64,000 nt of DNA, from positions 1 through 64,000 of the forward strand of contig MBPM02000052.1 of the NCBI GenBank assembly GCA_001695595.3. Direction: 5' to 3'. Source of the stretch: Plasmopara viticola (lineage: Eukaryota > Oomycota > Peronosporomycetes > Peronosporales > Peronosporaceae). The notes under the pieces are model-generated. The model was given only the letters and a program-made list of their open reading frames with translations, was not told the origin of the DNA and did no database searches. The position numbers were made by a program, and so were the translations under genes. Shown one piece after another: positions 1-64,000 of this stretch. Position 1 is the stretch's first letter. Every line of letters starts with the position of its first letter.

Positions 1-178
1 GTAAGAACTACAGTTTTTTTACGAGGGAAGTGTGAGCCCGACCGAAACGAACTAGAAGGCGAAATAGAGATCGTTGCTGATCGGATGCACAAGTAGAGTG
101 TCGGAAAATACAAAGTCATAGCTTGAGGACATTAAAGATTGATGCTGTATGTAACGATTTCCCTGTTTTGTGGAAGAA

Positions 179-249
179 GCCCGTCTAGCTCAGTCGGTAG
201 AGCGCACCACTCTTAATCTTGTGGTCTGGGTTCGAGCCCCACGGGGGCG
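179..249 (+). pseudogene. Degenerate tRNA-Lys copy at the window edge
   Basis: 71 nt instead of 73. The anticodon stem reads CACCA rather than CAAGA, one base is lost in the variable/T-stem region, and another in the 3' acceptor strand. The preceding spacer lacks about 26 bp and the unit is shorter than its neighbours. All neighbours to the right are intact, so this may be real decay or poor base calling near a contig end. Confidence 0.6.
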
Positions 250-475
250 CCCACCAATACCTTTTAATTATTCGGTAAGAACTACAGTTTTTTTACGAGG
301 GAAGTGTGAGCCCGACCGAAACGAACTAGAAGGCGAAATAGAGATCGTTGCTGATCGGATGCACAAGTAGAGTGTCGGAACATGATTGCGCAGAGAGACC
401 GTTAAAATAAAAGTCATAGGCTTGAGGACATTAAAGATTGATGCTGTATGTAACGATGTTCCTGTTGTGGAAGAA

Positions 476-548
476 GCCCGTCTAGCTCAGTCGGTAGAGC
501 GCAAGACTCTTAATCTTGTGGTCGTGGGTTCGAGCCCCACGGTGGGCG
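476..548 (+). tRNA. tRNA-Lys(CTT), representative canonical copy
   Basis: Decodes AAG. The 73 nt fold as a complete cloverleaf. The acceptor stem GCCCGTC pairs with GGTGGGC, with two G-U wobbles. The D-arm is GCTC-AGTCGGTA-GAGC. The anticodon stem CAAGA/TCTTG closes the loop CTCTTAA, with anticodon CTT at positions 34-36 and U33 in place. The T-stem GTGGG/CCCAC closes TTCGAGC, and the discriminator is G73. There is no intron, and CCA is not encoded directly at the 3' end. The A box lies in the D-arm (about 483-500) and the B box GGTTCGAGCC is at 527-536, so transcription by RNA polymerase III is expected. I use this sequence as 'canonical' below; variant positions in other entries are numbered from its first base. 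Confidence 0.97.
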
Positions 549-554
549 CCCACC
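538..554 (+). other. 14-bp perfect palindrome at the tRNA 3' end (541-554)
   Basis: GGTGGGCGCCCACC spans the 3' acceptor strand, the discriminator base and the first six trailer bases. It is its own reverse complement. In the precursor RNA the trailer could pair with the acceptor 3' strand (GGTGG/CCACC around a GCGC loop) and compete with the wobble-containing acceptor stem. It recurs in nearly every unit of the window. Confidence 0.8.
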
Positions 555-778
555 AATGCCTTTTAAATTATTCGGTAAGAACTACAGTTTTTTTACGAGG
601 GAAGTGTGAGCCCGACCGAAACGAACTAGAAGGCGAAATAGAGATCGTTGCTGATCGGATGCACAAGTAGAGTGTCGGAACATGATTGCGGCAGAGAGGA
701 CCGTTAAAATACAAAGTCATAGGCTTGAGGACATTAAAGATTGATGCTGTATGTAACGATGTTCCTGTTGTGGAAGAA
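549..778 (+). other. Representative inter-tRNA spacer (230 bp)
   Basis: Contains the two T-runs, then a G/A-rich stretch (about 595-640), a segment around GATCGTTGCTGATCGGATGC, and the region leading to the next tRNA. I see no TATA box and no conserved protein frame. Open frames of 60-96 codons run through the tRNA and are by-products of the repeat. In the diverged right array, changes cluster in the T7 run and the following 40 bp, while the part around GATCGGATGCACAAG stays nearly constant. Confidence 0.6.
561..594 (+). terminator. Pol III-type T-run terminators, TTTT then T7 (representative unit)
   Basis: TTTT lies 13-16 bases after the tRNA end (561-564), and a run of seven T follows at 588-594. 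Four or more T on the coding strand is the usual RNA polymerase III stop, so the first run could be a weak stop and the second a backup. The same pair follows almost every tRNA in the window. The second run varies from about five to nine T in the right array. Confidence 0.7.
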
Positions 779-3268
779 GCCCGTCTAGCTCAGTCGGTAG
801 AGCGCAAGACTCTTAATCTTGTGGTCGTGGGTTCGAGCCCCACGGTGGGCGCCCACCAATGCCTTTTAAATTATTCGGTAAGAACTACAGTTTTTTACGA
901 GGGAAGTGTGAGCCCGACCGAAACGAACTAGAAGGCGAAATAGAGATCGTTGCTGATCGGATGCACAAGTAGAGTGTCGGAACATGATTGCGGCAGAGAG
1001 GACCGTTAAAATACAAAGTCATAGGCTTGAGGACATTAAAGATTGATGCTGTATGTAACGATGTTCCTGTTGTGGAAGAAGCCCGTCTAGCTCAGTCGGT
1101 AGAGCGCAAGACTCTTAATCTTGTGGTCGTGGGTTCGAGCCCCACGGTGGGCGCCCACCAATGCCTTTTAAATTATTCGGTAAGAACTACAGTTTTTTTA
1201 CGAGGGAAGTGTGAGCCCGACCGAAACGAACTAGAAGGCGAAATAGAGATCGTTGCTGATCGGATGCACAAGTAGAGTGTCGGAACATGATTGCGGCAGA
1301 GAGGACCGTTAAAATAAAAGTCATAGGCTTGAGGACATTAAAGATTGATGCTGTATGTAACGATGTTCCTGTTGTGGAAGAAGCCCGTCTAGCTCAGTCG
1401 GTAGAGCGCAAGACTCTTAATCTTGTGGTCGTGGGTTCGAGCCCCACGGTGGGCGCCCACCAATGCCTTTTAAATTATTCGGTAAGAACTACAGTTTTTT
1501 TACGAGGGAAGTGTGAGCCCGACCGAAACGAACTAGAAGGCGAAATAGAGATCGTTGCTGATCGGATGCACAAGTAGAGTGTCGGAACATGATTGCGGCA
1601 GAGAGGACCGTTAAAATAAAAGTCATAGGCTTGAGGACATTAAAGATTGATGCTGTATGTAACGATGTTCCTGTTGTGGAAGAAGCCCGTCTAGCTCAGT
1701 CGGTAGAGCGCAAGACTCTTAATCTTGTGGTCGTGGGTTCGAGCCCCACGGTGGGCGCCCACCAATGCCTTTTAAATTATTCGGTAAGAACTACAGTTTT
1801 TTTACGAGGGAAGTGTGAGCCCGACCGAAACGAACTAGAAGGCGAAATAGAGATCGTTGCTGATCGGATGCACAAGTAGAGTGTCGGAACATGATTGCGG
1901 CAGAGAGGACCGTTAAAATACAAAGTCATAGGCTTGAGGACATTAAAGATTGATGCTGTATGTAACGATGTTCCTGTTGTGGAAGAAGCCCGTCTAGCTC
2001 AGTCGGTAGAGCGCAAGACTCTTAATCTTGTGGTCGTGGGTTCGAGCCCCACGGTGGGCGCCCACCAATGCCTTTTAAATTATTCGGTAAGAACTACAGT
2101 TTTTTTACGAGGGAAGTGTGAGCCCGACCGAAACGAACTAGAAGGCGAAATAGAGATCGTTGCTGATCGGATGCACAAGTAGAGTGTCGGAACATGATTG
2201 CGGCAGAGAGGACCGTTAAAATAAAAGTCATAGGCTTGAGGACATTAAAGATTGATGCTGTATGTAACGATGTTCCTGTTGTGGAAGAAGCCCGTCTAGC
2301 TCAGTCGGTAGAGCGCAAGACTCTTAATCTTGTGGTCGTGGGTTCGAGCCCCACGGTGGGCGCCCACCAATGCCTTTTAAATTATTCGGTAAGAACTACA
2401 GTTTTTTTACGAGGGAAGTGTGAGCCCGACCGAAACGAACTAGAAGGCGAAATAGAGATCGTTGCTGATCGGATGCACAAGTAGAGTGTCGGAACATGAT
2501 TGCGGCAGAGAGGACCGTTAAAATAAAAGTCATAGGCTTGAGGACATTAAAGATTGATGCTGTATGTAACGATGTTCCTGTTGTGGAAGAAGCCCGTCTA
2601 GCTCAGTCGGTAGAGCGCAAGACTCTTAATCTTGTGGTCGTGGGTTCGAGCCCCACGGTGGGCGCCCACCAATGCCTTTTAAATTATTAGGTAAGAACTA
2701 CAGTTTTTTTACGAGGGAAGTGTGAGCCCGACCGAAACGAACTAGAAGGCGAAATAGAGATCGTTGCTGATCGGATGCACAAGTAGAGTGTCGGAACATG
2801 ATTGCGGCAGAGAGGACCGTTAGAATAAAAGTCATAGGCTTGAGGACATTAAAGATTGATGCTGTATGTAACGATGTTCCTGTTGTGGAAGAAGCCCGTC
2901 TAGCTCAGTCGGTAGAGCGCAAGACTCTTAATCTTGTGGTCGTGGGTTCGAGCCCCACGGTGGGCGCCCACCAATGCCTTTTAAATTATTCGGTAAGAAC
3001 TACAGTTTTTTTACGAGGGAAGTGTGAGCCCGACCGAAACGAACTAGAAGGCGAAATAGAGATCGTTGCTGATCGGATGCACAAGTAGAGTGTCGGAACA
3101 TGATTGCGGCAGAGAGGACCGTTAAAATAAAAGTCATAGGCTTGAGGACATTAAAGATTGATGCTGTATGTAACGATGTTCCTGTTGTGGAAGAAGCCCG
3201 TCTAGCTCAGTCGGTAGAGCGCAAGACTCTTAATCTTGTGGTCGTGGGTTCGAGCCCCACGGTGGGCG
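779..3268 (+). tRNA. Nine canonical tRNA-Lys(CTT) copies, mixed 302/303-bp units
   Basis: Each copy is 73 nt and matches the copy at 476. Starts: 779, 1081, 1383, 1685, 1988, 2290, 2592, 2894, 3196. The units alternate between the 302- and 303-bp types. TTAGG replaces TTCGG after the copies at 2592 and 3196. The spacer after 779 has a T-run one base shorter. Confidence 0.95.
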
Positions 3269-3498
3269 CCCACCAATGCCTTTTAAATTATTAGGTAAGA
3301 ACTACAGTTTTTTTACGAGGGAAGTGTGAGCCCGACCGAAACGAACTAGAAGGCGAAATAGAGATCGTTGCTGATCGGATGCACAAGTAGAGTGTCGGAA
3401 CATGATTGCGGCAGAGAGGACCGTTAAAATACAAAGTCATAGGCTTGAGGACATTAAAGATTGATGCTGTATGTAACGATGTTCCTGTTGTGGAAGAA

Positions 3499-6400
3499 GC
3501 CCGTCTAGCTCAGTCGGTAGAGCGCAAGACTCTTAATCTTGTGGTCGTGGGTTCGAGCCCCACGGTGGGCGCCCACCAATGCCTTTTAAATTATTCGGTA
3601 AGAACTACAGTTTTTTTACGAGGGAAGTGTGAGCCCGACCGAAACGAACTAGAAGGCGAAATAGAGATCGTTGCTGATCGGATGCACAAGTAGAGTGTCG
3701 GAACATGATTGCGGCAGAGAGGACCGTTAAAATACAAAGTCATAGGCTTGAGGACATTAAAGATTGATGCTGTATGTAACGATGTTCCTGTTGTGGAAGA
3801 AGCCCGTCTAGCTCAGTCGGTAGAGCGCAAGACTCTTAATCTTGTGGTCGTGGGTTCGAGCCCCACGGTGGGCGCCCACCAATGCCTTTTAAATTATTCG
3901 GTAAGAACTACAGTTTTTTTACGAGGGAAGTGTGAGCCCGACCGAAACGAACTAGAAGGCGAAATAGAGATCGTTGCTGATCGGATGCACAAGTAGAGTG
4001 TCGGAACATGATTGCGGCAGAGAGGACCGTTAAAATACAAAGTCATAGGCTTGAGGACATTAAAGATTGATGCTGTATGTAACGATGTTCCTGTTGTGGA
4101 AGAAGCCCGTCTAGCTCAGTCGGTAGAGCGCAAGACTCTTAATCTTGTGGTCGTGGGTTCGAGCCCCACGGTGGGCGCCCACCAATGCCTTTTAAATTAT
4201 TCGGTAAGAACTACAGTTTTTTTACGAGGGAAGTGTGAGCCCGACCGAAACGAACTAGAAGGCGAAATAGAGATCGTTGCTGATCGGATGCACAAGTAGA
4301 GTGTCGGAACATGATTGCGGCAGAGAGGACCGTTAAAATACAAAGTCATAGGCTTGAGGACATTAAAGATTGATGCTGTATGTAACGATGTTCCTGTTGT
4401 GGAAGAAGCCCGTCTAGCTCAGTCGGTAGAGCGCAAGACTCTTAATCTTGTGGTCGTGGGTTCGAGCCCCACGGTGGGCGCCCACCAATGCCTTTTAAAT
4501 TATTCGGTAAGAACTACAGTTTTTTTACGAGGGAAGTGTGAGCCCGACCGAAACGAACTAGAAGGCGAAATAGAGATCGTTGCTGATCGGATGCACAAGT
4601 AGAGTGTCGGAACATGATTGCGGCAGAGAGGACCGTTAAAATACAAAGTCATAGGCTTGAGGACATTAAAGATTGATGCTGTATGTAACGATGTTCCTGT
4701 TGTGGAAGAAGCCCGTCTAGCTCAGTCGGTAGAGCGCAAGACTCTTAATCTTGTGGTCGTGGGTTCGAGCCCCACGGTGGGCGCCCACCAATGCCTTTTA
4801 AATTATTCGGTAAGAACTACAGTTTTTTTACGAGGGAAGTGTGAGCCCGACCGAAACGAACTAGAAGGCGAAATAGAGATCGTTGCTGATCGGATGCACA
4901 AGTAGAGTGTCGGAACATGATTGCGGCAGAGAGGACCGTTAAAATACAAAGTCATAGGCTTGAGGACATTAAAGATTGATGCTGTATGTAACGATGTTCC
5001 TGTTGTGGAAGAAGCCCGTCTAGCTCAGTCGGTAGAGCGCAAGACTCTTAATCTTGTGGTCGTGGGTTCGAGCCCCACGGTGGGCGCCCACCAATGCCTT
5101 TTAAATTATTCGGTAAGAACTACAGTTTTTTTACGAGGGAAGTGTGAGCCCGACCGAAACGAACTAGAAGGCGAAATAGAGATCGTTGCTGATCGGATGC
5201 ACAAGTAGAGTGTCGGAACATGATTGCGGCAGAGAGGACCGTTAAAATACAAAGTCATAGGCTTGAGGACATTAAAGATTGATGCTGTATGTAACGATGT
5301 TCCTGTTGTGGAAGAAGCCCGTCTAGCTCAGTCGGTAGAGCGCAAGACTCTTAATCTTGTGGTCGTGGGTTCGAGCCCCACGGTGGGCGCCCACCAATGC
5401 CTTTTAAATTATTCGGTAAGAACTACAGTTTTTTTACGAGGGAAGTGTGAGCCCGACCGAAACGAACTAGAAGGCGAAATAGAGATCGTTGCTGATCGGA
5501 TGCACAAGTAGAGTGTCGGAACATGATTGCGGCAGAGAGGACCGTTAAAATACAAAGTCATAGGCTTGAGGACATTAAAGATTGATGCTGTATGTAACGA
5601 TGTTCCTGTTGTGGAAGAAGCCCGTCTAGCTCAGTCGGTAGAGCGCAAGACTCTTAATCTTGTGGTCGTGGGTTCGAGCCCCACGGTGGGCGCCCACCAA
5701 TGCCTTTTAAATTATTCGGTAAGAACTACAGTTTTTTTACGAGGGAAGTGTGAGCCCGACCGAAACGAACTAGAAGGCGAAATAGAGATCGTTGCTGATC
5801 GGATGCACAAGTAGAGTGTCGGAACATGATTGCGGCAGAGAGGACCGTTAAAATACAAAGTCATAGGCTTGAGGACATTAAAGATTGATGCTGTATGTAA
5901 CGATGTTCCTGTTGTGGAAGAAGCCCGTCTAGCTCAGTCGGTAGAGCGCAAGACTCTTAATCTTGTGGTCGTGGGTTCGAGCCCCACGGTGGGCGCCCAC
6001 CAATGCCTTTTAAATTATTAGGTAAGAACTACAGTTTTTTTACGAGGGAAGTGTGAGCCCGACCGAAACGAACTAGAAGGCGAAATAGAGATCGTTGCTG
6101 ATCGGATGCACAAGTAGAGTGTCGGAACATGATTGCGGCAGAGAGGACCGTTAAAATACAAAGTCATAGGCTTGAGGACATTAAAGATTGATGCTGTATG
6201 TAACGATGTTCCTGTTGTGGAAGAAGCCCGTCTAGCTCAGTCGGTAGAGCGCAAGACTCTTAATCTTGTGGTCGTGGGTTCGAGCCCCACGGTGGGCGCC
6301 CACCAATGCCTTTTAAATTATTCGGTAAGAACTACAGTTTTTTTACGAGGGAAGTGTGAGCCCGACCGAAACGAACTAGAAGGCGAAATAGAGATCGTTG

Positions 6401-9400
6401 CTGATCGGATGCACAAGTAGAGTGTCGGAACATGATTGCGGCAGAGAGGACCGTTAAAATACAAAGTCATAGGCTTGAGGACATTAAAGATTGATGCTGT
6501 ATGTAACGATGTTCCTGTTGTGGAAGAAGCCCGTCTAGCTCAGTCGGTAGAGCGCAAGACTCTTAATCTTGTGGTCGTGGGTTCGAGCCCCACGGTGGGC
6601 GCCCACCAATGCCTTTTAAATTATTCGGTAAGAACTACAGTTTTTTTACGAGGGAAGTGTGAGCCCGACCGAAACGAACTAGAAGGCGAAATAGAGATCG
6701 TTGCTGATCGGATGCACAAGTAGAGTGTCGGAACATGATTGCGGCAGAGAGGACCGTTAAAATACAAAGTCATAGGCTTGAGGACATTAAAGATTGATGC
6801 TGTATGTAACGATGTTCCTGTTGTGGAAGAAGCCCGTCTAGCTCAGTCGGTAGAGCGCAAGACTCTTAATCTTGTGGTCGTGGGTTCGAGCCCCACGGTG
6901 GGCGCCCACCAATGCCTTTTAAATTATTCGGTAAGAACTACAGTTTTTTTACGAGGGAAGTGTGAGCCCGACCGAAACGAACTAGAAGGCGAAATAGAGA
7001 TCGTTGCTGATCGGATGCACAAGTAGAGTGTCGGAACATGATTGCGGCAGAGAGGACCGTTAAAATACAAAGTCATAGGCTTGAGGACATTAAAGATTGA
7101 TGCTGTATGTAACGATGTTCCTGTTGTGGAAGAAGCCCGTCTAGCTCAGTCGGTAGAGCGCAAGACTCTTAATCTTGTGGTCGTGGGTTCGAGCCCCACG
7201 GTGGGCGCCCACCAATGCCTTTTAAATTATTCGGTAAGAACTACAGTTTTTTTACGAGGGAAGTGTGAGCCCGACCGAAACGAACTAGAAGGCGAAATAG
7301 AGATCGTTGCTGATCGGATGCACAAGTAGAGTGTCGGAACATGATTGCGGCAGAGAGGACCGTTAAAATACAAAGTCATAGGCTTGAGGACATTAAAGAT
7401 TGATGCTGTATGTAACGATGTTCCTGTTGTGGAAGAAGCCCGTCTAGCTCAGTCGGTAGAGCGCAAGACTCTTAATCTTGTGGTCGTGGGTTCGAGCCCC
7501 ACGGTGGGCGCCCACCAATGCCTTTTAAATTATTCGGTAAGAACTACAGTTTTTTTACGAGGGAAGTGTGAGCCCGACCGAAACGAACTAGAAGGCGAAA
7601 TAGAGATCGTTGCTGATCGGATGCACAAGTAGAGTGTCGGAACATGATTGCGGCAGAGAGGACCGTTAAAATACAAAGTCATAGGCTTGAGGACATTAAA
7701 GATTGATGCTGTATGTAACGATGTTCCTGTTGTGGAAGAAGCCCGTCTAGCTCAGTCGGTAGAGCGCAAGACTCTTAATCTTGTGGTCGTGGGTTCGAGC
7801 CCCACGGTGGGCGCCCACCAATGCCTTTTAAATTATTCGGTAAGAACTACAGTTTTTTTACGAGGGAAGTGTGAGCCCGACCGAAACGAACTAGAAGGCG
7901 AAATAGAGATCGTTGCTGATCGGATGCACAAGTAGAGTGTCGGAACATGATTGCGGCAGAGAGGACCGTTAAAATACAAAGTCATAGGCTTGAGGACATT
8001 AAAGATTGATGCTGTATGTAACGATGTTCCTGTTGTGGAAGAAGCCCGTCTAGCTCAGTCGGTAGAGCGCAAGACTCTTAATCTTGTGGTCGTGGGTTCG
8101 AGCCCCACGGTGGGCGCCCACCAATGCCTTTTAAATTATTCGGTAAGAACTACAGTTTTTTTACGAGGGAAGTGTGAGCCCGACCGAAACGAACTAGAAG
8201 GCGAAATAGAGATCGTTGCTGATCGGATGCACAAGTAGAGTGTCGGAACATGATTGCGGCAGAGAGGACCGTTAAAATACAAAGTCATAGGCTTGAGGAC
8301 ATTAAAGATTGATGCTGTATGTAACGATGTTCCTGTTGTGGAAGAAGCCCGTCTAGCTCAGTCGGTAGAGCGCAAGACTCTTAATCTTGTGGTCGTGGGT
8401 TCGAGCCCCACGGTGGGCGCCCACCAATGCCTTTTAAATTATTCGGTAAGAACTACAGTTTTTTTACGAGGGAAGTGTGAGCCCGACCGAAACGAACTAG
8501 AAGGCGAAATAGAGATCGTTGCTGATCGGATGCACAAGTAGAGTGTCGGAACATGATTGCGGCAGAGAGGACCGTTAAAATACAAAGTCATAGGCTTGAG
8601 GACATTAAAGATTGATGCTGTATGTAACGATGTTCCTGTTGTGGAAGAAGCCCGTCTAGCTCAGTCGGTAGAGCGCAAGACTCTTAATCTTGTGGTCGTG
8701 GGTTCGAGCCCCACGGTGGGCGCCCACCAATGCCTTTTAAATTATTCGGTAAGAACTACAGTTTTTTTACGAGGGAAGTGTGAGCCCGACCGAAACGAAC
8801 TAGAAGGCGAAATAGAGATCGTTGCTGATCGGATGCACAAGTAGAGTGTCGGAACATGATTGCGGCAGAGAGGACCGTTAAAATACAAAGTCATAGGCTT
8901 GAGGACATTAAAGATTGATGCTGTATGTAACGATGTTCCTGTTGTGGAAGAAGCCCGTCTAGCTCAGTCGGTAGAGCGCAAGACTCTTAATCTTGTGGTC
9001 GTGGGTTCGAGCCCCACGGTGGGCGCCCACCAATGCCTTTTAAATTATTCGGTAAGAACTACAGTTTTTTTACGAGGGAAGTGTGAGCCCGACCGAAACG
9101 AACTAGAAGGCGAAATAGAGATCGTTGCTGATCGGATGCACAAGTAGAGTGTCGGAACATGATTGCGGCAGAGAGGACCGTTAAAATACAAAGTCATAGG
9201 CTTGAGGACATTAAAGATTGATGCTGTATGTAACGATGTTCCTGTTGTGGAAGAAGCCCGTCTAGCTCAGTCGGTAGAGCGCAAGACTCTTAATCTTGTG
9301 GTCGTGGGTTCGAGCCCCACGGTGGGCGCCCACCAATGCCTTTTAAATTATTCGGTAAGAACTACAGTTTTTTTACGAGGGAAGTGTGAGCCCGACCGAA

Positions 9401-12400
9401 ACGAACTAGAAGGCGAAATAGAGATCGTTGCTGATCGGATGCACAAGTAGAGTGTCGGAACATGATTGCGGCAGAGAGGACCGTTAAAATACAAAGTCAT
9501 AGGCTTGAGGACATTAAAGATTGATGCTGTATGTAACGATGTTCCTGTTGTGGAAGAAGCCCGTCTAGCTCAGTCGGTAGAGCGCAAGACTCTTAATCTT
9601 GTGGTCGTGGGTTCGAGCCCCACGGTGGGCGCCCACCAATGCCTTTTAAATTATTCGGTAAGAACTACAGTTTTTTTACGAGGGAAGTGTGAGCCCGACC
9701 GAAACGAACTAGAAGGCGAAATAGAGATCGTTGCTGATCGGATGCACAAGTAGAGTGTCGGAACATGATTGCGGCAGAGAGGACCGTTAAAATACAAAGT
9801 CATAGGCTTGAGGACATTAAAGATTGATGCTGTATGTAACGATGTTCCTGTTGTGGAAGAAGCCCGTCTAGCTCAGTCGGTAGAGCGCAAGACTCTTAAT
9901 CTTGTGGTCGTGGGTTCGAGCCCCACGGTGGGCGCCCACCAATGCCTTTTAAATTATTCGGTAAGAACTACAGTTTTTTTACGAGGGAAGTGTGAGCCCG
10001 ACCGAAACGAACTAGAAGGCGAAATAGAGATCGTTGCTGATCGGATGCACAAGTAGAGTGTCGGAACATGATTGCGGCAGAGAGGACCGTTAAAATACAA
10101 AGTCATAGGCTTGAGGACATTAAAGATTGATGCTGTATGTAACGATGTTCCTGTTGTGGAAGAAGCCCGTCTAGCTCAGTCGGTAGAGCGCAAGACTCTT
10201 AATCTTGTGGTCGTGGGTTCGAGCCCCACGGTGGGCGCCCACCAATGCCTTTTAAATTATTCGGTAAGAACTACAGTTTTTTTACGAGGGAAGTGTGAGC
10301 CCGACCGAAACGAACTAGAAGGCGAAATAGAGATCGTTGCTGATCGGATGCACAAGTAGAGTGTCGGAACATGATTGCGGCAGAGAGGACCGTTAAAATA
10401 CAAAGTCATAGGCTTGAGGACATTAAAGATTGATGCTGTATGTAACGATGTTCCTGTTGTGGAAGAAGCCCGTCTAGCTCAGTCGGTAGAGCGCAAGACT
10501 CTTAATCTTGTGGTCGTGGGTTCGAGCCCCACGGTGGGCGCCCACCAATGCCTTTTAAATTATTCGGTAAGAACTACAGTTTTTTTACGAGGGAAGTGTG
10601 AGCCCGACCGAAACGAACTAGAAGGCGAAATAGAGATCGTTGCTGATCGGATGCACAAGTAGAGTGTCGGAACATGATTGCGGCAGAGAGGACCGTTAAA
10701 ATACAAAGTCATAGGCTTGAGGACATTAAAGATTGATGCTGTATGTAACGATGTTCCTGTTGTGGAAGAAGCCCGTCTAGCTCAGTCGGTAGAGCGCAAG
10801 ACTCTTAATCTTGTGGTCGTGGGTTCGAGCCCCACGGTGGGCGCCCACCAATGCCTTTTAAATTATTCGGTAAGAACTACAGTTTTTTTACGAGGGAAGT
10901 GTGAGCCCGACCGAAACGAACTAGAAGGCGAAATAGAGATCGTTGCTGATCGGATGCACAAGTAGAGTGTCGGAACATGATTGCGGCAGAGAGGACCGTT
11001 AAAATACAAAGTCATAGGCTTGAGGACATTAAAGATTGATGCTGTATGTAACGATGTTCCTGTTGTGGAAGAAGCCCGTCTAGCTCAGTCGGTAGAGCGC
11101 AAGACTCTTAATCTTGTGGTCGTGGGTTCGAGCCCCACGGTGGGCGCCCACCAATGCCTTTTAAATTATTCGGTAAGAACTACAGTTTTTTTACGAGGGA
11201 AGTGTGAGCCCGACCGAAACGAACTAGAAGGCGAAATAGAGATCGTTGCTGATCGGATGCACAAGTAGAGTGTCGGAACATGATTGCGGCAGAGAGGACC
11301 GTTAAAATACAAAGTCATAGGCTTGAGGACATTAAAGATTGATGCTGTATGTAACGATGTTCCTGTTGTGGAAGAAGCCCGTCTAGCTCAGTCGGTAGAG
11401 CGCAAGACTCTTAATCTTGTGGTCGTGGGTTCGAGCCCCACGGTGGGCGCCCACCAATGCCTTTTAAATTATTCGGTAAGAACTACAGTTTTTTTACGAG
11501 GGAAGTGTGAGCCCGACCGAAACGAACTAGAAGGCGAAATAGAGATCGTTGCTGATCGGATGCACAAGTAGAGTGTCGGAACATGATTGCGGCAGAGAGG
11601 ACCGTTAAAATACAAAGTCATAGGCTTGAGGACATTAAAGATTGATGCTGTATGTAACGATGTTCCTGTTGTGGAAGAAGCCCGTCTAGCTCAGTCGGTA
11701 GAGCGCAAGACTCTTAATCTTGTGGTCGTGGGTTCGAGCCCCACGGTGGGCGCCCACCAATGCCTTTTAAATTATTCGGTAAGAACTACAGTTTTTTTAC
11801 GAGGGAAGTGTGAGCCCGACCGAAACGAACTAGAAGGCGAAATAGAGATCGTTGCTGATCGGATGCACAAGTAGAGTGTCGGAACATGATTGCGGCAGAG
11901 AGGACCGTTAAAATACAAAGTCATAGGCTTGAGGACATTAAAGATTGATGCTGTATGTAACGATGTTCCTGTTGTGGAAGAAGCCCGTCTAGCTCAGTCG
12001 GTAGAGCGCAAGACTCTTAATCTTGTGGTCGTGGGTTCGAGCCCCACGGTGGGCGCCCACCAATGCCTTTTAAATTATTCGGTAAGAACTACAGTTTTTT
12101 TACGAGGGAAGTGTGAGCCCGACCGAAACGAACTAGAAGGCGAAATAGAGATCGTTGCTGATCGGATGCACAAGTAGAGTGTCGGAACATGATTGCGGCA
12201 GAGAGGACCGTTAAAATACAAAGTCATAGGCTTGAGGACATTAAAGATTGATGCTGTATGTAACGATGTTCCTGTTGTGGAAGAAGCCCGTCTAGCTCAG
12301 TCGGTAGAGCGCAAGACTCTTAATCTTGTGGTCGTGGGTTCGAGCCCCACGGTGGGCGCCCACCAATGCCTTTTAAATTATTCGGTAAGAACTACAGTTT

Positions 12401-15400
12401 TTTTACGAGGGAAGTGTGAGCCCGACCGAAACGAACTAGAAGGCGAAATAGAGATCGTTGCTGATCGGATGCACAAGTAGAGTGTCGGAACATGATTGCG
12501 GCAGAGAGGACCGTTAAAATACAAAGTCATAGGCTTGAGGACATTAAAGATTGATGCTGTATGTAACGATGTTCCTGTTGTGGAAGAAGCCCGTCTAGCT
12601 CAGTCGGTAGAGCGCAAGACTCTTAATCTTGTGGTCGTGGGTTCGAGCCCCACGGTGGGCGCCCACCAATGCCTTTTAAATTATTCGGTAAGAACTACAG
12701 TTTTTTTACGAGGGAAGTGTGAGCCCGACCGAAACGAACTAGAAGGCGAAATAGAGATCGTTGCTGATCGGATGCACAAGTAGAGTGTCGGAACATGATT
12801 GCGGCAGAGAGGACCGTTAAAATACAAAGTCATAGGCTTGAGGACATTAAAGATTGATGCTGTATGTAACGATGTTCCTGTTGTGGAAGAAGCCCGTCTA
12901 GCTCAGTCGGTAGAGCGCAAGACTCTTAATCTTGTGGTCGTGGGTTCGAGCCCCACGGTGGGCGCCCACCAATGCCTTTTAAATTATTCGGTAAGAACTA
13001 CAGTTTTTTTACGAGGGAAGTGTGAGCCCGACCGAAACGAACTAGAAGGCGAAATAGAGATCGTTGCTGATCGGATGCACAAGTAGAGTGTCGGAACATG
13101 ATTGCGGCAGAGAGGACCGTTAAAATACAAAGTCATAGGCTTGAGGACATTAAAGATTGATGCTGTATGTAACGATGTTCCTGTTGTGGAAGAAGCCCGT
13201 CTAGCTCAGTCGGTAGAGCGCAAGACTCTTAATCTTGTGGTCGTGGGTTCGAGCCCCACGGTGGGCGCCCACCAATGCCTTTTAAATTATTCGGTAAGAA
13301 CTACAGTTTTTTTACGAGGGAAGTGTGAGCCCGACCGAAACGAACTAGAAGGCGAAATAGAGATCGTTGCTGATCGGATGCACAAGTAGAGTGTCGGAAC
13401 ATGATTGCGGCAGAGAGGACCGTTAAAATACAAAGTCATAGGCTTGAGGACATTAAAGATTGATGCTGTATGTAACGATGTTCCTGTTGTGGAAGAAGCC
13501 CGTCTAGCTCAGTCGGTAGAGCGCAAGACTCTTAATCTTGTGGTCGTGGGTTCGAGCCCCACGGTGGGCGCCCACCAATGCCTTTTAAATTATTCGGTAA
13601 GAACTACAGTTTTTTTACGAGGGAAGTGTGAGCCCGACCGAAACGAACTAGAAGGCGAAATAGAGATCGTTGCTGATCGGATGCACAAGTAGAGTGTCGG
13701 AACATGATTGCGGCAGAGAGGACCGTTAAAATACAAAGTCATAGGCTTGAGGACATTAAAGATTGATGCTGTATGTAACGATGTTCCTGTTGTGGAAGAA
13801 GCCCGTCTAGCTCAGTCGGTAGAGCGCAAGACTCTTAATCTTGTGGTCGTGGGTTCGAGCCCCACGGTGGGCGCCCACCAATGCCTTTTAAATTATTCGG
13901 TAAGAACTACAGTTTTTTTACGAGGGAAGTGTGAGCCCGACCGAAACGAACTAGAAGGCGAAATAGAGATCGTTGCTGATCGGATGCACAAGTAGAGTGT
14001 CGGAACATGATTGCGGCAGAGAGGACCGTTAAAATACAAAGTCATAGGCTTGAGGACATTAAAGATTGATGCTGTATGTAACGATGTTCCTGTTGTGGAA
14101 GAAGCCCGTCTAGCTCAGTCGGTAGAGCGCAAGACTCTTAATCTTGTGGTCGTGGGTTCGAGCCCCACGGTGGGCGCCCACCAATGCCTTTTAAATTATT
14201 CGGTAAGAACTACAGTTTTTTTACGAGGGAAGTGTGAGCCCGACCGAAACGAACTAGAAGGCGAAATAGAGATCGTTGCTGATCGGATGCACAAGTAGAG
14301 TGTCGGAACATGATTGCGGCAGAGAGGACCGTTAAAATACAAAGTCATAGGCTTGAGGACATTAAAGATTGATGCTGTATGTAACGATGTTCCTGTTGTG
14401 GAAGAAGCCCGTCTAGCTCAGTCGGTAGAGCGCAAGACTCTTAATCTTGTGGTCGTGGGTTCGAGCCCCACGGTGGGCGCCCACCAATGCCTTTTAAATT
14501 ATTCGGTAAGAACTACAGTTTTTTTACGAGGGAAGTGTGAGCCCGACCGAAACGAACTAGAAGGCGAAATAGAGATCGTTGCTGATCGGATGCACAAGTA
14601 GAGTGTCGGAACATGATTGCGGCAGAGAGGACCGTTAAAATACAAAGTCATAGGCTTGAGGACATTAAAGATTGATGCTGTATGTAACGATGTTCCTGTT
14701 GTGGAAGAAGCCCGTCTAGCTCAGTCGGTAGAGCGCAAGACTCTTAATCTTGTGGTCGTGGGTTCGAGCCCCACGGTGGGCGCCCACCAATGCCTTTTAA
14801 ATTATTCGGTAAGAACTACAGTTTTTTTACGAGGGAAGTGTGAGCCCGACCGAAACGAACTAGAAGGCGAAATAGAGATCGTTGCTGATCGGATGCACAA
14901 GTAGAGTGTCGGAACATGATTGCGGCAGAGAGGACCGTTAAAATACAAAGTCATAGGCTTGAGGACATTAAAGATTGATGCTGTATGTAACGATGTTCCT
15001 GTTGTGGAAGAAGCCCGTCTAGCTCAGTCGGTAGAGCGCAAGACTCTTAATCTTGTGGTCGTGGGTTCGAGCCCCACGGTGGGCGCCCACCAATGCCTTT
15101 TAAATTATTCGGTAAGAACTACAGTTTTTTTACGAGGGAAGTGTGAGCCCGACCGAAACGAACTAGAAGGCGAAATAGAGATCGTTGCTGATCGGATGCA
15201 CAAGTAGAGTGTCGGAACATGATTGCGGCAGAGAGGACCGTTAAAATACAAAGTCATAGGCTTGAGGACATTAAAGATTGATGCTGTATGTAACGATGTT
15301 CCTGTTGTGGAAGAAGCCCGTCTAGCTCAGTCGGTAGAGCGCAAGACTCTTAATCTTGTGGTCGTGGGTTCGAGCCCCACGGTGGGCGCCCACCAATGCC

Positions 15401-18400
15401 TTTTAAATTATTCGGTAAGAACTACAGTTTTTTTACGAGGGAAGTGTGAGCCCGACCGAAACGAACTAGAAGGCGAAATAGAGATCGTTGCTGATCGGAT
15501 GCACAAGTAGAGTGTCGGAACATGATTGCGGCAGAGAGGACCGTTAAAATACAAAGTCATAGGCTTGAGGACATTAAAGATTGATGCTGTATGTAACGAT
15601 GTTCCTGTTGTGGAAGAAGCCCGTCTAGCTCAGTCGGTAGAGCGCAAGACTCTTAATCTTGTGGTCGTGGGTTCGAGCCCCACGGTGGGCGCCCACCAAT
15701 GCCTTTTAAATTATTCGGTAAGAACTACAGTTTTTTTACGAGGGAAGTGTGAGCCCGACCGAAACGAACTAGAAGGCGAAATAGAGATCGTTGCTGATCG
15801 GATGCACAAGTAGAGTGTCGGAACATGATTGCGGCAGAGAGGACCGTTAAAATACAAAGTCATAGGCTTGAGGACATTAAAGATTGATGCTGTATGTAAC
15901 GATGTTCCTGTTGTGGAAGAAGCCCGTCTAGCTCAGTCGGTAGAGCGCAAGACTCTTAATCTTGTGGTCGTGGGTTCGAGCCCCACGGTGGGCGCCCACC
16001 AATGCCTTTTAAATTATTCGGTAAGAACTACAGTTTTTTTACGAGGGAAGTGTGAGCCCGACCGAAACGAACTAGAAGGCGAAATAGAGATCGTTGCTGA
16101 TCGGATGCACAAGTAGAGTGTCGGAACATGATTGCGGCAGAGAGGACCGTTAAAATACAAAGTCATAGGCTTGAGGACATTAAAGATTGATGCTGTATGT
16201 AACGATGTTCCTGTTGTGGAAGAAGCCCGTCTAGCTCAGTCGGTAGAGCGCAAGACTCTTAATCTTGTGGTCGTGGGTTCGAGCCCCACGGTGGGCGCCC
16301 ACCAATGCCTTTTAAATTATTCGGTAAGAACTACAGTTTTTTTACGAGGGAAGTGTGAGCCCGACCGAAACGAACTAGAAGGCGAAATAGAGATCGTTGC
16401 TGATCGGATGCACAAGTAGAGTGTCGGAACATGATTGCGGCAGAGAGGACCGTTAAAATACAAAGTCATAGGCTTGAGGACATTAAAGATTGATGCTGTA
16501 TGTAACGATGTTCCTGTTGTGGAAGAAGCCCGTCTAGCTCAGTCGGTAGAGCGCAAGACTCTTAATCTTGTGGTCGTGGGTTCGAGCCCCACGGTGGGCG
16601 CCCACCAATGCCTTTTAAATTATTCGGTAAGAACTACAGTTTTTTTACGAGGGAAGTGTGAGCCCGACCGAAACGAACTAGAAGGCGAAATAGAGATCGT
16701 TGCTGATCGGATGCACAAGTAGAGTGTCGGAACATGATTGCGGCAGAGAGGACCGTTAAAATACAAAGTCATAGGCTTGAGGACATTAAAGATTGATGCT
16801 GTATGTAACGATGTTCCTGTTGTGGAAGAAGCCCGTCTAGCTCAGTCGGTAGAGCGCAAGACTCTTAATCTTGTGGTCGTGGGTTCGAGCCCCACGGTGG
16901 GCGCCCACCAATGCCTTTTAAATTATTCGGTAAGAACTACAGTTTTTTTACGAGGGAAGTGTGAGCCCGACCGAAACGAACTAGAAGGCGAAATAGAGAT
17001 CGTTGCTGATCGGATGCACAAGTAGAGTGTCGGAACATGATTGCGGCAGAGAGGACCGTTAAAATACAAAGTCATAGGCTTGAGGACATTAAAGATTGAT
17101 GCTGTATGTAACGATGTTCCTGTTGTGGAAGAAGCCCGTCTAGCTCAGTCGGTAGAGCGCAAGACTCTTAATCTTGTGGTCGTGGGTTCGAGCCCCACGG
17201 TGGGCGCCCACCAATGCCTTTTAAATTATTCGGTAAGAACTACAGTTTTTTTACGAGGGAAGTGTGAGCCCGACCGAAACGAACTAGAAGGCGAAATAGA
17301 GATCGTTGCTGATCGGATGCACAAGTAGAGTGTCGGAACATGATTGCGGCAGAGAGGACCGTTAAAATACAAAGTCATAGGCTTGAGGACATTAAAGATT
17401 GATGCTGTATGTAACGATGTTCCTGTTGTGGAAGAAGCCCGTCTAGCTCAGTCGGTAGAGCGCAAGACTCTTAATCTTGTGGTCGTGGGTTCGAGCCCCA
17501 CGGTGGGCGCCCACCAATGCCTTTTAAATTATTCGGTAAGAACTACAGTTTTTTTACGAGGGAAGTGTGAGCCCGACCGAAACGAACTAGAAGGCGAAAT
17601 AGAGATCGTTGCTGATCGGATGCACAAGTAGAGTGTCGGAACATGATTGCGGCAGAGAGGACCGTTAAAATACAAAGTCATAGGCTTGAGGACATTAAAG
17701 ATTGATGCTGTATGTAACGATGTTCCTGTTGTGGAAGAAGCCCGTCTAGCTCAGTCGGTAGAGCGCAAGACTCTTAATCTTGTGGTCGTGGGTTCGAGCC
17801 CCACGGTGGGCGCCCACCAATGCCTTTTAAATTATTCGGTAAGAACTACAGTTTTTTTACGAGGGAAGTGTGAGCCCGACCGAAACGAACTAGAAGGCGA
17901 AATAGAGATCGTTGCTGATCGGATGCACAAGTAGAGTGTCGGAACATGATTGCGGCAGAGAGGACCGTTAAAATACAAAGTCATAGGCTTGAGGACATTA
18001 AAGATTGATGCTGTATGTAACGATGTTCCTGTTGTGGAAGAAGCCCGTCTAGCTCAGTCGGTAGAGCGCAAGACTCTTAATCTTGTGGTCGTGGGTTCGA
18101 GCCCCACGGTGGGCGCCCACCAATGCCTTTTAAATTATTCGGTAAGAACTACAGTTTTTTTACGAGGGAAGTGTGAGCCCGACCGAAACGAACTAGAAGG
18201 CGAAATAGAGATCGTTGCTGATCGGATGCACAAGTAGAGTGTCGGAACATGATTGCGGCAGAGAGGACCGTTAAAATACAAAGTCATAGGCTTGAGGACA
18301 TTAAAGATTGATGCTGTATGTAACGATGTTCCTGTTGTGGAAGAAGCCCGTCTAGCTCAGTCGGTAGAGCGCAAGACTCTTAATCTTGTGGTCGTGGGTT

Positions 18401-21400
18401 CGAGCCCCACGGTGGGCGCCCACCAATGCCTTTTAAATTATTCGGTAAGAACTACAGTTTTTTTACGAGGGAAGTGTGAGCCCGACCGAAACGAACTAGA
18501 AGGCGAAATAGAGATCGTTGCTGATCGGATGCACAAGTAGAGTGTCGGAACATGATTGCGGCAGAGAGGACCGTTAAAATACAAAGTCATAGGCTTGAGG
18601 ACATTAAAGATTGATGCTGTATGTAACGATGTTCCTGTTGTGGAAGAAGCCCGTCTAGCTCAGTCGGTAGAGCGCAAGACTCTTAATCTTGTGGTCGTGG
18701 GTTCGAGCCCCACGGTGGGCGCCCACCAATGCCTTTTAAATTATTCGGTAAGAACTACAGTTTTTTTACGAGGGAAGTGTGAGCCCGACCGAAACGAACT
18801 AGAAGGCGAAATAGAGATCGTTGCTGATCGGATGCACAAGTAGAGTGTCGGAACATGATTGCGGCAGAGAGGACCGTTAAAATACAAAGTCATAGGCTTG
18901 AGGACATTAAAGATTGATGCTGTATGTAACGATGTTCCTGTTGTGGAAGAAGCCCGTCTAGCTCAGTCGGTAGAGCGCAAGACTCTTAATCTTGTGGTCG
19001 TGGGTTCGAGCCCCACGGTGGGCGCCCACCAATGCCTTTTAAATTATTCGGTAAGAACTACAGTTTTTTTACGAGGGAAGTGTGAGCCCGACCGAAACGA
19101 ACTAGAAGGCGAAATAGAGATCGTTGCTGATCGGATGCACAAGTAGAGTGTCGGAACATGATTGCGGCAGAGAGGACCGTTAAAATACAAAGTCATAGGC
19201 TTGAGGACATTAAAGATTGATGCTGTATGTAACGATGTTCCTGTTGTGGAAGAAGCCCGTCTAGCTCAGTCGGTAGAGCGCAAGACTCTTAATCTTGTGG
19301 TCGTGGGTTCGAGCCCCACGGTGGGCGCCCACCAATGCCTTTTAAATTATTCGGTAAGAACTACAGTTTTTTTACGAGGGAAGTGTGAGCCCGACCGAAA
19401 CGAACTAGAAGGCGAAATAGAGATCGTTGCTGATCGGATGCACAAGTAGAGTGTCGGAACATGATTGCGGCAGAGAGGACCGTTAAAATACAAAGTCATA
19501 GGCTTGAGGACATTAAAGATTGATGCTGTATGTAACGATGTTCCTGTTGTGGAAGAAGCCCGTCTAGCTCAGTCGGTAGAGCGCAAGACTCTTAATCTTG
19601 TGGTCGTGGGTTCGAGCCCCACGGTGGGCGCCCACCAATGCCTTTTAAATTATTCGGTAAGAACTACAGTTTTTTTACGAGGGAAGTGTGAGCCCGACCG
19701 AAACGAACTAGAAGGCGAAATAGAGATCGTTGCTGATCGGATGCACAAGTAGAGTGTCGGAACATGATTGCGGCAGAGAGGACCGTTAAAATACAAAGTC
19801 ATAGGCTTGAGGACATTAAAGATTGATGCTGTATGTAACGATGTTCCTGTTGTGGAAGAAGCCCGTCTAGCTCAGTCGGTAGAGCGCAAGACTCTTAATC
19901 TTGTGGTCGTGGGTTCGAGCCCCACGGTGGGCGCCCACCAATGCCTTTTAAATTATTCGGTAAGAACTACAGTTTTTTTACGAGGGAAGTGTGAGCCCGA
20001 CCGAAACGAACTAGAAGGCGAAATAGAGATCGTTGCTGATCGGATGCACAAGTAGAGTGTCGGAACATGATTGCGGCAGAGAGGACCGTTAAAATACAAA
20101 GTCATAGGCTTGAGGACATTAAAGATTGATGCTGTATGTAACGATGTTCCTGTTGTGGAAGAAGCCCGTCTAGCTCAGTCGGTAGAGCGCAAGACTCTTA
20201 ATCTTGTGGTCGTGGGTTCGAGCCCCACGGTGGGCGCCCACCAATGCCTTTTAAATTATTCGGTAAGAACTACAGTTTTTTTACGAGGGAAGTGTGAGCC
20301 CGACCGAAACGAACTAGAAGGCGAAATAGAGATCGTTGCTGATCGGATGCACAAGTAGAGTGTCGGAACATGATTGCGGCAGAGAGGACCGTTAAAATAC
20401 AAAGTCATAGGCTTGAGGACATTAAAGATTGATGCTGTATGTAACGATGTTCCTGTTGTGGAAGAAGCCCGTCTAGCTCAGTCGGTAGAGCGCAAGACTC
20501 TTAATCTTGTGGTCGTGGGTTCGAGCCCCACGGTGGGCGCCCACCAATGCCTTTTAAATTATTCGGTAAGAACTACAGTTTTTTTACGAGGGAAGTGTGA
20601 GCCCGACCGAAACGAACTAGAAGGCGAAATAGAGATCGTTGCTGATCGGATGCACAAGTAGAGTGTCGGAACATGATTGCGGCAGAGAGGACCGTTAAAA
20701 TACAAAGTCATAGGCTTGAGGACATTAAAGATTGATGCTGTATGTAACGATGTTCCTGTTGTGGAAGAAGCCCGTCTAGCTCAGTCGGTAGAGCGCAAGA
20801 CTCTTAATCTTGTGGTCGTGGGTTCGAGCCCCACGGTGGGCGCCCACCAATGCCTTTTAAATTATTCGGTAAGAACTACAGTTTTTTTACGAGGGAAGTG
20901 TGAGCCCGACCGAAACGAACTAGAAGGCGAAATAGAGATCGTTGCTGATCGGATGCACAAGTAGAGTGTCGGAACATGATTGCGGCAGAGAGGACCGTTA
21001 AAATACAAAGTCATAGGCTTGAGGACATTAAAGATTGATGCTGTATGTAACGATGTTCCTGTTGTGGAAGAAGCCCGTCTAGCTCAGTCGGTAGAGCGCA
21101 AGACTCTTAATCTTGTGGTCGTGGGTTCGAGCCCCACGGTGGGCGCCCACCAATGCCTTTTAAATTATTCGGTAAGAACTACAGTTTTTTTACGAGGGAA
21201 GTGTGAGCCCGACCGAAACGAACTAGAAGGCGAAATAGAGATCGTTGCTGATCGGATGCACAAGTAGAGTGTCGGAACATGATTGCGGCAGAGAGGACCG
21301 TTAAAATACAAAGTCATAGGCTTGAGGACATTAAAGATTGATGCTGTATGTAACGATGTTCCTGTTGTGGAAGAAGCCCGTCTAGCTCAGTCGGTAGAGC

Positions 21401-24400
21401 GCAAGACTCTTAATCTTGTGGTCGTGGGTTCGAGCCCCACGGTGGGCGCCCACCAATGCCTTTTAAATTATTCGGTAAGAACTACAGTTTTTTTACGAGG
21501 GAAGTGTGAGCCCGACCGAAACGAACTAGAAGGCGAAATAGAGATCGTTGCTGATCGGATGCACAAGTAGAGTGTCGGAACATGATTGCGGCAGAGAGGA
21601 CCGTTAAAATACAAAGTCATAGGCTTGAGGACATTAAAGATTGATGCTGTATGTAACGATGTTCCTGTTGTGGAAGAAGCCCGTCTAGCTCAGTCGGTAG
21701 AGCGCAAGACTCTTAATCTTGTGGTCGTGGGTTCGAGCCCCACGGTGGGCGCCCACCAATGCCTTTTAAATTATTCGGTAAGAACTACAGTTTTTTTACG
21801 AGGGAAGTGTGAGCCCGACCGAAACGAACTAGAAGGCGAAATAGAGATCGTTGCTGATCGGATGCACAAGTAGAGTGTCGGAACATGATTGCGGCAGAGA
21901 GGACCGTTAAAATACAAAGTCATAGGCTTGAGGACATTAAAGATTGATGCTGTATGTAACGATGTTCCTGTTGTGGAAGAAGCCCGTCTAGCTCAGTCGG
22001 TAGAGCGCAAGACTCTTAATCTTGTGGTCGTGGGTTCGAGCCCCACGGTGGGCGCCCACCAATGCCTTTTAAATTATTCGGTAAGAACTACAGTTTTTTT
22101 ACGAGGGAAGTGTGAGCCCGACCGAAACGAACTAGAAGGCGAAATAGAGATCGTTGCTGATCGGATGCACAAGTAGAGTGTCGGAACATGATTGCGGCAG
22201 AGAGGACCGTTAAAATACAAAGTCATAGGCTTGAGGACATTAAAGATTGATGCTGTATGTAACGATGTTCCTGTTGTGGAAGAAGCCCGTCTAGCTCAGT
22301 CGGTAGAGCGCAAGACTCTTAATCTTGTGGTCGTGGGTTCGAGCCCCACGGTGGGCGCCCACCAATGCCTTTTAAATTATTCGGTAAGAACTACAGTTTT
22401 TTTACGAGGGAAGTGTGAGCCCGACCGAAACGAACTAGAAGGCGAAATAGAGATCGTTGCTGATCGGATGCACAAGTAGAGTGTCGGAACATGATTGCGG
22501 CAGAGAGGACCGTTAAAATACAAAGTCATAGGCTTGAGGACATTAAAGATTGATGCTGTATGTAACGATGTTCCTGTTGTGGAAGAAGCCCGTCTAGCTC
22601 AGTCGGTAGAGCGCAAGACTCTTAATCTTGTGGTCGTGGGTTCGAGCCCCACGGTGGGCGCCCACCAATGCCTTTTAAATTATTCGGTAAGAACTACAGT
22701 TTTTTTACGAGGGAAGTGTGAGCCCGACCGAAACGAACTAGAAGGCGAAATAGAGATCGTTGCTGATCGGATGCACAAGTAGAGTGTCGGAACATGATTG
22801 CGGCAGAGAGGACCGTTAAAATACAAAGTCATAGGCTTGAGGACATTAAAGATTGATGCTGTATGTAACGATGTTCCTGTTGTGGAAGAAGCCCGTCTAG
22901 CTCAGTCGGTAGAGCGCAAGACTCTTAATCTTGTGGTCGTGGGTTCGAGCCCCACGGTGGGCGCCCACCAATGCCTTTTAAATTATTCGGTAAGAACTAC
23001 AGTTTTTTTACGAGGGAAGTGTGAGCCCGACCGAAACGAACTAGAAGGCGAAATAGAGATCGTTGCTGATCGGATGCACAAGTAGAGTGTCGGAACATGA
23101 TTGCGGCAGAGAGGACCGTTAAAATACAAAGTCATAGGCTTGAGGACATTAAAGATTGATGCTGTATGTAACGATGTTCCTGTTGTGGAAGAAGCCCGTC
23201 TAGCTCAGTCGGTAGAGCGCAAGACTCTTAATCTTGTGGTCGTGGGTTCGAGCCCCACGGTGGGCGCCCACCAATGCCTTTTAAATTATTCGGTAAGAAC
23301 TACAGTTTTTTTACGAGGGAAGTGTGAGCCCGACCGAAACGAACTAGAAGGCGAAATAGAGATCGTTGCTGATCGGATGCACAAGTAGAGTGTCGGAACA
23401 TGATTGCGGCAGAGAGGACCGTTAAAATACAAAGTCATAGGCTTGAGGACATTAAAGATTGATGCTGTATGTAACGATGTTCCTGTTGTGGAAGAAGCCC
23501 GTCTAGCTCAGTCGGTAGAGCGCAAGACTCTTAATCTTGTGGTCGTGGGTTCGAGCCCCACGGTGGGCGCCCACCAATGCCTTTTAAATTATTCGGTAAG
23601 AACTACAGTTTTTTTACGAGGGAAGTGTGAGCCCGACCGAAACGAACTAGAAGGCGAAATAGAGATCGTTGCTGATCGGATGCACAAGTAGAGTGTCGGA
23701 ACATGATTGCGGCAGAGAGGACCGTTAAAATACAAAGTCATAGGCTTGAGGACATTAAAGATTGATGCTGTATGTAACGATGTTCCTGTTGTGGAAGAAG
23801 CCCGTCTAGCTCAGTCGGTAGAGCGCAAGACTCTTAATCTTGTGGTCGTGGGTTCGAGCCCCACGGTGGGCGCCCACCAATGCCTTTTAAATTATTCGGT
23901 AAGAACTACAGTTTTTTTACGAGGGAAGTGTGAGCCCGACCGAAACGAACTAGAAGGCGAAATAGAGATCGTTGCTGATCGGATGCACAAGTAGAGTGTC
24001 GGAACATGATTGCGGCAGAGAGGACCGTTAAAATACAAAGTCATAGGCTTGAGGACATTAAAGATTGATGCTGTATGTAACGATGTTCCTGTTGTGGAAG
24101 AAGCCCGTCTAGCTCAGTCGGTAGAGCGCAAGACTCTTAATCTTGTGGTCGTGGGTTCGAGCCCCACGGTGGGCGCCCACCAATGCCTTTTAAATTATTC
24201 GGTAAGAACTACAGTTTTTTTACGAGGGAAGTGTGAGCCCGACCGAAACGAACTAGAAGGCGAAATAGAGATCGTTGCTGATCGGATGCACAAGTAGAGT
24301 GTCGGAACATGATTGCGGCAGAGAGGACCGTTAAAATACAAAGTCATAGGCTTGAGGACATTAAAGATTGATGCTGTATGTAACGATGTTCCTGTTGTGG

Positions 24401-24478
24401 AAGAAGCCCGTCTAGCTCAGTCGGTAGAGCGCAAGACTCTTAATCTTGTGGTCGTGGGTTCGAGCCCCACGGTGGGCG
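3499..24478 (+). tRNA. Seventy canonical tRNA-Lys(CTT) copies at exact 303-bp spacing
   Basis: Copies start at 3499 + 303n for n = 0 to 69 (last start 24406), each 73 nt. The whole 303-bp unit, spacer included, appears identical throughout. The one difference I could see is C to A at 6020, in the spacer after the copy at 5923. Such uniformity over 21 kb points to very recent amplification or strong homogenisation. Confidence 0.95.
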
Positions 24479-24707
24479 CCCACCAATGCCTTTTAAATTA
24501 TTCGGTAAGAACTACAGTTTTTTTACGAGGGAAGTGTGAGCCCGACCGAAACGAACTAGAAGGCGAAATAGAGATCGTTGCTGATCGGATGCACAAGTAG
24601 AGTGTCGGAACATGATTGCGGCAGAGAGGACCGTTAAAATAAAAGTCATAGGCTTGAGGACATTAAAGATTGATGCTGTATGTAACGATGTTCCTGTTGT
24701 GGAAGAA

Positions 24708-27700
24708 GCCCGTCTAGCTCAGTCGGTAGAGCGCAAGACTCTTAATCTTGTGGTCGTGGGTTCGAGCCCCACGGTGGGCGCCCACCAATGCCTTTTAAAT
24801 TATTAGGTAAGAACTACAGTTTTTTTACGAGGGAAGTGTGAGCCCGACCGAAACGAACTAGAAGGCGAAATAGAGATCGTTGCTGATCGGATGCACAAGT
24901 AGAGTGTCGGAACATGATTGCGGCAGAGAGGACCGTTAAAATAAAAGTCATAGGCTTGAGGACATTAAAGATTGATGCTGTATGTAACGATGTTCCTGTT
25001 GTGGAAGAAGCCCGTCTAGCTCAGTCGGTAGAGCGCAAGACTCTTAATCTTGTGGTCGTGGGTTCGAGCCCCACGGTGGGCGCCCACCAATGCCTTTTAA
25101 ATTATTAGGTAAGAACTACAGTTTTTTTACGAGGGAAGTGTGAGCCCGACCGAAACGAACTAGAAGGCGAAATAGAGATCGTTGCTGATCGGATGCACAA
25201 GTAGAGTGTCGGAACATGATTGCGGCAGAGAGGACCGTTAAAATAAAAGTCATAGGCTTGAGGACATTAAAGATTGATGCTGTATGTAACGATGTTCCTG
25301 TTGTGGAAGAAGCCCGTCTAGCTCAGTCGGTAGAGCGCAAGACTCTTAATCTTGTGGTCGTGGGTTCGAGCCCCACGGTGGGCGCCCACCAATGCCTTTT
25401 AAATTATTAGGTAAGAACTACAGTTTTTTTACGAGGGAAGTGTGAGCCCGACCGAAACGAACTAGAAGGCGAAATAGAGATCGTTGCTGATCGGATGCAC
25501 AAGTAGAGTGTCGGAACATGATTGCGGCAGAGAGGACCGTTAAAATAAAAAGACATAGGCTTGAGGACATTAAAGATTGATGCTGTATGTAACGATGTTC
25601 CTGTTGTGGAAGAAGCCCGTCTAGCTCAGTCGGTAGAGCGCAAGACTCTTAATCTTGTGGTCGTGGGTTCGAGCCCCACGGTGGGCGCCCACCAATGCCT
25701 TCTAAATTATTAGGTAAAACTACAGTTTTTTTACGAGGGAAGTGTGAGCCCGACCGAAACGAACTAGAAGGCGAAATAGAGATCGTTGCTGATCGGATGC
25801 ACAAGTAGAGTGTCGGAACATGATTGCGGCAGAGAGGACCGTTAAAATAAAAGTCATAGGCTTGAGGACATTAAAGATTGATGCTGTATGTAACGATGTT
25901 CCTGTTGTGGAAGAAGCCCGTCTAGCTCAGTCGGTAGAGCGCAAGACTCTTAATCTTGTGGTCGTGGGTTCGAGCCCCACGGTGGGCGCCCACCAATGCC
26001 TTTTAAATTATTCGGTAAGAACTACAGTTTTTTTACGAGGGAAGTGTGAGCCCGACCGAAACGAACTAGAAGGCGAAATAGAGATCGTTGCTGATCGGAT
26101 GCACAAGTAGAGTGTCGGAACATGATTGCGGCAGAGAGGACCGTTAAAATAAAAGTCATAGGCTTGAGGACATTAAAGATTGATGCTGTATGTAACGATG
26201 TTCCTGTTGTGGAAGAAGCCCGTCTAGCTCAGTCGGTAGAGCGCAAGACTCTTAATCTTGTGGTCGTGGGTTCGAGCCCCACGGTGGGCGCCCACCAATG
26301 CCTTTTAAATTATTAGGTAAGAACTACAGTTTTTTTACGAGGGAAGTGTGAGCCCGACCGAAACGAACTAGAAGGCGAAATAGAGATCGTTGCTGATCGG
26401 ATGCACAAGTAGAGTGTCGGAACATGATTGCGGCAGAGAGGACCGTTAAAATAAAAGTCATAGGCTTGAGGACATTAAAGATTGATGCTGTATGTAACGA
26501 TGTTCCTGTTGTGGAAGAAGCCCGTCTAGCTCAGTCGGTAGAGCGCAAGACTCTTAATCTTGTGGTCGTGGGTTCGAGCCCCACGGTGGGCGCCCACCAA
26601 TGCCTTTTAAATTATTAGGTAAGAACTACAGTTTTTTTACGAGGGAAGTGTGAGCCCGACCGAAACGAACTAGAAGGCGAAATAGAGATCGTTGCTGATC
26701 GGATGCACAAGTAGAGTGTCGGAACATGATTGCGGCAGAGAGGACCGTTAAAATACAAAGTCATAGGCTTGAGGACATTAAAGATTGATGCTGTATGTAA
26801 CGATGTTCCTGTTGTGGAAGAAGCCCGTCTAGCTCAGTCGGTAGAGCGCAAGACTCTTAATCTTGTGGTCGTGGGTTCGAGCCCCACGGTGGGCGCCCAC
26901 CAATGCCTTTTAAATTATTCGGTAAGAACTACAGTTTTTTTACGAGGGAAGTGTGAGCCCGACCGAAACGAACTAGAAGGCGAAATAGAGATCGTTGCTG
27001 ATCGGATGCACAAGTAGAGTGTCGGAACATGATTGCGGCAGAGAGGACCGTTAGAATAAAAAGGCATAGGCTTGAGGACATTAAAGATTGATGCTGTATG
27101 TAACGATGTTCCTGTTGTGGAAGAAGCCCGTCTAGCTCAGTCGGTAGAGCGCAAGACTCTTAATCTTGTGGTCGTGGGTTCGAGCCCCACGGTGGGCGCC
27201 CACCAATGCCTTTTAAATTATTAGGTAAAAACTACAGTTTTTTTACGAGGGAAGTGTGAGCCCGACCGAAACGAACTAGAAGGCGAAATAGAGATCGTTG
27301 CTGATCGGATGCACAAGTAGAGTGTCGGAACATGATTGCGGCAGAGAGGACCGTTAAAATAAAAAGACATAGGCTTGAGGACATTAAAGATTGATGCTGT
27401 ATGTAACGATGTTCCTGTTGTGGAAGAAGCCCGTCTAGCTCAGTCGGTAGAGCGCAAGACTCTTAATCTTGTGGTCGTGGGTTCGAGCCCCACGGTGGGC
27501 GCCCACCAATGCCTTCTAAATTATTAGGTAAAAACTACAGTTTTTTTACGAGGGAAGTGTGAGCCCGACCGAAACGAACTAGAAGGCGAAATAGAGATCG
27601 TTGCTGATCGGATGCACAAGTAGAGTGTCGGAACATGATTGCGGCAGAGAGGACCGTTAAAATAAAAAGTCATAGGCTTGAGGACATTAAAGATTGATGC

Positions 27701-30700
27701 TGTATGTAACGATGTTCCTGTTGTGGAAGAAGCCCGTCTAGCTCAGTCGGTAGAGCGCAAGACTCTTAATCTTGTGGTCGTGGGTTCGAGCCCCACGGTG
27801 GGCGCCCACCAATGCCTTTTAAATTATTAGGTAAGAACTACAGTTTTTTTACGAGGGAAGTGTGAGCCCGACCGAAACGAACTAGAAGGCGAAATAGAGA
27901 TCGTTGCTGATCGGATGCACAAGTAGAGTGTCGGAACATGATTGCGGCAGAGAGGACCGTTAAAATAAAAGTCATAGGCTTGAGGACATTAAAGATTGAT
28001 GCTGTATGTAACGATGTTCCTGTTGTGGAAGAAGCCCGTCTAGCTCAGTCGGTAGAGCGCAAGACTCTTAATCTTGTGGTCGTGGGTTCGAGCCCCACGG
28101 TGGGCGCCCACCAATGCCTTTTAAATTATTAGGTAAGAACTACAGTTTTTTTACGAGGGAAGTGTGAGCCCGACCGAAACGAACTAGAAGGCGAAATAGA
28201 GATCGTTGCTGATCGGATGCACAAGTAGAGTGTCGGAACATGATTGCGGCAGAGAGGACCGTTAAAATAAAAGTCATAGGCTTGAGGACATTAAAGATTG
28301 ATGCTGTATGTAACGATGTTCCTGTTGTGGAAGAAGCCCGTCTAGCTCAGTCGGTAGAGCGCAAGACTCTTAATCTTGTGGTCGTGGGTTCGAGCCCCAC
28401 GGTGGGCGCCCACCAATGCCTTTTAAATTATTAGGTAAGAACTACAGTTTTTTTACGAGGGAAGTGTGAGCCCGACCGAAACGAACTAGAAGGCGAAATA
28501 GAGATCGTTGCTGATCGGATGCACAAGTAGAGTGTCGGAACATGATTGCGGCAGAGAGGACCGTTAAAATAAAAGTCATAGGCTTGAGGACATTAAAGAT
28601 TGATGCTGTATGTAACGATGTTCCTGTTGTGGAAGAAGCCCGTCTAGCTCAGTCGGTAGAGCGCAAGACTCTTAATCTTGTGGTCGTGGGTTCGAGCCCC
28701 ACGGTGGGCGCCCACCAATGCCTTTTAAATTATTAGGTAAGAACTACAGTTTTTTTACGAGGGAAGTGTGAGCCCGACCGAAACGAACTAGAAGGCGAAA
28801 TAGAGATCGTTGCTGATCGGATGCACAAGTAGAGTGTCGGAACATGATTGCGGCAGAGAGGACCGTTAAAATAAAAAGACATAGGCTTGAGGACATTAAA
28901 GATTGATGCTGTATGTAACGATGTTCCTGTTGTGGAAGAAGCCCGTCTAGCTCAGTCGGTAGAGCGCAAGACTCTTAATCTTGTGGTCGTGGGTTCGAGC
29001 CCCACGGTGGGCGCCCACCAATGCCTTTTAAATTATTAGGTAAAACTACAGTTTTTTTACGAGGGAAGTGTGAGCCCGACCGAAACGAACTAGAAGGCGA
29101 AATAGAGATCGTTGCTGATCGGATGCACAAGTAGAGTGTCGGAACATGATTGCGGCAGAGAGGACCGTTAAAATAAAAGTCATAGGCTTGAGGACATTAA
29201 AGATTGATGCTGTATGTAACGATGTTCCTGTTGTGGAAGAAGCCCGTCTAGCTCAGTCGGTAGAGCGCAAGACTCTTAATCTTGTGGTCGTGGGTTCGAG
29301 CCCCACGGTGGGCGCCCACCAATGCCTTTTAAATTATTAGGTAAGAACTACAGTTTTTTTACGAGGGAAGTGTGAGCCCGACCGAAACGAACTAGAAGGC
29401 GAAATAGAGATCGTTGCTGATCGGATGCACAAGTAGAGTGTCGGAACATGATTGCGGCAGAGAGGACCGTTAAAATAAAAAGTCATAGGCTTGAGGACAT
29501 TAAAGATTGATGCTGTATGTAACGATGTTCCTGTTGTGGAAGAAGCCCGTCTAGCTCAGTCGGTAGAGCGCAAGACTCTTAATCTTGTGGTCGTGGGTTC
29601 GAGCCCCACGGTGGGCGCCCACCAATGCCTTTTAAATTATTAGGTAAGAACTACAGTTTTTTTACGAGGGAAGTGTGAGCCCGACCGAAACGAACTAGAA
29701 GGCGAAATAGAGATCGTTGCTGATCGGATGCACAAGTAGAGTGTCGGAACATGATTGCGGCAGAGAGGACCGTTAAAATAAAAAGACATAGGCTTGAGGA
29801 CATTAAAGATTGATGCTGTATGTAACGATGTTCCTGTTGTGGAAGAAGCCCGTCTAGCTCAGTCGGTAGAGCGCAAGACTCTTAATCTTGTGGTCGTGGG
29901 TTCGAGCCCCACGGTGGGCGCCCACCAATGCCTTTTAAATTATTCGGTAAGAACTACAGTTTTTTTACGAGGGAAGTGTGAGCCCGACCGAAACGAACTA
30001 GAAGGCGAAATAGAGATCGTTGCTGATCGGATGCACAAGTAGAGTGTCGGAACATGATTGCGGCAGAGAGGACCGTTAAAATACAAAGTCATAGGCTTGA
30101 GGACATTAAAGATTGATGCTGTATGTAACGATGTTCCTGTTGTGGAAGAAGCCCGTCTAGCTCAGTCGGTAGAGCGCAAGACTCTTAATCTTGTGGTCGT
30201 GGGTTCGAGCCCCACGGTGGGCGCCCACCAATGCCTTTTAAATTATTCGGTAAGAACTACAGTTTTTTTACGAGGGAAGTGTGAGCCCGACCGAAACGAA
30301 CTAGAAGGCGAAATAGAGATCGTTGCTGATCGGATGCACAAGTAGAGTGTCGGAACATGATTGCGGCAGAGAGGACCGTTAAAATAAAAAGACATAGGCT
30401 TGAGGACATTAAAGATTGATGCTGTATGTAACGATGTTCCTGTTGTGGAAGAAGCCCGTCTAGCTCAGTCGGTAGAGCGCAAGACTCTTAATCTTGTGGT
30501 CGTGGGTTCGAGCCCCACGGTGGGCGCCCACCAATGCCTTTTAAATTATTAGGTAAGAACTACAGTTTTTTTACGAGGGAAGTGTGAGCCCGACCGAAAC
30601 GAACTAGAAGGCGAAATAGAGATCGTTGCTGATCGGATGCACAAGTAGAGTGTCGGAACATGATTGCGGCAGAGAGGACCGTTAAAATAAAAAGACATAG

Positions 30701-33700
30701 GCTTGAGGACATTAAAGATTGATGCTGTATGTAACGATGTTCCTGTTGTGGAAGAAGCCCGTCTAGCTCAGTCGGTAGAGCGCAAGACTCTTAATCTTGT
30801 GGTCGTGGGTTCGAGCCCCACGGTGGGCGCCCACCAATGCCTTTTAAATTATTAGGTAAGAACTACAGTTTTTTTACGAGGGAAGTGTGAGCCCGACCGA
30901 AACGAACTAGAAGGCGAAATAGAGATCGTTGCTGATCGGATGCACAAGTAGAGTGTCGGAACATGATTGCGGCAGAGAGGACCGTTAAAATAAAAGTCAT
31001 AGGCTTGAGGACATTAAAGATTGATGCTGTATGTAACGATGTTCCTGTTGTGGAAGAAGCCCGTCTAGCTCAGTCGGTAGAGCGCAAGACTCTTAATCTT
31101 GTGGTCGTGGGTTCGAGCCCCACGGTGGGCGCCCACCAATGCCTTTTAAATTATTAGGTAAGAACTACAGTTTTTTTACGAGGGAAGTGTGAGCCCGACC
31201 GAAACGAACTAGAAGGCGAAATAGAGATCGTTGCTGATCGGATGCACAAGTAGAGTGTCGGAACATGATTGCGGCAGAGAGGACCGTTAAAATAAAAGTC
31301 ATAGGCTTGAGGACATTAAAGATTGATGCTGTATGTAACGATGTTCCTGTTGTGGAAGAAGCCCGTCTAGCTCAGTCGGTAGAGCGCAAGACTCTTAATC
31401 TTGTGGTCGTGGGTTCGAGCCCCACGGTGGGCGCCCACCAATGCCTTTTAAATTATTCGGTAAGAACTACAGTTTTTTTACGAGGGAAGTGTGAGCCCGA
31501 CCGAAACGAACTAGAAGGCGAAATAGAGATCGTTGCTGATCGGATGCACAAGTAGAGTGTCGGAACATGATTGCGGCAGAGAGGACCGTTAAAATAAAAG
31601 TCATAGGCTTGAGGACATTAAAGATTGATGCTGTATGTAACGATGTTCCTGTTGTGGAAGAAGCCCGTCTAGCTCAGTCGGTAGAGCGCAAGACTCTTAA
31701 TCTTGTGGTCGTGGGTTCGAGCCCCACGGTGGGCGCCCACCAATGCCTTTTAAATTATTCGGTAAGAACTACAGTTTTTTTACGAGGGAAGTGTGAGCCC
31801 GACCGAAACGAACTAGAAGGCGAAATAGAGATCGTTGCTGATCGGATGCACAAGTAGAGTGTTGGAACATGATTGCGGCAGAGAGGACCGTTAGAATAAA
31901 AGGCATAGGCTTGCGGACATTAAAGATTGATGCTGTATGTAACGATGTTCCTGTTGTGGAAGAAGCCCGTCTAGCTCAGTCGGTAGAGCGCAAGACTCTT
32001 AATCTTGTGGTCGTGGGTTCGAGCCCCACGGTGGGCGCCCACAAATGCCTTTAAATTATTAGGTAAAAACTACAGTTTTTTTACGAGGGAAGTGTGAGCC
32101 CGACCGAAACGAACTAGAAGGCGAAATAGAGATCGTTGCTGATCGGATGCACAAGTAGAGTGTCGGAACATGATTGCGGCAGAGAGGACCGTTAAAATAC
32201 AAAGTCATAGGCTTGAGGACATTAAAGATTGATGCTGTATGTAACGATGTTCCTGTTGTGGAAGAAGCCCGTCTAGCTCAGTCGGTAGAGCGCAAGACTC
32301 TTAATCTTGTGGTCGTGGGTTCGAGCCCCACGGTGGGCGCCCACCAATGCCTTTTAAATTATTCGGTAAGAACTACAGTTTTTTTACGAGGGAAGTGTGA
32401 GCCCGACCGAAACGAACTAGAAGGCGAAATAGAGATCGTTGCTGATCGGATGCACAAGTAGAGTGTCGGAACATGATTGCGGCAGAGAGGACCGTTAAAA
32501 TAAAAAGACATAGGCTTGAGGACATTAAAGATTGATGCTGTATGTAACGATGTTCCTGTTGTGGAAGAAGCCCGTCTAGCTCAGTCGGTAGAGCGCAAGA
32601 CTCTTAATCTTGTGGTCGTGGGTTCGAGCCCCACGGTGGGCGCCCACCAATGCCTTTTAATTATTAGGTAAAACTACAGTTTTTTTACGAGGGAAGTGTG
32701 AGCCCGACCGAAACGAACTAGAAGGCGAAATAGAGATCGTTGCTGATCGGATGCACAAGTAGAGTGTCGGAACATGATTGCGGCAGAGAGGACCGTTAAA
32801 ATACAAAGTCATAGGCTTGAGGACATTAAAGATTGATGCTGTATGTAACGATGTTCCTGTTGTGGAAGAAGCCCGTCTAGCTCAGTCGGTAGAGCGCAAG
32901 ACTCTTAATCTTGTGGTCGTGGGTTCGAGCCCCACGGTGGGCGCCCACCAATGCCTTTTAAATTATTCGGTAAGAACTACAGTTTTTTTACGAGGGAAGT
33001 GTGAGCCCGACCGAAACGAACTAGAAGGCGAAATAGAGATCGTTGCTGATCGGATGCACAAGTAGAGTGTCGGAACATGATTGCGGCAGAGAGGACCGTT
33101 AAAATAAAAAGACATAGGCTTGAGGACATTAAAGATTGATGCTGTATGTAACGATGTTCCTGTTGTGGAAGAAGCCCGTCTAGCTCAGTCGGTAGAGCGC
33201 AAGACTCTTAATCTTGTGGTCGTGGGTTCGAGCCCCACGGTGGGCGCCCACCAATGCCTTTTAAATTATTAGGTAAGAACTACAGTTTTTTTACGAGGGA
33301 AGTGTGAGCCCGACCGAAACGAACTAGAAGGCGAAATAGAGATCGTTGCTGATCGGATGCACAAGTAGAGTGTCGGAACATGATTGCGGCAGAGAGGACC
33401 GTTAGAATAAAAAGGCATAGGCTTGCGGACATTAAAGATTGTTTCTGTTTGTAAAGATGTTCCTGTTGTGGAAGAAGCCCGTCTAGCTCAGTCGGTAGAG
33501 CGCAAGACTCTTAATCTTGTGGTCGTGGGTTCGAGCCCCACGGTGGGCGCCCACCAATGCCTTTTAAATTATTAGGTAAGAACTACAGTTTTTTTACGAG
33601 GGAAGTGTGAGCCCGACCGAAACGAACTAGAAGGCGAAATAGAGATCGTTGCTGATCGGATGCACAAGTAGAGTGTCGGAACATGATTGCGGCAGAGAGG

Positions 33701-34756
33701 ACCGTTAAAATAAAAGTCATAGGCTTGAGGACATTAAAGATTGATGCTGTATGTAACGATGTTCCTGTTGTGGAAGAAGCCCGTCTAGCTCAGTCGGTAG
33801 AGCGCAAGACTCTTAATCTTGTGGTCGTGGGTTCGAGCCCCACGGTGGGCGCCCACCAATGCCTTTTAAATTATTCGGTAAGAACTACAGTTTTTTTACG
33901 AGGGAAGTGTGAGCCCGACCGAAACGAACTAGAAGGCGAAATAGAGATCGTTGCTGATCGGATGCACAAGTAGAGTGTCGGAACATGATTGCGGCAGAGA
34001 GGACCGTTAAAATACAAAGTCATAGGCTTGAGGACATTAAAGATTGATGCTGTATGTAACGATGTTCCTGTTGTGGAAGAAGCCCGTCTAGCTCAGTCGG
34101 TAGAGCGCAAGACTCTTAATCTTGTGGTCGTGGGTTCGAGCCCCACGGTGGGCGCCCACCAATGCCTTTTAAATTATTCGGTAAGAACTACAGTTTTTTT
34201 ACGAGGGAAGTGTGAGCCCGACCGAAACGAACTAGAAGGCGAAATAGAGATCGTTGCTGATCGGATGCACAAGTAGAGTGTCGGAACATGATTGCGGCAG
34301 AGAGGACCGTTAAATAAAAAGCATAGGCTTGAGGACATTAAAGATTGATGCTGTTGTAACGATGTTCCTGTTGTGGAAGAAGCCCGTCTAGCTCAGTCGG
34401 TAGAGCGCAAGACTCTTAATCTTGTGGTCGTGGGTTCGAGCCCCACGGTGGGCGCCCACCAATGCCTTCTAAATTATTAGGTAAAAACTACAGTTTTTTA
34501 CGAGGGAAGTGTGAGCCCGACCGAAACGAACTAGAAGGCGAAATAGAGATCGTTGCTGATCGGATGCACAAGTAGAGTGTCGGAACATGATTGCGGCAGA
34601 GAGGACCGTTAAAATACAAAGTCATAGGCTTGAGGACATTAAAGATTGATGCTGTATGTAACGATGTTCCTGTTGTGGAAGAAGCCCGTCTAGCTCAGTC
34701 GGTAGAGCGCAAGACTCTTAATCTTGTGGTCGTGGGTTCGAGCCCCACGGTGGGCG
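24708..34756 (+). tRNA. Thirty-four canonical tRNA-Lys(CTT) copies with mixed spacers
   Basis: Starts: 24708, 25010, 25312, 25615, 25916, 26218, 26520, 26823, 27126, 27429, 27732, 28034, 28336, 28638, 28941, 29242, 29545, 29848, 30151, 30454, 30757, 31059, 31361, 31663, 31965, 32267, 32570, 32871, 33174, 33477, 33779, 34082, 34382, 34684. The tRNA stays canonical while the leader varies (AAAATACAAAGTC, AAAATAAAAGTC, AAAATAAAAAGACA, AGAATAAAAAGGCA). The units at 27126, 31965 and 33477 carry the AGAAT leader, which is common in the right array. Confidence 0.95.
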
Positions 34757-34986
34757 CCCACAAATGCCTTTTAAATTATTAGGTAAGAACTACAGTTTTT
34801 TTTTACGAGGGAAGTGTTATTCCGACCAAAAACACTACAGGCGAAATAGAGATCGTTGCTGATCGGATGCACAAGTAGAGTGTCGGAACATGATTGCGGC
34901 AGAGAAGACCGTTAAAATAAAAAGACATAGGCTTGAGGACATTAAAGATTGATGCTGTATGTAACGATGTTCCTGTTGTGGAAGAA

Positions 34987-35002
34987 GCCCGTCTAGCTCA
35001 GT
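34987..35002 (+). pseudogene. tRNA-Lys 5' stub (nt 1-16) left of the LINE; left target duplication 34986-35002
   Basis: The gene stops after tRNA position 16, where LINE sequence starts with TGAAGGT. The 17 bp AGCCCGTCTAGCTCAGT (34986-35002) recur on the far side at 40726-40742. The stub keeps only part of the A box and has no B box. Confidence 0.93.
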
Positions 35003-36027
35003 TGAAGGTCGTCTATATTATGTAATATAGGCGAATGTCTACCCAACTTGCCTGGCGTAGTATCTGTTCTACTACTATTGTGTACTATATATAATTATGC
35101 ATTTCCTCCAAAATAGGAATATACAAAAAATTATGTAATTTCCTCAAAAAAAGGAAATTACATATTTTATGTTTGCCACGTATTGTTTTGGATTTCATCC
35201 AATCACTGGCCTGGGAGGGTTTCGGTTCTACACTTTTGCCCCCGTTTCGACTTCAAGTTCGGGCGAAAAAGGCCATTTAGCCCCTTTGTGCGTGGCAACG
35301 TTGCTCGATAAGTGCGGTCGATCAACAGCCGCAACTTTTGGCACTTATGCAGCACATACAGCGCCCATTGCATGCCAAATGCTCACGCGATTTAAGCCTT
35401 CAGGTGCTTAAACGGAAGTCCGGTCTTTCAGCACACTGTCGCGTCGTTTCGCGATGGGGGAATCCGCAGCCCAATCCGTGGGCCGACCCATTTTTGGGAT
35501 CGTTATACTTTATACGATAAAAATCCCTCGCTTCTTATTCGTCGTGAGGAGTGAAAAAATTCTTGATTCTCCAGGCCTCACAGTTAAGATAAAAAAAAGT
35601 GACCGGTATGGCCCCACAGGTAAATTGGCCTTTTAGGCCTCTTCGGGTCACCAAAACCACTGGGATTCAGCTCTCAGACTTCATCAAGGTACCCTTGGCC
35701 CCCCAGGGTTCACAGATGACAAAGCTCTTGACTTACGAAGCCGCTTTCTCACTGCTTTGTTACAGGCGCCCCCTACTCCGGTCTTTTACGCGGCTGGCTC
35801 GTATCCAGTTACCCTCCAGGTGCACTGTATGGCTACATCAAGTGCGAGACTTGCGGTAGCGGACCCCAGAAAATTCGGACGTTCTTCAAGTGATGAGGCT
35901 TTACCCGTAAGGGCGCCCGGCAGGCTGCCCGACCAGATAGCACCCACATCTTCAGACGGCGGTTTTTTAAACGATTGGAATGAACTCAGTATTTGCCGAC
36001 ATTAACCGTGTTCTTTTCTAGACGTTA
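35003..36027 (-). other. LINE 3' untranslated region (~1 kb)
   Basis: Lies between the RT stop and the left target duplication. It contains no conserved frame. Short plus-strand open frames here look accidental. The last 170 bases (35003-35170) are AT-rich and hold hairpins. The segment from about 35200 to 36000 is of mixed composition and I do not recognise it. The terminal 14 bases align with the SINE 3' ends with one gap, so the far end is probably the part read by the reverse transcriptase. Confidence 0.7.
35133..35163 (-). repeat. Perfect 12-bp inverted repeat in the LINE 3' UTR
   Basis: ATGTAATTTCCT (35133-35144) and its exact complement (35152-35163) flank a 7-base A-rich loop. The transcript could form a 12-bp hairpin about 130 nt from the LINE 3' end. 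A related imperfect pair (ATTTCCT / AGGAAT) lies just outside at 35101-35120. A role in template recognition is possible but unproven. Confidence 0.6.
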
Positions 36028-39000
36028 TTATTTGTTCATGTGCGCACAGGTCTTGATGGTGCTGCCTTGCAGGTTATGGGTGATGCCCGGGTGCTGACAA
36101 GTGAAGCTGTGAAACACGGAATGGGTCTTCAGCGAGTCAATCACTTGTTTAAGATCTTGTCTCAGCTGCCGGTCGTACAGGTGTCGCTGGAAAAAGCGAA
36201 TGTGCGCACAGAAAGTCGACAATATGACTGAGAGTGCTGGAGCTACCGGTATCGGTTGCCGTCCGTCGAACAAGCATCGATTGCGGTTCGTCCAGATCGT
36301 GTGAAGTACCACAGCTCGAAGCAAAAGCCATACATCTCGTACCGCACCAGAACATTGAACCCAGTCGTCGCGTACGTGCACCTTGTTCGCGAGAGCAATA
36401 TCAAGCCACGACGGTCGAGAGACAAAGAATGGTGAGACAAGCTGCAAGATCTGACACCAGAGCCTTGACGCCAGCGTGCAGTCGAAAAATAAATGCTTCT
36501 CAGTCTCTATCGCTTTGCATCCTGCGCGCACGCATTTACGGATGCCTGGATGTGACGTCTCCAAGAACCAGAAGCGCGATCGCACGGGTAGCAAGCGAAA
36601 CGCAAGACGAAATTGCAAGTATTCGAAGACCGGAAGCAGGATGTGGCGCAGCCGCTTTCGATACTCCGCGAATGCTTTAATCTGTTGGTCGTCAACACGC
36701 TCTGAGTAAATTTTCATCGGGTGCGGCTTTTTTGGAGGGTCAGGCGCCCAGACAATTTTCAGGATCGCTGACCGTGGAATCTTCGGGATCAAGAATATCT
36801 TCGCTTTATTTCTGTAGCCAACTCGTGGAAGCAGACATCCGTGTGCGTCTATGCTTGACGAGTCCCGTACAAGTTGTCGTGCTCCAAGGCGGTCAACAAT
36901 TTGCGTCACTTCCCTGTACAGCGAGCGCAGCCACTTCATCTGTGTGTACGGTCGCACTGAGACAAGCGTGTAGTCGATATGTCGCTGTACGAAGGTGGTT
37001 CCATCTGGCCACGCTGCACCTTCACACCTGAAGTCAGCGAGTGACCGTAATTTGAAGCTACATGAGATATGGAGACGAAAGCTTCGTTGTGGTTCGGCGA
37101 CCATACCTAGACAACGTCGATGCACCACCACCGTATCGGACCGTGTTCGCTTCTCATAGTGAAGATCAGCATCAGCATGGAACCAAATTGGCTGATGTAG
37201 GCCATACATGGCGCGTTCGTGCAAACTCAAGTCATGCCACGTGACATTCCATCGTGTCTTGTACCAGCACACCCACGTCTCTCTCCACCACATTGCAGTT
37301 CGGCCAAGTGAGATAAGCTTGCCGTGACGAAGCGGTGAGATTGTAAGAAAGTCGAGTGCGTGGCATCCGCCATAGCAAGGTAATCCAGACGTCAGCAGCT
37401 CAATGCTCGCCGCCGTCCAGTTCTGCTCATCATCACCAATTACAGCTCCGATAAACTGCAATAACAGCGCAAGACGTTGCTTTTTGAGCTGGGCATCGAG
37501 ACGTGGAATACCAAGACCACCGTGGGTGCGCTTGTGATAAAGAAATTCGCTCGGGATGAGCATCACGTGCTTTTCGTCACGATCATGCTTACGACTCAGA
37601 ACAAACCGGTTAAGCATCGATTGCCAACGCCGCACAATGACCCGAGATATATTCGCGTGCTGAGTGTAGTGCCACAAACGCGATAGCACCATCGTCTGTG
37701 CAACGAGCAGTCTACCTCGAAGTGTGCGGGCACGCCTGTACCATGATTTTATGCTCTCAAAGAAGCGAGCGTCCAAAAAATTGGTAATCATGTCGTTGAC
37801 TGACGCCTGACCGAACGGGATGCCTAAGTATTTTGTGGTGTCGGAACGTCCAAGATCTTGGACCCCGGGAAGTGCAGGACACACCATGCTACGATTTAGG
37901 GCCAGCAGTACCGACTTGGACAAATTAAGTCTTGCTCCAGAGCCAGCACAGTACACGTCTACAATTGCAAGCTGAGCCCGAACGTGATCAATTGACCCGG
38001 CGAGCAACGTCGAGTCATCCGCGAAAAACATACTTGTCACCGTACAATTCGCATTCAGACATATCCCGTATTCGTCATGTTTGCGAAGTAAATTTCCAAG
38101 AGGCTCAATTGTAAGCACAAATAGGAGTGCCGACAAGGGGTCTCCTTGCTTCACGCCTCGAGTAGGGTGCAAAGCTGGCTGGATATTACCATTGATGAGC
38201 AGGTGTGCCTTCGGTTTGGTGTACAAGAGCTGAATCCATGAAATAAAAACTGGTCCGAAGCCCATGCAAGCCAGCAGCCGAAACATATACGACCAATTCA
38301 CACGGTCGAATGCCTTTTGAAAGTCCAGGAAAAGTGCGTAGGCCTCTTCGTCTCGATTTGTCACAAGGTCTTGCAGATCGGCAAGAAAGCGTACATGATG
38401 ATGAATTGATCGGGTCTTGACGAAGCCTTTTTGGTCTGGATGGATCAGGTCCAGCATTACTTTTTGTAATCGATATGTCAGTGCTTTTGACAACACCTTC
38501 ACGTCGACTGGCACGAGTGCAATTGGACGATAATTGCCAGGCTCAGCGCGTGAACCTTTCTTATGTAGCAGTACGAGCGCTGATTTACGCTGAGACGCTA
38601 GAAGCTCGCCGCGCCTCAGTCTATCCTTGAAAACAATCGCGAGGCACTCGCCAAATACTGATGATGCCACCTGATAAAATCCAGCCGTTAAACCGTCCAT
38701 GCTTGGAGAGGATGTCGCTCTCATATGCCGGATTGCAGTTGCAAGGTCAGCAGTGGTCAGGTCGGCTTCCAAAGCTGTGCAGCTCGTGACTGGGACGACT
38801 CTCGAAATTGAGTCAAGAAGTATGCGTTGCTGCGCGACATTTGACTCAGAGGCCGATTCGATTGGACTCTTGACATCACCCATCTCAGATCCCCAGTGCT
38901 CCAAGAAACGCAGAGAGATTTCTTGAGGATTCGTTGAGACATTTCCACTTGGTGTTATAACCTCCTCAATCGAAACGCGTCGCAAACTTGTGTCTAGAGG

Positions 39001-39387
39001 ACGAAAAAAATGAGATGTTGAGCGTTCCGAGTTGTTGACTTGAAAGTCAAAAGAAGCATCATGATTGTGTTGGCGGGTTCTCGTGACTATATCCTTATAG
39101 CTTCGTAAAGCATCGTCAAAAAAGTCTCGATTCTCTTTGCCTGACAATGCACGGTATCGGGCGGCTGCTTGATCTAATGCGACGCGAGCATCTTCGATCT
39201 CCCGCGTGTCTTGTTGCCTGAGCTTTTTCTGGACGTCTTGAAGCTGAGTCTTGATGCTTTTTTTCCAATTTTCCCAAATTTTTCCGGGGTTTTCTGAATG
39301 GCGAAGCTGGTCCAGGACCTGCTCGGCCTCCCTTTCAATTGCTGATAAACCTTCGGATATTCGAGGAGGTATCGCGGAAATTTCCAA
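36028..39387 (-). CDS. LINE reverse transcriptase ORF with C-terminal zinc finger (1119 aa)
   Basis: RNA-directed DNA polymerase for target-primed reverse transcription. The N-terminal ~110 residues are charged and probably helical, linking to the endonuclease. RT motifs appear in order: SSPSMDGLTAGFY (~226-238), the HKKGS...NYRPIAL block (~275-291), LDFQKAFD with the first catalytic Asp (~355), GVKQGDPLS (~411-419), and FADD with the catalytic Asp pair (~457-458). A thumb-like region follows. Near the C-terminus lies a CX4CX7HX4C finger (~952-970) of the kind that follows RT in many LINEs. The catalytic residues are intact. The annotated Met (39387) is the first in this frame but is unlikely to be the native start: the natural protein probably reads in from the endonuclease ORF, which overlaps out of frame by 214 nt. 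I see no RNase H domain. It resembles oomycete LINE polyproteins from memory. Confidence 0.93.
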   Translation of the reverse strand: MEISAIPPRISEGLSAIEREAEQVLDQLRHSENPGKIWENWKKSIKTQLQDVQKKLRQQDTREIEDARVALDQAAARYRALSGKENRDFFDDALRSYKDIVTRTRQHNHDASFDFQVNNSERSTSHFFRPLDTSLRRVSIEEVITPSGNVSTNPQEISLRFLEHWGSEMGDVKSPIESASESNVAQQRILLDSISRVVPVTSCTALEADLTTADLATAIRHMRATSSPSMDGLTAGFYQVASSVFGECLAIVFKDRLRRGELLASQRKSALVLLHKKGSRAEPGNYRPIALVPVDVKVLSKALTYRLQKVMLDLIHPDQKGFVKTRSIHHHVRFLADLQDLVTNRDEEAYALFLDFQKAFDRVNWSYMFRLLACMGFGPVFISWIQLLYTKPKAHLLINGNIQPALHPTRGVKQGDPLSALLFVLTIEPLGNLLRKHDEYGICLNANCTVTSMFFADDSTLLAGSIDHVRAQLAIVDVYCAGSGARLNLSKSVLLALNRSMVCPALPGVQDLGRSDTTKYLGIPFGQASVNDMITNFLDARFFESIKSWYRRARTLRGRLLVAQTMVLSRLWHYTQHANISRVIVRRWQSMLNRFVLSRKHDRDEKHVMLIPSEFLYHKRTHGGLGIPRLDAQLKKQRLALLLQFIGAVIGDDEQNWTAASIELLTSGLPCYGGCHALDFLTISPLRHGKLISLGRTAMWWRETWVCWYKTRWNVTWHDLSLHERAMYGLHQPIWFHADADLHYEKRTRSDTVVVHRRCLGMVAEPQRSFRLHISCSFKLRSLADFRCEGAAWPDGTTFVQRHIDYTLVSVRPYTQMKWLRSLYREVTQIVDRLGARQLVRDSSSIDAHGCLLPRVGYRNKAKIFLIPKIPRSAILKIVWAPDPPKKPHPMKIYSERVDDQQIKAFAEYRKRLRHILLPVFEYLQFRLAFRLLPVRSRFWFLETSHPGIRKCVRAGCKAIETEKHLFFDCTLASRLWCQILQLVSPFFVSRPSWLDIALANKVHVRDDWVQCSGAVRDVWLLLRAVVLHTIWTNRNRCLFDGRQPIPVAPALSVILSTFCAHIRFFQRHLYDRQLRQDLKQVIDSLKTHSVFHSFTCQHPGITHNLQGSTIKTCAHMNK

Positions 39388-40241
39388 TAACCACGACCAT
39401 GTAGCTGCGTACCACTTCGAAGGGAAACGCTATGAGCAAGATGATCGCCAGCATGCATTGGCAGGAAATATTCGGCATTTTCGTAGAAGCGGTCGCAGAA
39501 TTGCTCCGAAATCAGAATGTAGTCCAATCGATTTTTTCGAGGAAGAGGACCAGTAAACACTCGCTTAGAGTCATGGTGGGTACGCCACGCATCAACTACA
39601 CCTAGTTTGGCAATCCACTCAAGACAAGAAGAGCGGCTCTGGTCGTAGTGCAAGTCAGGTTTCGAGCAATCGAGTTGAGGGTCAAGTGGCGTATTTAAAT
39701 CTCCGAGTACGAAGTGCGTTGCATCATTTTCAAACCCATCTGTTGGAAGGTTTAGAAAGAACGATTGCTTTTCGTGTCTATCGACAAGCGCGTACACATT
39801 GTGAATGTAGACGGGAGCACGTTGAACCGTTACCTTTACAACAAGATACCTTCCCGGCACAGTCAGGTGTACCATTTCTGCAGCCGTTTCGATACCAGGA
39901 AAATCAGAACGTAGCAGTGTCAGTACTCCACTACTGCGACCGCGCGTGGGTCGATCGAGCCGCGTGTTACTGTCATTGACGAAGAGTTTGTGGGCAAAAT
40001 TTGAGCAGAGGTGAAACTTGAACGTATTAAGATGCTGCGCGTCAGCAAACTTGGTTTCTTGGACGCATGTTAGCGAGTGCTTGGCTAAAAGATTGTCAAT
40101 GAAGAGGTGACCATTTCGCTTGATGCCGTTTGTGTTCACGGTCATAAGCGAGAGAGCGTTCCAGGCGTGTTGTTCTTTCAACCCAACTTTAGCAGCGACT
40201 GGAAACAGCTCCAGCCACAGTCGTAGCCAAGGAGCCAGCAT
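39174..40241 (-). CDS. LINE APE-type endonuclease ORF (355 aa; C-terminal part frameshifted)
   Basis: Apurinic-endonuclease-like nuclease that would nick the target DNA. Expected motifs are all present in order: TVNTNG (~34-39), VQETK (~60-64), HNVYA (~147-151), GDLN (~180-183), DAWRTHH (~217-223), RLDYILIS (~238-245) and GDHLAHS (~265-271). Metal- and phosphate-binding residues therefore look intact. After GYWKFPRYLLEYP (~284-296) the frame loses sense, while the overlapping RT frame picks up a typical linker (SAIEREAEQVL). I infer one indel near 39350-39360 that split a continuous endonuclease-RT protein. A programmed frameshift is less likely because I see no slippery heptamer with a downstream structure. 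The Met at 40241 overlaps the end of the upstream ORF by 53 nt. Confidence 0.9.
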   Translation of the reverse strand: MLAPWLRLWLELFPVAAKVGLKEQHAWNALSLMTVNTNGIKRNGHLFIDNLLAKHSLTCVQETKFADAQHLNTFKFHLCSNFAHKLFVNDSNTRLDRPTRGRSSGVLTLLRSDFPGIETAAEMVHLTVPGRYLVVKVTVQRAPVYIHNVYALVDRHEKQSFFLNLPTDGFENDATHFVLGDLNTPLDPQLDCSKPDLHYDQSRSSCLEWIAKLGVVDAWRTHHDSKRVFTGPLPRKNRLDYILISEQFCDRFYENAEYFLPMHAGDHLAHSVSLRSGTQLHGRGYWKFPRYLLEYPKVYQQLKGRPSRSWTSFAIQKTPEKFGKIGKKASRLSFKTSRKSSGNKTRGRSKMLASH

Positions 40242-40725
40242 TTAATTGAATCTTTAACACCGATGAGTCGTCCGGATAGTAGCCTTCAAGCTGGCGGAGC
40301 ACTTCGAGATCGTCTAGAAGGTGACCTTGCCATTGTACAGCACGCCACTGCTCCATACAAAGCTCTCCAACCTTAGAACGCAGCAGCCGTAGCAGTGTGT
40401 TGGGATGCAAAAAGCGCATGTGGTGTGCTGGGATCCATTCGACTGGCTGGCCTGTAAAGTATTGAATCCAGTGGTCATTTGTAAAGAGTGTCGGAGCAAT
40501 GGACATGAGCGCAAGCTCAAATATACCGAGTGCCTTCGACGCACGCGCAAGCTCCGTAATCGTGTCAGAGTGGGTCCACCACTTGGCACATGCCTTGAAG
40601 ATGTCATGGCGGTTGGATGGTAGTGGCATATTCATGACACGTTTCCACTTTGTAACAAAAGTTGTGTCTTCTGTCGGGTACGTAGCTGATAATACGCGAT
40701 TGATTGCATGCAGTTGCGCAATTTC
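40189..40725 (-). CDS. LINE upstream ORF, 5'-partial (ORF1-like, function unknown)
   Basis: The frame is open from the 5' edge of the element (40725) to a stop at 40189, giving 178 codons. The first internal Met is at 40635 (148 aa from there). Because the frame is open up to the target duplication, the true start was probably lost by 5' truncation during insertion. The residues are rich in Trp and Leu (KWWTHSD, DHWIQYF) and look like a real folded protein. I see no CCHC knuckle, RRM or coiled coil. Its place before the endonuclease fits the C-terminal part of an ORF1 protein; it might instead be a fragment of another LINE polyprotein. It ends out of frame with, and overlapping, the endonuclease ORF. 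Confidence 0.6.
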   Translation of the reverse strand, partial: EIAQLHAINRVLSATYPTEDTTFVTKWKRVMNMPLPSNRHDIFKACAKWWTHSDTITELARASKALGIFELALMSIAPTLFTNDHWIQYFTGQPVEWIPAHHMRFLHPNTLLRLLRSKVGELCMEQWRAVQWQGHLLDDLEVLRQLEGYYPDDSSVLKIQLNAGSLATTVAGAVSSRC

Positions 40726-40742
40726 AGCCCGTCTAGCTCAGT
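40726..40742 (+). repeat. Right target-site duplication of the LINE
   Basis: AGCCCGTCTAGCTCAGT, identical to 34986-35002. It starts one base before the tRNA and covers tRNA positions 1-16, so the tRNA at 40727 is rebuilt in full against the LINE 5' end. Confidence 0.93.
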
Positions 40743-41029
40743 CGGTAGAGCGCAAGACTCTTAATCTTGTGGTCGTGGGTTCGAGCCCCACGGTGGGCGC
40801 CCACAAATGCCTTTTAAATTATTAGGTAAGAACTACAGTTTTTTTACGAGGGAAGTGTGAGCCCGACCGAAACGAACTAGAAGGCGAAATAGAGATCGTT
40901 GCTGATCGGATGCACAAGTAGAGTGTCGGAACATGATTGCGGCAGAGAGGACTGTTAGAATAAAAAGGCATAGGCTTGCGGACATTAAAGATTGTTTCTG
41001 TTTGTAAAGATGTTCCTGTTGTGGAAGAA

Positions 41030-41102
41030 GCCCGTCTAGCTCCGTCTATAGAGCGCAAGACTCTTAATCTTGTGGTCGTGGGTTCGAGCCCCACGGTGGG
41101 CG
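41030..41102 (+). pseudogene. tRNA-Lys variant: A14C, G18T, G19A
   Basis: The D-loop loses A14 and the G18G19 pair that normally contacts the T-loop, so the L-shaped fold should be weakened. The changes adjoin the retroelement insertion point (after nt 16). The copy at 41636 is the same. Confidence 0.75.
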
Positions 41103-41635
41103 CCCACCAATGCCTTCTAAATTATTAGGTAAGAACTACAGTTTTTTTACGAGGGAAGTGTGAGCCCGACCGAAACGAACTAGAAGGCGAAATAGAGATC
41201 GTTGCTGATCGGATGCACAAGTAGAGTGTCGGAACATGATTGCGGCAGAGAAGACCGTTAAAATAAAAAGACATAGGCTTGAGGACATTAAAGATTGATG
41301 CTGTATGTAACGATGTTCCTGTTGTGGAAGAAGCCCGTCTAGCTCAGTCGGTAGAGCGCAAGACTCTTAATCTTGTGGTCGTGGGTTCGAGCCCCACGGT
41401 GGGCGCCCACAAATGCCTTTTAAATTATTAGGTAAGAACTACAGTTTTTTTACGAGGGAAGTGTGAGCCCGACCGAAACGAACTAGAAGGCGAAATAGAG
41501 ATCGTTGCTGATCGGATGCACAAGTAGAGTGTCGGAACATGATTGCGGCAGAGAGGACCGTTAGAATAAAAAGGCATAGGCTTGCGGACATTAAAGATTG
41601 TTTCTGTTTGTAAAGATGTTCCTGTTGTGGAAGAA

Positions 41636-41708
41636 GCCCGTCTAGCTCCGTCTATAGAGCGCAAGACTCTTAATCTTGTGGTCGTGGGTTCGAGCCCCAC
41701 GGTGGGCG
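41636..41708 (+). pseudogene. tRNA-Lys variant: A14C, G18T, G19A
   Basis: Same three D-loop changes as 41030. The spacer after it is cut to about 167 bp, giving a 240-bp unit and removing much of the segment between the T-run and the next leader (about 41730-41805). Confidence 0.75.
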
Positions 41709-42481
41709 CCCACCAATGCCTTTTAAATTATAGTTTTTTTACGTGTGAGCGAGAACATAGATTAGCGGGATGCACAAGAGAGTGTCGGAGATTGCGGCAG
41801 TTAAAATAAAAAGACATAGGCTTGAGGACATTAAAGATTGATGCTGTATGTAACGATGTTCCTGTTGTGGAAGAAGCCCGTCTAGCTCAGTCGGTAGAGC
41901 GCAAGACTCTTAATCTTGTGGTCGTGGGTTCGAGCCCCACGGTGGGCGCCCACAAATGCCTTTTAAATTATTAGGTAAGAACTACAGTTTTTTTACGAGG
42001 GAAGTGTGAGCCCGACCGAAACGAACTAGAAGGCGAAATAGAGATCGTTGCTGATCGGATGCACAAGTAGAGTGTCGGAACATGATTGCGGCAGAGAAGA
42101 CCGTTAAAATAAAAAGACATAGGCTTGAGGACATTAAAGATTGATGCTGTATGTAACGATGTTCCTGTTGTGGAAGAAGCCCGTCTAGCTCAGTCGGTAG
42201 AGCGCAAGACTCTTAATCTTGTGGTCGTGGGTTCGAGCCCCACGGTGGGCGCCCACCAATGCCTTTTAAATTATTAGGTAAAAACTACAGTTTTTTTACG
42301 AGGGAAGTGTGAGCCCGACCGAAACGAACTAGAAGGCGAAATAGAGATCGTTGCTGATCGGATGCACAAGTAGAGTGTCGGAACATGATTGCGGCAGAGA
42401 GGACCGTTAGAATAAAAAGGCATAGGCTTGCGGACATTAAAGATTGTTTCTGTTTGTAAAGATGTTCCTGTTGTGGAAGAA

Positions 42482-42554
42482 GCCCGTCTAGCTCAGTCTA
42501 TAGAGCGCAAGACTCTTAATCTTGTGGTCGTGGGTTCGAGCCCCACGGTGGGCG
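42482..42554 (+). pseudogene. tRNA-Lys variant: G18T, G19A
   Basis: A14 is retained but G18G19 is TA. It looks like an intermediate or recombinant between canonical and the 41030 type. Confidence 0.7.
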
Positions 42555-42784
42555 CCCACCAATGCCTTTTAAATTATTAGGTAAGAACTACAGTTTTTTT
42601 ACGAGGGAAGTGTGAGCCCGACCAAAACGAACTAGAAGGCGAAATAGAGATCGTTGCTGATCGGATGCACAAGTAGAGTGTCGGAACATGATTGCGGCAG
42701 AGAAGACCGTTAAAATAAAAAGACATAGGCTTGAGGACATTAAAGATTGATGCTGTATGTAACGATGTTCCTGTTGTGGAAGAA

Positions 42785-42857
42785 GCCCGTCTAGCTCAGT
42801 CGGTAGAGCGCAAGACTCTTAATCTTGTGGTCGTGGGTTCGAGCCCCACGGTAGGCG
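42785..42857 (+). tRNA. tRNA-Lys variant: G69A
   Basis: Creates a C4/A69 mismatch in the acceptor stem, which already has two wobble pairs. It also breaks the 3' palindrome. Confidence 0.75.
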
Positions 42858-44287
42858 CCCACCAATGCCTTTTAATTATTAGGTAAGAACTATAGTTTTT
42901 TTACGAGGGAAGTGTGAACCCGACCGAAAAAACTACAGGCGAAATAGAGATCGTTGCTGATCGGATGCACAAGAAGAGTGTCGAAACATAATTGCGGCAG
43001 AGAGGACCGTTAAAATAAAAAGACATAGGCTTGAGGACATTAAAGATTGATGCTGTATGTATCGATGTTCCTGTTGTGGAAGAAGCCCGTCTAGCTCAGT
43101 CGGTAGAGCGCAAGACTCTTAATCTTGTGGTCGTGGGTTCGAGCCCCACGGTGGGCGCCCACCAATGCCTTTTAAATTATTAAGTAAAACTACACTTTTT
43201 ACGAGGGAAGTGTGAGCCCGACCGAAAAAACCACAGACGAAATAGAGATCGTTGCTGATCGGATGCACAAGTAGAGAGTCGGAACATGATTGCGGCAGAG
43301 AGGACCGTTAAAATTCAAAGTCATAGGCTTGAGGACATTAAAGATTGATGCTGTATGTAACGATGTTCCTGTTGTGGAAAAAGCCCGTCTAGCTCAGTCG
43401 GTAGAGCGCAAGACTCTTAATCTTGTGGTCGTGGGTTCGAGCCCCACGGTGGGCGCCCACCAATGCCTTTTAAATTATAAGGTAAGAACTACTGTTTTTT
43501 ACGAGGGAAGTGTGAGCCCGACCGAAACGAACTAGAAGGCGAAATAGAGATCGTTGCTGATCGGATGCACAAGTAGAGTGTCGGAACATGATTGCGGCAG
43601 AGAGGACCGTTAAAATACAAAGTCATAGGCTTGAGGACATTAAAGATTGATGCTGTATGTAACGATCCCTGGTGTGGAAGAAGCCCGTCTAGCTCAGTCG
43701 GTAGAGCGCAAGACTCTTAATCTTGTGGTCGTGGGTTCGAGCCCCACGGTGGGCGCCCACCAATACCTTTTGAATTATTCGGTAAGAACTACAGTTTTTT
43801 TACGAGGGAAGTGTGAGCCCGACCGAAACGAACTAGAAGGCGAAATAGAGATCGTTGCTGATCGGATGCACAAGTAGAGTGTCGGAACATGATTGCGGCA
43901 GAGAGGACCGTTAAAAAACAAAGTCATAGGCTTGAGGACATTAAAGATTGATGCTGTATGTTACGATGTTCCTGTTGTGGAAAAAGCCCGTCTAGCTCAG
44001 TCGGTAGAGCGCAAGACTCTTAATCTTGTGGTCGTGGGTTCGAGCCCCACGGTGGGCGCCCACCAATGCCTTTTAAATTATTCGGTAAGAACTATATCTT
44101 TTTACGAGGGAAGTGTGAACCCGACCGAAACCAACTAGAAGGCGAAATAGAGATCGTTGCTGATCGGATGCACAAGTAGAGTGTTGGAACATAATTGCGG
44201 CGGAGAGGACCGTTAAAATACAAAGTCATAGGCTTGAGGACATTAAAGATTGATGCTGTATGTAACGATGTTCCTGTTGTGGAAGAA

Positions 44288-44359
44288 GCCCGTCTAGCTC
44301 AGTCGGTAGAGCGCAAAATCTTAATCTTGTGGTCGTGGGTTCGAGCCCCACGGTGGGCG
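44288..44359 (+). pseudogene. tRNA-Lys with 1-nt deletion in the anticodon arm (72 nt)
   Basis: The segment reads CAAAATCTTAATCTTG, one base short of canonical, so the stem and a 7-base loop cannot both form normally. Confidence 0.75.
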
Positions 44360-46091
44360 CCCACAATGCCTTTTAAATTATTAGGTAAGAACTATAGTTT
44401 TTTCCCGAGGGAAGTGTGAGCCCGACCGAAAAAAAAAGAAGGCGAAATAGAGATCGTTGCTGATCGGATGCACAAGTAGAGTGTCGGAACATGATTGCGG
44501 CAGAGAGGACCGTTAAAATAAAAAGTCATAGGCTTGAGGACATTAAAGATTGATGCTGTATGTAACGATGTTCCTGTTGTGGAAGAAGCCCGTCTAGCTC
44601 AGTCGGTAGAGCGCAAGACTCTTAATCTTGTGGTCGTGGGTTCGAGCCCCACGGTGGGCGCCCACCAATGCCTTTTAAATTATTAGGTAAGAACTACAGT
44701 TTTTTACGAGGGAAGTGTGAGCCCGACCGAAAAAACTACAGACGAAATAGAGATCGTTGCTGATCGGATGCACAAGTAGAGTGTCGGAACATGATTGCGG
44801 CAGAGAGGACCGTTAAAATTCAAAGTCATAGGCTTGAGGACATTAAAGATTGATGCTGTATGTAACGATGTTCCTGTTGTGGAAGAAGCCCGTCTAGCTC
44901 AGTCGGTAGAGCGCAAGACTCTTAATCTTGTGGTCGTGGGTTCGAGCCCCACGGTGGGCGCCCACCAATGCCTTTTAAATTATTAGGTAAGAACTATATT
45001 TTTTACGAGGGAAGTGTGAGCCCGACCGAAACGAACTAGAAGGCGAAATAGAGATCGTTGCTGATCGGATGCACAAGTAGAGTGTCGGAACATGATTGCG
45101 GCAGAGAGGACCGTTAAAATACAAAGTCATAGGCTTGAGGACATTAAAGATTGATGCTGTATGTATCGATGTTCCTGTTGTGGAAGAAGCCCGTCTAGCT
45201 CAGTCGGTAGAGCGCAAGACTCTTAATCTTGTGGTCGTGGGTTCGAGCCCCACGGTGGGCGCCCACCAATGCCTTTTAAATTATTAGGTAAGAACTACAG
45301 TTTTTTACGAGGGAAGTGTGAGCCCGACCGAAAAAACAAGAAGGCGAAATAGAGATCGTTGCTGATCGGATGCACAAGTAGAGTGTCGGAACATGATTGC
45401 GGCAGAGAGGACCGTTAAAATAAAAAGACATAGGCTTGAGGACATTAAAGATTGATGCTGTATGTAACGATGTTCCTGTTGTGAAAGAAGCCCGTCTAGC
45501 TCAGTCGGTAGAGCGCAAGACTCTTAATCTTGTGGTCGTGGGTTCGAGCCCCACGGTGGGCGCCCACCAATGCCTTTTAAATTATTCGGTAAGAACTACA
45601 GTTTTTTTACGAGGGAAGTGTGAGCCCGACCGAAACGAACTAGAAGGCGAAATAGAGATCGTTGCTGATCGGATGCACAAGTAGAGTGTCGGAACATGAT
45701 TGCGGCAGAGAGGACCGTTAAAATACAAAGTCATAGGCTTGAGGACATTAAAGATTGATGCTGTATGTAACGATGTTCCGTTGAAGAAGCCCGTCTAGCT
45801 CAGTCGGTAGAGCGCAAGACTCTTAATCTTGTGGTCGTGGGTTCGAGCCCCACGGTGGGCGCCCACCAATGCCTTTTAAATTATTCGGTAAGAACTATAG
45901 TTTTTTTACGAGGGAAGTGTGAACCCGACCGAAACGAACTAGAAGGCGAAATAGAGATCGTTGATGATCGGATGCACAAGTAGAGTGTCGGAACATAATT
46001 GTGGCGGAGAGGACCGTTAAAATACAAAGTCATAGACTTGAGGATATTAAAGATTGATGCTGTATGTAACGATGTTCCTATTGTGGAAGAA

Positions 46092-46164
46092 GCCCGTCTA
46101 GCTCAGTCGGTAGAGCGCAAAACCCTTAATCTTGTGGTCGTGGGTTCGAGCCCCACGGTGGGCG
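46092..46164 (+). pseudogene. tRNA-Lys variant: G30A, T33C
   Basis: Loses the near-universal U33 beside the anticodon and one stem pair (A30/C40). It is the first of the 'CAAAACCC' class in the window. Confidence 0.75.
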
Positions 46165-47902
46165 CCCAACAATGCCTTTCAAATTATTAGGTAAGAACTA
46201 TAGTTTTTTCCCGAGGGAAGTGTGAGCCCGACCGAAACAAACATGAAGGCGAAATAGAGATCGTTGCTGATCGGATGCACAAGTAGAGTGTCAGAACATG
46301 ATTGCGGCAGAGAGGACCGTTAAAATAAAAAGTCATAGGCTTGAGGACATTAAAGATTGATGCTGTATGTAACGATGTTCCTGTTGTGGAAGAAGCCCGT
46401 CTAGCTCAGTCGGTAGAGCGCAAGACTCTTAATCTTGTGGTCGTGGGTTCGAGCCCCACGGTGGGCGCCCACCAATGACTTTTAAATTATTAGGAAAGAA
46501 CTCTAGCCTTTTACGAGGGAAGTGTGAGCCCGACCGAAAAAACCACAGACGAAATAGAGATCGTTGCTGATCAGATGCACAAGTAGAGAGTCGGAACATG
46601 ATTGCGGCAGAGAGGACTGTTAAAATTCAAAGTCATAGGCTTGAGGACATTAAAGATTGATGCTGTATGTATCGATGCTCCTGTTGTGGAAGAAGCCCGT
46701 CTAGCTCAGTCGGTAGAGCGCAAGACTCTTAATCTTGTGGTCGTGGGTTCGAGCCCCACGGTGGGCGCCCACCAATGCCTTTTAAATTATTAGGTAAGAA
46801 CTACTGTTTTTTACGAGGGAAGTGTGAGCCCGACCGAAACGAACTAGAAGGCGAAATAGAGATCGTTGCTGATCGGATGCACAAGTAGAGTGTCGGAACA
46901 TGATTGCGGCAGAGAGGACCGTTAAAATACAAAGTCATAGGCTTGAGGACATTAAAGATTGATGCTGTATGTATCGATGCTCCTGTTGTGGAAGAAGCCC
47001 GTCTAGCTCAGTCGGTAGAGCGCAAGACTCTTAATCTTGTGGTCGTGGGTTCGAGCCCCACGGTGGGCGCCCAAATGCCTTTTAAATTATTAGGTAAGAA
47101 CTACAGTTTTTTACGAGGGAAGTGTGAGCCTGACCGAAAAAACTAGAAGGCGAAATAGAGATCGTTGCTGATCGGATGCACAAGTAGAGTGTCGGAACAT
47201 GATTGCGGCAGAGAGGACCGTTAAAATAAAAAGACATAGGCTTGAGGACATTAAAGATTGATGCTGTGAGTAACGATGTTCCTGTTGTGAAAGAAGCCCG
47301 TCTAGCTCAGTCGGTAGAGCGCAAGACTCTTAATCTTGTGGTCGTGGGTTCGAGCCCCACGGTGGGCGCCCACCAATGCCTATTAAATTATTAGGTAAGA
47401 ACTACAGTTTTTTTACAAGGGAAGTGTGGACCCGACCGAAACGAACTAGAAAGGGGAAATAGAGATCGTTGCTGATTGGATGCACAAGTAGAGTGTCGGA
47501 ACATAATTGCGGCAGAGAGGACCGTTAAAATACAAAGTCATAGGCTTGAGGACATTAAAGATTATTTCTGTATATATCGATGTTCCTGTTGTGGAAGAAG
47601 CCCGTCTAGCTCAGTCGGTAGAGCGCAAGACTCTTAATCTTGTGGTCGTGGGTTCGAGCCCCACGGTGGGCGCCCACCAATGCCTTTTAAATTATTCGGT
47701 AAGAACTACAGTTTTTCTACGAGGGAAGTGTGAGCCCGACCGAAACGAACTAGAAGGCGAAATAGAGATTCGTTCTGATCGGATGCACAAGTAGAGTGTC
47801 GGAACATGATTGCGGCAGAGAGGACCGTTAGAATAAAAAGGCATAGGCTTGCGGACATTAAAGATTGTTTCTGTTTGTAAAGATGTTCCTGTTGTGGAAG
47901 AA

Positions 47903-47975
47903 GCTCGTCTAGCTCAGTCGATAGAGCGCAAGACTCTTAATCTTGTGGTCGTGGGTTCGAGCCCCACAGTGGGCG
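47903..47975 (+). pseudogene. tRNA-Lys variant: C3T, G19A, G66A
   Basis: One acceptor pair is broken (C7/A66), C3T leaves a T-G wobble, and the D-loop G19 is lost. Confidence 0.7.
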
Positions 47976-48506
47976 CCCACCAATGCCTTTAAATTATTAG
48001 GTAAGAACTACAGTTTTTTTACGAGGGAAGTGTGAGCCCGACCGAAACGAACTAGAAGGCGAAATAGAGATCGTTGCTGATCGGATGCACAAGTAGAGTG
48101 TCGGAACATGATTGCGGCAGAGAGGACCGTTAAGTTGAAAGGTCATAGGCTTGAGGACGTTAAAGATTGATGCTGTAAGTAACGATGTTCTTGTTGTGAA
48201 AGAAGCCCGTCTAGCTCAGTCGGTAGAGCGCAAGACTCTTAATCTTGTGGTCGTGGGTTCGAGCCCCACGGTGGGCGCCCACCAATGACTTTTAAATTAT
48301 TCGGTAATAACTATATTTTTTTACGAGGGAAGTGTGAACCCGACCGAAACGAACTAGAAGGCGAAATAGAGATCGTTGCTGATCGGATGCACAAGTAGAG
48401 TGTCAGAACATAATTGCGGCAAAGAGGACCGTTAAAATACAAAGTCATAGGCTTGAGGACATTAAAGATTGATGCTGTATGTAACGATGTTCCTGTTGTG
48501 GAAGAA

Positions 48507-48579
48507 GCCCGTCAAGCTCAGTCGGTAGAGCGCAAGACTCTTAATCTTGTGGTCGTGGGTTCGAGCCCCACGGTGGGCG
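48507..48579 (+). tRNA. tRNA-Lys variant: T8A
   Basis: Only the U8 position differs. U8 normally pairs with A14 in the core, and the A box start is altered. Confidence 0.7.
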
Positions 48580-49093
48580 CCCACCAATGCCTTTTAAATT
48601 ATTCGGTAATACGAGGGAAGTGTGAACCCGACCGAAACGAACTAGAAGGCGAAATAGAGATCGTTGCTGATCGGATGCACAAGTAGAGTGTCGGAACATG
48701 ATTGCGGCAGAGAGGACCGTTAGAATAAAAAGGCATAGGCTTGAGGACACTAAAGATTGATGCTGTATGTAACGATGTTCCTGTTGTGGAAGAAGCCCGT
48801 CTAGCTCAGTCGGTAGAGCGCAAGACTCTTAATCTTGTGGTCGTGGGTTCGAGCCCCACGGTGGGCGCCCACCAATGACTTTTAAATTATTAGGAAAGAA
48901 CTCCAGCCTTTTACGAGGGAAGTGTGAGCCCGACCGAAAAAACCACAGACGAAATAGAGATCGTTGCTGATCAGATGCACAAGTAGAGAGTCGGAACATG
49001 ATTGCGGCAGAGAGGACTGTTAAAATTCAAAGTCATAGGCTTGAGGACATTAAAGATTGATGCTGTATGTAACGATGTTCCTGTTGTGGAAAA

Positions 49094-49166
49094 GCCCGTC
49101 TAGCTCAGTCGGTAGAGCGCAAGACTCTTAATCTTGTGGTCGTGGGTACGAGCCCCACGGTGGGCG
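49094..49166 (+). pseudogene. tRNA-Lys variant: T55A
   Basis: The T-loop reads TACGAGC. This removes the conserved U55 and damages the B box core (GGTACGAGCC), so both transcription and folding should suffer. Confidence 0.75.
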
Positions 49167-49698
49167 CCCACCAATGCCTTTTAAATTATTAGGTAAGAAC
49201 TACTGTTTTTTACGAGGGAAGTGTGAGCCCGACCGAAACGAACTAGAAGGCGAAATAGAGATCGTTGCTGATCGGATGCACAAGTAGAGTGTCGGAACAT
49301 GATTGTGGCAGAGAGGACCGTTAAAATACAAAGTCATAGGCTTGAGGACATTAAAGATTATTTCTGTATGTATCGATGTTCCTGTTGTGGAAGAAGCCCG
49401 TCTAGCTCAGTCGGTAGAGCGCAAGACTCTTAATCTTGTGGTCGTGGGTTCGAGCCCCACGGTGGGCGCCCACCAATGCCTTTTAAATTATTCGGTAAGA
49501 GCTACAGTTTTTCTACGAGGGAAGTGTGAACCCGACCGAAACGAACTAGAAGGCGAAATAGAGATCGATGCTGATCGGATGCACAAGTAGAGTGTCGGAA
49601 CATGATTGCGGCAGAGAGGACCGTTAGAATAAAAAGGCATAGGCTTGCGGACATTAAAGATTGTTTCTGTTTGTAAAGATGTTCCTGTTGTAGAAGAA

Positions 49699-49771
49699 GC
49701 TCGTCTAGCTCAGTCGATAGAGCGCAAGACTCTTAATCTTGTGGTCGTGGGTTCGAGCCCCACAGTGGACG
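49699..49771 (+). pseudogene. tRNA-Lys variant: C3T, G19A, G66A, G71A
   Basis: The same lineage as 47903 with one further acceptor change. Confidence 0.75.
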
Positions 49772-50303
49772 CCCACAAATGCCTTTAAAATTATTAGGTA
49801 AGAACTACAGTTTTTTTACGAGGGAAGTGTGAGCCCGACCGAAACGAACTAGAAGGCGAAATAGAGATCGTTGCTGATCGGATGCACAAGTAGAGTGTCG
49901 GAACATGATTGCGGCAGAGAGGACCGTTAGGTTGAAAGATCATAGGCTTGAGGACGTTAAAGATTGATGCTGTAAGTAACGATGTTCTTGTTGTGAAAGA
50001 AGCCCGTCTAGCTCAGTCGGTAGAGCGCAAGACTCTTAATCTTGTGGTCGTGGGTTCGAGCCCCACGGTGGGCGCCCACCAATGACTTTTAAATTATTCG
50101 GTAATAACTATATTTTTTTACGAGGGAAGTGTGAACCCGACCGAAACGAACTAGAAGGCGAAATAGAGATCGTTGCTGATCGGATGCACAAGTAGAGTGT
50201 CAGAACATAATTGCGGCAAAGAGGACCGTTAAAATACAAAGTCATAGGCTTGAGGACATTAAAGATTGATACTGTATGTAACGATGTTCCTGTTGTGGAA
50301 GAA

Positions 50304-50376
50304 GCCCGTCTAGCTCAGTCGATAGAGCGCAAAACCCTTAATCTTGTGGTCGTGCGTTCGAGCCCCACGGTGGGCG
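50304..50376 (+). pseudogene. tRNA-Lys variant: G19A, G30A, T33C, G52C
   Basis: Belongs to the 'CAAAACCC' anticodon-arm class. G52C also breaks a T-stem pair and the first B box base. Confidence 0.75.
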
Positions 50377-50932
50377 CCCACCAATGCCTTTTAAATTATT
50401 AAATAAGAACAACAGTTTTTTACGAGGGAAGTGTTATCCCGACCAAAAACACTACAGGCGAAATAGAGATCGTTGCTGATCGGATGCACAAGTAGAGTGT
50501 CAGAACATGATTGCGGCAGAGAGGACCGTTAAAATAAAAAGTCATAGGCTTGAGGACATTAAAGATTTTTTCTGTATGTAACGATGTTCCTGTTGTGGAA
50601 GAAGCCCGTCTAGCTCAGTCGGTAGAGCGCAAGACTCTTAATCTTGTGGTCGTGGGTTCGAGCCCCACGGTGGGCGCCCACCAATGCCTTTTAAATTATT
50701 AGGTAAGAACTACAGATTTTTTACGAGGGAAGTGTGAACCCGACCGAAACGAACTAGAAGGCAAAATAAAGATCGTTGCTGATCGTTGCAGATCGGATGC
50801 ACAAGTAGAGTGTCGGAACATGATTGCTACAGAGAGGACCGTTAAAATACAAAGTCATAGGCTTGAGGACATTAAAGATTGATCCTGCCTGTAACGATGT
50901 TCCTGTTGTGAAAGAAGCCCGTCTAGCTCAGT

Positions 50933-51192
50933 TGAAGGTAGTTATGTATTTAACCTTAACACAACCTATACCTTCTCGGCTTGGCTAGAATTTCTACATT
51001 TACATTTTTAGTCTGAAGGTTCTTTTTCATCTTGTTATCGTCCTTTTCTTGATCGGGGTCAGAAATATTTTGCTTGGGGCCGTCCACTCCCCAAGTCTGG
51101 TTGATTACGAAGTTTGTCCGATGTGGGGCTCGAACCCGCAACACACACCGTGAGGACTAGAAGCATAATCCACTAACCCACGCCACCGGGTC
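50933..51192 (-). mobile_element. tRNA-derived SINE, copy 1 (260 bp)
   Basis: On the minus strand it starts TGACCCGG and has a tRNA-like head of about 80 nt, with an A-box-like TGGCGTGGGTTAGTGG (51185-51170) and a perfect B box GGTTCGAGCC (51136-51127). The body of about 180 nt contains the stem CTTGGGG/CCCCAAG and ends ACTACCTTCA with no poly(A). The parent tRNA is unclear because the anticodon arm is decayed. The left stub holds tRNA nt 1-16 (50917-50932). The target duplication copies are 50916-50932 and 51193-51209. It shares private bases with copy 5 (for example GGCTAGAATT and GAGGACTAG on the plus strand), so the two are duplicates. Confidence 0.9.
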
Positions 51193-51193
51193 A

Positions 51194-51266
51194 GCCCGTC
51201 TAGCTCAGTCGGTAGAGCGCAAGACTCTTAATCTTGTGGTCGTGGGTTCAAGCCCCACGGTGGGCG
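51194..51266 (+). tRNA. tRNA-Lys variant: G57A, rebuilt beside SINE copy 1
   Basis: A57 is still a purine and the B box still fits GGTTCRA, so this copy may remain functional. Its native 5' flank is replaced by the SINE 5' end. Confidence 0.85.
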
Positions 51267-51495
51267 CCCACCAATGCCTTTTAAATTATTAGGTAAGAAC
51301 TACAGTTTTTTTACGAGGGAAGTGTGAACCCGACCGAAACGAACTAGAAGACCAAATAGAGATCGTTGCTGATCGGATGCACAAGTAGAGTGTCGGAACA
51401 TGATTGCGGAAGAGAGGACCGTTAAAATAAAAGTCATTGGCTTGAGGACATTAAAGATTGATACTGTATGTAACGATGTTCCTGTTGTGGAAGAA

Positions 51496-51567
51496 GCCCG
51501 TCTAGCTCAGTCGATAGAGCGCAAAACCCTTAATCTTGTGGTCGTGCGTTCGAGCCCACGGTGGGCG
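51496..51567 (+). pseudogene. tRNA-Lys variant: G19A, G30A, T33C, G52C plus 1-nt deletion
   Basis: Like 50304, with one C lost from the T-stem 3' strand (72 nt). Confidence 0.75.
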
Positions 51568-51793
51568 CCCACCAATGCCTTTTAAATTATTAAATAAGAA
51601 CAACAGTTTTTTACGAGGGAAGTGTTATCCGACCAAAAACACTACAGGCGAAATAGAGATCGTTGCTGATCGGATGCACAAGTAGAGTGTCGGAACATGA
51701 TTGCGGCAGAGAGGACCGTTAAAATACAAAGTCATAGGCTTGAGGACATTAAAGAGTGATGCTGTATGTAACGATGTTCCTGTTGTGGAAGAA

Positions 51794-51866
51794 GCCCGTC
51801 TCGCTCAGCCGGTAGAGCGCAAGACTCTTAATCGTGTGGTCGTGGGTTCGAGCCCCACGGTGGGCG
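51794..51866 (+). pseudogene. tRNA-Lys variant: A9C, T16C, T41G
   Basis: T41G breaks an anticodon-stem pair, and the A box reads TCGCTCAGCCGG. The same haplotype occurs at 57431, and with G69A at 55340 and 59229. Confidence 0.7.
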
Positions 51867-52089
51867 CCCACCAATGCCTTTTAAATTATTAAATAAGAAC
51901 TACAGTCTTTTTACGACGGAAGTGTTAGCCCGACCAAAAAAACTACAGGCGAAATGGAGATCTGATCGGATGCACAAGAAGAGTGTCGGAACATTATTGC
52001 GGCAGAGAGGATCGTTAAAATACAAAGTCATAGGCTTGAGTACATTAAAGATTGTTTCTGTATGTAACGATGTTCCTGTTGTGGAAGAA

Positions 52090-52161
52090 GCCCGTCTAGC
52101 TCAGTCGGTAGAGCGCAAGACTCTTAATCTTGTGGTCGTGGGTTCGAGCCCACGGTGGGCG
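52090..52161 (+). pseudogene. tRNA-Lys with 1-nt deletion in the T-stem (72 nt)
   Basis: Canonical except for one C missing from CCCC at positions 60-63. Its duplicate at 57727 is intact, so the deletion followed the duplication, or is a base-call error. Confidence 0.7.
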
Positions 52162-52404
52162 CCCACCAATGCCTTTTAAATTATTAGGTAAGAACTACAG
52201 TTTTTTACGAGGGAAGTGTTAGCTCGACCGAAAAAACTACAGGCGAAATGGAGATCGTTGCTGATTGGATGCACAAGTAGAGTGTCGGAACATGATTGCG
52301 GCAGAGAGGACCGTTAAAATACAAAGTCATAGGCTTGAGGACATTAAAAATTGATCCTGCATGTAACGATGTTCCTGTTGTGGAAGAAGCCCGTCTAGCT
52401 CAGT

Positions 52405-52664
52405 TGAAGGTTGTTATGTATTTAACCTTAACACAACCTATACCTTCTCGGCTTGGCTAGGATTTCTAATTTTACATTTTTAGTCTGAAGGTTCTTTTTC
52501 ATCTTGTTTTCGTCGTTTTCTTGATCGGGGTCAGAAATATTTCGCTTGGGGCCGTCCTCTCCCCAAGTCTGGTCGATTACGAAGTTTGTCCGATGTGGGG
52601 CTCGAATCCGCAACACACACCGTGAGGACCAGAAGGATAATCCACTAACCCACGCCACCGGGTC
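52405..52664 (-). mobile_element. tRNA-derived SINE, copy 2 (260 bp)
   Basis: Target duplication copies at 52388-52404 and 52665-52681; tRNA stub at 52389-52404. Shares private variants with copy 7 (TTTCTAATTTTAC and CTTGTTTTCG on the plus strand). The 3' end reads ACAACCTTCA. The rebuilt canonical tRNA starts at 52666. Confidence 0.9.
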
Positions 52665-52993
52665 AGCCCGTCTAGCTCAGTCGGTAGAGCGCAAGACTCT
52701 TAATCTTGTGGTCGTGGGTTCGAGCCCCACGGTGGGCGCCCACCAATGCCTTTAAAATTATTAGGTAAGAACTACAGTTTTTTACGAGGGAAGTGTGAAC
52801 CCGACCGAAACGAACTAGAAGGCATAATAAAGATCGTTGCTGATCGTTGCAGATCGGATGCACAAGTAGAGTGTCGGAACATGATTGCTACAGAGAGGAC
52901 CGTTAAAATACAAAGTCATAGGCTTGAGGACATTAAAGATTGATCCTGCCTGTAACGATGTTCCTGTTGTGAAAGAAGCCCGTCTAGCTCAGT

Positions 52994-53253
52994 TGAAGGT
53001 AGTTATGTATTTAACCTTAACACAACCTATACCTTCTCGGCTTGGCTAGGATTTCTACATTTACATTTTTAGTCTAAAGGTTCTTTTTCATCTTGTTATC
53101 GTCGTTTTCTTGATCGGGGTCAGAAATATTTCGCTTGGGGCCGTCCACTCCCCAAGTCTGGTGTATTACGAAGTTTGTCCGATGTGGGGCTCGAACCCGC
53201 AACACACACCGTGAGGACCAGAAGCATAATCCACTAACCCACGCCACCGGGTC
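52994..53253 (-). mobile_element. tRNA-derived SINE, copy 3 (260 bp)
   Basis: Target duplication copies at 52977-52993 and 53254-53270. Nearly identical to copy 4 in the next unit, which suggests a tandem duplication of a SINE-bearing unit. Intact A and B boxes. The rebuilt tRNA starts at 53255. Confidence 0.9.
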
Positions 53254-53573
53254 AGCCCGTCTAGCTCAGTCGGTAGAGCGCAAGACTCTTAATCTTGTGG
53301 TCGTGGGTTCGAGCCCCACGGTGGGCGCCCACCAATGCCTTTTAAATTATTAGGTAAGAACTACAGTTTTTTTACGAGGGAAGTGTGAACCCGACCGAAA
53401 CGAACTAGAAGACCAAATAGAGATCGTTGCAGATCGGATGCACAAGTAGAGTGTCGGAACATGATTGCTACAGAGAGGACCGTTAAAATACAAAGTCATA
53501 GGCTTGAGGACATTAAAGATTGATCCTGCCTGTAACGATGTTCCTGTTGTGAAAGAAGCCCGTCTAGCTCAGT

Positions 53574-53833
53574 TGAAGGTAGTTATGTATTTAACCTTAA
53601 CACAACCTATACCTTCTCGGCTTGGCTAGGATTTCTACATTTACATTTTTAGTCTAAAGGTTCTTTTTCATCTTGTTATCGTCGTTTTCTTGATCGGGGT
53701 CAGAAATATTTCGCTTGGGGCCGTCCACTCCCCAAGTCTGGTTGATTACGAAGTTTGTCCGATGTGGGGCTCGAACCCGCAACACACACCGTGAGGACCA
53801 GAAGCATAATCCACTAACCCACGCCACCGGGTC
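53574..53833 (-). mobile_element. tRNA-derived SINE, copy 4 (260 bp)
   Basis: Target duplication copies at 53557-53573 and 53834-53850. Duplicate of copy 3. The rebuilt tRNA starts at 53835. Confidence 0.9.
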
Positions 53834-54136
53834 AGCCCGTCTAGCTCAGTCGGTAGAGCGCAAGACTCTTAATCTTGTGGTCGTGGGTTCGAGCCCCACG
53901 GTGGGCGCCCACCAATGCCTTTTAAATTATTAGGTAAGAACTACAGTTTTTTTACGAGGGAAGTGTGAACCCGACCAAAACGAACTAGAAGACCAAATAG
54001 AGATCGTTGCTGATCGGATGCACAAGTAGAGTGTCGGAACATGATTGCGGCAGAGAGGACCGTTAAAATAAAAGTCATTGGCTTGAGGACATTAAAGACT
54101 GTTTCTGTATGTAACGATGTTCCTGTTGTGGAAGAA

Positions 54137-54209
54137 GCCCGTCTAGCTCAGTCGATAAAGCGCAAAACCCTTAATCTTGTGGTCGTGGGTTCGAGCCCCA
54201 CGGTGGGCG
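54137..54209 (+). pseudogene. tRNA-Lys variant: G19A, G22A, G30A, T33C
   Basis: Lost U33, a broken anticodon-stem pair and a broken D-stem pair. The same haplotype occurs at 55041, 58026 and 58930. Confidence 0.75.
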
Positions 54210-55040
54210 CCCACCAATGCCTTTTAAATTATTAAATAAGAACTACAGTTTTTTACGAGGGAAGTGTTATCCCGACCAAAAACACTACAGGCGAAATAGA
54301 GATCGTTGCTGATCGGATGCACAAGTAGAGTGTCGGAACATGATTGCGGCAGAGAGGACCGTTAAAATACAAAGTCATAGGCTTGAGGACATTAAAGATT
54401 GATGCTGTATGTAACGATGTTCCTGTTGTGGAAGAAGCCCGTCTAGCTCAGTCGGTAGAGCGCAAGACTCTTAATCTTGTGGTCGTGGGTTCGAGCCCCA
54501 CGGTGGGCGCCCACCAACGCCTTTTAATTTATTCGGTAAGAACTACAATTTTTTTACGAGGGAAGTGTGAGCCCGACCGAAACGAACTAGAAGGCGAAAT
54601 AGAGATCGTTGCTGTTCGGATGCACAAGTAGAGTGTCGGAACATGATTGCGGCAGAGAAGACCGATAAAATAAAAAGACATAGGCTTGAGGACATTAAAG
54701 ATTGATGCTGTATGTAACGATGTTCCTGTTGTTGAAGAAGCCCGTCTAGCTCAGTCGGTAGAGCGCAAGACTCTTAATCTTGTGGTCGTGGGTTCGAGCC
54801 CCACGGTGGGCGCCCACCAATGCCTTTTAAATCATTAGGTAAGAACTACAGTTTTTTACGAGGGAAGTGTGAACCCGACCGAAACGAACTAGAAGACCAA
54901 ATAGAGATCGTTGCTGATCGGATGCACAAGTAGAGTGTCGGAACATGATTGCGGCAGAGAGGACCGTTAAAATAAAAGTCATTGGCTTGAGGACATTAAA
55001 GACTGTTTCTGTATGTAACGATGTTCCTGTTGTGGAAGAA

Positions 55041-55113
55041 GCCCGTCTAGCTCAGTCGATAAAGCGCAAAACCCTTAATCTTGTGGTCGTGGGTTCGAGC
55101 CCCACGGTGGGCG
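55041..55113 (+). pseudogene. tRNA-Lys variant: G19A, G22A, G30A, T33C
   Basis: Identical in its variants to 54137, three units upstream. Confidence 0.75.
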
Positions 55114-55339
55114 CCCACCAATGCCTTTTAAATTATTAAATAAGAACTACAGTTTTTCTACGAGGGAAGGTGAACCCGACCAAAAAAACTACAGGCGAAA
55201 TGGAGATCGTTGCTGATCGGATGCACAAGTAGAGTGTCGGAACATGATTGCGGCAGAGAGGACCGTTAAAATACAAAGTCATAGGCTTGAGGACATAAAG
55301 AGTGATGCTGTATGTAACGATGTTCCTGTTGTGGAAGAA

Positions 55340-55412
55340 GCCCGTCTCGCTCAGCCGGTAGAGCGCAAGACTCTTAATCGTGTGGTCGTGGGTTCGAGCC
55401 CCACGGTAGGCG
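55340..55412 (+). pseudogene. tRNA-Lys variant: A9C, T16C, T41G, G69A
   Basis: The 51794 haplotype plus an acceptor-stem mismatch. Its duplicate is at 59229. Confidence 0.75.
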
Positions 55413-55635
55413 CCCACCAATGCCTTTTAAATTATTAAATAAGAACTACAGTCTTTTTACGACGGAAGTGTTAGCCCGACCAAAAAAACTACAGGCGAAA
55501 TGGAGATCTGATCGGATGCACAAGAAGAGTGTCGGAACATTATTGCGGCAGAGAGGATCGTTAAAATACAAAGTCATAGGCTTGAGGACATTAACGATTG
55601 ATCCTGCATGAAACGATGTTCCTGTTGTGGAAGAA

Positions 55636-55708
55636 GCCCGTCTAGCTCAGTCGGTAGAGCGCAAGACTCTTAATCTTGTGGTCGTGGATTCGAGCCCCAC
55701 GGTGGGCG
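55636..55708 (+). tRNA. tRNA-Lys variant: G53A
   Basis: Changes the last T-stem pair and the B box (GATTCGAGCC). Its duplicate at 59525 is canonical. Confidence 0.7.
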
Positions 55709-55936
55709 CCCACCAATGCCTTTTAAATTATTCGGTAAGAACTATATTTTTTACGAGGGAAGTGTGAACCCGACCGAAACGAACTAGAAGGCGAAATAGA
55801 GATCGTTGCTGATCGGATGCACAAGTAGAGTGTCGGAACATAATTGCGGCAGAGAGGACCGTTAAAATACAAAGTCATAGGCTTGAGGATATTAAAGATT
55901 GATGCTGTATGTAACGATGTTCCTGTTGTGGAAGAA

Positions 55937-56009
55937 GCCCGTCTAGCTCAGTCGGTAGAGCGCAAAACTCTTAATCTTGTGGTCGTGGGTTCGAGTTCCA
56001 TGGTGGGCG
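55937..56009 (+). pseudogene. tRNA-Lys variant: G30A, C60T, C61T, C65T
   Basis: T-arm changes leave G-T wobbles, and the B box end is altered. The same haplotype occurs at 61599. Confidence 0.7.
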
Positions 56010-56567
56010 CCCACCAATGCCTTTTAAATTATTAGGTAAGAACTATAGTTTTTCCCGAGGAAAGTGTGAGCCCGACCGAAACAAACATGAAGGCGAAATA
56101 GAGATCGTTGCTGATCGGATGCACAAGTAGAGTGTCAGAACATGATTGCGGCAGAGAGGACCGTTAAAATAAAAAGTCATAGGCTTGAGGACATTAAAGA
56201 TTTTTTCTGTATGTAACGATGTTCCTGTTGTGGAAGAAGCCCGTCTAGCTCAGTCGGTAGAGCGCAAGACTCTTAATCTTGTGGTCGTGGGTTCGAGCCC
56301 CACGGTGGGCGCCCACCAATGCCTTTTAAATTATTAGGTAAGAACTACAGTTTTTTTACGAGGGAAGTGTGAACCCGACCGAAACGAACTAGAAGGCAAA
56401 ATAAAGATCGTTGCTGATCGTTGCAGATCGGATGCACAAGTAGAGTGTCGGAACATGATTGCTACAGAGAGGACCGTTAAAATACAAAGTCATAGGCTTG
56501 AGGACATTAAAGATTGATCCTGCCTGTAACGATGTTCCTGTTGTAAAAGAAGCCCGTCTAGCTCAGT

Positions 56568-56827
56568 TGAAGGTTGTTATGTATTTAACGTTAACACAAC
56601 CTATACCTTCTCGGCTTGGCTAGAATTTCTACATTTACATTTTTAGTCTGAAGGTTCTTTTTCATCTTGTTATCGTCCTTTTCTTGATCGGGGTCAGAAA
56701 TATTTTGCTTGGGGCCGTCCACTCCCCAAGTCTGGTTGATTACGAAGTTTGTCCGATGTGGGGCTCGAACCCGCAACACACACCGTGAGGACTAGAAGCA
56801 TAATCCACTAACCCACGCCACCGGGTC
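56568..56827 (-). mobile_element. tRNA-derived SINE, copy 5 (260 bp)
   Basis: Target duplication copies at 56551-56567 and 56828-56844. Part of a duplicated block with copy 1 at a constant offset of 5635 bp, including flanking tRNAs. It differs from copy 1 near the 3' end (GGTTGT rather than GGTAGT, and AACGTTAAC rather than AACCTTAAC on the plus strand). Confidence 0.9.
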
Positions 56828-56828
56828 A

Positions 56829-56901
56829 GCCCGTCTAGCTCAGTCGGTAGAGCGCAAGACTCTTAATCTTGTGGTCGTGGGTTCAAGCCCCACGGTGGGC
56901 G
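56829..56901 (+). tRNA. tRNA-Lys variant: G57A, rebuilt beside SINE copy 5
   Basis: Same single change as its duplicate at 51194, so the change predates the block duplication. Confidence 0.85.
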
Positions 56902-57130
56902 CCCACCAATGCCTTTTAAATTATTAGGTAAGAACTACAGTTTTTTTACGAGGGAAGTGTGAACCCGACCGAAACGAACTAGAAGACCAAATAGAGATCG
57001 TTGCTGATCGGATGCACAAGTAGAGTGTCGGAACATGATTGCGGAAGAGAGGACCGTTAAAATAAAAGTCATTGGCTTGAGGACATTAAAGATTGATACT
57101 GTATGTAACGATGTTCCTGTTGTGGAAGAA

Positions 57131-57203
57131 GCCCGTCTAGCTCAGTCGATAGAGCGCAAAACCCTTAATCTTGTGGTCGTGCGTTCGAGCCCCACGGTGG
57201 GCG
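57131..57203 (+). pseudogene. tRNA-Lys variant: G19A, G30A, T33C, G52C
   Basis: Duplicate of 51496 without its 1-nt deletion. The trailer palindrome is altered (GCGCCGACC). Confidence 0.75.
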
Positions 57204-57430
57204 CCGACCAATGCCTTTTAAATTATTAAATAAGAACAACAGTTTTTTACGAGGGAAGTGTTATCCCGACCAAAAACACTACAGGCGAAATAGAGATCGT
57301 TGCTGATCGGATGCACAAGTAGAGTGTCGGAACATGATTGCGGCAGAGAGGACCGTTAAAATACAAAGTCATAGGCTTGAGGACATTAAAGAGTGATGCT
57401 GTATGTAACGATGTTCCTGTTGTGGAAGAA

Positions 57431-57503
57431 GCCCGTCTCGCTCAGCCGGTAGAGCGCAAGACTCTTAATCGTGTGGTCGTGGGTTCGAGCCCCACGGTGG
57501 GCG
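57431..57503 (+). pseudogene. tRNA-Lys variant: A9C, T16C, T41G
   Basis: Duplicate of 51794. Confidence 0.7.
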
Positions 57504-58025
57504 CCCACCAATGCCTTTTAAATTATTAAATAAGAACTACAGTCTTTTTACGACGGAAGTGTTAGCCCGACCAAAAAAACTACAGGCGAAATGGAGATCT
57601 GATCGGATGCACAAGAAGAGTGTCGGAACATTATTGCGGCAGAGAGGATCGTTAAAATACAAAGTCATAGGCTTGAGTACATTAAAGATTGTTTCTGTAT
57701 GTAACGATGTTCCTGTTGTGGAAGAAGCCCGTCTAGCTCAGTCGGTAGAGCGCAAGACTCTTAATCTTGTGGTCGTGGGTTCGAGCCCCACGGTGGGCGC
57801 CCACCAATGCCTTTTAAATTATTAGGTAAGAACTACAGTTTTTTACGAGGGAAGTGTTAGCCCGACCGAAAAAACTACAGGCGAAATGGAGATCGTTGCT
57901 GATTGGATGCACAAGTAGAGTGTCGGAACATGATTGCGGCAGAGAGGACCGTTAAAATAAAAGTCATTGGCTTGAGGACATTAAAGACTGTTTCTGTATG
58001 TAACGATGTTCCTGTTGTGGAAGAA

Positions 58026-58098
58026 GCCCGTCTAGCTCAGTCGATAAAGCGCAAAACCCTTAATCTTGTGGTCGTGGGTTCGAGCCCCACGGTGGGCG
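58026..58098 (+). pseudogene. tRNA-Lys variant: G19A, G22A, G30A, T33C
   Basis: Duplicate of 54137 at an offset of 3889 bp. Confidence 0.75.
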
Positions 58099-58325
58099 CC
58101 CACCAATGCCTTTTAAATTATTAAATAAGAACTACAGTTTTTTACGAGGGAAGTGTTATCCCGACCAAAAACACTACAGGCGAAATAGAGATCGTTGCTG
58201 ATCGGATGCACAAGTAGAGTGTCGGAACATGATTGCGGCAGAGAGGACCGTTAAAATACAAAGTCATAGGCTTGAGGACATTAAAGATTGATGCTGTATG
58301 TAACGATGTTCCTGTTGTGGAAGAA

Positions 58326-58398
58326 ACCCGTCTAGCTCAGTCGGTAGAGCGCAAGACTCTTAATCTTGTGGTCGTGGGTTCGAGCCCCACGGTGGGCG
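58326..58398 (+). tRNA. tRNA-Lys variant: G1A
   Basis: The first acceptor pair is A1/C72. Otherwise canonical. Its duplicate at 54437 has G1, so the change arose after duplication. Confidence 0.75.
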
Positions 58399-58929
58399 CC
58401 CACCAACGCCTTTTAATTTATTCGGTAAGAACTACAATTTTTTTACGAGGGAAGTGTGAGCCCTACCGAAACGAACTAGAAGGCGAAATAGAGATCGTTG
58501 CTGTTCGGATGCACAAGTAGAGTGTCGGAACATGATTGCGGCAGAGAAGACCGATAAAATAAAAAGACATAGGCTTGAGGACATTAAAGATTGATGCTGT
58601 ATGTAACGATGTTCCTGTTGTTGAAGAAGCCCGTCTAGCTCAGTCGGTAGAGCGCAAGACTCTTAATCTTGTGGTCGTGGGTTCGAGCCCCACGGTGGGC
58701 GCCCACCAATGCCTTTTAAATCATCAGGTAAGAACTACAGTTTTTTACGAGGGAAGTGTGAACCCGACCGAAACGAACTAGAAGACCAAATAGAGATCGT
58801 TGCTGATCGGATGCACAAGTAGAGTGTCGGAACATGATTGCGGCAGAGAGGACCGTTAAAATAAAAGTCATTGGCTTGAGGACATTAAAGACTGTTTCTG
58901 TATGTAACGATGTTCCTGTTGTGGAAGAA

Positions 58930-59002
58930 GCCCGTCTAGCTCAGTCGATAAAGCGCAAAACCCTTAATCTTGTGGTCGTGGGTTCGAGCCCCACGGTGGG
59001 CG
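58930..59002 (+). pseudogene. tRNA-Lys variant: G19A, G22A, G30A, T33C
   Basis: Duplicate of 55041 at an offset of 3889 bp. Confidence 0.75.
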
Positions 59003-59228
59003 CCCACCAATGCCTTTTAAATTATTAAATAAGAACTACAGTTTTTTACGAGGGAAGTGTTATCCCGACCAAAAACACTACAGGCGAAATAGAGATCGTT
59101 GCTGATCGGATGCACAAGTAGAGTGTCGGAACATGATTGCGGCAGAGAGGACCGTTAAAATACAAAGTCATAGGCTTGAGGACATAAAGAGTGATGCTGT
59201 ATGTAACGATGTTCCTGTTGTGGAAGAA

Positions 59229-59301
59229 GCCCGTCTCGCTCAGCCGGTAGAGCGCAAGACTCTTAATCGTGTGGTCGTGGGTTCGAGCCCCACGGTAGGC
59301 G
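59229..59301 (+). pseudogene. tRNA-Lys variant: A9C, T16C, T41G, G69A
   Basis: Duplicate of 55340. The spacer before it (about 59040-59100) differs from that of the sister, which looks like a local conversion patch. Confidence 0.75.
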
Positions 59302-59827
59302 CCCACCAATGCCTTTTAAATTATTAAATAAGAACTACAGTCTTTTTACGACGGAAGTGTTAGCCCGACCAAAAAAACTACAGGCGAAATGGAGATCTGA
59401 TCGGATGCACAAGAAGAGTGTCGGAACATTATTGCGGCAGAGAGGATCGTTAAAATACAAAGTCATAGGCTTGAGGACATTAACGATTGATCCTGCATGA
59501 AACGATGTTCCTGTTGTGGAAGAAGCCCGTCTAGCTCAGTCGGTAGAGCGCAAGACTCTTAATCTTGTGGTCGTGGGTTCGAGCCCCACGGTGGGCGCCC
59601 ACCAATGCCTTTTAAATTATTCGGTAAGAACTACAGTTTTTCTACGAGGGAAGTGTGAGCCCGACCGAAACGAACTAGAAGGCGAAATAGAGATCGTTGC
59701 TGATCGGATGCACAAGTAGAGTGTCGGAACATGATTGCGGCAGAGAGGACCGTTACAATAAAAAGGCATAGGCTTGCGGACATTAAAGATTGATGCTGTT
59801 TGTAAAGATGTTCCTGTTGTGGAAGAA

Positions 59828-59900
59828 GCTCGTCTAGCTCAGTCGATAGAGCGCAAGACTCTTAATCTTGTGGTCGTGGGTTCGAGCCCCACGGTGGGCG
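59828..59900 (+). tRNA. tRNA-Lys variant: C3T, G19A
   Basis: T3 can still wobble-pair with G70, but G19 is lost. The same haplotype occurs at 63686. The following spacer carries the AAGTTGAAAGGTC leader type. Confidence 0.65.
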
Positions 59901-60146
59901 CCCACCAATGCCTTTTATTTTATTAGGTAAGAACTACAGTTTTTTTACGAGGGAAGTGTGAATCCGACCGAAACGAACTAGAAGGCGAAATAGAGATCGT
60001 TGCTGATCGGATGCACAAGTAGAGTGTCGGAACATGATTGCGGCAGAGAGGACCGTTAAGTTGAAAGGTCATAGGCTTGAGGACGTTAAAGATTGATGCT
60101 GTATGTAACGATGTTCCTGTTGTGGAAGAAGCCCGTCTAGCTCAGT

Positions 60147-60398
60147 CGAAAGTTGTCATGTATTTAATCTTAACACAACCTATACCTTCTCGGCTTGGCT
60201 AGGATTCCTACATTTACATTTTTAGTCTGAAGATTCTTTTTCGTCTTGTTATTGTCTTATTCTTGATCGGGGTCGGAAATATTTCGCTTGGGGCCGTCCT
60301 CTCCCCAAGTCTGGTTGATTACGAAGTTTGTCCGATGAGGGGCTCGATACACACCGTGAGGACCAGAAGCATAATCCACTAACCCACGCCACCGGGTC
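60147..60398 (-). mobile_element. tRNA-derived SINE, copy 6 (252 bp, B box lost)
   Basis: Target duplication copies at 60130-60146 and 60399-60415 (one mismatch); the tRNA stub is 60131-60146. The junction reads CAGTCGAAAG, so the duplication could extend to 19 bp. A deletion of about 9 bp in the head leaves GGCTCGATAC on the plus strand, destroying the B box. It is the most diverged copy, with changes throughout the body. Confidence 0.88.
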
Positions 60399-60399
60399 A

Positions 60400-60472
60400 G
60401 CCCGTCTTGCTCAGTCGGTAGAGCGCAAGACTCTTAATCTTGTGGTCGTGGGTTCGAGCCCCACGGTGGGCG
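60400..60472 (+). tRNA. tRNA-Lys variant: A9T, rebuilt beside SINE copy 6
   Basis: One change at the start of the D-arm/A box. The anticodon and T-arm are canonical. The variant base lies inside the target duplication and is absent from the left copy. Confidence 0.75.
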
Positions 60473-60690
60473 CCCACCAATTCCTTATAAATTATTAGGT
60501 AAGAGCTACGAGGGAAGGGTGAACCCGACCGAAACGAACTAGAAGGCGAAATAAAGATCGTTGCTGATCGGATGCACAAGAAGAGTGTCGGGACATGATT
60601 GCGGCAGAGAGGACCGTTAAAATACATAGTCATAGGCTTGAGGACATTAAAGATTGATCGGTATGTAACGATGTTCCTGTTGTGGAAGAA

Positions 60691-60763
60691 GCCCCTCTAG
60701 CTCAGTCGGTAGAGCGCAAGACTCATAATCTTGTGGTCGTGGGTTCGAGCCCCACGGTGGGCG
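60691..60763 (+). pseudogene. tRNA-Lys body with CAT anticodon: G5C, T35A
   Basis: The anticodon loop reads CTCATAA, so the anticodon is CAT (Met codon ATG) on a lysine tRNA body. G5C opens acceptor pair 5-68. U33 and the B box are intact. Most likely a decaying copy; if transcribed and charged with lysine it could misread AUG. Confidence 0.7.
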
Positions 60764-61296
60764 CCCACCAAAACCTTTTAAATTATTAGGTAAGAACTAC
60801 AGTTTTTTTACAAGGGAAGTGTGGACCCGACCGAAACGAACTAGAAAGGGGAAATAGAGATCGTTGCTGATTGGATGCACAAGTAGAGTGTCGGAAAATA
60901 ATTGCGGCAGAGAGACCGTTAAAATACAAAGTCATAGGCTTGAGGACATTAAAGATTATTTCTGTATGTATCGATGTTCCTGTTGTGGAAGAAGCCCGTC
61001 TAGCTCAGTCGGTAGAGCGCAAGACTCTTAATCTTGTGGTCGTGGGTTCGAGCCCCACGGTGGGCGCCCACCAATGCCTTTTAAATTATTCGGTAAGAAC
61101 TATATTTTTTTTACGAGGGAAGTGTGAACCCGACCGAAACGAACTAGAAGGCGAAATAGAGATCGTTGCTGATCGGATGCACAAGTAGATTGTCGGAACA
61201 TAATTGCGGCAGAGAGGACCGTTAAAATGCAAAGTCATAGGCTTGAGGACATTAACGACTGATCCTGCATGAAACGATGTTCCTGTTGTGGAAGAA

Positions 61297-61369
61297 GCCC
61301 GACTAGCTCAGTCGGTAGAGCGCAAGACTCTTAATCTTGTGGTCGTGGGTTCGAGCCCCACGGTGGGCG
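61297..61369 (+). tRNA. tRNA-Lys variant: T6A
   Basis: Acceptor stem A6/G67 mismatch, otherwise canonical. Confidence 0.7.
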
Positions 61370-61598
61370 CCCACCAATGCCTTTTAAATTATTCGGTAAG
61401 AACTATATTTTTTTACGAGGGAAGTGTGAACCCGACCGAAACGAACTAGAAGGCGAAATAGAGATCGTTGCTGATCGGATGCACAAGTAGAGTGTCGGAA
61501 CATAATTGCGGCTGAGAGGACCGTTAAAATACAAAGTCATAGGCTTGAGGATATTAAAGATTGATGCTGTATGTAACGATGTTCCTATTGTGGAAGAA

Positions 61599-61671
61599 GC
61601 CCGTCTAGCTCAGTCGGTAGAGCGCAAAACTCTTAATCTTGTGGTCGTGGGTTCGAGTTCCATGGTGGGCG
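61599..61671 (+). pseudogene. tRNA-Lys variant: G30A, C60T, C61T, C65T
   Basis: Same haplotype as 55937. The following unit (61901) also matches the unit after 55937, so a block was copied at an offset of 5662 bp. Confidence 0.7.
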
Positions 61672-62216
61672 CCCACCAATGCCTTTTAAATTATTAGGTA
61701 AGAACAACAGTTTTTCCCGAGGGAAGTGTGAGCCCGACCGAAACAAACATGAAGGCGAAATAGAGATCGTTGCTGATCGGATGCACAAGTAGAGTGTCAG
61801 AACATGATTGCGGCAGAGAGGACCGTTAAAATAAAAAGTCATAGGCTTGAGGACATTAAAGATTGTTTCTGTATGTAACGATGTTCCTGTTGTGGAAGAA
61901 GCCCGTCTAGCTCAGTCGGTAGAGCGCAAGACTCTTAATCTTGTGGTCGTGGGTTCGAGCCCCACGGTGGGCGCCCACCAATGCCTTTTAAATTATTAGG
62001 TAAGAACTACAGTTTTTTACGAGGGAAGTGTTAGCCCGACCGAAAAAACTACAGGCGAAATGGAGATCGTTGCTGATTGGATGCACAAGTAGAGTGTCGG
62101 AACATGATTGCGGCAGAGAGGACCGTTAAAATACAAAGTCATAGGCTTGAGGACATTAAAAATTGATCCTGCATGTAACGATGTTCCTGTTGTGGAAGAA
62201 GCCCGTCTAGCTCAGT

Positions 62217-62476
62217 CGAAGGTTGTTATGTATTTAACCTTAACACAACCTATACCTTCTCGGCTTGGCTAGGATTTCTAATTTTACATTTTTAGTCTGA
62301 AGGTTCTTTTTCATCTTGTTTTCGTCGTTTTCTTGATCGGGGTCAGAAATATTTCGATTGGGGCCGTCCACTCCCCAAGTCTGGTTGATTACGAAGTTTG
62401 TCCGATGTGGGGCTCGAACCCGCAACACACACCGTGAGGACCAGAAGCATAATCCACTAACCCACGCCACCGGGTC
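62217..62476 (-). mobile_element. tRNA-derived SINE, copy 7 (260 bp)
   Basis: Target duplication copies at 62200-62216 and 62477-62493; the stub is 62201-62216. Sister of copy 2, with the same private variants in body and flanking unit. The junction is CAGTCGAAGG where copies 1-5 and the LINE have CAGTTGAAGG, so the duplication here could be up to 19 bp. A and B boxes intact. Confidence 0.9.
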
Positions 62477-62477
62477 A

Positions 62478-62550
62478 GCCCGTCTAGCTCAGTCGGTAGA
62501 GCGCAAGACTCTTGATCTTGTGGTCGTGGATTCGAGCCTCACGGTGGGCG
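62478..62550 (+). tRNA. tRNA-Lys variant: A37G, G53A, C62T, rebuilt beside SINE copy 7
   Basis: The anticodon is still CTT, but the base after it is G. The T-stem has one wobble and one mismatch. The trailer differs (GCGCTAACC), so the palindrome is lost. Confidence 0.7.
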
Positions 62551-62782
62551 CTAACCAATGCCTTTATAATTATTGAGTAAGAACTACAGTTTTTTCTTAC
62601 GAGGGAAGTGTGAATCCGACCGAAACGAACTATAAGGTGAAATAGAGATCGTTGCTGAACGGATGCACAAGTAGAGTGTCGGAAAATGATTGCGGCAGAG
62701 AGGACCATTAAATTAAAAAGTCATTGGCTTGAGGACATTAAAGATTGTTTCTGTATGTAACGATGTTCCAGTTGTGGAAGAA

Positions 62783-62855
62783 GCCTGTCTAGCTCAGTCG
62801 GTAGAGCGCAAGACTCTTGATCTTGTGGCCGTGGATTCGAGCCTCACGGTGGGCG
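62783..62855 (+). pseudogene. tRNA-Lys variant: C4T, A37G, T47C, G53A, C62T
   Basis: The 62478 haplotype with two further changes, including a T4-G69 wobble in the acceptor stem. Confidence 0.7.
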
Positions 62856-63086
62856 CTAACCAATGCCTTTATAATTATTGAGTAAGAACTACAGTTTTTT
62901 TTTTACGAGGGAAGTGTTATTCCGACCAAAAACACTACAGGCGAAATAGAGATCGTTGCTGATCGGATGCACAAGTAGAGTGTCGGAACATGATTGCGGT
63001 AGAGAGGACCGTTAAAATACAAAGTCATAGGCTTGAGGACATTAAAGATTGATGCTGTATGTAACGATGTTCCTGTTGTGGAAGAA

Positions 63087-63159
63087 GCCCGTCTAGCTCA
63101 GTCGGTTGAGCGCAAGACTCTTAATCTTGTGGTCGTGGGTTCGAGCCCCACGGTGGGCG
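63087..63159 (+). tRNA. tRNA-Lys variant: A21T
   Basis: Single change at the last D-loop base, otherwise canonical. Confidence 0.72.
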
Positions 63160-63382
63160 CCCACCAATGCCTTTTGAATTATTAGGTAAGAACTACAGTT
63201 TTTTAAGAGGGAAGTGTAAATCCGAACGAAACAGCTAAAAGGCGAAATGGGAATCTGATCGGATGCACAAGATGAGTGTCGGAACATGATTGCGGCAGAG
63301 AGGACCGTTAAAATACAAAGTCATAGGCTTGAGGACATTAACGATTGATCCTGCATGAAACGATGTTCCTGTTGTGGAAAAA

Positions 63383-63455
63383 GCCCGTCTAGCTCAGTCG
63401 GTAGATCGCAAGACTCTTAATCTTGTGGTCGTGGATTCGAGCCCCACGGTGGGCG
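63383..63455 (+). pseudogene. tRNA-Lys variant: G24T, G53A
   Basis: Breaks a D-stem pair and the last T-stem pair, touching both internal promoter boxes. Confidence 0.7.
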
Positions 63456-63685
63456 CCCACCAAAACCTTTTAAATTATTAGGTAGGAACTACAGTTTTTT
63501 TACGAGGGAAGTCTGAACCCGACCGAAACAAACATGAAGGCGAAATTGAGATCGTTGCTGATCGGATGCACAAGTAGAGTGTCGGAACATGATTGCGGCA
63601 GAGAGGACCGTTAAAATAAAAAGGCATAGGCTTGAGGACATTAAAGATTGATGCTTTATGTAACGATGTTCCTGTTGTGGAAGAA

Positions 63686-63758
63686 GCTCGTCTAGCTCAG
63701 TCGATAGAGCGCAAGACTCTTAATCTTGTGGTCGTGGGTTCGAGCCCCACGGTGGGCG
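63686..63758 (+). tRNA. tRNA-Lys variant: C3T, G19A
   Basis: Sister of 59828. Its downstream spacer has the same AAGTTGAAAGGTC leader. Confidence 0.65.
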
Positions 63759-63987
63759 CCCACCAATGCCATTTATTTTATTAGGTAAGAACTACAGTTT
63801 TTTTACGAGGGAAGTGTGAATCCGACCGAAACGAACTAGAAGGCGAAATAGAGATCGTTGCTGATCGGATGCACAAGTAGAGTGTCGGAACATGATTGCG
63901 GCAGAGAGGACCGTTAAGTTGAAAGGTCATAGGCTTGAGGACGTTAACATTGATGCTGTATGTAACGATGTTCCTGTTGTGGAAGAA

Positions 63988-64000
63988 GCCCGTCTAGCTC
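63988..64000 (+). tRNA. tRNA-Lys, cut by the window end (nt 1-13)
   Basis: Only GCCCGTCTAGCTC is present. The window stops three bases before the retroelement insertion point, so it cannot be seen whether this copy is intact or carries a SINE like its sister at 60131. Confidence 0.8.

Follow-up and report, generated by a model that had tools for sequence, protein, structure and literature searches.

Non-LTR retrotransposons specific for tRNA genes have been described, namely NeSL-1_TV in tRNA-Pro, LIN15_SM in tRNA-Arg and LIN25_SM in tRNA-Glu, in an account that counts the NeSL clade among those with a restriction-like endonuclease (PMC4640811). The LINE described here from Plasmopara viticola likewise targets tRNA genes; however, whereas those families are presented as NeSL relatives with one isotype each, the P. 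viticola element is of AP-type, uses several isotypes carrying CTCAGT, has a SINE partner and leaves a duplication that rebuilds the gene. The Dictyostelid elements NLTR-A, TRE5 and TRE3 resemble it in being L1-type and associated with tRNA genes, but their reported positions vary across an interval outside the gene, in contrast to the base-exact position inside the gene seen here. NLTR-A is placed upstream of the mature tRNA, at a distance of 2-6 bp, and might be analogous, since the P. viticola elements lie approximately 1 bp upstream as seen from the rebuilt gene; it is described with an RNase H downstream of the reverse transcriptase (RT), whereas Pfam finds none in the P. viticola LINE.

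Other site-specific elements share some of these features. Dada also has an A-box target, with TAGCTC used by its P. marinus families, but unlike the P. viticola LINE it is described with a DDE transposase, no reverse transcription and duplications of 6-7 bp, so that tRNA nucleotides 1-7 are not duplicated. Utopia, which targets U2 snRNA and is reported as common in oomycetes, is comparable as a site-specific element of a multicopy small-RNA gene; it belongs to the restriction-like endonuclease group and is reported to disrupt U2 genes, whereas the P. viticola LINE is AP-type and the gene is rebuilt. The zebrafish elements Dewa, Mutsu and Keno, of the Tx1 clade, are target-specific LINEs of small-RNA-gene repeats, as is the P. 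viticola LINE. Dewa is described in the tRNA-Leu spacer (PMC3706591), not in the gene. A first interpretation of the P. viticola locus from its letters (the sequence-only reading) had named rDNA, snRNA genes and regions beside tRNA genes as the known sites of such LINEs, and insertion within the tRNA A box as apparently unusual, yet both the tRNA-Pro, tRNA-Arg and tRNA-Glu LINEs (PMC4640811) and Dada at nucleotides 8-13 were already published. With single-isotype tRNA LINEs thus known, the features that look new are the multi-isotype A-box address, the AP-type machinery, the SINE partner and the gene-sparing duplication.

The window, a 64,000-nucleotide stretch of P. viticola DNA, is an array of tRNA-Lys(CTT) genes, 184 of which are detected by ARAGORN. 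Two copies of the 17-mer AGCCCGTCTAGCTCAGT flank a 5,723-bp element with minus-strand genes (Table 1), and the bases preceding the 17-mer differ between the left and right sides, which sets the length of the duplication at 17 bp. The proposal that a LINE lies antisense after position 16 of tRNA-Lys, bracketed by a duplicated target, is therefore upheld. For this LINE and for seven SINEs, the insertion point after nucleotide 16 falls within the A box. The LINE is a broken copy, truncated inside ORF1 and with its endonuclease and RT parts out of frame with each other; the ORF1 remnant yields no Pfam domain, and ARAGORN finds no tRNA in the left duplication. The SINEs had been said to share one site, orientation and duplication. 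All seven start where they had been placed and six carry the exact 17-bp duplication, but the copy at 60147 has an exact shared run of only 7 bp because one base of the right-hand duplication differs. Although shuffles of the window give an expectation of 0 occurrences for the 17-bp motif, the motif by itself says little in a tRNA-Lys(CTT) array. The telling evidence is the junction between element and tRNA, found again across the genome in further families of tRNA genes.

Table 1. Positions of the LINE, the SINEs and their target duplications in the window
Feature	Position	Strand	Remarks
Left target duplication copy, 17 bp	34986..35002	+	tRNA-Lys nt -1 to 16; orphan 5' fragment at LINE 3' end
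LINE, 5'-truncated; 3' end at 35003	35003..40725	-	antisense to tRNA gene
LINE RNA 3' end: predicted small hairpin, then ACGACCTTCA	35003..35033	-	terminal 16-mer is the insertion junction at 38/38 genomic places
ORF2, reverse transcriptase part	36028..39429	-	RVT_1, E 1e-33; C-terminal C-C-H-C motif
ORF2, AP-type endonuclease part	39174..40241	-	Exo_endo_phos, E 2e-9; frame differs from RT part
ORF1, C-terminal end, cut by 5' truncation	40189..40737	-	open frame extends into target duplication
Right target duplication copy	40726..40742	+	nt -1 to 16 of rebuilt tRNA gene
Complete tRNA-Lys(CTT) gene adjoining LINE 5' end	40727..40801	+	Rfam 67.8 bits, the score of undisturbed units
SINE copy 1, 260 bp	50933..51192	-	duplications 50916-50932 and 51193-51209
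SINE copy 2	52405..52664	-	duplications 52388-52404 and 52665-52681
SINE copy 3	52994..53253	-	duplications 52977-52993 and 53254-53270
SINE copy 4	53574..53833	-	duplications 53557-53573 and 53834-53850
SINE copy 5	56568..56827	-	duplications 56551-56567 and 56828-56844
SINE copy 6, 252 bp	60147..60398	-	duplications 60130-60146 and 60399-60415; one mismatch in right copy
SINE copy 7	62217..62476	-	duplications 62200-62216 and 62477-62493

The observation made on the window elements is confirmed and extends far outside the window. The 3'-terminal 16-mer of the LINE occurs at 38 genomic places, and CTCAGT immediately precedes it at 38/38 (reversed control, 0). Reading of 39 LINE copies, comprising the window copy and 38 others, places the 3' junction inside the gene after nucleotide 16 in all 39, with CTCAGT ending the tRNA side of every one of them. 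Thirty-three copies lie in verified tRNA genes, the classes hosting LINEs outside the window being Lys-CTT, Lys-TTT, Thr, Thr-TGT, Met, Ile and Phe; the other six lie in two tRNA-like target classes, GGTCGTATAG and CCGAGTGTAG, which have tRNA-like 5' halves and a putative tRNA identity. These data bear out the claim of target specificity, and none of the 38 exact 3' ends or 39 read copies occupies a scattered non-tRNA site with an unrelated duplication. The target had been named as tRNA-Lys; tRNA genes are indeed hit, but the target is an A-box sequence common to many of them. The SINE 3' end behaves similarly, CTCAGT preceding it at 132 of 135 places (3/135 lack an exact CTCAGT), and a third type of 3' end matches the 25-mer of this junction at 11/11 places, exactly at 8 and with at most two mismatches at the other 3. 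In the LINE body search, for which 40 of 98 candidates were scored and beyond which diverged copies may exist, the 3' end was present in 39/40 matches; C309 (L023) lacks the LINE 3' terminus, and a 41st match is weak and internal. The SINE body search scored 40 of 204 candidates, and diverged copies may likewise exist beyond these. A pattern for other A boxes, TAGTNTAGTGGTT, was dropped as too noisy (122 matches against 33 in the reversed control).

The target duplication covers approximately tRNA nucleotides -1/+1 to 16, and a complete tRNA gene is therefore rebuilt at the element's 5' end. LINE duplications measure 17 bp in the window and in 8/9 copies of C113, 16 bp at the Thr gene of L029 and 18 bp at the Ile gene of L042; at L026 and L030 the exact run common to both sides is only 12 bp (two mismatches). 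SINE duplications are 16-18 bp in 21 of 23 rows, which represent 19 different places. A complete tRNA follows all 10 readable SINE right sides, a further 10 being cut by locus ends, and the same holds at L022, L029, L042 and the window LINE, the four LINE copies examined for it, all with right ends that could be read. The exception is L011, a truncated LINE in which a Lys-TTT site adjoins internal sequence of a tRNA-Met gene, with neither a duplication nor a complete tRNA at the junction. The inference of insertion inside a tRNA gene holds for the site, but as a rule the gene persists, since the duplicated stretch restores it. The element accordingly inserts into a multicopy gene and leaves it in place, and the rebuilt gene is predicted to function.

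The proteins identify the LINE as an AP-endonuclease (L1-type) non-LTR element, with a LINE-type RT, an upstream AP endonuclease, two ORFs, 5' truncation and target duplications. The best solved match of the window RT is human LINE-1 ORF2p (8e-40), R2 proteins being weaker (from 5e-23), and the ORF2 endonuclease matches LINE-1 endonucleases from 7e-5. Pfam places Exo_endo_phos upstream of the RT, and columns E62, Y150, D181, N183, D240 and H267, which we take to be the conserved catalytic residues of an AP-type endonuclease, are invariant in 25 rows. An upstream ORF overlaps ORF2 in several LINE copies, and truncated copies are also present; in L037 and L015 the upstream ORF has no significant Pfam domain and one sub-threshold chance match. 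The upstream AP endonuclease, and an RT ORF with no further Pfam domain at E up to 0.001 (RNase H included), argue against the NeSL/R2/Utopia restriction-like-endonuclease group. Insertion outside the gene, as in the Dictyostelid TRE/NLTR type, is contradicted by the 39 junctions within it, and a Dada-like DNA transposon by the 16-18 bp duplications and the presence of RT and AP endonuclease.

The SINE is short (260 bp), non-coding and has a tRNA-like head: at a lowered threshold ARAGORN sees a fold of this type in 17 of the 18 distinct copies, whereas Rfam, run on a single window copy, gave no match at E up to 1. The LINE and SINE bodies had been considered unrelated, and blastn finds no significant match between them, but this requires amendment in that most copies share the last ~10 nucleotides of their RNA, ACNACYTTCA. 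The similarity is confined to these terminal nucleotides, and suggests that the SINE may borrow the LINE proteins via the common 3' terminus.

These data very probably reflect a site-specific, AP-endonuclease, L1-like oomycete non-LTR family and a tRNA-headed SINE using the same machinery. The LINE endonuclease would read the A-box sequence around CTCAGT and, judging from the junctions, nick the tRNA-sense strand after T16; the resulting ...CTCAGT-3'OH would prime reverse transcription of the LINE or SINE RNA from its ACNACYTTCA terminus, as the observed junction suggests. The opposite strand is cut 16-18 bp away at the 5' end of the tRNA gene, as the observed duplications show. As the duplicated stretch carries tRNA nucleotides 1-16, an insertion leaves a 16-nt orphan piece of the gene beside the element's 3' end, while the tRNA gene beside its 5' end is complete and has its two internal promoter boxes; wherever the right end could be read this outcome is seen, with one exception.

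An alternative, proposed for Dictyostelium TRE5, is that the Pol III machinery (TFIIIC/TFIIIB) is the main guide and that the exact site reflects protein geometry. The nick position coincides with box A, 33 of the 39 LINE copies read are in verified tRNA genes, with six more at sites whose 5' halves are tRNA-like, although CTCAGT alone is expected once per ~4,096 bp, and TRE5 ORF1 is reported to bind TFIIIB (PMC5911963). Yet the genome holds 272 Ser/Leu-type A boxes without CTCAGT and none of the 38 LINE 3' ends lies in them; at L029 the Thr gene carries an insertion while two neighbouring Ser genes do not. TRE insertions, moreover, lie at variable distances outside the gene. Guidance mainly by Pol III factors appears unlikely. 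Specificity could instead derive from read-through RNA, whose 3' flank (the antisense tRNA 5' half) would pair with the nicked target and outweigh the endonuclease. The complement of CTCAGT follows the RNA 3' end of each read copy and would pair with any class, and other site-specific LINEs receive similar help from 3' flanks; but the initial nick would still have to be placed and flank-bearing transcripts are hypothetical, which makes this account quite unlikely.

Explanations without target choice fare worse. Were insertion loose, with selection leaving only the tRNA insertions, gene-sparing events would indeed be the best tolerated, but this very improbable scenario does not anticipate the identical nucleotide at 38/38 LINE and 132/135 SINE places, nor the many repeats tolerated elsewhere in a genome whose repeat content the Pl. 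viticola assembly paper puts at 37.34%. Copying of one ancestral insertion within tRNA arrays, through gene conversion and unequal crossing-over, is true of some copies, since nine C113 copies are one truncated LINE repeated and the window SINEs are spread within one array. As a general explanation it is hardly credible: the two LINE subfamilies form 13 class-by-subfamily combinations (10 in verified tRNA classes), the classes differ in 5' halves and spacers, and a sequence-unrelated SINE sits at the same base. The combinations imply many independent insertions, where at least two hits on one base had originally been proposed.

Direct reading of the A box by the LINE endonuclease remains the favoured account. 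The family provides a eukaryotic case of an AP-type LINE with base-exact targeting across tRNA isotypes, in which dozens of natural junctions allow the rule to be read, and makes two ideas on tRNA targeting, direct DNA reading and Pol III factors, testably separable. The target duplication is able to spare the gene hit, and the large tRNA arrays of oomycetes may be a habitat of specialised mobile DNA. For studies of targeted integration, a LINE endonuclease that reads sequence, combined with an RT and a multicopy target left complete, is likewise of interest. Opinion is evenly poised on a broader view, in which an old oomycete L1-type lineage uses the A box around CTCAGT as a shared address, with a 16-18 bp stagger tuned to the tRNA 5' end and a rebuilt gene that can be hit again, as a host-sparing integration system common to several LINE subfamilies, deletion derivatives and the SINE. 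A scan of IMG/VR with the window RT returned no relative. Among 8,000 candidates scored, at least 164 protein relatives were found at E up to 0.001, and the window RT is placed among oomycete and other relatives in a comparison covering 46 of 106 usable rows.

The window is almost entirely occupied by tandem tRNA-Lys(CTT) units of ~303 bp each; ARAGORN detects 184 tRNA genes in it, and the 17-mer AGCCCGTCTAGCTCAGT has 194 matches when up to two mismatches are allowed. Re-reading of the window confirmed the coordinates, orientation and target duplication that the sequence-only reading had given for one LINE and seven SINEs (short non-coding elements), with the single amendment that the right-hand duplication of the SINE at 60147 carries a base change. 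All insertions start after tRNA nt 16, directly behind ...TAGCTCAGT, and each is closed by a second copy of the 17-mer. The SINEs at 60147 and 62217 bear a C, not a T, right after the duplication, in agreement with C17 of the tRNA-Lys target; this initial C is either a mutation or a trace of the priming start.

Elements inserted into the tRNA-Lys(CTT) array of the window
Element	Position	Strand	Description
LINE	35003-40725	minus	5,723 bp, interrupting one tRNA-Lys unit
SINE (seven copies)	one per interrupted unit		260 bp, except one copy of 252 bp

Tabulation of junctions across the window's own assembly (92,937,831 bases, 358 contigs) supports the proposed target specificity. The 3'-terminal 16-mer of the LINE has 38 genomic occurrences against none in the reversed control, and extending it to a 22-mer with CTCAGT in front, the A-box stretch ending at tRNA nt 16, recovers the identical 38 (38/38). 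A body search queried with the first kilobase (the RNA 3' end) gave at least 40 matches plus one weak internal match, with 40 of 98 candidates scored. Outside the window, 38 copies in fetched loci have a readable junction, and CTCAGT stands at the end of every one; 34 of these are also among the pattern places, the union being 42 different places. C309 (L023) is without the LINE 3' end. Copies at scattered non-tRNA sites were looked for, and all 39 read LINE copies (these 38 and the one in the window) lie in tRNA or tRNA-like sequence.

The tRNA 5' halves that make up the 16 bases preceding the element fall into seven verified classes, with isotypes taken from array neighbors or right-hand tRNA remains (Thr-TGT from the anticodon in locus L049) and close variants of the Lys-TTT half pooled as one class. 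The earlier designation of tRNA-Lys as the target is correct for Lys-CTT and Lys-TTT but too narrow, as Thr (AGT/CGT), Thr-TGT, Met, Ile and Phe genes are also used. Two more target classes, GGTCGTATAG and CCGAGTGTAG (6 copies), are putative tRNA 5' halves by appearance. CTCAGT sites serve two LINE subfamilies (3'-kilobase identity 88-98% and 77-79%), which gives 13 combinations of class and subfamily, 10 of them in verified tRNA classes. If array recombination copies elements only within their own tRNA class, 13 is a lower bound on independent insertions; together with the unrelated SINE body, this bears out the claim of at least two independent insertions at one base. A second tRNA-Lys(CTT) array (C113:13800-45400; L019-L022) holds nine copies of one truncated LINE, evidently multiplied through array recombination.

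The 3' 20-mer of the SINE is found at 135 places, 132 of them immediately after CTCAGTN, and the copies read lie in Lys-CTT genes in the window and in Lys-TTT, Thr-AGT, Thr-CGT, Thr-TGT and Phe genes elsewhere. A third 3' terminus, located behind a SINE in locus L051, occurs at 11 places, eight exactly after CTCAGT; the other three show one, one and two mismatches across the 25-mer. In L051 (1-60) this terminus directly follows the SINE's right-hand tRNA-Phe copy, and either order of insertion is possible. The view that LINE and SINE are unrelated holds for their bodies, between which sequence comparison found no significant similarity, but not for their ends: most LINE and SINE RNAs terminate in a predicted-hairpin stretch plus ACNACYTTCA. 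A common 3' end is the usual sign of a SINE borrowing LINE proteins, and such borrowing may occur here, although ~10 shared terminal nt provide little to go on. With a lowered threshold, ARAGORN folds the SINE head into a tRNA in 17 of 18 distinct copies; the one window copy scanned against Rfam was not recognized.

Target duplications of the LINE measure 17 bp in the window and in eight of the nine C113 copies (the ninth is cut off), 16 bp in a Thr gene (L029) and 18 bp in an Ile gene (L042), while L026 and L030 show a 12-bp common run with two mismatches past it. Those of the SINE measure 16-18 bp in 21 of 23 rows, representing 19 different places; the two exceptions, of 14 and 7 bp, look like later base changes. 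The duplicated span begins at about the base preceding the tRNA and extends through nt 16. As it holds nt 1-16, the copy on the element's 5' side and the untouched remainder together make a complete tRNA gene. At every SINE right side long enough to judge (10/10; another 10 stop short at a locus end) and beside all four LINE copies examined (window, L029, L042 and L022), ARAGORN detects a full tRNA, and it finds none in the left fragment alone; the Rfam score of the rebuilt gene in the window, 67.8 bits, equals that of untouched units. At the sequence level, insertion thus crosses the A box yet appears to spare the gene, because the duplication rebuilds a complete tRNA beside the element's 5' end. 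A counter-example is found in L011 (2560-2700): the LINE there is 5'-truncated, its 3' junction lies in Lys-TTT, and its 5' end continues into the inner part of a tRNA-Met gene in the same A-box region. The site has neither a duplication nor a complete tRNA, as if the insertion had bridged two target genes. Rebuilt sites also seem to be struck again: near 5057 in L026 and L030, a SINE occupies the start of the LINE's right-hand tRNA copy, at the LINE 5' end.

Orientation and junctions strongly imply that the first nick would fall on the tRNA-sense strand after T16, because the ...CTCAGT-3'OH strand continues directly as the complement of the element RNA 3' end. The second cut would then fall on the opposite strand, 16-18 bp upstream, at the tRNA 5' end. 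We infer that the endonuclease alone makes the nick. Every LINE target that was read contains CTCAGT, whereas 0 of 38 LINE ends fall at the 272 Ser/Leu-type A-box sites, which lack it; in L029, a Thr gene is targeted and two neighboring Ser genes are spared. This constant presence of CTCAGT and avoidance of tRNA genes with other A boxes argue for an endonuclease that reads DNA directly. CTCAGT by itself is expected about once per 4,096 bp, and yet 39/39 read copies lie in tRNA or tRNA-like sequence, which argues for some help beyond it. Such help could come from a longer recognition sequence, from Pol III factors, or from pairing of a read-through transcript. Targets are plentiful: the intact motif GCTCAGTN{0,2}GGTAGAGC matches 2,657 times (reversed control, 0).

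The window LINE is broken, being 5'-truncated in ORF1 with its endonuclease (39174-40241) and RT (36028-39429) in different frames, and at least one other copy (L033) retains a 1,244-codon frame with both domains (Pfam Exo_endo_phos and RVT_1). Among solved relatives, the RT part matches LINE-1 ORF2p (8e-40) ahead of R2 (5e-23), and the endonuclease part matches LINE-1 endonucleases. Across 25 aligned relatives, the columns expected to be catalytic do not vary, and a C-terminal C-C-H-C motif is almost invariant. The closest named relatives of the LINE protein among the matches listed are from Globisporangium splendens, Peronospora, Phytophthora and one 'Plasmo...' (oomycete). An RT tree (46 of 106 usable rows, midpoint root, built without Tx1 or R1 references) puts the window element into a supported group in which every named member is from an oomycete; the named LINEs of plants and algae fall outside this group. 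Four copies of the second subfamily (L026, L029, L030 and L042) have a common internal deletion from ~1043 to 4192 in window-LINE positions, which removes most of the RT. Deletion-bearing copies are found in Lys-TTT, Thr and Ile genes, and this form appears to be a non-autonomous derivative mobilized in trans.

tRNA-gene-specific LINEs are an already-known phenomenon. NeSL-1_TV, LIN15_SM and LIN25_SM are reported to be specific to tRNA-Pro, tRNA-Arg and tRNA-Glu genes, respectively (PMC4640811), Dewa lies in the spacer of tRNA-Leu (PMC3706591), Dada families include some with TAGCTC targets (PMC3706591), and five Dada lineages insert at tRNA nt 8-13 (PMC8869645). Phytophthora infestans is credited with about eight thousand tRNA genes, many in tandem arrays (PMC9584435). 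Dictyostelid TRE/NLTR elements insert outside the gene, at 2-6 bp upstream in the case of NLTR-A, whereas the LINE of the window has its 3' junction inside it. The list of known LINE targets given with the sequence-only reading (rDNA, snRNA genes and regions beside tRNA genes) is to be widened by the tRNA-gene-specific families (PMC4640811). No paper on this LINE/SINE system turned up in the open PMC literature searched, which takes in neither Repbase nor most subscription papers. As far as these searches reach, its new features are the AP-type/L1-like machinery, an address common to isotypes, a SINE partner and a gene-rebuilding duplication.

The LINE is also the boundary between homogenized and diverging halves of the array. 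With one filter on both sides (exact core plus 280-320 bp spacing), the 113 units compared to its left (1-34986) comprise 20 distinct sequences with a mean pairwise difference of 0.5%, and the 18 units to its right (40742-64000) are all distinct and differ by 5.5%. The tRNAs at 60691-60765 and 44288-44361 in the Lys array are one whose anticodon is CAT (called tRNA-Met) and one for which an anticodon of four bases was called.
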